DNA of 38,960 bases from an uncultured archaeon (GTDB lineage: Archaea > Nanobdellota > Nanobdellia > Woesearchaeales > CAIVOO01): NCBI GenBank assembly GCA_903842985.1, contig CAIMOB010000038.1, forward strand, positions 1-38,960, written 5' to 3'. Positions within the stretch are counted from its first letter, which is position 1, and each line of letters begins with the position of its first letter. This document shows, in pieces, positions 1-38,960 of this stretch. Both the position numbers and the translations under genes were made by a program. Below the pieces are notes generated by a model, which saw only the letters and a list, made by a program, of their open reading frames with translations, was not told the origin of the DNA and searched no databases.

Positions 1-48
1 CTCCTTGAACCCCACAAGATTTATGTTTCCGCCAAGGTTTATGGTCAT
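1..48 (-). CDS. N-terminal fragment of an unidentified protein, cut by the window edge
   Basis: Reading leftward from an ATG at 48, the frame is open for all 16 available codons and begins MTINLGGNINLVGF. A G-rich stretch (GGGGG) lies about 8 nt upstream of the ATG and could act as a ribosome binding site. A TATA box with an upstream BRE-like CGCGAAA lies at 120-143 in the right orientation. The family cannot be named from 16 residues. It is divergent from the methylthiotransferase gene and shares the promoter region with it. Confidence 0.5.
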   Translation of the reverse strand, partial: MTINLGGNINLVGFKE

Positions 49-119
49 GTTTCTACCCCCGCTTGCTTTTCGTAAGAACCCGTTTAAAACACATTATAAG
101 GGGTTATAAGACAATATTA

Positions 120-143
120 TTTATAAATGTTTCGCGATTTTTA
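120..143. promoter_or_regulatory. Divergent TATA-box promoter
   Basis: The near-palindromic TTTATAAAT at 120-128 is centred about 28 nt before the ATG at 152, so the methylthiotransferase mRNA is probably leaderless. On the minus strand the same box is preceded by AAAAATCGCGAAAC, a strong BRE-like sequence, so it may mainly drive the leftward gene. The extended motif recurs at other promoters in the window. Confidence 0.6.
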
Positions 144-151
144 CAACTAAA

Positions 152-1378
152 ATGAGAGTATATATTGAAACCTATGGCTGCTCAGCAAACCTGAACAATG
201 CAGAGATAATGAAAGGTCTGCTTGCGAAAAAACACAAGATTGTTTCTTCTGAGAAAGATGCAGACTTAGTTATCCTAAACACCTGCGTTGTGAAAGGACC
301 AACAAGGAACAAGATCATGGGAAGGATGCAGAGCATAAAGAAAAAATTAGTCATAACAGGTTGCATGCCTGCTGCAGAACTTGAAACAATACAGAGGATA
401 AAGCCAAGCGCTGTCTGCGTTGGAATCAACAGCATCAAAAGGATTGAAGAAGCTATAAGCGCAGGAAAAAATATCCTGGACAAGGAAAAAGAAGTAAAAT
501 TAGGAACAGAAAAGATAAATGAAAACAGATTAATTGATATAATCCAGATAAGCGAAGGCTGCCTTGGGAACTGCAGCTATTGCCTGACAAAGCTGGCAAA
601 AGGAAACTTGTTTTCTTATCCAGAGGAAAGGATAATTGCTGAAATAAAGAAATCAAAATGCAAAGAAATCTGGCTAACTTCGCAGGACTGCGCAGCCTAC
701 GGCTTGGATAAAAAGACAAATTTGGTTAATCTGCTAAAAAAGATAACTGCGCTTGATAAAAACATTAAAATCAGGATAGGAATGATGAACCCTGACAATA
801 TCCTAAAGATTCTCGACGATTTAGTTCAAATATACAAGAATCCAAAAATATTCAAGTTCATTCACATCCCGCTTCAGAGCGGAAGCAACACTGTCCTGAG
901 AAATATGAACAGATTCTACAATGCAGATGATTTCAGGAAGATAATAAAAAGGTTAAGGGATGAAATCCCTGAAATCCAGATAATGACTGACATCATCTGC
1001 GGTTTCCCAGGCGAAACAAGCAAGCAATTCAACGATTCAACAAAATTAATCAGGGAAATAAAGCCAGATGCTGTCCACGTTTCAAGATACTGGCAGATGA
1101 AGAAGACAAAGGCAGCTGGAATGGAGCAGACAGCTGAAAAAATAATAATGGAAAGGTCAAAAGCAATGAATGAGCTTGTCAGGAAAATCTCAGCAGAAAA
1201 AAACAGGGAATTAGTCGGCTGGAAAGGAAAAGTGTTTTTTAATGAAGAAGAAAACAAAGGAAGAAATGATTCTTACAGGCAAGTCATAGTCAAGTGCAAA
1301 TCAGATTTAAAAGGCAAAGAAGCTGATGTTGAAGTTATCGATTCAGGAACATATTACCTCATCGCAAAGCTTCAGTAA
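152..1378 (+). CDS. Archaeal tRNA t6A37 methylthiotransferase (radical SAM, MtaB/CDKAL1-like)
   Basis: The 408-residue protein has the full MTTase layout. The N-terminal UPF0004 domain carries three cluster cysteines (C10, C45, C71). The radical-SAM motif CLGNCSYC (C137, C141, C144) binds the second 4Fe-4S cluster, and a C-terminal TRAM-like RNA-binding domain fills roughly residues 345-408. The family converts t6A to ms2t6A at position 37 of ANN-decoding tRNAs, using SAM and a sulfur donor. The length is normal for the archaeal/eukaryotic e-MtaB group. The start is set by the TATA box 28 nt upstream; no Shine-Dalgarno is seen, fitting a leaderless mRNA. The 3' end overlaps the convergent zinc-ribbon gene by 7 bp. 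The sibling MiaB family is less likely because the sequence is archaeal. Confidence 0.9.
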   Translation: MRVYIETYGCSANLNNAEIMKGLLAKKHKIVSSEKDADLVILNTCVVKGPTRNKIMGRMQSIKKKLVITGCMPAAELETIQRIKPSAVCVGINSIKRIEEAISAGKNILDKEKEVKLGTEKINENRLIDIIQISEGCLGNCSYCLTKLAKGNLFSYPEERIIAEIKKSKCKEIWLTSQDCAAYGLDKKTNLVNLLKKITALDKNIKIRIGMMNPDNILKILDDLVQIYKNPKIFKFIHIPLQSGSNTVLRNMNRFYNADDFRKIIKRLRDEIPEIQIMTDIICGFPGETSKQFNDSTKLIREIKPDAVHVSRYWQMKKTKAAGMEQTAEKIIMERSKAMNELVRKISAEKNRELVGWKGKVFFNEEENKGRNDSYRQVIVKCKSDLKGKEADVEVIDSGTYYLIAKLQ

Positions 1379-1503
1379 ATCTCAGGCAATTTTTCTTTCT
1401 CTTTGTCCACAACTGTAACTATCTTGTCGCAGTCCCTGCAGTAGAACACTTCTTTTCCAACCTGCAGCGCTTTAGCACCGCATAAATCGCAAATTACGTC
1501 CAT
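1372..1503 (-). CDS. 43-residue zinc-ribbon microprotein
   Basis: A short frame from ATG 1503 encodes 43 residues with two CxxC knuckles: CDLC near residue 5 and CRDC near residue 22, followed by a charged tail ending LPEIY. The paired knuckles indicate one bound zinc in a rubredoxin-like or zinc-ribbon fold. No catalytic residues are seen; such small archaeal ribbons are usually thought to bind nucleic acid or protein. A G-rich site (GGGGG) lies just upstream of the ATG. A TATA box (1531-1538) with an AGCGAAAT BRE supports separate transcription. The stop codon lies inside the convergent methylthiotransferase gene. The function is unknown. Confidence 0.7.
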   Translation of the reverse strand: MDVICDLCGAKALQVGKEVFYCRDCDKIVTVVDKEKEKLPEIY

Positions 1504-1530
1504 ATTGCCCCCAATATCCTAAAGCGCTGC

Positions 1531-1557
1531 GACTATATAATCATTTCGCTGAAATAG
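1531..1557 (-). promoter_or_regulatory. BRE plus TATA promoter for the 43-residue zinc ribbon
   Basis: Minus-strand AGCGAAATGATTATATAG places a BRE-like CGAAA directly before a TATA-like box about 25-30 nt upstream of the ATG at 1503. The BRE sits in a small palindrome, ATTTC-GCT-GAAAT. Confidence 0.5.
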
Positions 1558-1562
1558 AGAAA

Positions 1563-1820
1563 TTATGCTTTGTAGACCAAGTCGCCTGCTTTAACGTCTT
1601 CCTTAACTTCAAGGCCAATTGCGTCGCCTGCTTTTGCCTCTTTTATAGGCTTCCTGTCAACCTGCATCGAATCAACGTTCTGCTCGAAACTGCTTCCATG
1701 GCCCTCAACAAGAATCTTGTCGCCGACCTTCAGCTTCTTGCCCTTTTCAATGACAACAACAGCTGCCTTGACATTGGGGAAGTAATGCGTTATTTTTCCA
1801 ATCAAAACTTTTTCAGCCAT
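1563..1820 (-). CDS. Translation elongation factor-like protein (EF-Tu domain II fold)
   Basis: The 85-residue protein looks like a free-standing domain II beta-barrel of EF-Tu/IF2-type GTPases. It has alternating hydrophobic strands with KVGDKILVEG near the middle and AKAGDAIGLEV/VKAGDLVYK at the end, the G-D turn pattern typical of that barrel. No GTPase domain is present. Stand-alone proteins of this kind occur in many archaea and are annotated elongation factor-like; their role is not established. The start ATG at 1820 follows a GAGGTG Shine-Dalgarno 5 nt upstream. A TATA-like ATTTAAATAC at 1853-1862 gives it its own promoter, downstream of proS. Confidence 0.8.
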   Translation of the reverse strand: MAEKVLIGKITHYFPNVKAAVVVIEKGKKLKVGDKILVEGHGSSFEQNVDSMQVDRKPIKEAKAGDAIGLEVKEDVKAGDLVYKA

Positions 1821-1852
1821 TTTGCACCTCTATATGTTATTAGAATTTATGA

Positions 1853-1862
1853 GTATTTAAAT
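1853..1862 (-). promoter_or_regulatory. TATA box for the EF-like gene
   Basis: Minus-strand ATTTAAATAC lies about 35 nt before the ATG at 1820. Initiation 25 nt downstream would leave a short leader containing GAGGTG. Confidence 0.45.
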
Positions 1863-1869
1863 ATTTGCT

Positions 1870-3333
1870 TCAGTAACTCTTCGCAATATATGTCACAGCA
1901 GTTGCCTTCTTCCCGCAGATGACGCAGTTTCCAGATGCTTTCTCTTCTTTGTCAATTCTTTTGCCCCTGACATTCGCTTCTAGTTCCTTTTCAATAATCT
2001 CTGCGCATTTCTCTCCGTCAATTTCAAGCGAGCAGAAATTAACCCTTGCAATCTTATTGTTCTTGATTGCATTTTCAACATCCTTCTTTGTCTTTGCATC
2101 AATAACATTGCCTTCAAAGTTCTTCTCTGATTTTTTGATTAAATTTGCAGTGAATGTTTTTTCTATTTCCTTTATCTCTTTCAATAAATCCGCTTCTTTC
2201 ACCTGCTTTTTCTCTCCCAAGTCCCTTCTGAAAACAACAACGGACTTATTCTGCATGTCTTTCGGACCAATTTCTATTCTTATCGGCACTCCCTTCATCT
2301 CCCAGTAGTTGAATTTCCAGCCGGGTGTCTGGTCTCTTTCATCAAGAATAACGTCATATCCGGCAAGTTTTTCCTTTAATTCATTTGCCTTTTTCAAAAC
2401 CTCTTCTTTTCCATCTGTAAATAAAATAGGCACAATAACTATCTGCTTCGGCGCAACATCCCAAGGCAGTACAAGCCCTTTGTCGTCTCCGTGCAGGGCA
2501 ATCATCGCGCCGTAGATTCTTGAGATTGCGGGGCCATAGCAAGTTATGTAAGCCAGTTTTTCTTCGCTTTTCTCATCAACGAATTTGACATTGAATGGCT
2601 TTGAGAAATTCTGCCCAAGCATATGCGTTGAAGGCAGCTGAAGGACTTTTCCTGAGCCCATTAAAGCGTCTGCTGCATATGTATTCACCGCCCCTGCGAA
2701 TTTATCCCACTGCGGGCGCTGGAAAAATATAAATGGTATTGCAAACTTTTCAAGCAGGGTTTCCTTTGTTGTTTCCATGTCCTCCTTGACCTGCGCAAGC
2801 GCTTCTTTTTCAGTTGCAAAAACGTCGTGCGCCTCAATCCAGTGGAATTCCCTGCCCCTAAAAAAAGGCCTTGTCATCTTTCCCTCGTATCTCCAGACCT
2901 GGCAGGACTGATAGCGCTTGAAAGGCAAATCCTTGTAGCTTCTTATCCACAATGAATACATTTGGTACAATGCTGTTTCAGAAGTCGGACGCAAGGCCAT
3001 CTTTTCTTCAAACTTCTCGCCTGCGCCGTGCTCTGTTACCCAGAAAACTTCTGGAGCAAATCCCTTTACATGCTCTCCTTCCAGCTTGAAATTTGATTCA
3101 GGAATCAATGATGGCATTATCAATGGCTCGTGCCCCTTTCTTTCAAGAATATCCTCTGTTAGCTTGTACATTTTCTTTATGCTTTTTGTAGCCCATGGCA
3201 TGTAAACAACCAGCCCCTTGATGTTGTACCTGACATCGCCAAGCTCTGCCTTCTGGACTAGCTGGGTGTACCATTCTGAGAAATCATCTGACTTCTTTAC
3301 AGTTATTCCGGTGTCCACTTCTTTTTTTGCCAT
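1870..3333 (-). CDS. proS: Prolyl-tRNA synthetase, archaeal/eukaryotic type
   Basis: The 487-residue class II synthetase charges tRNA-Pro with proline. Motif 2 is seen around VWRYEGKMTRPFFRGREFHW. The TSE proline-site loop (RPTSETALYQMY) and the late motif 3 region (LPWDVAPKQ) are intact. The C-terminal zinc-binding domain carries cysteines (NFCSL, GEKC, CVICGKK) and ends in the terminal tyrosine typical of the archaeal type. The bacterial editing insertion is absent. The ATG at 3333 is chosen because longer in-frame starts run into tRNA-Pro; this start is only 6 nt from the tRNA 3' end. With no room for a Shine-Dalgarno, translation after tRNA processing would be leaderless. The enzyme thus sits directly behind its own substrate tRNA. 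Confidence 0.96.
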   Translation of the reverse strand: MAKKEVDTGITVKKSDDFSEWYTQLVQKAELGDVRYNIKGLVVYMPWATKSIKKMYKLTEDILERKGHEPLIMPSLIPESNFKLEGEHVKGFAPEVFWVTEHGAGEKFEEKMALRPTSETALYQMYSLWIRSYKDLPFKRYQSCQVWRYEGKMTRPFFRGREFHWIEAHDVFATEKEALAQVKEDMETTKETLLEKFAIPFIFFQRPQWDKFAGAVNTYAADALMGSGKVLQLPSTHMLGQNFSKPFNVKFVDEKSEEKLAYITCYGPAISRIYGAMIALHGDDKGLVLPWDVAPKQIVIVPILFTDGKEEVLKKANELKEKLAGYDVILDERDQTPGWKFNYWEMKGVPIRIEIGPKDMQNKSVVVFRRDLGEKKQVKEADLLKEIKEIEKTFTANLIKKSEKNFEGNVIDAKTKKDVENAIKNNKIARVNFCSLEIDGEKCAEIIEKELEANVRGKRIDKEEKASGNCVICGKKATAVTYIAKSY

Positions 3334-3339
3334 GTTAAA

Positions 3340-3413
3340 TGGGGCTGCCCGGATTTGAACCGGGGTCATCCGGTCCCAAGCCGGAAAGGATAACCAAGCT
3401 ACCCCACAGCCCC
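3340..3413 (-). tRNA. tRNA-Pro (UGG)
   Basis: A complete cloverleaf is present on the minus strand: 7-bp acceptor GGGGCTG/CAGCCCC, discriminator A at 3340, anticodon arm TCCGG-CTTGGGA-CCGGA with anticodon TGG, and T arm CCCGG-TTCAAAT-CCGGG. No intron and no encoded CCA. It lies 6 nt upstream of the proS start in the same orientation, so the two are probably co-transcribed. Confidence 0.93.
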
Positions 3414-3435
3414 CTGATATTTGTTAGGATAGAAT

Positions 3436-3463
3436 TTGTTTTTAAATTTATCGTTATTTTCAA
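3436..3463 (-). promoter_or_regulatory. BRE plus TATA promoter for tRNA-Pro and proS
   Basis: Minus-strand AAAATAACGATAAATTTAAA matches the extended promoter motif seen at several other places here. The TATA part lies about 27-35 nt before the tRNA 5' end. Confidence 0.55.
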
Positions 3464-3468
3464 TAAGA

Positions 3469-3477
3469 TTTATAAAT
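3469..3477 (+). promoter_or_regulatory. TATA box for the zinc-ribbon/lipoprotein pair
   Basis: TTTATAAAT begins 30 nt before the ATG at 3499, the spacing of a leaderless archaeal transcript. Confidence 0.55.
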
Positions 3478-3498
3478 ATAAAAAATAAAACAGTATAT

Positions 3499-3669
3499 AT
3501 GAAATGCAAAGGATGCAGTTCCGAGCCAGGGGAGCTTGACCACTACTGCCGCAAATGCGGCTCTGACCTGGAAAATCCCTACTGTTCTGAGTGCAACTCA
3601 ATCATTAAAAAAGACGATGCTTTCTGCTGGAAATGCGGCGCAAACCTTGAGAAAGATGAAAAAAAGTAG
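3499..3669 (+). CDS. 56-residue double zinc-ribbon protein
   Basis: The sequence has four zinc knuckles: CKGC (residue 3), CRKC (17), CSEC (29) and CWKC (43). They alternate with short beta-hairpin spacers, giving two stacked zinc ribbons of the DZR (double zinc ribbon) type. It is cytoplasmic and lacks membrane or catalytic features. An ATG at 3499 is chosen over longer upstream frames because it sits 30 nt after a TATA box and starts right at the first ribbon. The last 14 bases overlap the start of the lipoprotein gene, so the two are probably translationally coupled. The partner or target is unknown. Confidence 0.8.
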   Translation: MKCKGCSSEPGELDHYCRKCGSDLENPYCSECNSIIKKDDAFCWKCGANLEKDEKK

Positions 3670-3946
3670 TCTCTTGTTTATTGTTCTTGTCTGTTTCCTG
3701 CTGATGGGCTGCGCCAAGGCCAAAAAAGCGTCTGATGTTGAATGCCTTTATGATTCTGACTGCGCAACAGCAGGCTGCTCAGGAGAAGTGTGTGCTGTAA
3801 AAGAGAAGGCAAAAGATATCATTACAACCTGCGTTTACAAGGAAGAATACGACTGCCTGAAAAAGACATCCTGCTCCTGCGTTGATTACAGATGCAAATG
3901 GGATGAGACAACCCAGTACAAGGACTGCATGAAATCATTTAAGTAA
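3656..3946 (+). CDS. Cysteine-rich lipoprotein (eight-cysteine-cluster type)
   Basis: The 96-residue protein starts with a lipoprotein signal: KK, a hydrophobic core, then LLMGC with the lipid-bearing cysteine at residue 19. The mature part has a cysteine pattern C-DSDC, GCSG-VC, TTC, DC, SCSC and C-W, resembling the eight-cysteine-cluster proteins of archaea. It should be anchored outside the membrane and held by disulfides. The start codon lies inside the zinc-ribbon gene (14-nt overlap, different frame). The 3' end overlaps the convergent unknown gene by 12 bp. The family call rests on cysteine spacing alone. Confidence 0.7.
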   Translation: MKKSSLLFIVLVCFLLMGCAKAKKASDVECLYDSDCATAGCSGEVCAVKEKAKDIITTCVYKEEYDCLKKTSCSCVDYRCKWDETTQYKDCMKSFK

Positions 3947-4330
3947 TGCAGACCAGTCAGCTTCTTTGCTCCACTTCCCCTTGCTGAAGAACAGCGAGTT
4001 GCTTTTTGATTTTTCCAGCGCCTCGCCTGCTGTGTCAATCGCCTTCTCCATCTGCTTCGCATCAACTTCGCCAAGATAAGCTGTCTTCTTCCCAAACTCA
4101 AGGACAAAACTCGGCTTTTTGGCTGCAAGCTTCTTAAGAATGCCTTTTAATTTCTGCCTGTCAAGTTTTTCAAAATCATCAAAGCTGATAAAAATCTCAT
4201 GCTGGTTCTTGACTGCGCCTTCGCCAACAAGCGAGCGGTTCACTTTTGCATCGCACAAATCGCAGAACATCTTCTCTATCTCCTTTGCTTCCTTTTCGCT
4301 GTATGTCTTGCTCAATGCAACTTCTATCAT
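3935..4330 (-). CDS. Unrecognised 131-residue protein downstream of tRNA-Arg
   Basis: I do not recognise this family. The protein is soluble and charged. It begins MIEVALSKTYSEKEAKEIEK, contains a CDLC cysteine pair near residue 22, and has a central alternating beta/alpha region (EIFISFDDFEKL, PSFVLEFGKKTAYLG). The tail is helical. One CxxC could bind metal only with a partner site. The ATG at 4330 is preceded by GAGGTG; earlier in-frame starts run into tRNA-Arg. The gene begins 27 nt after that tRNA and is probably co-transcribed with it. Its end overlaps the lipoprotein gene by 12 bp. Confidence 0.65.
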   Translation of the reverse strand: MIEVALSKTYSEKEAKEIEKMFCDLCDAKVNRSLVGEGAVKNQHEIFISFDDFEKLDRQKLKGILKKLAAKKPSFVLEFGKKTAYLGEVDAKQMEKAIDTAGEALEKSKSNSLFFSKGKWSKEADWSALLK

Positions 4331-4357
4331 CTCAAACACCTCTTCCAATAATTTAAG

Positions 4358-4429
4358 CGGGCCCGCCAGGATTCGAACCCGGATCAATCGGTCCGAAGCC
4401 GACCGCACTATCCGTTATGCTACGGGCCC
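4358..4429 (-). tRNA. tRNA-Arg (UCG)
   Basis: The minus strand folds as a cloverleaf: acceptor GGGCCCG/CGGGCCC, discriminator G, anticodon arm GTCGG-CTTCGGA-CCGAT with anticodon TCG, and T loop TTCGAAT. No intron or encoded CCA is seen. It leads into the unknown gene at 3935-4330. Confidence 0.9.
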
Positions 4430-4488
4430 GAATCAATTGAATGAGAATATATTTAAAAATGTATTGGTAAATTAAACCTTGACATAAA

Positions 4489-4515
4489 GATAATCCCGAC
4501 TTCATCGAGATTATC
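4489..4515. other. Stem-loop downstream of the first pilin cluster
   Basis: GATAATC (4489-4495) pairs with GATTATC (4509-4515). An inner CGA/TCG stem continues past one mismatch, leaving a five-base loop. It lies just beyond the stop of the pilin gene ending at 4533 and has no following T-run, so it may protect the 3' end or be a transcript boundary rather than a classical terminator. Confidence 0.45.
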
Positions 4516-4519
4516 AGAC

Positions 4520-4547
4520 GTGCAAATCCCTTTTAGCGGACTTGCAC
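4520..4547. other. Stem-loop overlapping the pilin stop codon
   Basis: GTGCAA (4520-4525) pairs with TTGCAC (4542-4547), with three further inner pairs after one mismatch. The loop CTTTTAGC holds the stop codon of the pilin gene on the minus strand. Its AAATCC arm and TTTAGCG loop resemble the hairpin at 8128-8152. Confidence 0.45.
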
Positions 4548-5066
4548 ATAAACCTTGTGCGTCAGGCTGTCATAAGCTTTAGTGTCAGAAATCACTTTCA
4601 CTTCAACATTTATTATGTAAGTCCCGCTTCCTGCATTCTTATTTATTGATATCACCAAAGGCGAAATCTTCTGCTCGTTGTTTTTCAGCGCAATGTCCTG
4701 CTTGACAAATGAAACCATTGGCTTATTGCAGTCAGTTATCGCGCCTGCCAAGCTGATTGTTGCATTGCATACTGCATTTATGCTGAATGTCTTGTCTGCG
4801 CCGGCGCTGTTCAGTATTCCAATGCCAATTGCGCTGCTTTTGCCTCCTGCTATCTCAATATTTCTTGGGTAAACCGCAACCTTCTCTCCCTCTGCGAGTA
4901 TCCTCTGCGCCTCACTGACAAAGCTCTGGTCAAGCTCTGCCCTCTTCTGCTCACTCTGTCCCATCAGCCTGTAGGAAAGAAGTACTGCAAGGCCCAATAC
5001 AACAACAGCTAAAATAAGTATTACAATGAAGTTTGTCGACAATGAAACTGCTGATTTTTTGTTCAT
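4533..5066 (-). CDS. Pilin-like secreted protein (class III signal)
   Basis: The 177-residue protein starts MNKKSAVSLSTNFIVILI: a short basic leader, a small residue at the likely prepilin-peptidase site after KK, and one long hydrophobic helix (about residues 8-32). Such N-termini let the helix pack into a type IV filament core. The rest is a beta-rich domain with two cysteines (near NAVCN and TDCNK) and ends in an alternating strand (THKVYVQVR). It shares layout and a G-I-G-I-L-N segment with the neighbour at 5063-5572, suggesting paralogs. The start overlaps that gene by 4 bp. The filament assembled and the cleavage site are inferred. Confidence 0.75.
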   Translation of the reverse strand: MNKKSAVSLSTNFIVILILAVVVLGLAVLLSYRLMGQSEQKRAELDQSFVSEAQRILAEGEKVAVYPRNIEIAGGKSSAIGIGILNSAGADKTFSINAVCNATISLAGAITDCNKPMVSFVKQDIALKNNEQKISPLVISINKNAGSGTYIINVEVKVISDTKAYDSLTHKVYVQVR

Positions 5067-5572
5067 ATTTTCACGTAAACTTTCTGCAATCCGCCGTATG
5101 GGTCGCTTGAACCAGGATAGGTAACAGTTACATCAAATATGTATGTTCCCGGATTTGCGCCGTTTGATTTTATGACTAGCACAGCAACATCATCCTTGTT
5201 GTTTGGTATTGTTAGCTTATTGTTGTATACTGCTTTCATACTGCTGCAGCTACATCCAGTTCCTATGCAGGTTTTGCATTGAACTGTGATTATAAAATCT
5301 GTTTGTGCCCCGAGAATGTTCAGTATGCCTATTCCCATTACCTCCTGCTTTCCTTTGTACTCTATCTGCGTCGGATAAACAGCAACTTTCATCCCCTGGT
5401 CCATTATCATAGACCGCAGCGCTGCCGTTGTCTGCTGGTCAATGCTTGCGGTCAGTACTGATGATTTGCTGAAGAAATTATATGCAAATGATATTGCAAG
5501 GACAAATACAACAATTGTTATGATTAGCGTAACAAGAAAATTTATGCTTAGCTCGAATCCTTTCTTTTTCAT
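5063..5572 (-). CDS. Pilin-like secreted protein (class III signal)
   Basis: The 169-residue protein begins MKKKGFELSINFLVTLI, a prepilin-like leader with likely cleavage near the glycine and a glutamate two residues later, as in type IV pilins. The hydrophobic helix spans about residues 8-31. The outer domain repeats the plan of the downstream paralog (MKVAVYPTQIEY, VMGIGILN, VYVKI end). It adds a cluster of cysteines (CKTC, GTGCSC) that may form disulfides. It overlaps the next gene by 4 bp. A T-rich stretch upstream separates it from the 75-residue membrane protein, and no clear TATA box is seen close by. Confidence 0.75.
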   Translation of the reverse strand: MKKKGFELSINFLVTLIITIVVFVLAISFAYNFFSKSSVLTASIDQQTTAALRSMIMDQGMKVAVYPTQIEYKGKQEVMGIGILNILGAQTDFIITVQCKTCIGTGCSCSSMKAVYNNKLTIPNNKDDVAVLVIKSNGANPGTYIFDVTVTYPGSSDPYGGLQKVYVKI

Positions 5573-5582
5573 TTTATTGTTT

Positions 5583-5609
5583 TAAAAAATAATTAAAAAA
5601 GAAAAAAGA
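5583..5609 (-). terminator. T-rich transcription terminator after the 75-residue membrane protein
   Basis: On the minus strand, several runs of six T follow the stop at 5616. Poly-T tracts are the main intrinsic termination signal in archaea. No hairpin is needed or seen. Confidence 0.45.
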
Positions 5610-5615
5610 GGGATT

Positions 5616-5843
5616 TTATCCCTTTCGTTTTGTCCATTCGTAATGCTTGCTTACCATCACAATAAAGATAATAAACACTGCAGCTGACAAAACTATTATC
5701 AGGAAGGAATCAACAATTGCGTCAATGCCTCCTGTCCACATGACATATAGTCCGTAAATCAGGATAATTGTGGCAATCCACAATATCTTGTCCATGACAA
5801 GTCGCATCATGTCAAATTCCTGCTCAGGTGTAAATTTTGTCAT
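5616..5843 (-). CDS. Small two-TM membrane protein in the pilin cluster
   Basis: The 75-residue protein has a polar N-terminus (TKFTPEQEFDMMRLVMDK), two hydrophobic helices (about residues 20-36 and 44-64) and a basic C-terminal tail (KHYEWTKRKG). No motif identifies a family. It lies 14 nt after one pilin gene and before two others, so a role in assembling or anchoring the filament is plausible but inferred from position. A similarly placed two-TM protein occurs in the larger filament locus at 22030-22323, with no obvious sequence match. Confidence 0.6.
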   Translation of the reverse strand: MTKFTPEQEFDMMRLVMDKILWIATIILIYGLYVMWTGGIDAIVDSFLIIVLSAAVFIIFIVMVSKHYEWTKRKG

Positions 5844-5857
5844 TTTTCAGTGCCTCT

Positions 5858-6418
5858 TTAGTCTGTAATAGTTACTATCATCTGCTCTGATGCAACAGTG
5901 GTTGCAGTACATGCAGTGATAGCACCGCCTGCTGGAGGCGCGGCATTGCAAATGACAACAGTACAGATTCCAGTGTCTCCTGAATTTCCTGCAGCAAGTT
6001 TTAAAATTGTTTTCCAGTTTGCCGGTTTTCCTGCTATCATGGATTGGTCTGCGGCAGTTAATGTTGGAACATCAGCTGTTGGAAGTCCAGTACAACTTGT
6101 TATTCTTGGACCTGAATCAGAATACGTTGTTGCACTGTACCCACTGATAATTATTTGTGCTCCTGTTGTCAATTGAGACTTGCTTATTGACACCTGCGAT
6201 GGATCCAATGTCATTGGGTCGTCTGGCGTTGCTGGCTTGGTAACCTCGGTATCAGTTATAGAGGTTGTAACTTTTGCGCTAATCTTCCCAAACATACCTC
6301 TTACAAACAATACTCCGATTCCTAGAACTATCAGTGCTATAATCAATATGACAATTGCATTGATAGAAAGCTCTAATCCTGCTTTTTTGTACTTTCTTAA
6401 TTTCTTTAAAAAGCTCAC
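5858..6418 (-). CDS. Pilin-like secreted protein, GTG start
   Basis: The 186-residue protein has the leader FLKKLRKYKKAGLELSINAI. It is basic, with a likely cleavage site around KKAG, then a glutamate and a hydrophobic helix (about residues 17-40). The outer part is Ser/Thr/Ala-rich with a beta-domain-like pattern and paired cysteines (SCTGL, ICTVVICN, ACTAT). The start codon is GTG at 6418, chosen because GAGGTGA lies 6 nt upstream. It is the first gene of the cluster, with TATA-like boxes at 6457-6482, and may be the major pilin of this cluster. That last point is inference from its leading position. Confidence 0.72.
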   Translation of the reverse strand: MSFLKKLRKYKKAGLELSINAIVILIIALIVLGIGVLFVRGMFGKISAKVTTSITDTEVTKPATPDDPMTLDPSQVSISKSQLTTGAQIIISGYSATTYSDSGPRITSCTGLPTADVPTLTAADQSMIAGKPANWKTILKLAAGNSGDTGICTVVICNAAPPAGGAITACTATTVASEQMIVTITD

Positions 6419-6473
6419 TTTCTCACCTCTGGGTTTTTTTGAAAATAACTAGATTAAGTATATATAATGTTTA

Positions 6474-6497
6474 TTTATAAATTTTTCGCTATTTTTA
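6474..6497 (-). promoter_or_regulatory. Extended BRE-TATA promoter for the first pilin cluster
   Basis: Minus-strand AAAAATAGCGAAAAATTTAT continues into the TATA box TTTATAAAT at 6474-6482. A second TATA-like stretch, TTATATATAC, lies just downstream. Initiation would give a leader of roughly 30 nt carrying GAGGTG. Confidence 0.55.
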
Positions 6498-6500
6498 GGC

Positions 6501-6525
6501 GTTTTAAAGCGAAATATTTAAAAAC
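6501..6525 (+). promoter_or_regulatory. BRE-TATA promoter for L10e
   Basis: AAAGCGAAATATTTAAAAAC places a BRE-like GCGAAA directly before a TATA box about 28 nt upstream of the L10e ATG. It is back-to-back with the pilin promoter. Confidence 0.6.
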
Positions 6526-6547
6526 AAGTCCCTTAAATTTCAAGTAT

Positions 6548-7093
6548 ATGGCAAGAATAAGGAAGTTCGTGAGCTACAGAAACGTGAAAAGACCGTATAC
6601 TCGAAAGTCTAAATTCACAAAAAAGAACTATGTCAGGGTTGCGCCTACATTAAGGATACAGAGGTTTGAAGCCGGCAATCCTAATAAGAAGTTTGAGTAT
6701 TTTGTACTAATAAGGCCAAAAACCAGGCTGCAGATAAGAGACAATGCGATTGAAGCTGCAAGGCAGGCTTCAAACAGAGTTCTTGCAAAGAACATGACAA
6801 AGGATGATTATTACTTTAAGACAAGGGTTTATCCGCATCACATTCTAAGGGAGAATCCGTTGGCTTCAGGTGCAGGCGCAGACAGAATGAGCACAGGAAT
6901 GGCAAGATCATTTGGAAAGAACATAGGCATTGCTGCTCAGGTTGATAAGACAAAGCCGATTTTCCAGATAAACGTAAACAAACAGAATCTGAAGCACGCG
7001 AAAAGAGCAATGAAGCTTGCTTCAACAAAGATGCCCTGCAAATGCTACATTGACATATTCGATTCAGTTACTAAGAAGAGAGTATTTGTTTAA
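6548..7093 (+). CDS. rpl10e: Large-subunit ribosomal protein L10e (uL16)
   Basis: The 181-residue protein is the archaeal uL16/L10e, which sits near the peptidyl-transferase centre and the tRNA acceptor arm. The family signature is clear: a basic N-terminus (MARIRKFVSYRNVKRPYTRKS), the loop RVYPHHILRENPLASGAGADRMSTGMARSFG, and a C-terminal alpha/beta part ending in KRVFV. The length matches archaeal homologs. The ATG at 6548 is 28 nt from the TATA box, so the mRNA is probably leaderless. The 3' end overlaps the convergent NOG1-like gene by 23 bp. Confidence 0.95.
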   Translation: MARIRKFVSYRNVKRPYTRKSKFTKKNYVRVAPTLRIQRFEAGNPNKKFEYFVLIRPKTRLQIRDNAIEAARQASNRVLAKNMTKDDYYFKTRVYPHHILRENPLASGAGADRMSTGMARSFGKNIGIAAQVDKTKPIFQINVNKQNLKHAKRAMKLASTKMPCKCYIDIFDSVTKKRVFV

Positions 7094-7994
7094 GTTCTTC
7101 AATCGTTGTGACTGCGTTGTGCTTTTTTGCAAATTCTTTGTAATCATCAAGAATGTCTGTCTTGCTCAGGTAGATTATAACTGGCTTCTTGAATTCCTTC
7201 ACTACATCCAGAAGTTTTAGCTGGTCTTCAATCGGGTAGATTTCTGTCAGGTCAAAAATATAAATTATCTTGTCAGCGACATATCTCATTGCAAGGACTG
7301 CCTGCCTTTCTATGGTGTTCATTTTTTCAAACCTGTTTAATGTGCCGGGCGTGTCAATGAACTGGATGTCATTAGAGTAACCGATGTTAAGCCTTTTTGT
7401 CGTGAATGAATAAGATGCAATTTCAGGCTTAGATTTCGTGAGCTTTGAAAGCAGTGTTGTCTTGCCGACATTCGGGAAGCCGGCGATGCAGACTGTATTC
7501 ATCTTCTTGACGACAGGGAAATCATTCAAAATTTTTCTTGCTTCCTCAAGAAGCTGGAGATTCTTGTTTATCTGCCTCATTGTTGACGAAGCCCTTCCGT
7601 AGAACTCTGTCCTGAACTGGTTTATTTTCTGCAGCTGGGTGCACTTCACTATTTTATGCTTGTACATCTTGTAGAATTCATTTATCTTCTCTGACGCCCA
7701 CATCATCGCTGCCAGCGATTTCCTAAAGTCGCCGACATCAAAATAGCATTTTATCAATTCCTGGTAGAAAGGTGATAATTCCCTATAGTTTGGAAATGCC
7801 CTCTGTATTTTTTCAAGAAAGTCTGACAGCGTTTCCTTGATTGTTTCAAGCTTGATTGTTTCAACCATCTGCGATTTTTGCAGCCTTGACCCGCTTGTCT
7901 TCAGCCTTATCAGCCTTGCGCTTTCATTCGCCCTCTTGAAAGCTACTCCTATGTAGAACTCGTTGCTCTCTATTTTTCCAGTTGGGATGTTCAT
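7071..7994 (-). CDS. NOG1-like (Obg-family) GTPase
   Basis: The 307-residue protein has an N-terminal helical domain (about residues 40-160) followed by a GTPase domain. G1 is GFPNVGKTT (172-180), the switch region lies around TTKRLNIG, G3 is DTPG (214-217) and G4 is SKTD (277-280), where the usual asparagine is serine. This matches archaeal NOG1, related to the eukaryotic nucleolar GTPase of 60S assembly; a role in large-subunit maturation is inferred. The ATG at 7994 is chosen because longer frames enter tRNA-Thr; it starts 5 nt after the tRNA with no Shine-Dalgarno. It overlaps L10e by 23 bp. Confidence 0.88.
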   Translation of the reverse strand: MNIPTGKIESNEFYIGVAFKRANESARLIRLKTSGSRLQKSQMVETIKLETIKETLSDFLEKIQRAFPNYRELSPFYQELIKCYFDVGDFRKSLAAMMWASEKINEFYKMYKHKIVKCTQLQKINQFRTEFYGRASSTMRQINKNLQLLEEARKILNDFPVVKKMNTVCIAGFPNVGKTTLLSKLTKSKPEIASYSFTTKRLNIGYSNDIQFIDTPGTLNRFEKMNTIERQAVLAMRYVADKIIYIFDLTEIYPIEDQLKLLDVVKEFKKPVIIYLSKTDILDDYKEFAKKHNAVTTIEELKQILSS

Positions 7995-7999
7995 AGGTA

Positions 8000-8072
8000 A
8001 GCCCCGGGGGGGAATTGAACCCCCGACCTCCGCCTTACCAAGGCGGCGCTCTACCGACTGAGCCACCGGGGC
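8000..8072 (-). tRNA. tRNA-Thr (GGU)
   Basis: The cloverleaf on the minus strand has acceptor GCCCCGG/CCGGGGC, discriminator U (typical for archaeal threonine tRNAs), anticodon arm CCGCC-TTGGTAA-GGCGG with anticodon GGT, and T loop TTCAATT. No intron or CCA is encoded. It lies 5 nt before the NOG1-like start codon. Confidence 0.93.
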
Positions 8073-8080
8073 ATATACCT

Positions 8081-8108
8081 TAAAAATAACGATATCTTTA
8101 TAAAATAT
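8081..8108. promoter_or_regulatory. Bidirectional promoter between tRNA-Thr and S6e
   Basis: TAAAAATAACGATATCTTTA runs into TTTATAAAATATT. Rightward it is a BRE plus TATA placing the start near 8128. Leftward the same TATA core lies about 25 nt before the tRNA-Thr 5' end. Confidence 0.55.
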
Positions 8109-8127
8109 TACCCTTTTTTTATATCAT

Positions 8128-8238
8128 AAAAATCCGTTTAGCGCGGATTTTTAGGATGCTCAGAAACGAGCGCGTTTCTGACATACAGAAAATGCTGAGC
8201 CGCCCTAAATGGGTGATTCCAACAGGAGTCTAGGGCTC
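8128..8238 (+). promoter_or_regulatory. Highly structured 5' leader of the S6e mRNA
   Basis: Three hairpins fill the leader. H1 pairs 8128-8136 with 8144-8152 (9 bp). H2 pairs 8160-8168 with 8173-8181 (9 bp). H3 pairs GAG and CCCTA (8197-8207) with TAGGG and CTC (8231-8238), with an inner GATTCC/GGAGTC stem and loop AACA. A competing pairing GCTCAG (8158-8163) with CTGAGC (8195-8200) would disrupt both H2 and H3. H3 ends directly before the Shine-Dalgarno GGGAGG (8239-8244). The layout suggests translational control; no known riboswitch class is recognised. Confidence 0.5.
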
Positions 8239-8249
8239 GGGAGGAAAAA

Positions 8250-8657
8250 ATGGCAGAAATAAAAGTTGTGCTTTCTAACCCAAAGACAGGAAAGAGTTAT
8301 CAGAAGGTCCTTAAGGACGAAGATTCTAAAAGACTGATGGGATTGAAGATAGGGGACAAAATAAAAGGCGAGACAATGGATCTTGCAGGCTACGAGTTCG
8401 AGGTAACCGGCGGCTCTGATTTCGCAGGCTTCCCAATGAGGAAGGATGTGCAGGGAATCGGAAGGAAAAAGATACTTGCAACAGAGGGTGTCGGCCTGAG
8501 AAAGAAAAGAAACGCAAGGGGCGTAAAAATCAGGAAGAGCGTTGCATCGAACACAATCTACGAGAAGACAGCGCAGGTTAACATGAAGGTGCTTAAGGAA
8601 GGAAAGATGCCTTTAGGAGAGGATAAGAAGAAAGAGGAAGAGAAAAAAGAGGGCTAA
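8250..8657 (+). CDS. rps6e: Small-subunit ribosomal protein S6e (eS6)
   Basis: The 135-residue protein matches archaeal eS6. It begins MAEIKVVLSNPKTGKSYQKV, has the loop VTGGSDFAGFPMRKDVQG, and the basic segment GVGLRKKRNARGVKIRKSV. The C-terminus is a lysine/glutamate-rich tail, within the normal archaeal range and lacking the long eukaryotic phosphorylated extension. The ATG at 8250 follows a strong Shine-Dalgarno (GGGAGG) 5 nt upstream, unlike the leaderless L10e. It leads the operon S6e, small membrane protein, aIF2-gamma; S6e and aIF2-gamma are frequent neighbours in archaea. Confidence 0.95.
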   Translation: MAEIKVVLSNPKTGKSYQKVLKDEDSKRLMGLKIGDKIKGETMDLAGYEFEVTGGSDFAGFPMRKDVQGIGRKKILATEGVGLRKKRNARGVKIRKSVASNTIYEKTAQVNMKVLKEGKMPLGEDKKKEEEKKEG

Positions 8658-8664
8658 GATGACA

Positions 8665-8712
8665 CAAATCAAGGATTTGCGAACATTTTAACTCATGAGG
8701 TTCGTTAAAATG
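8665..8712 (+). promoter_or_regulatory. Two hairpins before and over the start of the small membrane protein
   Basis: CAAATC/GATTTG (8665-8670, 8674-8679) forms a tight stem just after the S6e stop. CATTTTAAC (8684-8692) pairs with GTTAAAATG (8704-8712), which includes the probable start codon, while the GAGGTT ribosome site (8697-8702) is exposed in the loop. Opening of this stem would be needed for initiation. Confidence 0.45.
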
Positions 8713-8844
8713 AACAACAAAAAAATAAGTTTTGACCCAAAAGCCTTGCTCGACAAAATAAAAAATATACCTACAAACAAGCTGATTGCCTATGCAGTCA
8801 TAATTTTGGGTGCGATATTGTTGATAATTGGATTGTTGATATAA
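8710..8844 (+). CDS. 44-residue tail-anchored membrane protein between S6e and aIF2-gamma
   Basis: The short frame encodes a polar, lysine-rich N-terminal half (NNKKISFDPKALLDKIKNIP) and one C-terminal hydrophobic helix of about 19 residues (LIAYAVIILGAILLIIGLLI). It therefore looks tail-anchored, with the N-terminus in the cytoplasm. The size and plan resemble the archaeal Sec61-beta subunit, but no conserved Sec-beta motif is visible, so this is not claimed. The start at 8710 is chosen because GAGGTT lies at the right distance; an ATG at 8695 would overlap that site and add five residues. The stop overlaps the aIF2-gamma start by one base. Confidence 0.6.
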   Translation: MNNKKISFDPKALLDKIKNIPTNKLIAYAVIILGAILLIIGLLI

Positions 8845-10058
8845 TGGAACAACAGCCTGAAATAAACATTGAACTGGTTGGCCACGTTGACCACGGAAAG
8901 ACAACGCTAACTGAAAGGCTGTCGGGCAAATGGACAGACACACATTCTGAGGAAATCAAGAAGGGAATCACAATAAGGCTGGGCTATGCAGATGTTATTA
9001 TAAGGAAATGCGAGAAATGCGGCACCTACACAACAAAGGAAGAATGCGAATGCGGCGGAAAATCAAAGCCCGAAAGAGTAATCTCGCTTGTTGACGCGCC
9101 TGGGCACGAAAGCCTGATGGCGACAATGATTTCAGGCGCTACAATAATTGACGGCGCGCTGCTAATAATCGCCGCTGACGAAGCGTGCCCCCAGCCACAG
9201 ACAATGGAGCACCTGATGGCGCTCAAGATTATCGGGATTAAAAATATCATAGTTGTGCAGAACAAGATTGACATGGTGAGCAAGGAGGATGCTGTGAAGA
9301 ATTACCAGCAGGTGAAGGCATTTCTCAAGGACACGCCCTATGAAAACTCGCCAATCATCCCTATTTCTGCAAAGTATGGATTAAACATTGACATTCTTCT
9401 GGAAGCGATACAGGAATACATGCCGACGCCTGAGCGTGACCCGAAAAAGGACACGATTATGCTTGTTGCAAGGTCATTCGACATAAACAGGCCGGGAACT
9501 TTGCCGTCGAAAATGGTTGGAGGAGTTCTTGGAGGGGCATTGACACAGGGAATTTTCAAGGTTGGCGATGAAATAGAGCTCAAGCCGGGAAGAAAACTGG
9601 AGAAAGAGGGAAAAACAAGCTGGATTCCAATAGCAACAAAAATTGCTTCGTTGAGGACAGGAGATTTATCTGTAAAGCAGGTAAGGCCTGGCGGCTCAAT
9701 CGGATTGATGACAGAGCTTGACCCTTCGATTGTCAAGTCAGATCAGCTTGTTGGGAATGTTGTGGGACAGAAAGGGAAGCTTCCGCCCATCTGGAATGAT
9801 TTTGAGCTTGAGATACATCTATTGGAGAGGGTTGTTGGCGTCAGGGACAAAGTCGATGTCGAGCCAGTAAAGATGAACGAGCCTCTGATGCTGAATGTCA
9901 ATGCTGGAACAACAGTTGGGGTTGTTACTAAATTAGGAAAGGAAGGTGCTCACTGCGTCCTGAAACTGCCTGTCTGCGCTGAGAAGGGCGCAAGGGTGAC
10001 AATTTCAAGAAGAATCGGAACAAGATTTAGATTGATAGGGTATGGGATTATTAAGTGA
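8844..10058 (+). CDS. eif2g: Translation initiation factor aIF2 gamma subunit
   Basis: The 404-residue GTPase is the core of the factor that brings initiator Met-tRNA to the small subunit. G1 is GHVDHGKT (13-20), G3 is DAPGH, and G4 is NKID. The zinc knuckle specific to aIF2-gamma is present, with cysteines at residues 56, 59, 68 and 70. The domain II/III barrels follow, ending in TRFRLIGYGIIK. The length is normal. The ATG overlaps the stop of the small membrane protein (TAATG), so the two are probably translationally coupled. The C-terminus overlaps the convergent gene at 10051 by 8 bp. Confidence 0.95.
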   Translation: MEQQPEINIELVGHVDHGKTTLTERLSGKWTDTHSEEIKKGITIRLGYADVIIRKCEKCGTYTTKEECECGGKSKPERVISLVDAPGHESLMATMISGATIIDGALLIIAADEACPQPQTMEHLMALKIIGIKNIIVVQNKIDMVSKEDAVKNYQQVKAFLKDTPYENSPIIPISAKYGLNIDILLEAIQEYMPTPERDPKKDTIMLVARSFDINRPGTLPSKMVGGVLGGALTQGIFKVGDEIELKPGRKLEKEGKTSWIPIATKIASLRTGDLSVKQVRPGGSIGLMTELDPSIVKSDQLVGNVVGQKGKLPPIWNDFELEIHLLERVVGVRDKVDVEPVKMNEPLMLNVNAGTTVGVVTKLGKEGAHCVLKLPVCAEKGARVTISRRIGTRFRLIGYGIIK

Positions 10059-10662
10059 GAATCCACTTCAATAAAGAAATCTTCTTTGTTTCATTAACTG
10101 TCTCTTCCTTAGAGTTTGTCACATTGATGGTGTAATTTTTCTTCACAAGTCTCTGTGTTGTTGTGTAAAAGTTTGGATACGGATATTCGCATCTGAGGAA
10201 TTCCTGTATTTCACCTTCTTTGAATGCGCAGGAAATCGGATGCTCTGTTGCAACATTCTGCACCCACATGAAAAGCTCCTCAGCACCTGGCTTTATTTCT
10301 TTTTTTATGTCGCCATAGTCATATGTCCTGTCTTCTGTTGTAACAGTAACATAAAATGTGAAATTGCCTGGCTTGCTTTCAATGTTCTTTGCGTAAAGCC
10401 TGCAGACATTATACAATGAGCCGTTGATTGACTCGTATGTCTGGGTAAATCTTGGCTCATATTTGTATGCTGTTTTCTCGCATTCCCTGGCGCCATACGG
10501 CTTTGTCTCGTTGACAAGCTCATCAGAGTACCTTGTTTCTTGGGTTATGTATGGCACCTGTTTTTTGACTTCAACAAAAGTATTAACAGTGACTAATGAA
10601 AGAAATAAGAGAAATGCCAGTAGCGCAACAACTGCGATTCCCACCCAAACACCATTTCGCAT
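10051..10662 (-). CDS. Unrecognised membrane-anchored extracytoplasmic protein
   Basis: The 203-residue protein has one N-terminal transmembrane helix (about residues 5-28, GIAVVALLAFLLFLSLVTV) followed by a hydrophilic domain of about 170 residues. That domain has three cysteines (REC, NVC, ISC plus LRC near the end), several N-x-T/S sequons and beta-rich segments such as TFYVTVTTEDRTYDYG. It should face outside. I do not recognise the family, and the neighbours (aIF2-gamma, an RNA methyltransferase) give no hint. It ends in a polar tail near KKISLLKWILT and overlaps aIF2-gamma by 8 bp. Confidence 0.6.
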   Translation of the reverse strand: MRNGVWVGIAVVALLAFLLFLSLVTVNTFVEVKKQVPYITQETRYSDELVNETKPYGARECEKTAYKYEPRFTQTYESINGSLYNVCRLYAKNIESKPGNFTFYVTVTTEDRTYDYGDIKKEIKPGAEELFMWVQNVATEHPISCAFKEGEIQEFLRCEYPYPNFYTTTQRLVKKNYTINVTNSKEETVNETKKISLLKWILT

Positions 10663-10727
10663 GGTGTCTTATATGCACCGAACTTATATTTAAGGATTGC
10701 TATATGTATATTGGATTTGTGATAAAA

Positions 10728-10737
10728 TTTATAAAAC
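10728..10737 (+). promoter_or_regulatory. TATA box for the RNA m5C methyltransferase
   Basis: TTTATAAAAC begins 29 nt before the ATG at 10757, which fixes this start over the longer frame and implies a leaderless mRNA. Confidence 0.6.
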
Positions 10738-10756
10738 AACCTTGCAACCTAGAATC

Positions 10757-11689
10757 ATGCTTGAGCCGTTTCCCAATATAAATGAGGTTGTATTCAAGGA
10801 CAAGTTTGTAGAGCGGTACAGCAAGCTGACTGACTTTGAAGCATTCAGGAAACATTCGCTTTCTTATCCGCGCAAATCAATCAGAGTGAACACTTTGAAG
10901 ATTTCTGTTGCTGATTTGAAGAAAAGGCTTTCAAATAACTGGAAGCTGACGCAAATTCCCTGGTGCAAGGAGGGATTCTGGATTGAGGGCGAAAGAAGGG
11001 ATATTGGAAATCTGCCTGAGCATGTTCTCGGCTACATTTATGTGCAGGAAGCTGCCTCGATGATTCCTCCAATTGTCCTCCAGCCGGAGCCAGGTGAAAT
11101 AATCCTTGATATGTGCGCTGCGCCAGGAAGCAAGACAACCCAGATTGCGCAGTACATGAAAAATGAAGGTGTGCTTGTGACAAATGACCTAACAGTTGAA
11201 AGACTTGCTGCATTGGCAGTAAATGTCCAGAGGATGGGTATAACAAATGAGATAATCACAAGGATGCCGGGCCACAGGTTTAAGGAATTTGAATTTGACA
11301 GGATTCTTGTTGACGCGCCCTGCTCTGGAACAGGGACAATAAACAAGAGCATCAAGACAATTGAGATGTGGAATCCAGATATGGTCAGGAGACTGTCTGC
11401 AAACCAGAAACAGCTTCTTGTGACAGCGTTCAATAATTTGAAGCAAGGCGGAACAATTGTTTATTCGACATGCACAATGGAGCCAGAGGAAGACGAATGT
11501 GTTGTAGATTTCCTGGTAAACAAGTACGGCGCAAAAGTCGAGAAGATTGATTTGGACATAAAAAGAAGCGAGCCAATAACAGAATTTGAAGGCAAAACAT
11601 ACTCAGATGAAGTCAAGAAATGCCTCAGAATCTGGCCCCAGGACAATGGGACTGAGGGGTTCTTTGTAGCGAAGCTAAGGAAAGTTTAG
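10757..11689 (+). CDS. RNA cytosine-C5 methyltransferase (NOP2/Sun, RsmB-like)
   Basis: The 310-residue enzyme has the NSUN/RsmB catalytic domain. The SAM-binding loop is DMCAAPGSKTTQ. Motif IV is DAPCSGTG with cysteine 189, and motif VI is STCTMEPEE with cysteine 239. These are the two cysteines used for covalent catalysis and product release. An N-terminal RNA-binding region (about residues 1-90, with RVNTLK) precedes them. The family modifies tRNA or rRNA cytosines; many archaeal members target tRNA positions 48/49, but the substrate here is not defined by sequence. The start at 10757 lies 29 nt from a TATA box. The 3' end overlaps the convergent methyltransferase gene by 4 bp. Confidence 0.9.
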   Translation: MLEPFPNINEVVFKDKFVERYSKLTDFEAFRKHSLSYPRKSIRVNTLKISVADLKKRLSNNWKLTQIPWCKEGFWIEGERRDIGNLPEHVLGYIYVQEAASMIPPIVLQPEPGEIILDMCAAPGSKTTQIAQYMKNEGVLVTNDLTVERLAALAVNVQRMGITNEIITRMPGHRFKEFEFDRILVDAPCSGTGTINKSIKTIEMWNPDMVRRLSANQKQLLVTAFNNLKQGGTIVYSTCTMEPEEDECVVDFLVNKYGAKVEKIDLDIKRSEPITEFEGKTYSDEVKKCLRIWPQDNGTEGFFVAKLRKV

Positions 11690-12627
11690 CGTTTGGAAGA
11701 TTTTTTATCAGCATAAATCAAGTTTTCTTTTTCCTTGAACGCTGAGATGAATTCTGATTTCTTGCTGATAACGTAGAAAATCTCGCTGTCGAACTCTATC
11801 AATATGCAGCCGAAGTTTAATCTTTTGCACATCAACTCAACCCACCCCCTGTACGGGTGCCTCATGTCTTCTTTTGAAAGCGTCTTTGTTGAGAAGCTTG
11901 CGACTATGAAGTCAGAATTTATTGAATTTACAAGTTTTTCAGCAAGCTTATGCCCTGTTGTCTCAATTGTGTCAAGCACTTTGAAAAGGAAGCAGACATC
12001 TGTCTTTGGAAAAAACATCAGGATGTTGCCCTTATCTATCTCCCGCAGGTCAATCGGGATTGCCTCGCCAGTAATATTGATTTTTTTGAAATAACTGTTT
12101 ATCAGATTGCAGTCCTCTTTTGAGATGTCTGAAGCATAATAAGAAGGATGCGCCTTAAGGAAAGGGTAGGAAAACGGGTTCATGCCACAGCCCAAATCAA
12201 GTATTGATTTTGGCTTTCCTGTGATTTTGAAAATTTTCTCGTAGAGTTCAGGATAAATCGCCATCCTTTCTTTTGTAGATTCGTGCGTCCGGAGCATTTC
12301 AGTATGTGCATCAGTATCTGACAAGCTTCTCATCCTCTCCAGAATATTTCCCCTCTGGCTTGCATCAACAACAAACATGCCGTAGGATTTCCTCAGGACG
12401 CTTCTCACATGCTTTATGACAACCGCGTAATCTTCTGCCCTTTCAAACTGCTTCAGTGTCCTGTTTGTCGCAAGAAAAGCAACTGTCTTCGGGCTCTGCT
12501 TAAGAAACTTGACTATCTCGCTTCTTACAATTTCTGAATCAACATTCCTCAATTCCTTCTTCGCCCTTATATCAAACACTAATTTCTTAATCAGGCTTTG
12601 CTTTATTTGCTTGTTATTTATTATCAT
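11686..12627 (-). CDS. FmrO/Arm-family 16S rRNA methyltransferase-like protein
   Basis: The 313-residue protein has an N-terminal helical domain, then HESTKERM (115-122) followed by YPELYEKIF. The SAM loop is ILDLGCGMNPF (142-152), and YYASDIS (163-169) is the likely adenosyl-binding acidic strand. This order matches the FmrO family, whose actinobacterial and plasmid members (FmrO, ArmA, RmtB) methylate N7 of G1405 in 16S rRNA and give aminoglycoside resistance. In archaea the role is unknown, and a housekeeping rRNA modification is as likely. The gene overlaps the upstream MFS permease by 14 bp, suggesting one transcript. Family assignment is by motif order and spacing only. Confidence 0.72.
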   Translation of the reverse strand: MIINNKQIKQSLIKKLVFDIRAKKELRNVDSEIVRSEIVKFLKQSPKTVAFLATNRTLKQFERAEDYAVVIKHVRSVLRKSYGMFVVDASQRGNILERMRSLSDTDAHTEMLRTHESTKERMAIYPELYEKIFKITGKPKSILDLGCGMNPFSYPFLKAHPSYYASDISKEDCNLINSYFKKINITGEAIPIDLREIDKGNILMFFPKTDVCFLFKVLDTIETTGHKLAEKLVNSINSDFIVASFSTKTLSKEDMRHPYRGWVELMCKRLNFGCILIEFDSEIFYVISKKSEFISAFKEKENLIYADKKSSKR

Positions 12628-13861
12628 CTTTAATCCTCAAAAACAGTATTATTGCAGGGATATAAATGAACGCAGATATAAATATTGTCATTCGGGGGCC
12701 GAATGCGTCAATCAAAAATCCTGCTATTAATAGCGAAATGGTGGCGCTTGCTGCGCTAAACATCGAGTCAACAGATGTTATAGTTGCCCTCATTTCAGAA
12801 GGAACATGTTTTTGGAAATAAGGCGAGTAAATAGGGTAGACAAAGCGGGACATGTTTGCTGTAATCAGATAAAAGATAAATGCAGGGACAGGTCCGACAA
12901 AGAAAAAAACAGCTGAAATCCACAGCAAATCCGCAAAAACTATAAGTGCAAAATAATTTTTCTTATTTTTGAATTTTCCTGCCAGGTGCTTTGCGAGCAG
13001 GGGTATGAAAATTCCTGCTCCTGCAACAATAGTAAAAAGAAAGCCGAATGTTTTTATTTCAAGGTTGTTTAATACTAAAAATGGCTGGTAGGCAGTGAAC
13101 CACAGTTCAGATGCGAACGATCCGATTGCCGTAGCAATCATCAGATAGATAAGAACAGGATGCCCTACAGCGTATTTGATTCCTTCTTTGGAAACCTTAA
13201 TTGATTTTATGAATTCATTAATGATATGCTCCTCTTTCTCTCTTTTGAAATGCGCTTCAGAGACAAAAAATAATATTATGAGCGAGACGAAAAGCATACC
13301 TATGCCCTGGACAAGCCACACAATATCTATCCCTAAAAAAGCATGGCCAAGGAAAGTGTAGGTATTTTGTGTGGGAAAAATCAAAAGAAGCCCGCTGAGC
13401 AGAAGGCCGGCAAAAATCCCTCCCAGAGACAACAAACTTGAAAATGTTGCATAATAATCATCAATCAGGTCTGTCCTCTTTTTATGCCTTAAGAAGTCAA
13501 CGACCAGGGCGTCTTCTGCGCCAGAAATAAGAGTCGCTGCAAAACCCCATGCAACATAAAGAGCAACAAGCCAGAAAAAACTATCAATAAATGGCACAGT
13601 CAAAGGCAACAGCCCAAAAAGAAAAAATGCAGCAAGCACTGTCTTCTTCCTTCCAAAAATATCAGCTAAGGCGCCTGTTGGAATTTCAAAAATAAAGATA
13701 GCAGCAGTAAAAACGGCAAGTGATATCGAGATTTCAGTGAATGAAAATCCTTTGAGATTAAAATAAATAACCCAAACAAGCGGAGCTATTCCTAAGAAAT
13801 GCTCAAAGAACAAATAAGTGTAATAAGGCCAAAGCAGTTTTAATTCATCTTTCTTAAACAT
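12614..13861 (-). CDS. Major facilitator superfamily permease
   Basis: The 415-residue protein has about twelve hydrophobic helices in two sets of six with a longer polar loop in the middle (near KREKEEHIINEFIKSIKVSKEG). The loop between helices 2 and 3 is GALADIFGRKKTVL, the MFS motif A. This points to a secondary transporter in the cytoplasmic membrane. The substrate is not evident; the pattern resembles drug/sugar efflux-type MFS. The ATG at 13861 is preferred over a slightly longer frame because it lies 25 nt from a TATA-like box at 13881-13890. It overlaps the FmrO-like methyltransferase by 14 bp. Confidence 0.88.
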   Translation of the reverse strand: MFKKDELKLLWPYYTYLFFEHFLGIAPLVWVIYFNLKGFSFTEISISLAVFTAAIFIFEIPTGALADIFGRKKTVLAAFFLFGLLPLTVPFIDSFFWLVALYVAWGFAATLISGAEDALVVDFLRHKKRTDLIDDYYATFSSLLSLGGIFAGLLLSGLLLIFPTQNTYTFLGHAFLGIDIVWLVQGIGMLFVSLIILFFVSEAHFKREKEEHIINEFIKSIKVSKEGIKYAVGHPVLIYLMIATAIGSFASELWFTAYQPFLVLNNLEIKTFGFLFTIVAGAGIFIPLLAKHLAGKFKNKKNYFALIVFADLLWISAVFFFVGPVPAFIFYLITANMSRFVYPIYSPYFQKHVPSEMRATITSVDSMFSAASATISLLIAGFLIDAFGPRMTIFISAFIYIPAIILFLRIKDDNK

Positions 13862-13880
13862 ATTAAAAAACAAATGCATT

Positions 13881-13890
13881 GAATATAAAA
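13881..13890 (-). promoter_or_regulatory. TATA box for the MFS permease
   Basis: Minus-strand TTTTATATTC lies about 25 nt before the ATG at 13861. Confidence 0.45.
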
Positions 13891-13905
13891 ATCTTTCTTT
13901 GAAGC

Positions 13906-14673
13906 TTACTTCTTGATTATCTTCCCGTCTCCGGGCAGAAAGAGCATTATCTCATCCAAGTCCCCGCCAATCTCTTTTTTAACCTGTTTTGCCAAGTCTG
14001 ACTTCTTTACATCGCCCTGCACAATTATTACATATTTCTCTGCATGCTTCTGGACAGCTGTTATCGGTCCGCCGATTACCTGCCCTTCTTTTATCCCCAC
14101 TGCAATTCGCATGTCAAAGTCCTTGACAAAGTTCTTCTTGCCATAAATCATGAAAGCGCCCCTTGCTATGTATTCGCCAGGCTTTGCTGTTTTTGTCACC
14201 TGCTCGGGCGCCACGTAAAAAACATCCGGGGAAATGCCAATCTTCCACGCCCTTGAATATGCTGCGCAGACACTTGCAGCTTCCCTGATTGTCGCTTCCG
14301 GAATCTTTCCTGCTGACTTTATGGTAACAAACGGCGAACCTGCCATTTCCGTATGAAACACCAAATCGTTCTTGTCAGTGTATTTCTTTACAACAATCTC
14401 ATTTGTTGTGGCGTCCCTCCCGCCTATAACGAGCAGATTGTCAGAAGATAGGAACCAGTGGAATTTTTCGTACCATGCCTTTTCCCTGCGCACAATTACC
14501 TTTCTTGTCTTCTCCTCTTCAGCAAAGCCCTTTTTCAGCTCTTCCAATTTTTTCTTCTGGGACTCTATGACTTTCTTGACTGTCTCTATTTTCTTTTTTG
14601 ATTTTTTTGATTTTTCAAAATAGTCAGAAGCATTTTGTTCAATTGATTTCTTGATATTTATTGTCAGTTTCAT
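13906..14673 (-). CDS. Stand-alone NFACT-R (Rqc2/NEMF/RqcH-type) RNA-binding protein
   Basis: The 255-residue protein has a basic coiled coil (about residues 15-66) joined to an NFACT-R (DUF814) domain. The domain signature is AWYEKFHWFLSSDN (66-79), IGGRDATTNE (83-92), VFHTEMAGSPFVTIKS (105-120) and a helix with EAASVCAAYSRAW. In full-length Rqc2/NEMF/RqcH, this region follows NFACT-N and two HhH motifs and binds stalled large ribosomal subunits. Here the NFACT-N half, which holds the nucleic-acid-processing residues, is absent and not encoded nearby. It may be a split or reduced form acting in ribosome rescue; that is inference. The element at 14684-14776 lies between its start and the upstream filament gene. 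Confidence 0.82.
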   Translation of the reverse strand: MKLTINIKKSIEQNASDYFEKSKKSKKKIETVKKVIESQKKKLEELKKGFAEEEKTRKVIVRREKAWYEKFHWFLSSDNLLVIGGRDATTNEIVVKKYTDKNDLVFHTEMAGSPFVTIKSAGKIPEATIREAASVCAAYSRAWKIGISPDVFYVAPEQVTKTAKPGEYIARGAFMIYGKKNFVKDFDMRIAVGIKEGQVIGGPITAVQKHAEKYVIIVQGDVKKSDLAKQVKKEIGGDLDEIMLFLPGDGKIIKK

Positions 14674-14683
14674 TTTTTGAACA

Positions 14684-14776
14684 CGCGCGGTTACGCGCTT
14701 ATTATTATGACACTTGTAAAATAGCTTTTTCCCGCCCTAACGCCTTTTTCTCTGAAAAAGGGGTTTGTTTTATAAC
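14684..14776 (-). repeat. Dispersed structured element, copy A
   Basis: Read on the minus strand from the T2SF stop codon: an A/T-rich lead, an 8-bp hairpin CCTTTTTC-AGA-GAAAAAGG, the conserved block GCGTTAGGGCGG, an A-rich linker, the identical 19-mer CTATTTTACAAGTGTCATA, and a GC hairpin GCGCG-TAAC-CGCGC (14685-14698). Copy B at 34628-34728 has the same order. The stem differs at three base pairs, always with both partners changed. Confidence 0.75.
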
Positions 14777-15657
14777 AGTCCCTGCGCCAGCGAAAGTATG
14801 AAAACAGCAATTGTAATCAGTATCAGAGAATGCTTTATGCCCTGCATCGCTGCGCCTTCTGCAAGTTTTCCAATGACAAGCCCTGCAAACAGCCCCTGCA
14901 GCGAGGCGAGCATTATCAGCACGCCGTGAAGGCTGACAAACCAGTCCCTAACTGAAGTTACGAATGCGGGAAATGATGAGAAAGCAATGTGGACTGTCTT
15001 TGTCATCCCACTGAATCCTGTTTTCATAATTCCTACTGTAGACTGCGCCTGTTCAAGGTTTGACATGTAGGGAATCAATAAGTTCTGTATGACAATCATA
15101 ACAACCAGGAAAACCATGAAAATCACATAGCTTTGGATTATTTGAGTGTTCGCAGCTGCCCTTCTTTTCTGCTTTATTCTCCTTATTTCAACAACAGATG
15201 AGGTTATTGCTTCAAGAACATCCTCTATGTTGCCGCCGCTCATCTCTGCCTCTATCACAGAAGCTATTGCTCTTTTGATTACTGCGTTTTTTGTTTCGTT
15301 TGCAAATACTGTCAGCGACTTGTGAATTGGGATTGCCCACTCTATCTGGTGTGCAAGCTTTACAACATAGGGTGTCAGGGCGCCGTAATCTATTGTAGAT
15401 ACGTGAAGTATTGCCTTTGGTGCAGGCATGCCTGACCTTATGGAACCTACAAGGTTTCTTACAAACTCAGGGAATTTTGACTCTATTTCACGCTGGTGGG
15501 CAAGTTTTACCAGGAATCCCACCCAGAAAGGAAGCCATCCAACGGTCACTACAATAATAAGCAAAGGAATAAACCAGGGTGTTGTGCGAAAGAACAGTAT
15601 GTCTATGAAAAATAATGTCAGCGCGAAAACGATTCCGATGATGTAATTCTTTTTCAT
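14770..15657 (-). CDS. Type II/IV filament platform protein with one T2SF domain (TadC/FlaJ-like)
   Basis: The 295-residue protein has two N-terminal helices (about residues 5-50), a cytoplasmic T2SF domain (about 60-165, with FPEFVRNLVGSIRSGMPAPKA and the helix EAEMSGGNIEDVLEAI), then three further helices towards the C-terminus. T2SF proteins form the inner-membrane platform turned by the secretion ATPase. Archaellum FlaJ carries two such domains in one chain. Here the partner domain is on the adjacent gene, with ATG and stop overlapping (TAATG), so the two are translationally coupled. The plan is closer to bacterial TadB/TadC. It ends the filament operon; its stop codon merges into the repeat copy A. 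Confidence 0.85.
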   Translation of the reverse strand: MKKNYIIGIVFALTLFFIDILFFRTTPWFIPLLIIVVTVGWLPFWVGFLVKLAHQREIESKFPEFVRNLVGSIRSGMPAPKAILHVSTIDYGALTPYVVKLAHQIEWAIPIHKSLTVFANETKNAVIKRAIASVIEAEMSGGNIEDVLEAITSSVVEIRRIKQKRRAAANTQIIQSYVIFMVFLVVMIVIQNLLIPYMSNLEQAQSTVGIMKTGFSGMTKTVHIAFSSFPAFVTSVRDWFVSLHGVLIMLASLQGLFAGLVIGKLAEGAAMQGIKHSLILITIAVFILSLAQGLL

Positions 15658-17696
15658 TATACCTCTGGCTGTGTCAGTTGCAGGAACATGAGGAATACTA
15701 TATTTAATATTGGAATGACGATATAGGATCCTACAACAACAAGGGTGTCAACAGGCAGTCCTGCCACTGTTCCTCCAAGCAAGCTTATCATGGATAATGC
15801 TGCTATGAAGAAAAGCGGTGCAGCAATAAGTATTCCTGTATAAATATCTGAATAGGTCGAAATTGTTTCCTCATATTTTGACCTCTCGAGCTCATACTCT
15901 GTCATCGCCTCTTCAGATTTCTCGCTCATGTATGTCTTAAGGTCGCCGCCGCTCTCTATTGTGCTCACCATACCGTCAATGAATTCCTTAAATGTGGGGG
16001 AAGGTGTTGTCAGCGCAATTGTCTTAAGGGCGGTGACAAAGTCATAGCCAAATATATTTATGTATTCAACCACCTTGTTTACTTCAACTGATATCTCCCC
16101 GTATTCCTCTGATTCTGCAATCAATTCAAACATCTTAGTGGGAGGAACTCCTGAAGATGCAACAGCAGCCATGTGATTTATTGCGAAAGGCAGATTTGTC
16201 CTTATGTTTCTTCTTCTCTGCTTTATCTTGCTGAAGGGATAGCCATAAAATGAAATAAACGAAATTGTGGTTGTGAGTATTGTAAGCAGCAGCGATTTGA
16301 ATAGCACAAGAAAAAAGGGATTGCCAAGGGCTGAAAATAAAAAGAGGAAAAGCACAAATGAAACAATTGATACAGTCATTGATACAAATACCATTATGTT
16401 GACGTATGTATTGGCAAGCATCTGTATGTTTGCAAGTCTCAGTGCATTGTAAAGATACTTGAAGAAATCAGGAAATGTGTCAATCAGGAAAATGCTTATT
16501 CTTTTGACAAATATGTTCGCAAGCGAGCCCAAAAATGATGGCTTGTAAATTTTTGACAGGGCCCTCGCTTCCAGAAGCTTTCTTATCCTTGATGCCTCCT
16601 CTGCTATCGCTGTCTTGGGTGCAGATTCAGGTGTAACCGGAACAAGTTTTTTCCTTCTTAGCTCAAGCGCCCTTTTCGGAACCTCTGTGCTTTCGGAGAT
16701 GTATGTCATCTCTTTTATCCCGAAAAACTTTTTAACCATGCTTATTATATACTCGCTTGTAGAAACAAACCTTCTTTTTTCTTTTTCCAGGGCTGTGGGC
16801 CTGGGCACCTTTGGTCTTCTGGGAACCTTTCCAAACAAAACCTTGAAAAAGCTTATCAAAACAAATTCTTTTTTAAGCTTCGATGCCGGTTTTTCGATTT
16901 TGGGAGGCGCTTCAATCTTCTGGGGTGCTGATTTTTCGATTTTAACCATAACTTGCTTTGCTTCAGAAGGTTTAATCTCGGGAATTTTTTTAACTTCAAT
17001 CGGCTTGATTGCAGGAACAGTTATTTTTTCTTCTCTTCTTCTTTTTGTGAATATCTTCCTGACTGACTCTTTTATCCTGCTGAAAATTCCTGCAAACGCA
17101 GAAGGCTTCTTCATTTCAGGAACATGTATCTCTTTCAGCTGGATATGATATTCCTTCGGGACAAATTTAATGTGCGGCATTTCTGTCTTGATTTTCTCAA
17201 GATGAAGTCGCTCATAGGGCAATAGTATTGGTTTAGTGGTGGCTTCTTTCGGCGGCGCAGGCAGCCTGATTTGCTTCCTGCTGGACCACGAAAACCACCT
17301 TTTCTTTTCCTGCGGTCTTCTGGTTGCAGCTGCCTCTGCAATTATTTCGCGCGTCGGTATTCTCATTCCTGTCTCTTTTGCCGCAAACTCAGATATCTTT
17401 TCAAGATATTCCCTGTCTTTGGAGGTTTCGTAGAATATTTTTGCATTAAGCAGCTCTATTTTCTTAAGCAGGGAATAAATGTAAGAATTGTATCCGGCAA
17501 TCCACTCCCTTTTTGATTTTCCCTTAAGAAGCTGAGCAAGCTTTTTTTTGTACTCAAAATAGCTGTATTTCCCGCCCTGGTATTCATCAAACAGGGTGGT
17601 TGAATTCTTTATCAGGCTGTCCTTGTAGTGCTCGTAAAGCTCTACTTCGCGCAGCAGTTCAAGCACATTTCTGACATCAGACTTTATGTTCTTCAT
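15657..17696 (-). CDS. Large T2SF platform protein with long cytoplasmic extension
   Basis: The 679-residue protein has about 410 hydrophilic residues before its first membrane helix. The extension begins with a helical part (1-120), then a Pro/Lys-rich linker with repeats of the kind KPIEVKKIPEIKPSEAKQ. The C-terminal third holds helices near 425-485, a T2SF domain (about 500-625, NLPFAINHMAAVASSGVPPTKM, STIESGGDLKTYM) and two final helices. The pair with the 295-residue protein would make the platform. The extension could dock the ATPase or a cytoplasmic scaffold; no known domain is recognised in it. It overlaps its upstream neighbour by 4 bp and its downstream partner by 1 bp. Confidence 0.83.
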   Translation of the reverse strand: MKNIKSDVRNVLELLREVELYEHYKDSLIKNSTTLFDEYQGGKYSYFEYKKKLAQLLKGKSKREWIAGYNSYIYSLLKKIELLNAKIFYETSKDREYLEKISEFAAKETGMRIPTREIIAEAAATRRPQEKKRWFSWSSRKQIRLPAPPKEATTKPILLPYERLHLEKIKTEMPHIKFVPKEYHIQLKEIHVPEMKKPSAFAGIFSRIKESVRKIFTKRRREEKITVPAIKPIEVKKIPEIKPSEAKQVMVKIEKSAPQKIEAPPKIEKPASKLKKEFVLISFFKVLFGKVPRRPKVPRPTALEKEKRRFVSTSEYIISMVKKFFGIKEMTYISESTEVPKRALELRRKKLVPVTPESAPKTAIAEEASRIRKLLEARALSKIYKPSFLGSLANIFVKRISIFLIDTFPDFFKYLYNALRLANIQMLANTYVNIMVFVSMTVSIVSFVLFLFLFSALGNPFFLVLFKSLLLTILTTTISFISFYGYPFSKIKQRRRNIRTNLPFAINHMAAVASSGVPPTKMFELIAESEEYGEISVEVNKVVEYINIFGYDFVTALKTIALTTPSPTFKEFIDGMVSTIESGGDLKTYMSEKSEEAMTEYELERSKYEETISTYSDIYTGILIAAPLFFIAALSMISLLGGTVAGLPVDTLVVVGSYIVIPILNIVFLMFLQLTQPEV

Positions 17697-17905
17697 GGTT
17701 TGTCTTTTATTTCTGTTGTTCTCACAAGCCTCCTGCTCTCTGCTGTTAACTGAAGAACCTTATTTTTCAGATAATTGTATCTTATCATTGCTTCTTCAGC
17801 TTCGCTGCCGCTGTTTACTCTTTTGCCAAGAAGTTCATCGTACATGTCAGATACTACCAGCAACTTTTCCATGTTTCCCCTCAGCTGTTTTATTGTGTCT
17901 TTCAT
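17693..17905 (-). CDS. 70-residue helical protein in the filament operon
   Basis: The protein is short, soluble and predicted helical: MKDTIKQLRGNMEKLLVVSD, then a second helix around EEAMIRYNYLKNKVLQLTAE. It has no cysteine and no membrane segment. It overlaps the genes on both sides by 4 bp (ATGA), so it is translated together with the Cys-pair protein and the large platform protein. A structural adaptor role is likely from position only; no family is recognised. Confidence 0.7.
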   Translation of the reverse strand: MKDTIKQLRGNMEKLLVVSDMYDELLGKRVNSGSEAEEAMIRYNYLKNKVLQLTAESRRLVRTTEIKDKP

Positions 17906-18609
17906 GGAGCTGCCTCTGGCGTAGGTGCTGGTGGAGTTACCGGTGCTGGCGCAGGCACTGGTACTGCTGCTGGCGGAGTTGCGGATGCCGGTGCTGTTGG
18001 CATCTGCATCTGCTTTGCCATTTTAACTTCATTCCTGCACATATCCTGTGACATTGTGTTCGCAAGTTGGCTGCACTGGCTTTCATCACCATTCTTTATC
18101 GCCATTCTGTAATGCCAGCTTTCCTTGCAGCTGTCTGCGCGCCCCTCGGGCGCCTGATTGCAAAGCTCGATATTCTCCTGCGCAACCGCAAGCTCAGTTA
18201 CAACTGATGCTGTACAGTCTGTCTTCATTAGCTCCTCGGTGATTTTCTCGCAGTAGCTCTTGTCTTTTTCAGCGAGCGCCTTTGCGCTGTAGATGCTGTT
18301 TGCACAGCTTGTTCTCGCCCATTCTTCGCTCATCTGGCTGCAGAAGCTTTCATCGCGTTTATTCATCGCAGAATCCCTAAGCAGCGAGTCTTTGCAGTTG
18401 ACTTCGCATTTTCCGCAGGTGTTTACACACATTTTATAGTTCTGATACTCAAAACTGTCATTTGTAACGCCTGCAAATTTATCATAGCTTGGCGCTTTAT
18501 TCAATGCTCCCTTCTGCAGGAACTGCAGACCAATTAAAACAAGGCATACAAATGCAAGCACGACAATTGCAACTGTCTTGCCTGTAGATTTTTCTCCTAA
18601 TCCATCCAT
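17902..18609 (-). CDS. Membrane-anchored Cys-pair repeat protein with Pro/Ala tail
   Basis: The 235-residue protein has one N-terminal helix (about residues 10-31, TVAIVVLAFVCLVLIGLQFL) and then an outer domain. After an opening CVNTCGKCEVNC cluster there are four helical units of 30-35 residues. Each has one cysteine after an acidic turn (such as DESFC, DKSYC) and a second about 12 residues later (TSC, TDC, DSC, DMC). The last 40 residues are Pro/Ala/Val-rich and probably extended. The four units probably form disulfide-linked helical hairpins. The start at 18609 is preferred because a G-run ribosome site sits just before it; the longer frame starts 21 nt earlier inside the ATPase gene end. 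Function is unknown; it sits between the ATPase and the platform. Confidence 0.7.
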   Translation of the reverse strand: MDGLGEKSTGKTVAIVVLAFVCLVLIGLQFLQKGALNKAPSYDKFAGVTNDSFEYQNYKMCVNTCGKCEVNCKDSLLRDSAMNKRDESFCSQMSEEWARTSCANSIYSAKALAEKDKSYCEKITEELMKTDCTASVVTELAVAQENIELCNQAPEGRADSCKESWHYRMAIKNGDESQCSQLANTMSQDMCRNEVKMAKQMQMPTAPASATPPAAVPVPAPAPVTPPAPTPEAAP

Positions 18610-18619
18610 TTTAACCCCC

Positions 18620-20251
18620 CTATAAACCAAATCTTTTCAATACTGATTTTTTATCTTTGTAATAGCTGTTTATTATTTCAGCAACTTCCTTGAATCCTGC
18701 TATTTTCTGGTCAGCCATCTTCTGCAGGAGTTTTTGCCTTATCTTTACTTCTGCTTCAAGCTCGCTGATGGGCGTTCCTGTGTTCTTATTTACTTTTTTC
18801 AGCACAACTGAATTGCCGTTGAACTTGAAATTGTCTTTTGCAGGATCCCATTCAAACAGCTTGTTTGATTTTATCCCTTCCATTCCTCCTCCGGCACTAA
18901 CCTCAATTATCTCAACCATCTCAGTCATTCGCCTGAAGCTTTTTTCAGGCGTCTTTATGTGCGTTGTGACAGCAACAATGTCAAGAGATTCAATTAGAGA
19001 AGCGGGTAATTCGATAGGTGGCGTCTCCAGTCTCTTGACCATTGTTGCAACAGAGCCTGCGTGAAATGTTGCGAGTGATGGGTGGCCTGATGCCATTCCC
19101 TGGAACAAGACAAATGTTTCCTTGCCCCTTGTTTCCCCAAGAATGACATAATCCGGCGCCTGCCTGAATGTTTCCCTCAGCAAATCAAACAATGTTATTT
19201 CGCCGTACTGCTCGCCAAGAACAGTCGGTATTCCGAAGCCCGCCCTTGTGACAGAAGGCAGCCAGTTGATGTGGGGCAGGTTCAATTCGCGCGTATCCTC
19301 AATTGAGCATATTCTTGCTTCAGGCGGTATGAACTGCGATATCGCGTTCATGAATGTTGTCTTGCCTGAGGCTGTTTCCCCGACAGTCATTATGTTCAGC
19401 TTGTGCTCCAGCGCAAACCAGAGGTACGCAACTGAAAGCGCGTCTGCTGTGTTGAACATTATCAAATGTATTGGGGTCCAGGGCTCCTCTGTGAATTTCC
19501 TTATCGTGAATGTCGGGCCTCTTGTCGTGATGTCCTCTGTATAAGTTGCATTGACTCTTGAGCCGTCCGGAAGTGTTCCGTCAAGAAGCGGTTTTGCGTA
19601 TGAGACATACCTTCCTGCACGCTGTGAAAGCTTTTCAACGAAATCTATAAGCTGCTGCCTCTCTTGAAACGTCACGTTTGTCCTTAGGTTTGCATATTTC
19701 CTGTGGACAATGTAAAGCGGAAAGCCGTCGCCGTTGCATTCTATGTCCTCTATGTAATAATCGCGGATCATGGGCTCAATCTCATTCAGCCCGATTGAAT
19801 TCCTGTAAATGTAATACATCAGCTTGTTGTAGGTTTCCTCTGAAACTCTTATTCCAAGCTCGAGCAGTATCGACTGCATGCTCTTCTCAAGGTACTTCAG
19901 TATCGCCGGAGTTGTCTTTGTTTTTACAAAGCTTATGTTTATCATTTCCTCAAGCCCTATCTGGAGAAGCTCGAGAAGCTCTTTTTCAGTGTCAGAAAGC
20001 ACCGGTTCCTCAACAGAATACATAAGCTCCTTGTCTGTTTCATCCCAATAAATGTGGGCAAATGAGTAAGGCGGAATCAGCGGGTATCTTATGTCTATTT
20101 TTGTTTTATCTTCTGTTTCAGGAAGTGTTATTATCTTGGGTCTTAAATCAATGTAGAACGTGCTTGTTGATTTTTCCTCTTCTTTTGGCGCTTCTGCAGC
20201 TAAAGCTGGCGCTTTTGCAATCATTCCTTTACCTAAAAACCGTAGTGCCAC
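18620..20251 (-). CDS. Secretion/filament assembly ATPase (VirB11/TadA/ArlI type)
   Basis: The 543-residue ATPase has an N-terminal region (about 1-250) and a RecA-like core. Walker A is GETASGKTT (291-299), the Asp box is ICSIEDTREL (314-323), Walker B is DYVILGE (367-373) and the His box is GHPSLATFHAG (389-399). These are all the hallmarks of VirB11-like enzymes that power pilin assembly or retraction. The C-terminus is a helical extension. The start is GTG at 20251, preferred because GAGGTG lies about 8 nt upstream. A TATA box with CGAAAAG BRE (20289-20306) gives it a separate promoter, so ATPase, Cys-pair protein, helical peptide and both platform proteins form one operon. Confidence 0.93.
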   Translation of the reverse strand: MALRFLGKGMIAKAPALAAEAPKEEEKSTSTFYIDLRPKIITLPETEDKTKIDIRYPLIPPYSFAHIYWDETDKELMYSVEEPVLSDTEKELLELLQIGLEEMINISFVKTKTTPAILKYLEKSMQSILLELGIRVSEETYNKLMYYIYRNSIGLNEIEPMIRDYYIEDIECNGDGFPLYIVHRKYANLRTNVTFQERQQLIDFVEKLSQRAGRYVSYAKPLLDGTLPDGSRVNATYTEDITTRGPTFTIRKFTEEPWTPIHLIMFNTADALSVAYLWFALEHKLNIMTVGETASGKTTFMNAISQFIPPEARICSIEDTRELNLPHINWLPSVTRAGFGIPTVLGEQYGEITLFDLLRETFRQAPDYVILGETRGKETFVLFQGMASGHPSLATFHAGSVATMVKRLETPPIELPASLIESLDIVAVTTHIKTPEKSFRRMTEMVEIIEVSAGGGMEGIKSNKLFEWDPAKDNFKFNGNSVVLKKVNKNTGTPISELEAEVKIRQKLLQKMADQKIAGFKEVAEIINSYYKDKKSVLKRFGL

Positions 20252-20288
20252 CTATCTTACACCTCTTTTGTATAGAATATTTAAAAAG

Positions 20289-20308
20289 TATTTATTAACT
20301 TTTCGTAC
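20289..20308 (-). promoter_or_regulatory. BRE-TATA promoter of the ATPase operon
   Basis: Minus-strand ACGAAAAGTTAATAAATAC places a BRE directly before a TATA-like box. Initiation 25 nt downstream (about 20268) would just include the GAGGTG site at 20260-20265. Confidence 0.5.
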
Positions 20309-20320
20309 ATTAATCAAATA

Positions 20321-21052
20321 TTAGATAATTGGCTGTGCTTCTACTATCAAGTAGTCAGCTTCAGAATCAAGCGTGAAAACAAGGTCATACTCTTTGTCAA
20401 ATGTTGAATTTTTTACATGAACTGTTACAGTCGAATAGCCCAGGTAGTTCCCTGTTTTGCCGATTTCAGAGTAGCCAGTATCTAATGATGATGCTGACCC
20501 ATCCTCACCATTGACATAGAATTTGAAAAGACGGGTTGACGGCGATGCAACCTCTGTCTCCGTATCCTGCGTCTTGTAATAAATATAATTAATTATCTGG
20601 TCGGAAGTGAAATTTGTGTAGTTGTTTTCTGAGCCAAGCCTTGAGAAATTAACTTTGATGATTGAATTTTCAAGAATGAATGAATTGTTATATTCTGCTG
20701 CGCTGACCTCTGCGTTTGCTGTTACCAGCACATTCCCAAGCTCATTCTGTGTTCTCGGCTCCAATATATCTGCCTTTGTATCCATCTCCCACTTCAATAC
20801 ATTGTCCGCAACTGTTAATGTTCCTTTGTAAACTTCTATTGGTATCATGCGCTGGGAGCCCTTGCCCTCAAGGCCAACCTCCCTCACCTGCTGGTTTATG
20901 CTCAGGAACGCGTCCTTCATCCTCACAAAAACAGATTTGTCTTTTATGCTGTCCAATACGGGTGTCAGCGCTTCAAGCACAAGCACCATTATGAAAACAG
21001 AAATAAGTATGTAAAGCACTGCTGAAATCCAAACCTGTGATTTTTTGTGCAT
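20321..21052 (-). CDS. Pilin-like protein of the filament locus
   Basis: The 243-residue protein starts MHKKSQVWISAVLYILISV, a leader with KK-S and a hydrophobic helix (about residues 8-31), like class III signal proteins. The outer domain is beta-rich with repeats of aromatic and Asn/Thr residues. It has no cysteine. It ends YLIVEAQPII. It has its own promoter (TATA at 21073-21085), separate from the genes upstream and the ATPase downstream, so it may be a separately regulated pilin, possibly the major one. That is inference from promoter layout. Confidence 0.72.
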   Translation of the reverse strand: MHKKSQVWISAVLYILISVFIMVLVLEALTPVLDSIKDKSVFVRMKDAFLSINQQVREVGLEGKGSQRMIPIEVYKGTLTVADNVLKWEMDTKADILEPRTQNELGNVLVTANAEVSAAEYNNSFILENSIIKVNFSRLGSENNYTNFTSDQIINYIYYKTQDTETEVASPSTRLFKFYVNGEDGSASSLDTGYSEIGKTGNYLGYSTVTVHVKNSTFDKEYDLVFTLDSEADYLIVEAQPII

Positions 21053-21072
21053 ATTGCAAGAATAGTTTTCTT

Positions 21073-21104
21073 CTTTTTATATATCTTTCGCGCTATTTTA
21101 AAAT
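21073..21104 (-). promoter_or_regulatory. Extended BRE-TATA promoter of the 243-residue pilin gene
   Basis: Minus-strand AAAATAGCGCGAAAGATATA continues into the TATA box GATATATAAAAAG at 21073-21085, about 25 nt before the ATG at 21052. It overlaps the end of the upstream gene. Confidence 0.55.
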
Positions 21105-21518
21105 GATGCAATCCTTCAAATCGCATTCCTTAACATTATAGGACTGGCATCCTTCAGGGTATATTGTGAATTTATCTTTTATTGTAATGTTGCTTATTTT
21201 TATCTTCCTGTCAACCCTTGCCCTGAAATCCATTTGGGGCGTGTACTTTGTTTCATTGCCTGCGGATACAACAAGCCTTGCGGCCGAGCCTCCGCCGAAT
21301 GATTCGACTCTAAATGCCAGGATATTATCCTCATATGACATCGAATCGCCGACAATCCTGAATGTTATCCCTGCGCACTCGATTGAGGATTTTGATACCT
21401 CCGAGCTGTAGTTCCCGCCAGAAGTTGTTGTCGTATAGCCTAGCACGAATATGAATATTCCTAAAAAGACAAAAAGCGCGAAAAGAAAAAGCGTTATTGT
21501 TATTTTTCTTTCTGGCAT
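21093..21518 (-). CDS. Membrane-anchored protein of the filament locus
   Basis: The 141-residue protein has one N-terminal helix (about residues 6-28, ITLFLFALFVFLGIFIFVL) with a short basic lead (MPERK), then a beta-rich outer domain with cysteines near IECAG, EGC, KEC and KDC. No KK-small cleavage motif is present, so it may stay anchored rather than be processed like the pilins. It ends 40 nt before the next pilin gene, whose promoter overlaps its 3' end. Family not recognised; position suggests a minor filament or anchoring component. Confidence 0.65.
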   Translation of the reverse strand: MPERKITITLFLFALFVFLGIFIFVLGYTTTTSGGNYSSEVSKSSIECAGITFRIVGDSMSYEDNILAFRVESFGGGSAARLVVSAGNETKYTPQMDFRARVDRKIKISNITIKDKFTIYPEGCQSYNVKECDLKDCIILK

Positions 21519-21523
21519 TTCCT

Positions 21524-22033
21524 TCAGTCACATTCGTGGATGTCTGTCTCAACCAGTGAGTTTGAAGGGCATGAAATAATATTGCCTTCAATTTTTATTT
21601 TTGGTATTATATTGATCTGTTCTATTGTTCCTATTTCATCACTATAGTTCAATTCAGCCACTTTGTATACCCTTGAACGCAGTATTGGATTTTTTTCAAG
21701 ATTTATATCTGTTGTGTTGACATCTATAGAACCTATTAAGTTGACCTGAAGATCATAGATATCTGACGTGCCGTCATTTTCAACAAAGAATTCCATGTAC
21801 TTCGGATCTGTTGTGTTTGAATAGCAAAGCCTTTTTTCATCCTTGACCTTCAGAAATTCCAGCTTCACGTCGGTGGTGCACTTGATTTCAGTGTTTGATT
21901 TGTCCTTTGCGAATTTGGCTGTGTCCTCAACATAGGTTCTGCCCCAGTTCATGACAACTGCGCCAAGCGCAACTGCGAATGCTATAAGCAGGACTGTCGC
22001 TATCAGTGGAGATACTGCTTTTTTTGACATCAT
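21524..22033 (-). CDS. Archaeal pilin-like protein
   Basis: The 169-residue protein begins MMSKKAVSPLIATVLLIAFA, close to the classic archaeal type IV pilin N-terminus (KKAVSPLIATVLLIA), with cleavage expected next to the KK-A. The hydrophobic helix runs to about residue 27. The outer domain is an Ig-like beta sandwich pattern (KYMEFFVENDGTSDIYDLQV) with four cysteines (KCTT, LCYS, SCPS, HEC). The ATG-ATG start overlaps the stop of the upstream two-TM gene by 4 bp. Of the pilin-like proteins in the window this is the most certain by sequence. Confidence 0.82.
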   Translation of the reverse strand: MMSKKAVSPLIATVLLIAFAVALGAVVMNWGRTYVEDTAKFAKDKSNTEIKCTTDVKLEFLKVKDEKRLCYSNTTDPKYMEFFVENDGTSDIYDLQVNLIGSIDVNTTDINLEKNPILRSRVYKVAELNYSDEIGTIEQINIIPKIKIEGNIISCPSNSLVETDIHECD

Positions 22034-22323
22034 CTTTTCAGCCCCCTTATTATATCATCAAGCTTTTTTTCCTCTGCCTTCATTGTCCTGACATAAGGAA
22101 CTGTGCCGATTATCAAGGCAAGCAGACCCACAACTATGAGTACGTTAAGCATGTTCTTTGAAATGTATGCGTTGATGAATCCGATAACAGCAACAAACAA
22201 AAAGCAGAAATATATGAAAAGGCTTTTGTTGAGGACAAGCATCGCCTTTTCGCGGTTAAGCCTTGATTTTTCAACCTCAACCTCAATTATCTCCTTTTCT
22301 ATGTTTGAAAGTGTCTTTTTCAC
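22030..22323 (-). CDS. Two-TM coiled-coil membrane protein, GTG start
   Basis: The 97-residue protein has an N-terminal charged helix (KEIIEVEVEKSRLNREKAML), two membrane helices (about residues 33-52 and 58-76) and a C-terminal basic tail with EEKKLDDIIRGLKR. The start is GTG at 22323, chosen because GAGGTG lies 5-6 nt upstream. It is flanked by pilin genes and overlaps the next by 4 bp. A membrane adaptor for the filament is plausible from position; no family match is recognised. Confidence 0.68.
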   Translation of the reverse strand: MKKTLSNIEKEIIEVEVEKSRLNREKAMLVLNKSLFIYFCFLFVAVIGFINAYISKNMLNVLIVVGLLALIIGTVPYVRTMKAEEKKLDDIIRGLKR

Positions 22324-22335
22324 TTTGCACCTCTT

Positions 22336-22815
22336 TTAACAATTCTTTACGTTGCTTATCATTGCCTTCTTTTCCGGGCAGACAATTTCAAGGTCGCCTT
22401 TCGCTGTAACAGGCACAAGTTCTATGTAGCCAACGGAATCAAGCGAGGAAATGTTTGATATGCGCTTCATGCGCGCGGGTTTTATTATTTGTGTGCTTTC
22501 AATCACTTCCCAGTTTGCAAGCGTTGTTAAATTGTCGTATATCCTTAATATTTGTTTTGTAATTCTTAAATTACCTCTGTTAGTTACATTGATATATAAA
22601 TTTATCGGTGTTGAATTGGCCTGGCAGGCCCCATCTATTGAGACTGCAACGCTGTCGCACAATTCTGTGCTGTAATGCCTGTCCTTGATATTCTGCGTTG
22701 TTTCTGTTGTGTAATCCTTCATCCAGTTGTTCAGGAAAATGCTCAATGCCACTGCAAAACCCATCAGCAGTACAAATTCAATCCAAAGTGAAACGCCTTT
22801 TTTATTCATAAACAT
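22336..22815 (-). CDS. Pilin-like protein of the filament locus
   Basis: The 159-residue protein begins MFMNKKGVSLWIEFVLLMGF (or at the second Met, 22809). It has KK-G before a hydrophobic helix with an internal glutamate, as in type IV pilins. The outer domain is a beta-sandwich pattern (INLYINVTNRGNLRITKQIL) with three cysteines and ends in VKNC. The plan resembles the 169-residue pilin next door (IEIVCPEKKAM versus IISCPSNSL), so they are probably diverged paralogs. The start overlaps the previous gene by 14 bp. Confidence 0.75.
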   Translation of the reverse strand: MFMNKKGVSLWIEFVLLMGFAVALSIFLNNWMKDYTTETTQNIKDRHYSTELCDSVAVSIDGACQANSTPINLYINVTNRGNLRITKQILRIYDNLTTLANWEVIESTQIIKPARMKRISNISSLDSVGYIELVPVTAKGDLEIVCPEKKAMISNVKNC

Positions 22816-23266
22816 ATACCCTCTTTGCTGTTTTGCTTTCAGTCTTGAATATTGCCTTTATGCTGCCTGCCGGCGCTGAAAAATAATAAATATCCTCGTC
22901 AGTTATTACAGCCACTTTTCCCGTCCTGTTTATGCTGCCTGCTTCATTGTCCTGTAACGGGAGCTGGTTATTTATATTTATTGTTTTCCCGTATGCGTTG
23001 TAAACATAAACTCCTGACTGCGATGAGTAAATTGAAATAAACCTGAAATTCTTGTCTCTTGCTTTTGCAAACTCTGCAAATTTCTGTGTGAAATCCTCAA
23101 ACTTCCCCTGGTTCGCCGCGAACGGAGCCTCTTTCACATAGTTTTTCCACAGCTCGGTGAATTCTTTTTCTGGTTTCACAGTTGATTTTGTTGAAAGGAC
23201 TGTGCCAAACGCCATTGAAATCAGCAGCACTGCAATAATTATGTACATCTGTGATTTTTTGTTCAT
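22802..23266 (-). CDS. Pilin-like protein next to the Kelch protein
   Basis: The 154-residue protein starts MNKKSQMYIIIAVLLISMAF, with KK-S followed by a hydrophobic helix (about 7-25). The outer part has a helical segment rich in aromatic and charged residues (FTELWKNYVKEAPFAANQGK) and then beta strands (GVYVYNAYGKTI). It has no cysteine. Its start overlaps the stop of the giant Kelch gene by 4 bp, so the two are translationally coupled. A role at the filament tip, joining the Kelch protein to the shaft, is inference from coupling. Confidence 0.72.
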   Translation of the reverse strand: MNKKSQMYIIIAVLLISMAFGTVLSTKSTVKPEKEFTELWKNYVKEAPFAANQGKFEDFTQKFAEFAKARDKNFRFISIYSSQSGVYVYNAYGKTININNQLPLQDNEAGSINRTGKVAVITDEDIYYFSAPAGSIKAIFKTESKTAKRVYVYE

Positions 23267-26200
23267 ATTATCTCTATTGAAACATTCGGCACTCCGTTTG
23301 CCAGCCCGTTGTTCTTTATCACCAGCGTGTATTTTCCCTCCTGCACATAATCTTTTCCGCTAATCAGCAGGTCCGCATAGTTCAAAAGTATGTTTAGTTG
23401 GTATTCATCAGGGTTAAGGTCAAAGCCCATCGATGGGCTGATTTTGTCAAACAATGTCCTGTCTTCAAGCAGTTTGTTTCTCTCGCTAAGGGGCGCTTCG
23501 GGCTTTGTTACGAAAATGAATGTGTCTGAGTCCACTGCACCTGTTACCTTTCCTCCTGCAACAGGTGTTCCGCCTGTGTTTGTGCCTGCGCCGTATTTTG
23601 GATATCTTGAAGTGCCAGGTATCGCGTCTGATGAAGTGCCGTAAACTATTCTTGAATTCGAGACGCTGCAGCCGCTGCATTCTATTGTCAGCTCTGTCAC
23701 ATCAACCCTTGTTTTCGATATTCTCTTGACGTAGATTGTGTTAGACGTTCCGACAGCTGAACCATTAATATAGGCAACTGCATAGATTGAATTTATTCCG
23801 GCAGGTATGGATACGTTATTGAATTCAAACTCCAAATCAACAAGCTTTAATTCAACTGAAACATTGCTTGCAATGCCGTTGACAAACAAAGTCATGTTTG
23901 TCACATTCTGGCTGATTGTTCCTTTCAAATCTATCAAATCTTTTTTTGTCGGTGATTCATGAGGATAGAGCATGACATTGACTGCCCCTGCTGCCACAAT
24001 CGTGAGCTTATAGTGCCTTACAACATAGTTGCCTGCATTATCAAGTGTCTTGAAATGGAACCAGCTTGTTCCCGAAGGAGCTGTTATTGTCATCCCTGTC
24101 GATGATGCAGGAAGCTCTATTGCATTGTCAGGCATTGTTGTCGGATTCGAGTCAATAAGGTAGCTGAAGCCGTAGATGCCCGAAGGCGTGTCAGACGCTG
24201 TCCAGCTGAAGCTCACAGCTGTGCTGTAATAAGTCAGATTTTGATTTGGATGCGTTGAAGACGTAAGTGTTATTGTTGGAGGTATTGTATCAATCTTGAT
24301 TCCGTCGGATAAATCGCTTGCAATTTCTGTTATGTCTGTTGAAAGCTCCCAGGTGTCGTTGAAGCGAGTAGATGTAGGATTGTTGTATCCGCCGAACATC
24401 ACGATTTTATTCCTTGAACTATCAAAGACCATGCCCTGCTGATATCTTCCAAGAGGCCCGTTTGCTGGATTCAATTGTGTCCAGGATGTTCCATCGAACA
24501 GCCAGGTGTCATTTACTGTGTTTCCACTTGATATCAATCCGCCAAAAATCACCACATTTCCTGTCGAGCTGTCAAAAGCTGTTGATTGGGAATAACGCGC
24601 CGCAGGACTTGCCAGATTAATCTTTTTCCAATCTGTGCCGTTGAATTCCCATGTATCACTGAAAAAGTTTGCCGAGCCTCCTGTTTTGTTTATGCCGCCG
24701 AACAAGACGACTTTATTTCTTGAACTGTCAAATTCCATTCCATTATCGCAGTACCTGTTTGGAGGTGAAGTTGCTGTGCTTACGTTAACCCAATTAATTC
24801 CGTCGTATTCCCAGGTTTGGTCAGAACAACTAAGCACGAAAGGACTAAGCGAGACATTCATGCAGCCGCCGAACATCACTATTTTTCCCCTGCTGCTGTC
24901 GTATGTCATTGCAGGACCATTTAATCTTGGCGGATTTGTTGAAGTTGATATCTTTGTCCAGGTTCTTGCAGCAGGACTGTACTCCCAAGTCTCGTTAAGA
25001 CTTTCTTGGGAGATGTCTTGTCCGCCATAAAGAACAACCTTTCCCCTGCTGCTGTCATATGCCATTCCGTAACTGCTGCCTTCCTCTGGTGCGCTGGTTG
25101 TTGTTATTTCAGTCCAGGTGCTTGTGGCAGGATTATATTCCCAAGTGTCATTTTTGAAACCTGCTCCAGTTGTATACCCTCCAAACACAATAATCCTGTT
25201 TCTATTGGAGTCATAAACCATGCCTTGGTTTGTTCTTTTATCTGGCGCACCTATTGTGCTAATATTTTCCCAGCTGTAATCCCCGCTTCCATTGTACATC
25301 TTCACTTCAAATGTGTAATTGTGATTGTTTGTCAATGCCAGTCCTGTTGCATTCACAAACATTGCAGAACTTACACCAGTCCATCCTCTTATGTAGCTTG
25401 ACGCTGTCACATCCTTTATTCTGTAGCTGTAAGTGAAGTTTCCTGCAAGATTAGTTATCCAGTGGGCATACAGCGAGCTGTTGTGATTGCTCCAGTCTCC
25501 CTCGTCGTAAACCGCGAGCGTCGCATTAATCTGTGGCGCTGTCCCGTTCACTGAATAATAAATTGTATCACTGTCTTCTGCGATGTTTCCAGCCTGGTCC
25601 CTCACCTGATAGTAAACTGTCTTGTAGCCATAGCCGCCTGAAAGAACCCACGCCATTGTCGGCATGCATGGAACCCATTCTGTCCACTCGCCAACCTCAT
25701 TCCTATACCTGCAGTCCTTGACAGGAATCTCAATTTTTATTCCTCCTATGTTTGACATCTGCATTGTGCCTCCTGTTGGGCTTGTGTACGTTCCAAAGTT
25801 TCCTGTTGTGATGCTTGCTTCCCAGGTGTCATTATATATTATAGAAGAGCTGGCATTAGTTCCTCCAAAGAGAATTATTTTGTTTCTTACAGGATCAAAG
25901 ACAGAGCCATAAGGACCTGGATTTACTGGAGGCGAGCCAACTGTTGATGCCGGCTCCCAGGTAGTGTCATAGAATTCCCAGGTATCAAAATAGGTCATTG
26001 GACCATAGTCTCCACCTCCGAACATGACTGCCCTGTGCCTGATTGAATCGTACAGAAGCGAAGGCCTTACTCTTGGAAGAGGGTTGTTCACTGTATTAAC
26101 CAGCGCCCAATGATCAGTATACTTGTAGGTCAGGCTTGGGAAATAAATCCAGCCTATTCCGCCAAAAAATAATATTCCATTAATGCTTGGTATGTAATCT

Positions 26201-28518
26201 GCGCCTGCGAGGATTGTGCCTCCAAATGGCGGGTTGGTTGTTGAAGCCACATAACGCCATTGAGCGCCGTCGTATTCCCAAACCTGTGTATTCGTCGGCC
26301 CGAAAAGCTTTACCACATTTTTATCGCTGTCAAAAATCATCAAGTACGGATCGCTGGAGCCGGGCGGGATTTGGTTTGCACTGCTGATTTCTGTGCAGGT
26401 TCTTGCGGGAATGTCGCATTCAATTGTCCTGCTCATGTTAACGCCAGATCCGCTTCTGTCATAATAAAATGCAACAACCCTGTCCCTTTTGCTGTCATAG
26501 GTCCAGTCCCTTGAATTCCAAGCATGGTGGCACATGATTGTGGTGTTTCCTATTCCGCTGACATTAATTTCCTGCCATGCATGTGTTGCAGGATCATATT
26601 CCCAGGAACCATCGATGCAGTATGAGCCTGCAACTCCTGTATTCATTCCGCCGAGAAGGACAACCTTGTTCCTGTTGCGGTCAAAATACATTGTAGAGAT
26701 TCTTGGCGACGGCCTACTGCCTGTGGTGGTTATTTTCTGCCAGGAATACCGAGTTGTCATTGGAATGGCTGTTTCCTTCAGCGAGAATTCCCAAGTTATA
26801 ATACCAAAATAAATGATGCCAACCTCTCTTACTGGGTCATAAACAACAGGCGCCTGTATCGGATAAAATACTGCATTTACTAAACCGCCGGTGGTGCCGT
26901 TATAAACCGCAAGCGCTCCGCCCATGTGAATTATTATCTGGTCAAGCGAAGAATCATAAGCCAGCCTTGCCCCGCAGCTGCCGCTGCTTCCGCCAAAAGA
27001 AAGCTGCGTCCAGGTGGTATTGTTGGGGTTGTATTCCCATCCATTTTCACCATCGAAAAAAATCCTGTCCCTTGAAGGATAATAAACCATATGAGGCAAA
27101 TCACTTCCCCAGCATTCGTTTGGGGCATTTGTTGTTGTTATTTTCTGCCAGTTGGTGCCGTCGTATTCCCATGTATCATTAAAATTGGCGCTTCCGTTGT
27201 ATCCGCCAAACAGCACAATCCTATTTCTTGAACTGTCAAAAGTCATTGCAACAACTTTTCTTGGCTCAGGTGCGTTTGCTGTGGTTATTTTCTGCCAGTT
27301 GGTGCCGTCGTATTCCCAGGTGTCGTTGTAATACAATGTGTTGTATCCGCTACTGTTATAATACGAACCGCCGAATAATACAACCTTGTTTCTTGAACTA
27401 TCATAAGCCATTGCATAATTTGCCCTTGGCGAAGGTGCGTTTGCTGTATTGATTTTTTCCCAACTTGTCTTTGATTTTGTGCCTGCATATTCCAAATAAG
27501 GCGGGCTTGTTGCACCTGACACCAATGACAGGGGATTCTGCCAGGTGTAGTCGCTTCCTGCGCCGTTTGCCTGCCAGGCATTCGCATCAAAGTAAACGCA
27601 ATCAGCAGATAATCCGCTTAATGCAAAAAAGTTTTCAACAGCTGTGCAATTGCTGGCAAAAGAGCTGTATAAATAAACAGTTGCATAAGCGCCTGAACTA
27701 TTTATCAGCGCAACTGAAATATTCTCTGTGCCTGACAAGTCCACAGTACTGTTGTCCGCAGTTATTTCTGGGGATCCAAGAAGATAATTGCTTATAACGT
27801 ACCCAACAGAAATATAGTCCCTGCCGCCGTAGACCAGCGGAGCATAAGAAGCATGGTAATAAGGATAAGGCGCTGGCTCCAGATACTCCCACGTGTCGTT
27901 CAAATAAATATCCTGATATGAAGGACTTACCTTGCCTCCAAAAATAACAGACCTTTGCCTGCTGCTGTCATACACCATTGAGAAAGCGCTCCTTGTGCTC
28001 TGCGAAGTTTCAGGTGTCGGGCTGTTTACAGGGGTTACCCAGCCCAATCCCCGCTGATTTGTCATGTAATCAGAATAATTCAGAAGCAATGTCACTTCCT
28101 TTGTTGTTGTCATCCCATCATTGTTCTCATCGAATATTGCTATGGAGGCGTTCGGCGGCGTATTGTCAAGAATAACATTTGTCTCTGCTGTGGATAAGTT
28201 TGCGCCTGCTGACACGTTTGTTGTTATTGTCAGATTTTCGTTTTCTGTTGAAGTGACTAATATGCTTCCTTCATAGACAGCATCATTGTTCGGGTCTGTA
28301 AGATTGAGCGTGGGTGTGCCTGCATTGATTTTGAATGTGTTAACTGTGACATTCAAACCAAGAGTTTGTGCCGCATATTTGAAATTTAATGTGGTGCCGT
28401 TGCTGACGTATGGCGGCGTTGCTGTAAATACTCCGAATGTTGCAGCAAACACAGCAGGCAGTGCTATCAGAACTAAAGCTATCACCAAGCCAAGCCTTGC
28501 CTTTTTACTTATTGCCAA
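23263..28518 (-). CDS. Giant secreted Kelch-repeat surface protein of the filament locus
   Basis: The 1751-residue protein has an N-terminal signal sequence (LGLVIALVLIALPAVFAA) and no other clear membrane helix. After a beta-sandwich region (about 30-150) come 12 Kelch-like units (about 175-905). Typical cores are YDSSRNKVVLFGG followed by NDTWEYDGTNW. A 140-residue insertion separates units 1 and 2. A linker with Ig/FnIII-like sequence (about 905-1080) leads to six more units (about 1085-1380), then an Ig-like domain (about 1395-1510) and a C-terminal region ending NVSIEII. Eighteen units suggest three six-bladed propellers. The start is TTG at 28518; a TAG two codons upstream rules out earlier starts. 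It leads the operon, so it is probably an adhesin or tip protein of the filament. Confidence 0.88.
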   Translation of the reverse strand: MAISKKARLGLVIALVLIALPAVFAATFGVFTATPPYVSNGTTLNFKYAAQTLGLNVTVNTFKINAGTPTLNLTDPNNDAVYEGSILVTSTENENLTITTNVSAGANLSTAETNVILDNTPPNASIAIFDENNDGMTTTKEVTLLLNYSDYMTNQRGLGWVTPVNSPTPETSQSTRSAFSMVYDSSRQRSVIFGGKVSPSYQDIYLNDTWEYLEPAPYPYYHASYAPLVYGGRDYISVGYVISNYLLGSPEITADNSTVDLSGTENISVALINSSGAYATVYLYSSFASNCTAVENFFALSGLSADCVYFDANAWQANGAGSDYTWQNPLSLVSGATSPPYLEYAGTKSKTSWEKINTANAPSPRANYAMAYDSSRNKVVLFGGSYYNSSGYNTLYYNDTWEYDGTNWQKITTANAPEPRKVVAMTFDSSRNRIVLFGGYNGSANFNDTWEYDGTNWQKITTTNAPNECWGSDLPHMVYYPSRDRIFFDGENGWEYNPNNTTWTQLSFGGSSGSCGARLAYDSSLDQIIIHMGGALAVYNGTTGGLVNAVFYPIQAPVVYDPVREVGIIYFGIITWEFSLKETAIPMTTRYSWQKITTTGSRPSPRISTMYFDRNRNKVVLLGGMNTGVAGSYCIDGSWEYDPATHAWQEINVSGIGNTTIMCHHAWNSRDWTYDSKRDRVVAFYYDRSGSGVNMSRTIECDIPARTCTEISSANQIPPGSSDPYLMIFDSDKNVVKLFGPTNTQVWEYDGAQWRYVASTTNPPFGGTILAGADYIPSINGILFFGGIGWIYFPSLTYKYTDHWALVNTVNNPLPRVRPSLLYDSIRHRAVMFGGGDYGPMTYFDTWEFYDTTWEPASTVGSPPVNPGPYGSVFDPVRNKIILFGGTNASSSIIYNDTWEASITTGNFGTYTSPTGGTMQMSNIGGIKIEIPVKDCRYRNEVGEWTEWVPCMPTMAWVLSGGYGYKTVYYQVRDQAGNIAEDSDTIYYSVNGTAPQINATLAVYDEGDWSNHNSSLYAHWITNLAGNFTYSYRIKDVTASSYIRGWTGVSSAMFVNATGLALTNNHNYTFEVKMYNGSGDYSWENISTIGAPDKRTNQGMVYDSNRNRIIVFGGYTTGAGFKNDTWEYNPATSTWTEITTTSAPEEGSSYGMAYDSSRGKVVLYGGQDISQESLNETWEYSPAARTWTKISTSTNPPRLNGPAMTYDSSRGKIVMFGGCMNVSLSPFVLSCSDQTWEYDGINWVNVSTATSPPNRYCDNGMEFDSSRNKVVLFGGINKTGGSANFFSDTWEFNGTDWKKINLASPAARYSQSTAFDSSTGNVVIFGGLISSGNTVNDTWLFDGTSWTQLNPANGPLGRYQQGMVFDSSRNKIVMFGGYNNPTSTRFNDTWELSTDITEIASDLSDGIKIDTIPPTITLTSSTHPNQNLTYYSTAVSFSWTASDTPSGIYGFSYLIDSNPTTMPDNAIELPASSTGMTITAPSGTSWFHFKTLDNAGNYVVRHYKLTIVAAGAVNVMLYPHESPTKKDLIDLKGTISQNVTNMTLFVNGIASNVSVELKLVDLEFEFNNVSIPAGINSIYAVAYINGSAVGTSNTIYVKRISKTRVDVTELTIECSGCSVSNSRIVYGTSSDAIPGTSRYPKYGAGTNTGGTPVAGGKVTGAVDSDTFIFVTKPEAPLSERNKLLEDRTLFDKISPSMGFDLNPDEYQLNILLNYADLLISGKDYVQEGKYTLVIKNNGLANGVPNVSIEII
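27137..27318. repeat. 35-nt identical direct repeat inside the Kelch gene
   Basis: Positions 27137-27171 and 27284-27318 are identical over 35 nt, coding on the minus strand for the EYDGTNWQKIT part of neighbouring Kelch units. Identity at the DNA level suggests recent duplication or gene conversion between blades. Confidence 0.8.
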
Positions 28519-28537
28519 TTCCTAAACACCTTTTTTG

Positions 28538-28566
28538 TTTTTTATATCCTATTTCAATTTAAACCT
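28538..28566 (-). promoter_or_regulatory. Promoter of the Kelch-led filament operon
   Basis: Two TATA-like boxes lie upstream of the TTG start on the minus strand: GGTTTAAATT (28557-28566) and GATATAAAAAA (28538-28548). The outer box would give a leader containing the AGGTG site at 28527-28531. The inner one would start transcription almost at the TTG. Confidence 0.5.
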
Positions 28567-28738
28567 TTTTATTTTTCTCTGATAAGTCTGACCTCAATTC
28601 TTTCATCGCAAGCAGCTCTCTTCTTATGCCTGCTCTTATTATGTCTGTGATATTAGTATAAAGTCCAGAAGCTATTGCTTTTTCTATCTCAATATAGAGT
28701 TCTTCAGGTACTGTGATTGTTGTTTTCCTAAATTTCAT
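28559..28738 (-). CDS. Ribbon-helix-helix (CopG/Arc-type) regulator
   Basis: The 59-residue protein fits a ribbon-helix-helix dimer. A basic strand (FRKTTITVPEEL) is followed by two helices (YIEIEKAIASGLYTNITDII, RAGIRRELLAMKELRSD) and a charged tail. The strand would insert into the DNA major groove. The ATG at 28738 is used rather than the TTG six bases upstream because it starts right at the DNA-binding strand. Two near-identical palindromes lie over and before the start, suggesting autoregulation. The gene ends 40 nt before the promoter of the Kelch-led operon and points toward it, so control of that operon is possible but not shown. Confidence 0.85.
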   Translation of the reverse strand: MKFRKTTITVPEELYIEIEKAIASGLYTNITDIIRAGIRRELLAMKELRSDLSEKNKKV

Positions 28739-28782
28739 ATTCAATACATTCTAAGTAAGTTTTGAGTATGTATTGAATACAT
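28736..28782. promoter_or_regulatory. Palindromic operator pair at the RHH gene
   Basis: A perfect 15-bp palindrome ATGTATTGAATACAT (28768-28782) lies just after a TATA-like box (28783-28792, minus). A second, imperfect copy, CATATTCAATACATT (28736-28750), covers the start codon. Their centres are 32 bp apart, close to three helical turns. This is the usual layout for an autoregulated RHH repressor. Confidence 0.65.
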
Positions 28783-28833
28783 CTATTTAAGCTTTTTCAT
28801 TAAAAAGATTATTTACAATATTAAAACAAATAA

Positions 28834-28845
28834 TTTTATATATAC
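28834..28845 (+). promoter_or_regulatory. TATA box for the HIT gene pair
   Basis: TTTTATATATAC begins 31 nt before the ATG at 28865, implying a leaderless mRNA. Confidence 0.6.
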
Positions 28846-28864
28846 TAGTATATTAACGCAGTAT

Positions 28865-29404
28865 ATGGAAGCAACGCAATGCATATTCTGCAACCTCGCA
28901 ACAGGGCAGATGCCTTCTAAAAAAATATATGAGGATGAATTAATTACTGCAATACTTGACATATATCCGGCGAACCCTGCGCACCTTCTTGTTATGCCGA
29001 AAGAGCACAAAGCAATATTTGCACAGCTCCCGAAAGCAACAGCTGAGAGATTCGGGCTTGTTGCAAAAAAACTTTCTGAGCTGATTTTCAGGGTGTTGAG
29101 GCCTGAAGGGCTGAACATTTTCATAGCAAACGGCGCAATCGCAGGGCAGAAGGCGCCTCATTTCATAATGCATGTAATTCCGAGGTTCCAGGGCGACGGG
29201 ATAAATTTTGAGATTGCCGAGAAAGAGGCAAAAATAGATGACGTCGATGCGCTCTGCAGCAAACTAAGAAAGGATGTTTTGAATTATTTTCCTGAACAGA
29301 AGTTTGAAGAAGAAAAAGAGGAGAAAAGCGTCGAGCAAAGGCTTGAAGAAAGAAAGAAGCCAAAAAATATAGACCTCGACAGGATAACAAAGATGTTCGA
29401 ATGA
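28865..29404 (+). CDS. HIT-fold protein lacking the middle histidine, with charged tail
   Basis: The 179-residue protein has the HIT fold: CIFC (zinc-type knuckle) at residue 7, the strand AHLLVMPKEH, the helix, and GQKAPHFIMHVIPR. The family triad is H-x-H-x-H before the conserved I-P-R. Here it reads H-F-I-M-H, so the middle histidine, the nucleophile in active HIT hydrolases and transferases, is isoleucine. The phosphate-cleaving reaction is therefore unlikely; nucleotide binding may remain. A charged C-terminal tail (about 135-179, EEEKEEKSVEQRLEERKKPK) is extra to the family. It overlaps the next HIT gene by 4 bp. Confidence 0.85.
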   Translation: MEATQCIFCNLATGQMPSKKIYEDELITAILDIYPANPAHLLVMPKEHKAIFAQLPKATAERFGLVAKKLSELIFRVLRPEGLNIFIANGAIAGQKAPHFIMHVIPRFQGDGINFEIAEKEAKIDDVDALCSKLRKDVLNYFPEQKFEEEKEEKSVEQRLEERKKPKNIDLDRITKMFE

Positions 29405-29901
29405 CATGCCTGATATGCAGTTTAATCGAGAAGAAACAGAAAAAGATTTACGAGGACGATGAGATCATCGCCTTCCTCAACCCGACGCCTGCAGTGCACG
29501 GGCACACGCTTGTTGCGCCGAAGAGGCACCTGCAGATAATAACACAGCTCGAAGACAAAACAGTTGAAAAAATGTTTTTCGTGAGCCAGCAGCTCTCTTC
29601 GCTGCTCTATGACGCAGTCGGCGCAGAAGGCACAAACATCATAGTGCAGAACGGCGTTGTCGCCGGGCAAAAGCACGCCCACTTCCTCATCAACATCATC
29701 CCGAGGTCAAAGGACGACGGGATGAGCTTTGAGTGGGCGCAGAAGCAGATACCTGAAGACAACATGAACAAGATTCAGGAGGCGCTCCAAGCAACAGAAG
29801 CAAAAGAGGAAAAAAAGGAAGCAGTTGCCGAAGAAAAAAAGAAAGAAGAGCCAAAGGGAGCGGATGATTATTTAATTAAACAGCTAAGAAGACTGCCATA
29901 A
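29401..29901 (+). CDS. HIT-fold protein with degenerate triad, tandem paralog
   Basis: The 166-residue protein is a paralog of its neighbour. It shares CLIC at residue 3, GHTLVAPKRHLQI and GQKHAHFLINIIPR. The triad reads H-F-L-I-N, so both the middle and last histidines are lost; only the first remains. Histidines just before (K-H-A-H) do not restore the spacing. A lysine/glutamate-rich tail follows (about 125-166). Its start overlaps the first HIT gene by 4 bp, so equal expression and a heterodimer are plausible, given that HIT proteins are dimers. It is followed by a DUF5679 zinc ribbon. Confidence 0.85.
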   Translation: MTCLICSLIEKKQKKIYEDDEIIAFLNPTPAVHGHTLVAPKRHLQIITQLEDKTVEKMFFVSQQLSSLLYDAVGAEGTNIIVQNGVVAGQKHAHFLINIIPRSKDDGMSFEWAQKQIPEDNMNKIQEALQATEAKEEKKEAVAEEKKKEEPKGADDYLIKQLRRLP

Positions 29902-29929
29902 TCCAAAAAAAACCAAAAGAGGTGCAAAA

Positions 29930-30079
29930 ATGCCAACAGCAAGATGCATGAAATGCAAGAAGCAGGTAGACATAAAGGACGCCAAGGAAGTCATCAGCAA
30001 GAACAAGATGAAAATGTGCAAAGGCGTCTGCCCAAAATGCGGCACAAAAGTCTGCAGAATACTTGGAAAGGTTAAGTAA
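29930..30079 (+). CDS. DUF5679-like zinc-ribbon protein
   Basis: The 49-residue protein has CMKC at residue 6 and CPKCGTKVCR at 34, with the linker KKQVDIKDAKEV. The pattern of two knuckles around a short strand and GVCPKCGTK matches the DUF5679 family of small archaeal/bacterial zinc ribbons. Its role is unknown. The start follows AGAGGTG with 5 nt spacing. It lies 28 nt after the HIT pair and may be the third gene of that operon. It is too short for most gene callers. Confidence 0.8.
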   Translation: MPTARCMKCKKQVDIKDAKEVISKNKMKMCKGVCPKCGTKVCRILGKVK

Positions 30080-30147
30080 ATTTTTGCGGTGAGAACTGCG
30101 GCCATGCTTTTGCTAGGTCGCAAATCGCACTATTTTAAACAGCAATG

Positions 30148-30156
30148 TTTATAAAT
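30148..30156 (+). promoter_or_regulatory. TATA box for the L7Ae operon
   Basis: TTTATAAAT predicts a start near 30175-30182. The ATG is at 30256, so the mRNA should have a leader of roughly 75 nt, unlike the leaderless genes nearby. Confidence 0.6.
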
Positions 30157-30179
30157 AACCTCCTTTCCCCAGATGTAAA

Positions 30180-30235
30180 GCCTATGACTAATGAGGACAA
30201 ATGTTCGAATGAGGCGAAATGTTCTCGATTAAGGC
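30180..30235 (+). promoter_or_regulatory. L7Ae leader with an 18-nt tandem repeat
   Basis: AATGAGGACAAATGTTC (30190-30206) is repeated as AATGAGGCGAAATGTTC (30208-30224), 15 of 17 bases identical with an 18-nt period. GCCT (30180-30183) and AGGC (30232-30235) could close a stem around both. Since L7Ae binds kink-turn RNA and controls its own mRNA in other archaea, this is a candidate feedback site. No perfect kink-turn is seen. Confidence 0.45.
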
Positions 30236-30255
30236 ATACTTAAGAGGTAGCTAAA

Positions 30256-30594
30256 ATGGCAGAAAAAGACATCATTGAAAAGGCTCTTGAAGCAATCGAA
30301 ATAGCCAGGAACACCGGAAAGATAAAGAAAGGCACGAATGAGGTTACAAAGGCTGTTGAGAAGGGACTTGCAAAGCTTGTTGCAGTTGCAAAGGATGTAA
30401 GCCCTCCTGAGATTGTTATGCACCTGCCTCTGCTTTGCCAGGAAAAAGGAGTTCCCTATGTCGAAGTTCCGACAAAGGAAGAGCTTGGCGTTGCAGCAGG
30501 GATAACTGTTTCGACAGTGAGTGTTGCAGTTGTCCAGGAAGGCGATGCGAAGAACCTTATCAAGGAAATAAACAACGCTTTGAAAAAAGGATAA
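30256..30594 (+). CDS. rpl7ae: Ribosomal protein L7Ae (kink-turn RNA-binding protein)
   Basis: The 112-residue protein carries the L7Ae signature: [22 protein letters not shown], then [22 protein letters not shown]. It binds kink-turns in 23S rRNA, C/D and H/ACA guide RNAs and archaeal RNase P. The length is slightly short of the common 118-124. The ATG follows GAGGT with normal spacing. It heads the operon L7Ae-S28e-L24e-Ndk, a widely conserved archaeal order. Confidence 0.95.
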
Positions 30595-30605
30595 AAATGG
30601 GCAGC

Positions 30606-30622
30606 GCAAATTTAAAATTTGC
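30606..30622. other. Perfect palindrome between L7Ae and S28e
   Basis: GCAAATTT-A-AAATTTGC spans the gap between the two genes. It could fold as a small stem in the polycistronic mRNA or bind a dimeric protein in DNA. No T-run follows, so it is not an obvious terminator. Confidence 0.4.
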
Positions 30623-30651
30623 TGGTCCGTTTTATTTCCAGAGGACATAAA

Positions 30652-30930
30652 ATGGGAGAACAAAGAAGAAAGGATAATGCGGGAGAGGACACTAGAAAGT
30701 TTGCCACAGAGACAAGAAGCAGCGATGCAGTTCCTGCAAGAGTCGAAGAAGTAATAGGAATGACAGGAACAAGAGGCGAGGCAATTCAGGTGAGATGCAA
30801 AGTCCTTGACGGAAGGGACGCAAACAAAATCCTGAGAAGAAACGTAAAAGGGCCTATCAAAGTTGGCGATATCTTGATGCTTAGGGAAACGGAATTCGAG
30901 GCAAGGCCTCTAACAGGAGGAAGAAGATGA
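30652..30930 (+). CDS. rps28e: Small-subunit ribosomal protein S28e
   Basis: The 92-residue protein has the eS28 core: PARVEEVIGMTGTRGEAIQVRCKVLDG, then ILRRNVKGPIKVGDILMLRETEFEARPL. It sits near the mRNA exit of the small subunit. Archaeal S28e is usually about 70 residues; here about 20 charged residues precede the core (GEQRRKDNAGEDTRKFATET). The ATG at 30652 follows GAGG with about 7 nt spacing, so the extension is probably real. The stop overlaps the L24e start. Confidence 0.93.
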   Translation: MGEQRRKDNAGEDTRKFATETRSSDAVPARVEEVIGMTGTRGEAIQVRCKVLDGRDANKILRRNVKGPIKVGDILMLRETEFEARPLTGGRR

Positions 30931-31097
30931 GCAAATGCGATTTCTGCAAGCGCGAGCTGACACCCGGCACAGGGAAAATGCTCGTGAAAAATGACGGCAA
31001 GGTGCTTTATTTCTGCTCAAACAAGTGCCAGAAGAATCTCATCAAGCTGAGAAGAACTCCTCACGCTGTCAAGTGGGTCACAAAGAAGGTGAAATAA
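30927..31097 (+). CDS. rpl24e: Large-subunit ribosomal protein L24e
   Basis: The 56-residue protein is L24e. The zinc finger has CDFC at residue 4 and FCSNKC at 29, and the basic end RRTPHAVKWVTKK is typical. It binds 23S rRNA near the subunit interface. The ATG overlaps the S28e stop (ATGA), and GGAGG lies 6 nt upstream. It fits the usual archaeal order S28e-L24e-Ndk. Confidence 0.94.
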   Translation: MSKCDFCKRELTPGTGKMLVKNDGKVLYFCSNKCQKNLIKLRRTPHAVKWVTKKVK

Positions 31098-31100
31098 ATA

Positions 31101-31682
31101 ATGATTGAAAGGACGCTTGTTCTTGTAAAGCCAGATGGTGTTCAGAGGGGACTGGTCGGCGAAGTGATTTCAAGGATTGAAAGATGCGGGCTGAAAATAA
31201 TCGGCCTGAAGATGGTTTATGCCGATGAAAAAACTGCAGGCGAGCACTACGCAGACGACGAAGCGTGGATGAAAAGCACAGGCGAGAAGGCGATTGCAAA
31301 TGCGCTGAAAGAGGGAAGGCCTGTGAAGGAAACGGCGCTGGAAATCGGCAAGAGGGTAAGGCGGGCATTAATCGCATTCATATCAATGTCGCCGACAGTG
31401 GCGATTGCAGTTGAAGGGCACAGGGCTGTGCCGAAGATAAGGTCGCTTATCGGGGATACGAATCCGCAGAACGCAGCTCCGGGAACAATAAGGGGCGACT
31501 TCACAATTGATTCTTATTATTTGTCAGACAATTCAGGAAGACCAATACAGAACATAGTCCATGCTTCCGGAACAAAGGACGAGGGACTGAGGGAAATAAA
31601 TGTCTGGTTCAATGAAAATGAACTTCATCCCTACAAAAGAATAGAAGAAGATTTGATTTACAGAAGAGCTAACGAGGTATAA
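31101..31682 (+). CDS. ndk: Nucleoside diphosphate kinase, long form
   Basis: The enzyme moves phosphate from one nucleoside triphosphate to another diphosphate. The N-terminus is typical (ERTLVLVKPDGVQRGLVGEVISRIE), and the active site is NIVHASGT with phosphohistidine 154. The length is 193 residues against about 140-160 usually. The extra residues lie between the first helix region and the RGD core (about 55-95, with AWMKSTGEKAIANALKEGRPVK), and there is a longer C-terminus. Catalytic residues are intact. It starts 3 nt after L24e without a clear Shine-Dalgarno. Confidence 0.93.
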   Translation: MIERTLVLVKPDGVQRGLVGEVISRIERCGLKIIGLKMVYADEKTAGEHYADDEAWMKSTGEKAIANALKEGRPVKETALEIGKRVRRALIAFISMSPTVAIAVEGHRAVPKIRSLIGDTNPQNAAPGTIRGDFTIDSYYLSDNSGRPIQNIVHASGTKDEGLREINVWFNENELHPYKRIEEDLIYRRANEV

Positions 31683-31683
31683 A

Positions 31684-33864
31684 ATGGCAGAAAAAATGGT
31701 TGACAAGGTCATGAGGATTATGGGCAATAAGAAGAATATCAGAAACATCTGCACCTCTGCCCACATCGACCACGGAAAGACAACATTTTCAGACAATCTT
31801 CTATACGGCGCCGGAATGATGTCAGAGGCGCTTGCCGGAAAGGCGTGCGTTCTTGATTTTCACGAAGACGAGCAGGCAAGGGGAATAACAATTGACGCTG
31901 CAAACGTCTCAATGGTCCACGAGTGCGAAGGAGAGGAGTATTTAATTAACTTGATCGACACGCCCGGGCACGTTGATTTCGGCGGGGACGTAACAAGAGC
32001 CATGAGAGCTTGCGACGGCACAATTGTCCTGTGCTGTGCTGTTGAAGGTGTCATGCCGCAGACAGAAACTGTGCTGAGGCAGGCGCTGAGAGAAAGAGTA
32101 AAGCCGGTTCTTTTCATAAACAAAGTTGACAGGCTAATCAAGGAATTGCAGCTTACGCCTGAAGCTATGCAGGAAAGGTTTCTCAAGATAATAGAATTCG
32201 TGAACAGGCTGATAAAGCAGATTGCTGAGGAGGAGTACGGGGAAAAATGGGCAATCAATGTCAATGAAGGAAGCGTTGCATTCGGCTCAGCTGCCCACAA
32301 GTGGGCATTGTCTATCCCTTACATGAAAAAAACAGGTGTCACATTCAAGGATGTCATTGAAGTTTACAGCAAGGGCGGGGACGAGTCGTCTGTCAAGGCG
32401 CTCGCGCAAAAGGCGCCGCTGCATAAGGTTATTCTTGACATGTCGATAAAGCACCATCCAAATCCAATGGATGCGCAGAAATACAGGATTCCAAAAATCT
32501 GGAAGGGCGAGATTGAAGGCACGCAGGGTCAGGCGCTGGTTAACTGCGACGAAAAAGGCCCGCTTGCTTTTGTTGTCACAAAAATTGTTGTTGACCCCCA
32601 TGCAGGCGAAGTAAGCGCAGGAAGATTATTTTCAGGGACAGTCAAGAAAGGCGATACTGTCTACATGAACAGGGCAAAGCAGAATGTGAGAGTCCAGCAG
32701 GTTTCTATTTACAACGGGGCGAAGAGGGAGCTTATTGATGCCGCACCTTCAGGAAACATAATTGGGATTGTGGGATTGAAAGACTGTTTGCCTGGCGAAA
32801 CAATAACTGCAGAGCCTTCAACTCCGTTCGAGCAGATAACTTATATTTTCGAGCCTGTTGTCACAAAGGCAATTGAAGCTAAAAATCCAGCTGACCTGCC
32901 GAAGCTTGTAGAGGTTTTGAGGCAGGTTCACAAGGAAGACCCGACAATAAAGATCGAAATCAATGAAGAAACGGGCGAGCACCTGATGCACGGCATGGGC
33001 GAGCTTCATCTTGAAGTCATAGAAAACAGGATAAGGACAGAGAAAAAAGTTGATGTGCAGACAAGCCCGCCGATTGTTGTTTACAGGGAAACAATTGTGG
33101 GCACGACTCCGCAGGCAGCAGAGGGAAAGTCCCCGAACAAGCACAACAAATTCTATTTCACAGTCGAGCCTGTTGATGAAAGAATTACAGAAGCCATCAA
33201 GAAAGGCGACATACCAAATGCAAGGCTGAAGAAAAAAGAGCAGGAACTATGGGAAGTTCTTGAAAAGGCAGGAATGAAAACCATTGAATCAAGGGCAGTC
33301 AGGGAGGTCTTTAACGGAAATCTCCTGCTTGACAAGACAAAGGGAGAGGTTCACATCGGCGAAGTCATTGAGCTTGTCATGGACGGCTTTGAGCAGGTGA
33401 TGGAAAAAGGCTCGTTGGCAAGGGAGCCATGCATGAAAGTAAAAGTCAATCTGCTTGACATCAAGCTTCACGAGGACGCAATTCACAGGGGGCCGGCGCA
33501 GGTCCTTCCGGCGGTAAGGGACGGAATAAGAGAGGCGATTTTCAATGCAAAGCCATTGATGCTCGAGCCGGTGCAGGTGCTTGACTTTGAAGCGCCGATA
33601 GATTTCATGGGAAATGTTTCAAAACTAATACAAAACAAAAGAGGACAGCTGCTTGATGCACAGCAGGAAGGCGAGATGATAAAGATAAAGGCAAAGATGC
33701 CTGTTGCAGAGATGTTCGGCATGACTTCTGAATTAAGGTCTGCAACAGAAGGCAGGGCAACATTCTTCCTGGTAGACCAGGCATTTGAAAGGCTGCCTGA
33801 TGAACTGCAGGGAAAGATAATCCAGCAGATAAGGACAAGAAAAGGGCTGACTGGGAACCAGTAA
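31684..33864 (+). CDS. fusA: Translation elongation factor aEF-2
   Basis: The 726-residue GTPase moves tRNA and mRNA through the ribosome. G1 is AHIDHGKT, G3 is DTPGH, and G4 is NKVDR. The C-terminal loop DAIHRGPAQVLPAVRDG holds the diphthamide histidine (residue 601), so the diphthamide site is kept. The length is normal for archaea. GAGGT lies 6 nt before the ATG. It follows ndk by 1 nt and is probably in the L7Ae operon; in many archaea aIF5B sits at this place instead. A T-rich stretch after the stop marks the end. Confidence 0.96.
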   Translation: MAEKMVDKVMRIMGNKKNIRNICTSAHIDHGKTTFSDNLLYGAGMMSEALAGKACVLDFHEDEQARGITIDAANVSMVHECEGEEYLINLIDTPGHVDFGGDVTRAMRACDGTIVLCCAVEGVMPQTETVLRQALRERVKPVLFINKVDRLIKELQLTPEAMQERFLKIIEFVNRLIKQIAEEEYGEKWAINVNEGSVAFGSAAHKWALSIPYMKKTGVTFKDVIEVYSKGGDESSVKALAQKAPLHKVILDMSIKHHPNPMDAQKYRIPKIWKGEIEGTQGQALVNCDEKGPLAFVVTKIVVDPHAGEVSAGRLFSGTVKKGDTVYMNRAKQNVRVQQVSIYNGAKRELIDAAPSGNIIGIVGLKDCLPGETITAEPSTPFEQITYIFEPVVTKAIEAKNPADLPKLVEVLRQVHKEDPTIKIEINEETGEHLMHGMGELHLEVIENRIRTEKKVDVQTSPPIVVYRETIVGTTPQAAEGKSPNKHNKFYFTVEPVDERITEAIKKGDIPNARLKKKEQELWEVLEKAGMKTIESRAVREVFNGNLLLDKTKGEVHIGEVIELVMDGFEQVMEKGSLAREPCMKVKVNLLDIKLHEDAIHRGPAQVLPAVRDGIREAIFNAKPLMLEPVQVLDFEAPIDFMGNVSKLIQNKRGQLLDAQQEGEMIKIKAKMPVAEMFGMTSELRSATEGRATFFLVDQAFERLPDELQGKIIQQIRTRKGLTGNQ

Positions 33865-33893
33865 TTATTTTTATTAATTTTTTATTAAATTCT
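33865..33893 (+). terminator. T-rich terminator after aEF-2
   Basis: Runs of five and six T follow the aEF-2 stop within 30 nt, the usual archaeal intrinsic signal. The convergent M50 gene ends at 33942. Confidence 0.5.
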
Positions 33894-33941
33894 TCCGGCA
33901 AAGAAAGTCATGAATACTGGCAATAAATAAAAAAGGTAATT

Positions 33942-34580
33942 TTAAAACAGAGCTCCTGAATACCAGGTCGCAATCCCTGCAATCGCAGTCATAACTACCC
34001 ACATTATTTTGCTTCCTTGAAATATTTTATATCCATCAAACATTCCAAATGGAATCATGTTGAATAATGCGATAAATGAATTAATTGCAAATCCATATCC
34101 AGAAACCTTACCTAATAAAGAAAGTGGATTTGAAACAAGATATAAAATTAAAAATATCAGTGCGATTGAAAGGCTCATAATTGGTCCTGCTGCTCCAATA
34201 TAACCCAGCCTTTTTCTATCTACCTGGTGTCCTGATATCATTACCGCCCCGGGCGCCGCAAAGACAATTCTAATAGCAATAGCCAGAACAATCGCAAAAA
34301 CTAGCATCATGTTATCTGCACGGAATTCCGCAAAACAGCCGTATTTCTGCGCAATAACCTTGTGCCCCATCTCATGAGCAATAAATCCAAGCCCGACGGT
34401 TATCGCAGAGAGAAGGAAATACATGAGAAAATTAATGCTGAATACTGCAGAAACACCAACATTGATTATTGCAAATGCAACTGAAATTGCTATCCATGCC
34501 TTTGCAAGGTCTGTTATCTCTACCTCTGATGAATAGAACGGCCCAATCTTATAGGTTCTGTGCGGTGTTATCATTTCCAT
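33942..34580 (-). CDS. Site-2-protease-like membrane metalloprotease (M50)
   Basis: The 212-residue protein has about six hydrophobic helices and the zinc motif HEMGH (69-73), with the third ligand region NMIPFGMFDGYKI (about 174-186) and its aspartate. This is the M50 core of proteases that cut substrates inside the membrane. No PDZ or CBS domain is attached. The substrate is unknown. The ATG at 34580 is about 25 nt from a TATA box (34601-34612), so the mRNA is likely leaderless. The helical repeat element copy B lies directly upstream. Confidence 0.88.
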   Translation of the reverse strand: MEMITPHRTYKIGPFYSSEVEITDLAKAWIAISVAFAIINVGVSAVFSINFLMYFLLSAITVGLGFIAHEMGHKVIAQKYGCFAEFRADNMMLVFAIVLAIAIRIVFAAPGAVMISGHQVDRKRLGYIGAAGPIMSLSIALIFLILYLVSNPLSLLGKVSGYGFAINSFIALFNMIPFGMFDGYKIFQGSKIMWVVMTAIAGIATWYSGALF

Positions 34581-34600
34581 ATCTCTACAGGAGAATAATA

Positions 34601-34612
34601 GGTTTTTTAAAC
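34601..34612 (-). promoter_or_regulatory. TATA box for the M50 protease
   Basis: Minus-strand GTTTAAAAAACC lies 21-32 nt before the ATG. It also could serve as TATA on the plus strand (TTTTTTAAAC), giving a start near copy B of the repeat. Confidence 0.5.
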
Positions 34613-34627
34613 TTTTGCCTGCAAAAA

Positions 34628-34728
34628 CTGTTTAAAACAAACCCTTTCTTTAGAAAAGAAAGCGTTAGGGCGGAAAGAAACTATTTTACAAGTGTCATAT
34701 TAGGCTAGTTTCCAGCCAAGCTGGAAAC
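34628..34728 (+). repeat. Dispersed structured element, copy B
   Basis: The same order as copy A: lead CTGTTTAAAACAAA, hairpin CTTTCTTT-AGA-AAAGAAAG, GCGTTAGGGCGG, A-rich linker, the identical 19-mer CTATTTTACAAGTGTCATA, and then a second hairpin GTTTCCAGC-CAA-GCTGGAAAC (34708-34728). The loop AGA is kept while stem pairs change together, supporting a conserved fold. It lies between divergent genes. Confidence 0.75.
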
Positions 34729-34776
34729 GTATTCTAAAAGATTAGCTGCGCATGTTCTATTAGCAAATTAAAAAAC

Positions 34777-34786
34777 TTTTTAAATA
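34777..34786 (+). promoter_or_regulatory. TATA box for the 475-residue protein operon
   Basis: TTTTTAAATA predicts a start near 34807, giving a short leader with GAGGTG (34810-34815) before the TTG start. Confidence 0.5.
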
Positions 34787-34820
34787 ACACTCATATATTA
34801 TTATAAAAAGAGGTGTTGCA

Positions 34821-36248
34821 TTGTCAAAACTTGAGGATTTCGGCTTCAAAAAGGCAGAGAGAGTAGAAGTTGAAAGACTGCAGCCAAAGGTTGATACAGA
34901 TTATCCTGAGCCTGTAAAGCGCTTCAGGATGGTATACGAGAGCTATGCTGCCTCAATAGAAGAAGCATATTTCTGGATTCTGCACCATTTGAGGCAAGAC
35001 CAGGGTTTCTCAAAGGTTGAAAAAATTTCTGATGTGTTCACAACAGCAGAGGTTTCTGCGCTTGGAGGAACAATACAGCAGAGGCTTGCAGCACAGCAGG
35101 ATAAGGCAGCCGGCTACCTGAGGGGAATCCACGAGATGACTAAACAGCTTTTCCAGCTCGTCAGGGAAATAAGAATACTGGCTGAAAGGCTTGAATACTA
35201 TGAAAAAAGCAAGGTAAATGACGAGTCAGGACAGAACGCCGAGATGGCGCTGAAGGATACCTGGGTCACAATGGTTGAAGGCGGGACAAAAAATCCTGCG
35301 TCTGTTTTCGGGCTTGCGCAGCAGGTTGGCTTTGTCGCACTGCCTGATGTCTTTTTCAGGATGAGAAAAAGGCCGGGAGAATCTGACAACGAGTTTGCAG
35401 GGAGGATTTCAAAGCTGGAGTTTAACGAGCATTTCAAGGATGTGCTCAAGAGAAAGCTTGCGCAGTTCTACATCTGGAAGGAAAAAACCTATCACGAGCT
35501 TTCGACAAGAAAAACTTTTGTTCTCAAGCTGCTGAGGCAGTACTATGACACAATAAGGCTTTACATAAGCTGGCTCAAACCTTACCTAAAGACAATCCAA
35601 AGGCTCGGCGGAGATATATCGAAATTCAAGAGGCCTGAACTGATTGCCGCGTTTGAAACATCTGTTATTGATATAGAAATACTTGCGTGCAAGCAGACAG
35701 TTGCCGGCATCTACAAGCCAGTCATACTTGCAACATTCGAGTACAGGACGCTGCCTTCAATGAATTACAATGCAGACCAGTTCCAGCGCGGGCCGATTCA
35801 CGTCGGGCAGATGGTGATGACACTGCGCTCCTATGTGTGGACAGATAAGGAAATTGAAAATTACAAAAGATACAGAGAGGCGCAGGATTTTGAAGTGCTT
35901 GAGGGCATTGACAGCACACTAAAAGAAGCAATGGATGCGCTTGGCGACGAGCTTAAGGCATATCTTCTTGAAAGCGGAGAGAGATTTCCGGAGAAAAAAC
36001 TGCCTGAAAAGGAAAAAGAAAAGAAGCCGGGATTTGCTGAAAGCGCGCTTGACCCGTTTGTCTCTGTTTTCAAAGGATTTGGTGAATTGTTCGGGATGTC
36101 TGGAAATGAAGAAAAGAAGAAGGGAAAAGAAGGGCCGACTGAATTTGAAAAAGAAAAACAGAAGAAGATTGCAGCAGGGCACATAGCATTCGCGCTGTAC
36201 CAGACATACAAAAATTACAAGAAGTCGCACGGGTTCCTGAGCTGGTAG
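34821..36248 (+). CDS. Unrecognised 475-residue helical protein, TTG start
   Basis: I do not recognise this protein. It is soluble and almost all helical, with a charged and aromatic-rich body (MVYESYAASIEEAYFWILHH, LRQYYDTIRLYISWLKPYLK) and a beta-prone stretch (about 280-340, ILATFEYRTLPSMNYN). A lysine/glutamate-rich linker (about 390-460) holds a short hydrophobic segment, DPFVSVFKGFGELFGM. No catalytic motif is visible. The start is TTG at 34821, placed by GAGGTG five bases upstream; no in-frame ATG is near. It heads an operon with a coiled-coil protein and the endonuclease-IV-like barrel, so they probably act together. Confidence 0.75.
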   Translation: MSKLEDFGFKKAERVEVERLQPKVDTDYPEPVKRFRMVYESYAASIEEAYFWILHHLRQDQGFSKVEKISDVFTTAEVSALGGTIQQRLAAQQDKAAGYLRGIHEMTKQLFQLVREIRILAERLEYYEKSKVNDESGQNAEMALKDTWVTMVEGGTKNPASVFGLAQQVGFVALPDVFFRMRKRPGESDNEFAGRISKLEFNEHFKDVLKRKLAQFYIWKEKTYHELSTRKTFVLKLLRQYYDTIRLYISWLKPYLKTIQRLGGDISKFKRPELIAAFETSVIDIEILACKQTVAGIYKPVILATFEYRTLPSMNYNADQFQRGPIHVGQMVMTLRSYVWTDKEIENYKRYREAQDFEVLEGIDSTLKEAMDALGDELKAYLLESGERFPEKKLPEKEKEKKPGFAESALDPFVSVFKGFGELFGMSGNEEKKKGKEGPTEFEKEKQKKIAAGHIAFALYQTYKNYKKSHGFLSW

Positions 36249-36256
36249 AGAAAAAG

Positions 36257-36264
36257 TTTATAAG
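36257..36264 (+). promoter_or_regulatory. TATA box for the coiled-coil gene
   Basis: TTTATAAG, preceded by GAGAAAAAG, begins 31 nt before the ATG at 36288. This allows separate leaderless expression inside the operon. Confidence 0.45.
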
Positions 36265-36287
36265 CCTTCTTTATATACAATACATTA

Positions 36288-36884
36288 ATGGCAAAGACGC
36301 TTGCAGAACTGCTTGATGAGATAAAAACGCTTCCTCCTACTGAAAGGATAAAAAAGCTGCTGGAGCTTAGGAAGGGTGTAAAGGAAGCTGTGGAAAAAAG
36401 GCAGAAAGAGCTTGAAGAGGCTGAAAAGACCGCAATTGTTGAAGTTGAAAAGGAAGAAATAAAGAAAGAAGCAAGGAAAAAACAAGAGGAAGAGGAGCAG
36501 ATAAAAATCATCCAGCCGGCTGTCAGGCCTGCGCCGCCTGAAGAGATAAATCTTGAGGAGATTCTTCTGGCAGAAAAAAAGCAGGCAGTTGAGGCGCCTG
36601 CAAGCTACGGCAGGATAATCGATGAAATAAAAACAACACTCTATGAAGCAGCGCCTTCAATTTACAAGGGAATGCAGGAGCTGAGGAACAAGGCAAGCGA
36701 AGGCGAGCTTTCAAGAGATGACAAACGGAGATTTGAATCATACAATGAAATGCTTGAACAGCTTTCAAATGTAACGCCGGGTGCGATTAAAAACAAGGAA
36801 GCAAAGGAAAACCTTTTAAAGATGCAATACGCTATGAGACAGACAGAGCAATACTCAGCAGGTAATACAGGAGGCGGCTACTGA
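36288..36884 (+). CDS. Unrecognised coiled-coil protein
   Basis: The 198-residue protein has a long lysine/glutamate coiled coil (about 10-80), a proline-containing linker (IIQPAVRPAPPEEINLEE), and a second helical part (about 100-185, SIYKGMQELRNKASEGELSR) with a Gly-rich end GNTGGGY. No known domain is seen. The Gly-rich end and two helical blocks suggest a structural or adaptor role. The stop overlaps the next start by one base (TGATG), so it is co-translated with the TIM barrel. Confidence 0.72.
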   Translation: MAKTLAELLDEIKTLPPTERIKKLLELRKGVKEAVEKRQKELEEAEKTAIVEVEKEEIKKEARKKQEEEEQIKIIQPAVRPAPPEEINLEEILLAEKKQAVEAPASYGRIIDEIKTTLYEAAPSIYKGMQELRNKASEGELSRDDKRRFESYNEMLEQLSNVTPGAIKNKEAKENLLKMQYAMRQTEQYSAGNTGGGY

Positions 36885-38758
36885 TGGTTGATTTTGGAAG
36901 GGATTATGCAACTCCGATGGACAGAGGATATGAAGTCGGGGCAGAAAATTATGTCAGCGGAACAGGATTGAGCGTTGGAGAGGTAGCCATATCAACTATC
37001 GCTACAAAGGATGCACTTCAGAATGTTGTTGCAAAAATGAGAGAAGGTGCTGCTGCTGTTGAGATTGGTTTTCTTGGTGCTGGCAAGGGAGATGTTTTCG
37101 GCGGAAGAATAACGCCTGAAAGTGTAGGCAGGGAGCAGAGGGAAGCTATAAGGGAGCTTGCAAAACTGAATAAGGTTGAGATTTCTACGCATGCATCAGT
37201 CGGGATAACAGGCGCAGCCGGCCTTACGGAGCAGGGATTTTCTGACGAGGCAAGGGAGAAAAATATTTTTGAGATAAAAAGGGCAATTGATTTTGCAGCT
37301 GATGCAGCAGGCGGCGGACCTGTTGTCTTTCACACAGGCGAGTGGCAGAGGCCGATCTATAAAGCAGGAGAGAAATATGGTGGGAAGTTTCTTGAATACC
37401 CTACAGAAAAGGAAAAGGCAAATGTAATTCTTGCAGACAAGGAAAGAGGACAGCTTGTTGCAATTCCAAAAGACATGATTTTCTGGGACCCTGTTGTTTC
37501 AGAGTGGGGAACTGACCCTGATACAGGAAAGAAGGTTCCTGCAAGATACAAATACAATCCTGACGGGACAATAATGATGAAAGAGATGAAGTATGATGGC
37601 ATAGTAAAGGAGGAGATTGAAAAGAATCCAAACATAACGCCTGAAGAGGCATTCGTGAAGCATTATTTTGATGTCCAGCTAAGAAACTCCCACGCCCAGT
37701 CACTAAGGTGGGCAAAGGATGCGCAGGATGTGGAAAAAACACTTGATAAAATAAAAAAAGCGATTCCTGTTTGGAAAGACATTGAAAAGAACGTGCCAGA
37801 GGGGGATAAATGGAGGTTCATGCAGCAAGAACTGGGAGAGCAGACAATGAACCATCTTGCACAGCTGGGGCTGATTACACCAGGAGAAAAAAAGATAACA
37901 AGCGAGTACCTGAATGATATTGCCAAGGATATGGAAAAGAAAGTCCTGTTCGAAAGAGAATATTCAATCGCTTCTGGAAAAGAGGCTGAAAGGCTCAAAA
38001 AAACAATGAGGGACCTGAGGCCTGTTGAGGAAGTCGGGATGATAAAAACAGCTGATTCGCTTGCAAGAACTGCGATGTATGCTTATGATGTAGAGCAGAA
38101 AAAAGGGCTGAAAAAGCCGCTTTTTATTGCACCTGAAAACCTTTTCCCTGAGACAGGATTCGGCGGTCATCCGCAGGAGCTGAAAGAGATTGTACAGAAG
38201 TCAAGGGAGAAGATGGTTGACCTGCTGAAGGTTCAGAAAGGCATGGGTGAGTCAGATGCAAGAAGTGTTGCAAGCGAGCACATAAAAGCGACATTTGACA
38301 TCGGCCACGCAACAACCTGGAGAAAATATTTTCAGGGAAGCGATAAGGAATTCAAGGATTGGGTTGTCGGGCAGGTAAAGGACCTTGTGAAGTCCGGCAT
38401 TATTGGACATGTTCATATCGCTGACAATTTCGGGTATTACGACGAGCATCTGACTCCGGGTGAGGGAATTGCGCCGATAAAGGAGATGGTTGAAGAGATA
38501 AAAAAGGCAGGCGTGAAAGTGAGTTACACTGTTGAGCCTGGCGCGCAGGACCCCACAAAACAATATGAGGCATTGTACGGCACATGGAAACTGTTCGGCT
38601 CGAATATTTATGCTGCTGTTGCGCCCGGCGGTTGGACAGATACCTGGACAAATGTCCAGCAGTCATATTTCGGAAGGACACAGTCGCCAAACTACCTTGT
38701 GGGGGACATAAGGCCTTCAGAGGATTGGACTCTGTGGACTGGTGTGCCTTTAGAATAG
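36884..38758 (+). CDS. Endonuclease-IV-like TIM-barrel metalloenzyme with large insertion
   Basis: The 624-residue protein is a TIM barrel of the AP-endonuclease-2/xylose-isomerase-like superfamily. Barrel strands end in metal-type residues: H103 (STHASVG), H150 (VFHTGEW), E418 (APENLFP), D472 and H475 (DIGH), H511 (HVHIAD), D520 and H522 (YYDEHLTPGEG) and E551 (TVEPG). This order, with D-x-x-H and D-x-H pairs, matches the nine ligands of the three-zinc site of endonuclease IV. A charged insertion of about 230 residues (175-405) lies between strands 3 and 4, and a tail of about 70 follows the barrel. Endonuclease IV itself is about 280 residues. A sugar isomerase/epimerase activity remains possible. 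Confidence 0.75.
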   Translation: MVDFGRDYATPMDRGYEVGAENYVSGTGLSVGEVAISTIATKDALQNVVAKMREGAAAVEIGFLGAGKGDVFGGRITPESVGREQREAIRELAKLNKVEISTHASVGITGAAGLTEQGFSDEAREKNIFEIKRAIDFAADAAGGGPVVFHTGEWQRPIYKAGEKYGGKFLEYPTEKEKANVILADKERGQLVAIPKDMIFWDPVVSEWGTDPDTGKKVPARYKYNPDGTIMMKEMKYDGIVKEEIEKNPNITPEEAFVKHYFDVQLRNSHAQSLRWAKDAQDVEKTLDKIKKAIPVWKDIEKNVPEGDKWRFMQQELGEQTMNHLAQLGLITPGEKKITSEYLNDIAKDMEKKVLFEREYSIASGKEAERLKKTMRDLRPVEEVGMIKTADSLARTAMYAYDVEQKKGLKKPLFIAPENLFPETGFGGHPQELKEIVQKSREKMVDLLKVQKGMGESDARSVASEHIKATFDIGHATTWRKYFQGSDKEFKDWVVGQVKDLVKSGIIGHVHIADNFGYYDEHLTPGEGIAPIKEMVEEIKKAGVKVSYTVEPGAQDPTKQYEALYGTWKLFGSNIYAAVAPGGWTDTWTNVQQSYFGRTQSPNYLVGDIRPSEDWTLWTGVPLE

Positions 38759-38764
38759 TCACAA

Positions 38765-38786
38765 AAATATATATAAAAAAGAGGTT
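38765..38786 (+). promoter_or_regulatory. Possible promoter and ribosome site before the nucleotidyltransferase
   Basis: An A/T run with ATATATATAAAAA (from 38768) resembles a TATA box. GAGGTT at 38781-38786 could be the ribosome site, 11 nt before the ATG at 38798. Confidence 0.35.
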
Positions 38787-38797
38787 AAAATAAAAAT

Positions 38798-38960
38798 ATG
38801 AGGTTTCCAATAACGCCAAATGAGCTGGCAAATGTATCAAAGTATTCTACAGAAGATGTAAACATTGCAAGGAAATTCGCAAAAAGGGTTCATGACGAAT
38901 TCGGAAATTTCATAAGGGCCATTGTCATTTTCGGAAGCTCTGCAAGAAAAGAAGGAGAAA
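38798..38960 (+). CDS. Nucleotidyltransferase-domain protein, 3' end beyond the window
   Basis: The first 54 codons are present, starting MRFPITPNELANVSKYSTED. The segment AIVIFGSSARKEGE (about 41-54) matches the start of a minimal nucleotidyltransferase fold, with GS and the following basic and glycine residues. The catalytic D-x-D pair would lie just past the end. It is 40 nt after the TIM-barrel gene on the same strand, so it may be the fourth gene of that operon. Substrate is unknown. Confidence 0.6.
   Translation, partial: MRFPITPNELANVSKYSTEDVNIARKFAKRVHDEFGNFIRAIVIFGSSARKEGE

Follow-up and report, generated by a model that had tools for sequence, protein, structure and literature searches.

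The window analysed here, a stretch of 38,960 bp, is contig C38 of an 879 kb archaeal genome of 60 contigs that is 92.65% complete and has Woesearchaeota as its named relatives. Its minus strand carries, from 28518 to 14770, an operon of twelve genes in the order giant, pil154, pil159, mem97, pil169, pil141, mem243, ATPase, Cys242, hel70, T2SF_A and T2SF_B, and the ORF list places all of them at the positions and on the strand that an earlier sequence-only reading had given for a filament locus. The same reading had noted overlaps of 1 to 14 bp between many genes, and measurement of gaps and overlaps found these at 7 of the 11 junctions: at the pilin end giant/pil154 (4 bp), pil154/pil159 (14 bp) and mem97/pil169 (4 bp), and at the motor end ATPase/Cys242 (11 bp), Cys242/hel70 (4 bp), hel70/T2SF_A (4 bp) and T2SF_A/T2SF_B (1 bp). 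T2SF_B is followed by an NFACT-R gene, a neighbour that it also has in many relatives. The features are as follows.

23263..28518, minus strand: giant secreted head protein (1751 aa) with three probable Kelch propellers on an Ig/FN3 stalk; recognised by ORF, Pfam and conserved slot
26782..28008, minus strand: Kelch propeller 1, residues 171-579, six repeats with an extra stretch of ~140 residues after the first (repeat model)
25804..26748, minus strand: Kelch propeller 2, residues 591-905, six repeats (repeat model)
24340..25278, minus strand: Kelch propeller 3, residues 1081-1393, six repeats, apparently inserted in an FN3-like domain (repeat model)
23263..24000, minus strand: conserved C-terminal region of the giant, proposed dock, residues ~1507-1751, a filamin-like Ig part and a terminal part without solved relative (alignment A3, profile search)
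22802..23266, minus strand: pil154, next to the giant with a 4-bp overlap, proposed tip minor pilin; class-III signal in 25/25 family members
22336..22815, minus strand: pil159, pilin-like; class-III signal 31/32, weak UpsA match
22030..22323, minus strand: mem97, conserved two-helix membrane protein with two hydrophobic stretches; 29 ORFs matched in the locus set
21524..22033, minus strand: pil169, PilA-like, likely major pilin; TIGR02537 over cut-off, class-III signal 26/26
21093..21518, minus strand: pil141, single-helix membrane protein; no consistent class-III signal (7/18 family members)
20321..21052, minus strand: mem243, conserved pilin-like protein, probable minor pilin; KKSQVWISAVLY signal, class-III 24/25, in nearly all loci
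18620..20251, minus strand: assembly ATPase of the GspE2/PilB-like VirB11 family; PF00437 (T2SSE) E=9e-30, best PDB match 2OAP
17902..18630, minus strand: Cys242, membrane-anchored Cys-rich accessory protein
17693..17905, minus strand: hel70, small predicted helical protein between ATPase and platform; 54 ORFs matched, conserved in the giant-bearing variant of the locus only
15657..17696, minus strand: T2SF_A, platform N-terminal half with an N-terminal extension of ~400 residues; PF00482 E=2.7e-17, aligns to ArlJ 4-248
14770..15657, minus strand: T2SF_B, platform C-terminal half; PF00482 E=4e-16, aligns to ArlJ 197-411

The first gene had been read as encoding a 1751-residue secreted Kelch protein, which is borne out by a Pfam match (PF24681, E=4.6e-73) and by an N-terminus that, judged by eye, is of Sec type (...ALPAVFA/A); hydropathy reveals no C-terminal hydrophobic anchor. 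A Kelch-repeat model finds 18 repeats, and because these fall in three runs of six the giant probably bears three six-bladed propellers. The global alignment of giants (A2) misaligns the propellers with other domains, and insertion was therefore judged from local alignments from which the propellers had been removed. Once the propellers have been excised in silico, what is left of the scaffold aligns unbroken to many relatives over both junctions; for example, '...NYTFEVKMYNGSGDYS / DLSDGIKIDTIPPT' of the window giant (the stroke marking the junction) aligns with '...NYTFEVRAINNAGLRS--SAGKSDGIIVDITPP' in locus L078. Propellers 1 and 2 share a single loop in an Ig-like domain (junction J1), and propeller 3 is located in a loop of an FN3-like domain (junction J2, which is contiguous in many relatives). 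Since the propeller-free scaffold aligns contiguously with so many relatives, the Kelch propellers look like insertions in scaffold loops. A fold prediction for the C-terminal half of the giant together with 25 relatives was poor (pLDDT 51) and was not used.

Four pilin-like proteins had been proposed for the locus, and the conserved class-III signal identifies them as pil154, pil159, pil169 and mem243; the two further membrane proteins that had been listed correspond to pil141 and the two-helix mem97. The reading frames of the giant and pil154 overlap in 17 of 25 pairs, and overlap or nearly do so in most loci. The pil154 model is confident (pLDDT 92.2) and displays an N-terminal helix, two more helices and then an all-beta domain, for which Foldseek returned no solved match at E<=0.001 (best E 0.19) and a profile search against PDB no match. 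Pil169 is proposed as the major pilin because it is the sole protein of the genome over the cut-off of TIGR02537, the archaellin/pilin N-terminal model.

The VirB11-type ATPase and the two T2SF proteins of the sequence-only reading were recovered by Pfam (T2SSE, E=9e-30; T2SSF, E=3e-17 and 4e-16). T2SF_A and T2SF_B align to complementary halves of ArlJ and for this reason are regarded as one ArlJ-type platform split in two. The best PDB match of the ATPase is 2OAP (364.7 bits), which we take to be GspE2 of Archaeoglobus, ahead of FlaI (280.7 bits). Four components by which the type IV filament superfamily is recognised are found: a VirB11/GspE-type ATPase, a T2SF platform, pilins with class-III signals and, elsewhere in the genome, a prepilin peptidase. 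The last had been reported as absent, which is true of the locus but not of the genome, where contig C54 encodes one (E=2.5e-13, GxGD motif), homologues of which adjoin giants in G012 and G051. Neither a Flp-type pilin nor TadZ was recognised in the locus scans. The Cys-pair repeat protein that had been counted among the components is present as Cys242 but is not a core member, its model matching only 4 ORFs in all loci, at other places.

The likeness to archaellum machines that had been pointed out holds for the ATPase and the platform, which are homologous, but not for the archaellum itself: against the archaellum motor (FlaI) model the ATPase scores 411.7 bits, under the cut-off of 550. The missing ArlH/FlaH, also remarked upon before, extends beyond the locus, as FlaH was not found in the genome (92.65% complete), whose sole PF06745 match looks like a RadA recombinase. 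In a quick ATPase tree with two reference sequences, rough because of its long branches and with L097 misplaced, the FlaI reference clusters, fully supported, with three other ATPases from the order and away from the window clade. An archaellum was rejected on the absence of a detected FlaH, the score under the FlaI cut-off and the best solved relative being GspE2. The idea that this is the sole filament system of the cell was also rejected: contig C27 encodes a second, diverged ATPase of 755 aa, its gene followed by what may be a platform gene, truncated where the contig ends.

A close ATPase (51-68% identity) was found in 18 of 60 relatives from the same order, clearly set off from the next matches, at 38% and below. 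The window ATPase brought in 80 loci from named genomes of Woesearchaeota, Pacearchaeota, Nanoarchaeota and other archaea, and profiles built from the locus genes, run over these loci, distinguished two variants. Variant A is organised as giant, pil154, pil159, mem97, pil169, pil141, mem243, ATPase, hel70, T2SF_A and T2SF_B; variant B, seen in Pacearchaeota and other archaea, combines a related pilin/ATPase/T2SF set with a shorter T2SF_A and has neither giant nor hel70. A giant lies beside pil154 in 26 of the 27 variant A loci whose contig reaches past pil154, the lone exception being L064, where a different gene takes this place; some loci carry two or three giants. As the gene order recurs across many family-level lineages, the arrangement is far beyond chance. 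The order giant-pilin-ATPase-T2SF is thus a recurrent one, whereas the Kelch domain, which the sequence-only reading had made part of it, is found in only 1 of 29 giants.

Giant and motor genes are nevertheless not always linked, a finding which that reading would have counted against itself. They are 34 kb apart in G001, 20 kb in G047 and 23 kb in G232, and are located on different contigs in G031 and G397; both modules are kept in each of these genomes, and in G001 and G047 the giant still stands in front of the pilin genes. With the giant apart from the motor in five genomes, the pilin/tip module appears separable from the motor module on the chromosome.

Over their last ~240 residues the giants belong to one family (alignment A3), and in nearly all of them this region is the very C-terminus. 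No Pfam family of its own was found for this region; positions ~20-115 of its profile resemble filamin Ig repeats, the PDB profile matches being to filamin repeats only, and for the remainder the PDB profile search returned no solved relative. A profile search detected the region in 20 of 378 sampled genomes from the class, all belonging to the order of the window, and 19 of these 20 also carry the close ATPase, in 17 of the 19 within about 5 kb of the region as read from listed coordinates (exceptions: G232, 23 kb, and G397, other contig). About 165 genomes from the class but outside this order have the ATPase (about 49-57% identity among the matches listed), and the region was found in 0 of them. 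Fisher tests of the co-occurrence gave p=2e-6 in the relatives set and p=4e-27 in the class sample, values that serve as a guide only, because shared ancestry makes the genomes non-independent. Four of 23 genomes in the order sample carry the close ATPase without a detected giant, in part because contigs end.

Pfam scans of 29 giants found Kelch in the window giant only; other domains include Ig-like Big_13 (18 giants), fn3 (9), beta-helix (4), LamG (3), FG-GAP (1) and DUF2341 (1). The passengers (Kelch, Big_13, beta-helix, LamG, FG-GAP and DUF2341) are binding-type domains, and which of them a giant carries varies with lineage. The giant of the sister genome G001 (same family, sister genus) carries beta-helix repeats in place of Kelch, yet is 34% identical to the window giant over residues 1404-1750, the last ~350, and in both genomes the giant is preceded by two HIT-type genes and followed by the same pilin genes. 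Of the 378 class genomes, 17 encode Kelch proteins, and among the ten Kelch-protein loci read besides the window none has the C-terminal region or a pil154 neighbour; Kelch as the conserved partner of the pilus was therefore rejected (0/10). The earlier idea of a Kelch-headed pilus operon stands in so far as a large secreted head protein is conserved in relatives, but not with respect to Kelch (1/29 giants). The Kelch propellers are a lineage-specific passenger, and the stalk and C-terminal region the conserved partner.

We consider it probable that the locus encodes a type IV pilus with a PilY1-like giant as a non-pilin, modular tip adhesin. A large tip or adhesin had been suggested by the sequence-only reading, and conservation of the giant-headed locus in relatives supports this as the most economical role. 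Processing and assembly of the filament, the tip location, the docking partner, the ligand and the host role are what we infer from the arrangement described above. The giant would be exported by Sec, and its C-terminal region would dock on a minor-pilin complex of pil154 with pil159 and mem243, which would prime the filament. The ATPase and split platform would insert PilA-like pil169 subunits below the tip complex, and the growing filament would push the giant outward on its Ig/FN3 stalk, where the Kelch propellers may attach to a ligand; the likeliest candidates are a glycan or protein on a partner cell, or a surface polymer. Keeping dock and stalk while exchanging binding domains is what a tip adhesin would be expected to do as ligand demands change, and host-cell contact by the pilus is plausible. 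The two or three giants of some loci count against a cap, as a single-copy cap would not obviously need them; ATPase genomes without a detected giant, and L064 with another gene beside pil154, count against the tip reading, as does the poor model of the giant's C-terminal half.

The giant could instead be an S-layer-like or base-anchored surface protein around the pilus exit or stabilising it, on a pilus without tip cap. S-layer-like components were predicted in several archaeal T4P loci by Makarova et al. (PMC4858521), and the proteins proposed to form the surface layer of the ARMAN archaeon Mia14 include Kelch, YVTN and PKD domains (PMC5498576). A lattice protein should keep its body, though, and that of the giant has been exchanged from one sister genus to the other, only the stalk and C-terminus persisting; the giant also has no C-terminal membrane anchor, and we regard this explanation as unlikely.

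On another explanation, the filament would act as a short pseudopilus within a type II-like secretion device, with the giant as the main substrate exported. This would fit the annotation of 2OAP, the best solved relative of the ATPase, as a type II secretion protein, as well as the several giants of some loci, and the conserved C-terminal region could serve as a recognition signal. However, these archaea are not expected to have an outer membrane that would need crossing, the giant bears a Sec-type signal itself, and the locus includes a PilA-like pilin whose signal is typical, so that a secretion device seems quite improbable. The separation of giant and motor genes in G001, G047, G232, G031 and G397 could even indicate that the giant is a mere neighbour, a free surface adhesin sharing operon and timing with an ordinary pilus; this we hold to be very improbable, considering that the modules co-occur where they are apart and that the giant still precedes the pilin genes in G001 and G047.

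Little is known about the ways in which DPANN archaea, Woesearchaeota among them, find partners and hold on to them, and the locus, read as a pilus with a giant tip adhesin, offers a concrete, testable device. The conserved part to trace is the C-terminal region with pil154, and the variable part to read is the passenger domain, which, if the tip role is true, would be a marker of what each lineage binds. The conserved C-terminal profile would allow such tips to be listed in metagenomes. Annotation by the showiest domain, Kelch, is misleading, as homologues in the same slot are without any Kelch. More tentatively, and perhaps going too far, any receptor-binding domain might be swapped into the loops of the giant's stalk at the pilus tip, on a dock universal throughout the order, such that the partner specificity of these presumed symbionts shifts while the machine is unchanged.

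Several known systems resemble the proposed pilus. PilC/PilY1 is the large modular non-pilin protein that caps the PilHIJK minor pilins of bacterial T4aP (PMC10191384). The giant is likewise large, modular, non-pilin and linked to minor pilins (here by gene linkage), and its adhesion modules vary; unlike the bacterial system, the one described here is archaeal, with no secretin or retraction ATPase seen in the locus, and the PilY1 C-terminal propeller domain is absent both from the Pfam matches of the window giant and from the list of 25 families obtained with the 29 giants. In the episymbiont Nanosynbacter lyticus, T4P-2 cannot function in host binding without the beta-propeller minor pilin PilX2 (PMC12206443). 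As in the pilus proposed here, this places a beta-propeller at the pilus of an ultrasmall, host-dependent cell, but PilX2 is a minor pilin with an RCC1 propeller, whereas the window encodes Kelch propellers on a separate Sec-type giant.

For the archaeal clade 1 pili of methanogens and Thermococci, DUF2341 tip adhesins have been proposed (PMC4858521). Similar to the window, these have an ATPase, two TadC-type proteins, several pilin-like proteins and a large proposed adhesin. They differ in that the window giant is without DUF2341 (1 of 29 giants has it), the peptidase lies outside the locus and the closest PDB ATPase is GspE2. With the archaellum (FlaI/FlaH/FlaJ) the system shares a homologous ATPase and a homologous platform, the halves of which align to ArlJ, but no FlaH was detected in the window genome, and the ATPase, which scores under the FlaI cut-off, is placed by the rough tree outside the FlaI clade.

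The Kil/Tad pili of Myxococcus have exchangeable tips composed of minor-pilin trimers (PMC12075869). Here too one machine would carry diverse tip modules for contact with other cells, the tip being a giant non-pilin protein instead of a trimer of minor pilins. A description of a giant-tip pilus locus was not found in the open-licence papers searched. The machinery is of a known kind, and what appears to be new is a putative giant tip family that combines a conserved dock with loop-inserted, exchangeable passengers.

The genome probably carries a second filament system, to which would belong a second, diverged T2SSE-type ATPase encoded on another of its contigs, C27, and the adjoining ORF, which follows the ATPase gene, contains membrane helices and is cut by the contig end. 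Most or all relatives have an ATPase similar to it in size and sequence. Three small proteins encoded in the window, distant from the Kelch locus, are possible pilins of this C27-type system; Pfam and NCBIfam gave nothing of note for them.

C27 20551-22818 (L176:551-2818): T2SSE-type ATPase, 755 aa
window 4533-5066 (-): small protein, class-III-like (pilin-type) N-terminus, KKSAVSLSTNF...
window 5063-5572 (-): same type, KKKGFELSINF...
window 5858-6418 (-): same type, KKAGLELSINA...
L170 (G138, another order) 2143-11617: second-type 758-aa ATPase, 700-aa partner, small pilin-like proteins and Kelch protein

The L170 Kelch protein (1090 aa) has a C-terminal membrane helix, and its linkage to a filament system is independent of the window locus.

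Two or three giants (large secreted proteins heading the pilus locus) stand in tandem ahead of a single pilin set in L044, L075, L080, L086, L095, L097, L098 and L104, every one with the conserved C-terminal region, and perhaps represent alternative or paired tips. Other genes lie upstream of the giant or pilus genes.

window 28559-28744 (-): small ribbon-helix-helix type protein (weak Pfam matches only) whose gene immediately precedes that of the giant; may act as a local regulator
L064:29-1108: secreted protein, GIGTTSP-type repeats, upstream of pilus genes
L037:17213-17998: same type and position

Both repeat proteins resemble fibre-type proteins.

Compared with GspE2 and FlaI, the window ATPase displays several inserted residues near the Walker B region (residues ~337-352, VTRAGFGIPTVLGEQYGEI), an insertion shared by its subfamily consensus.
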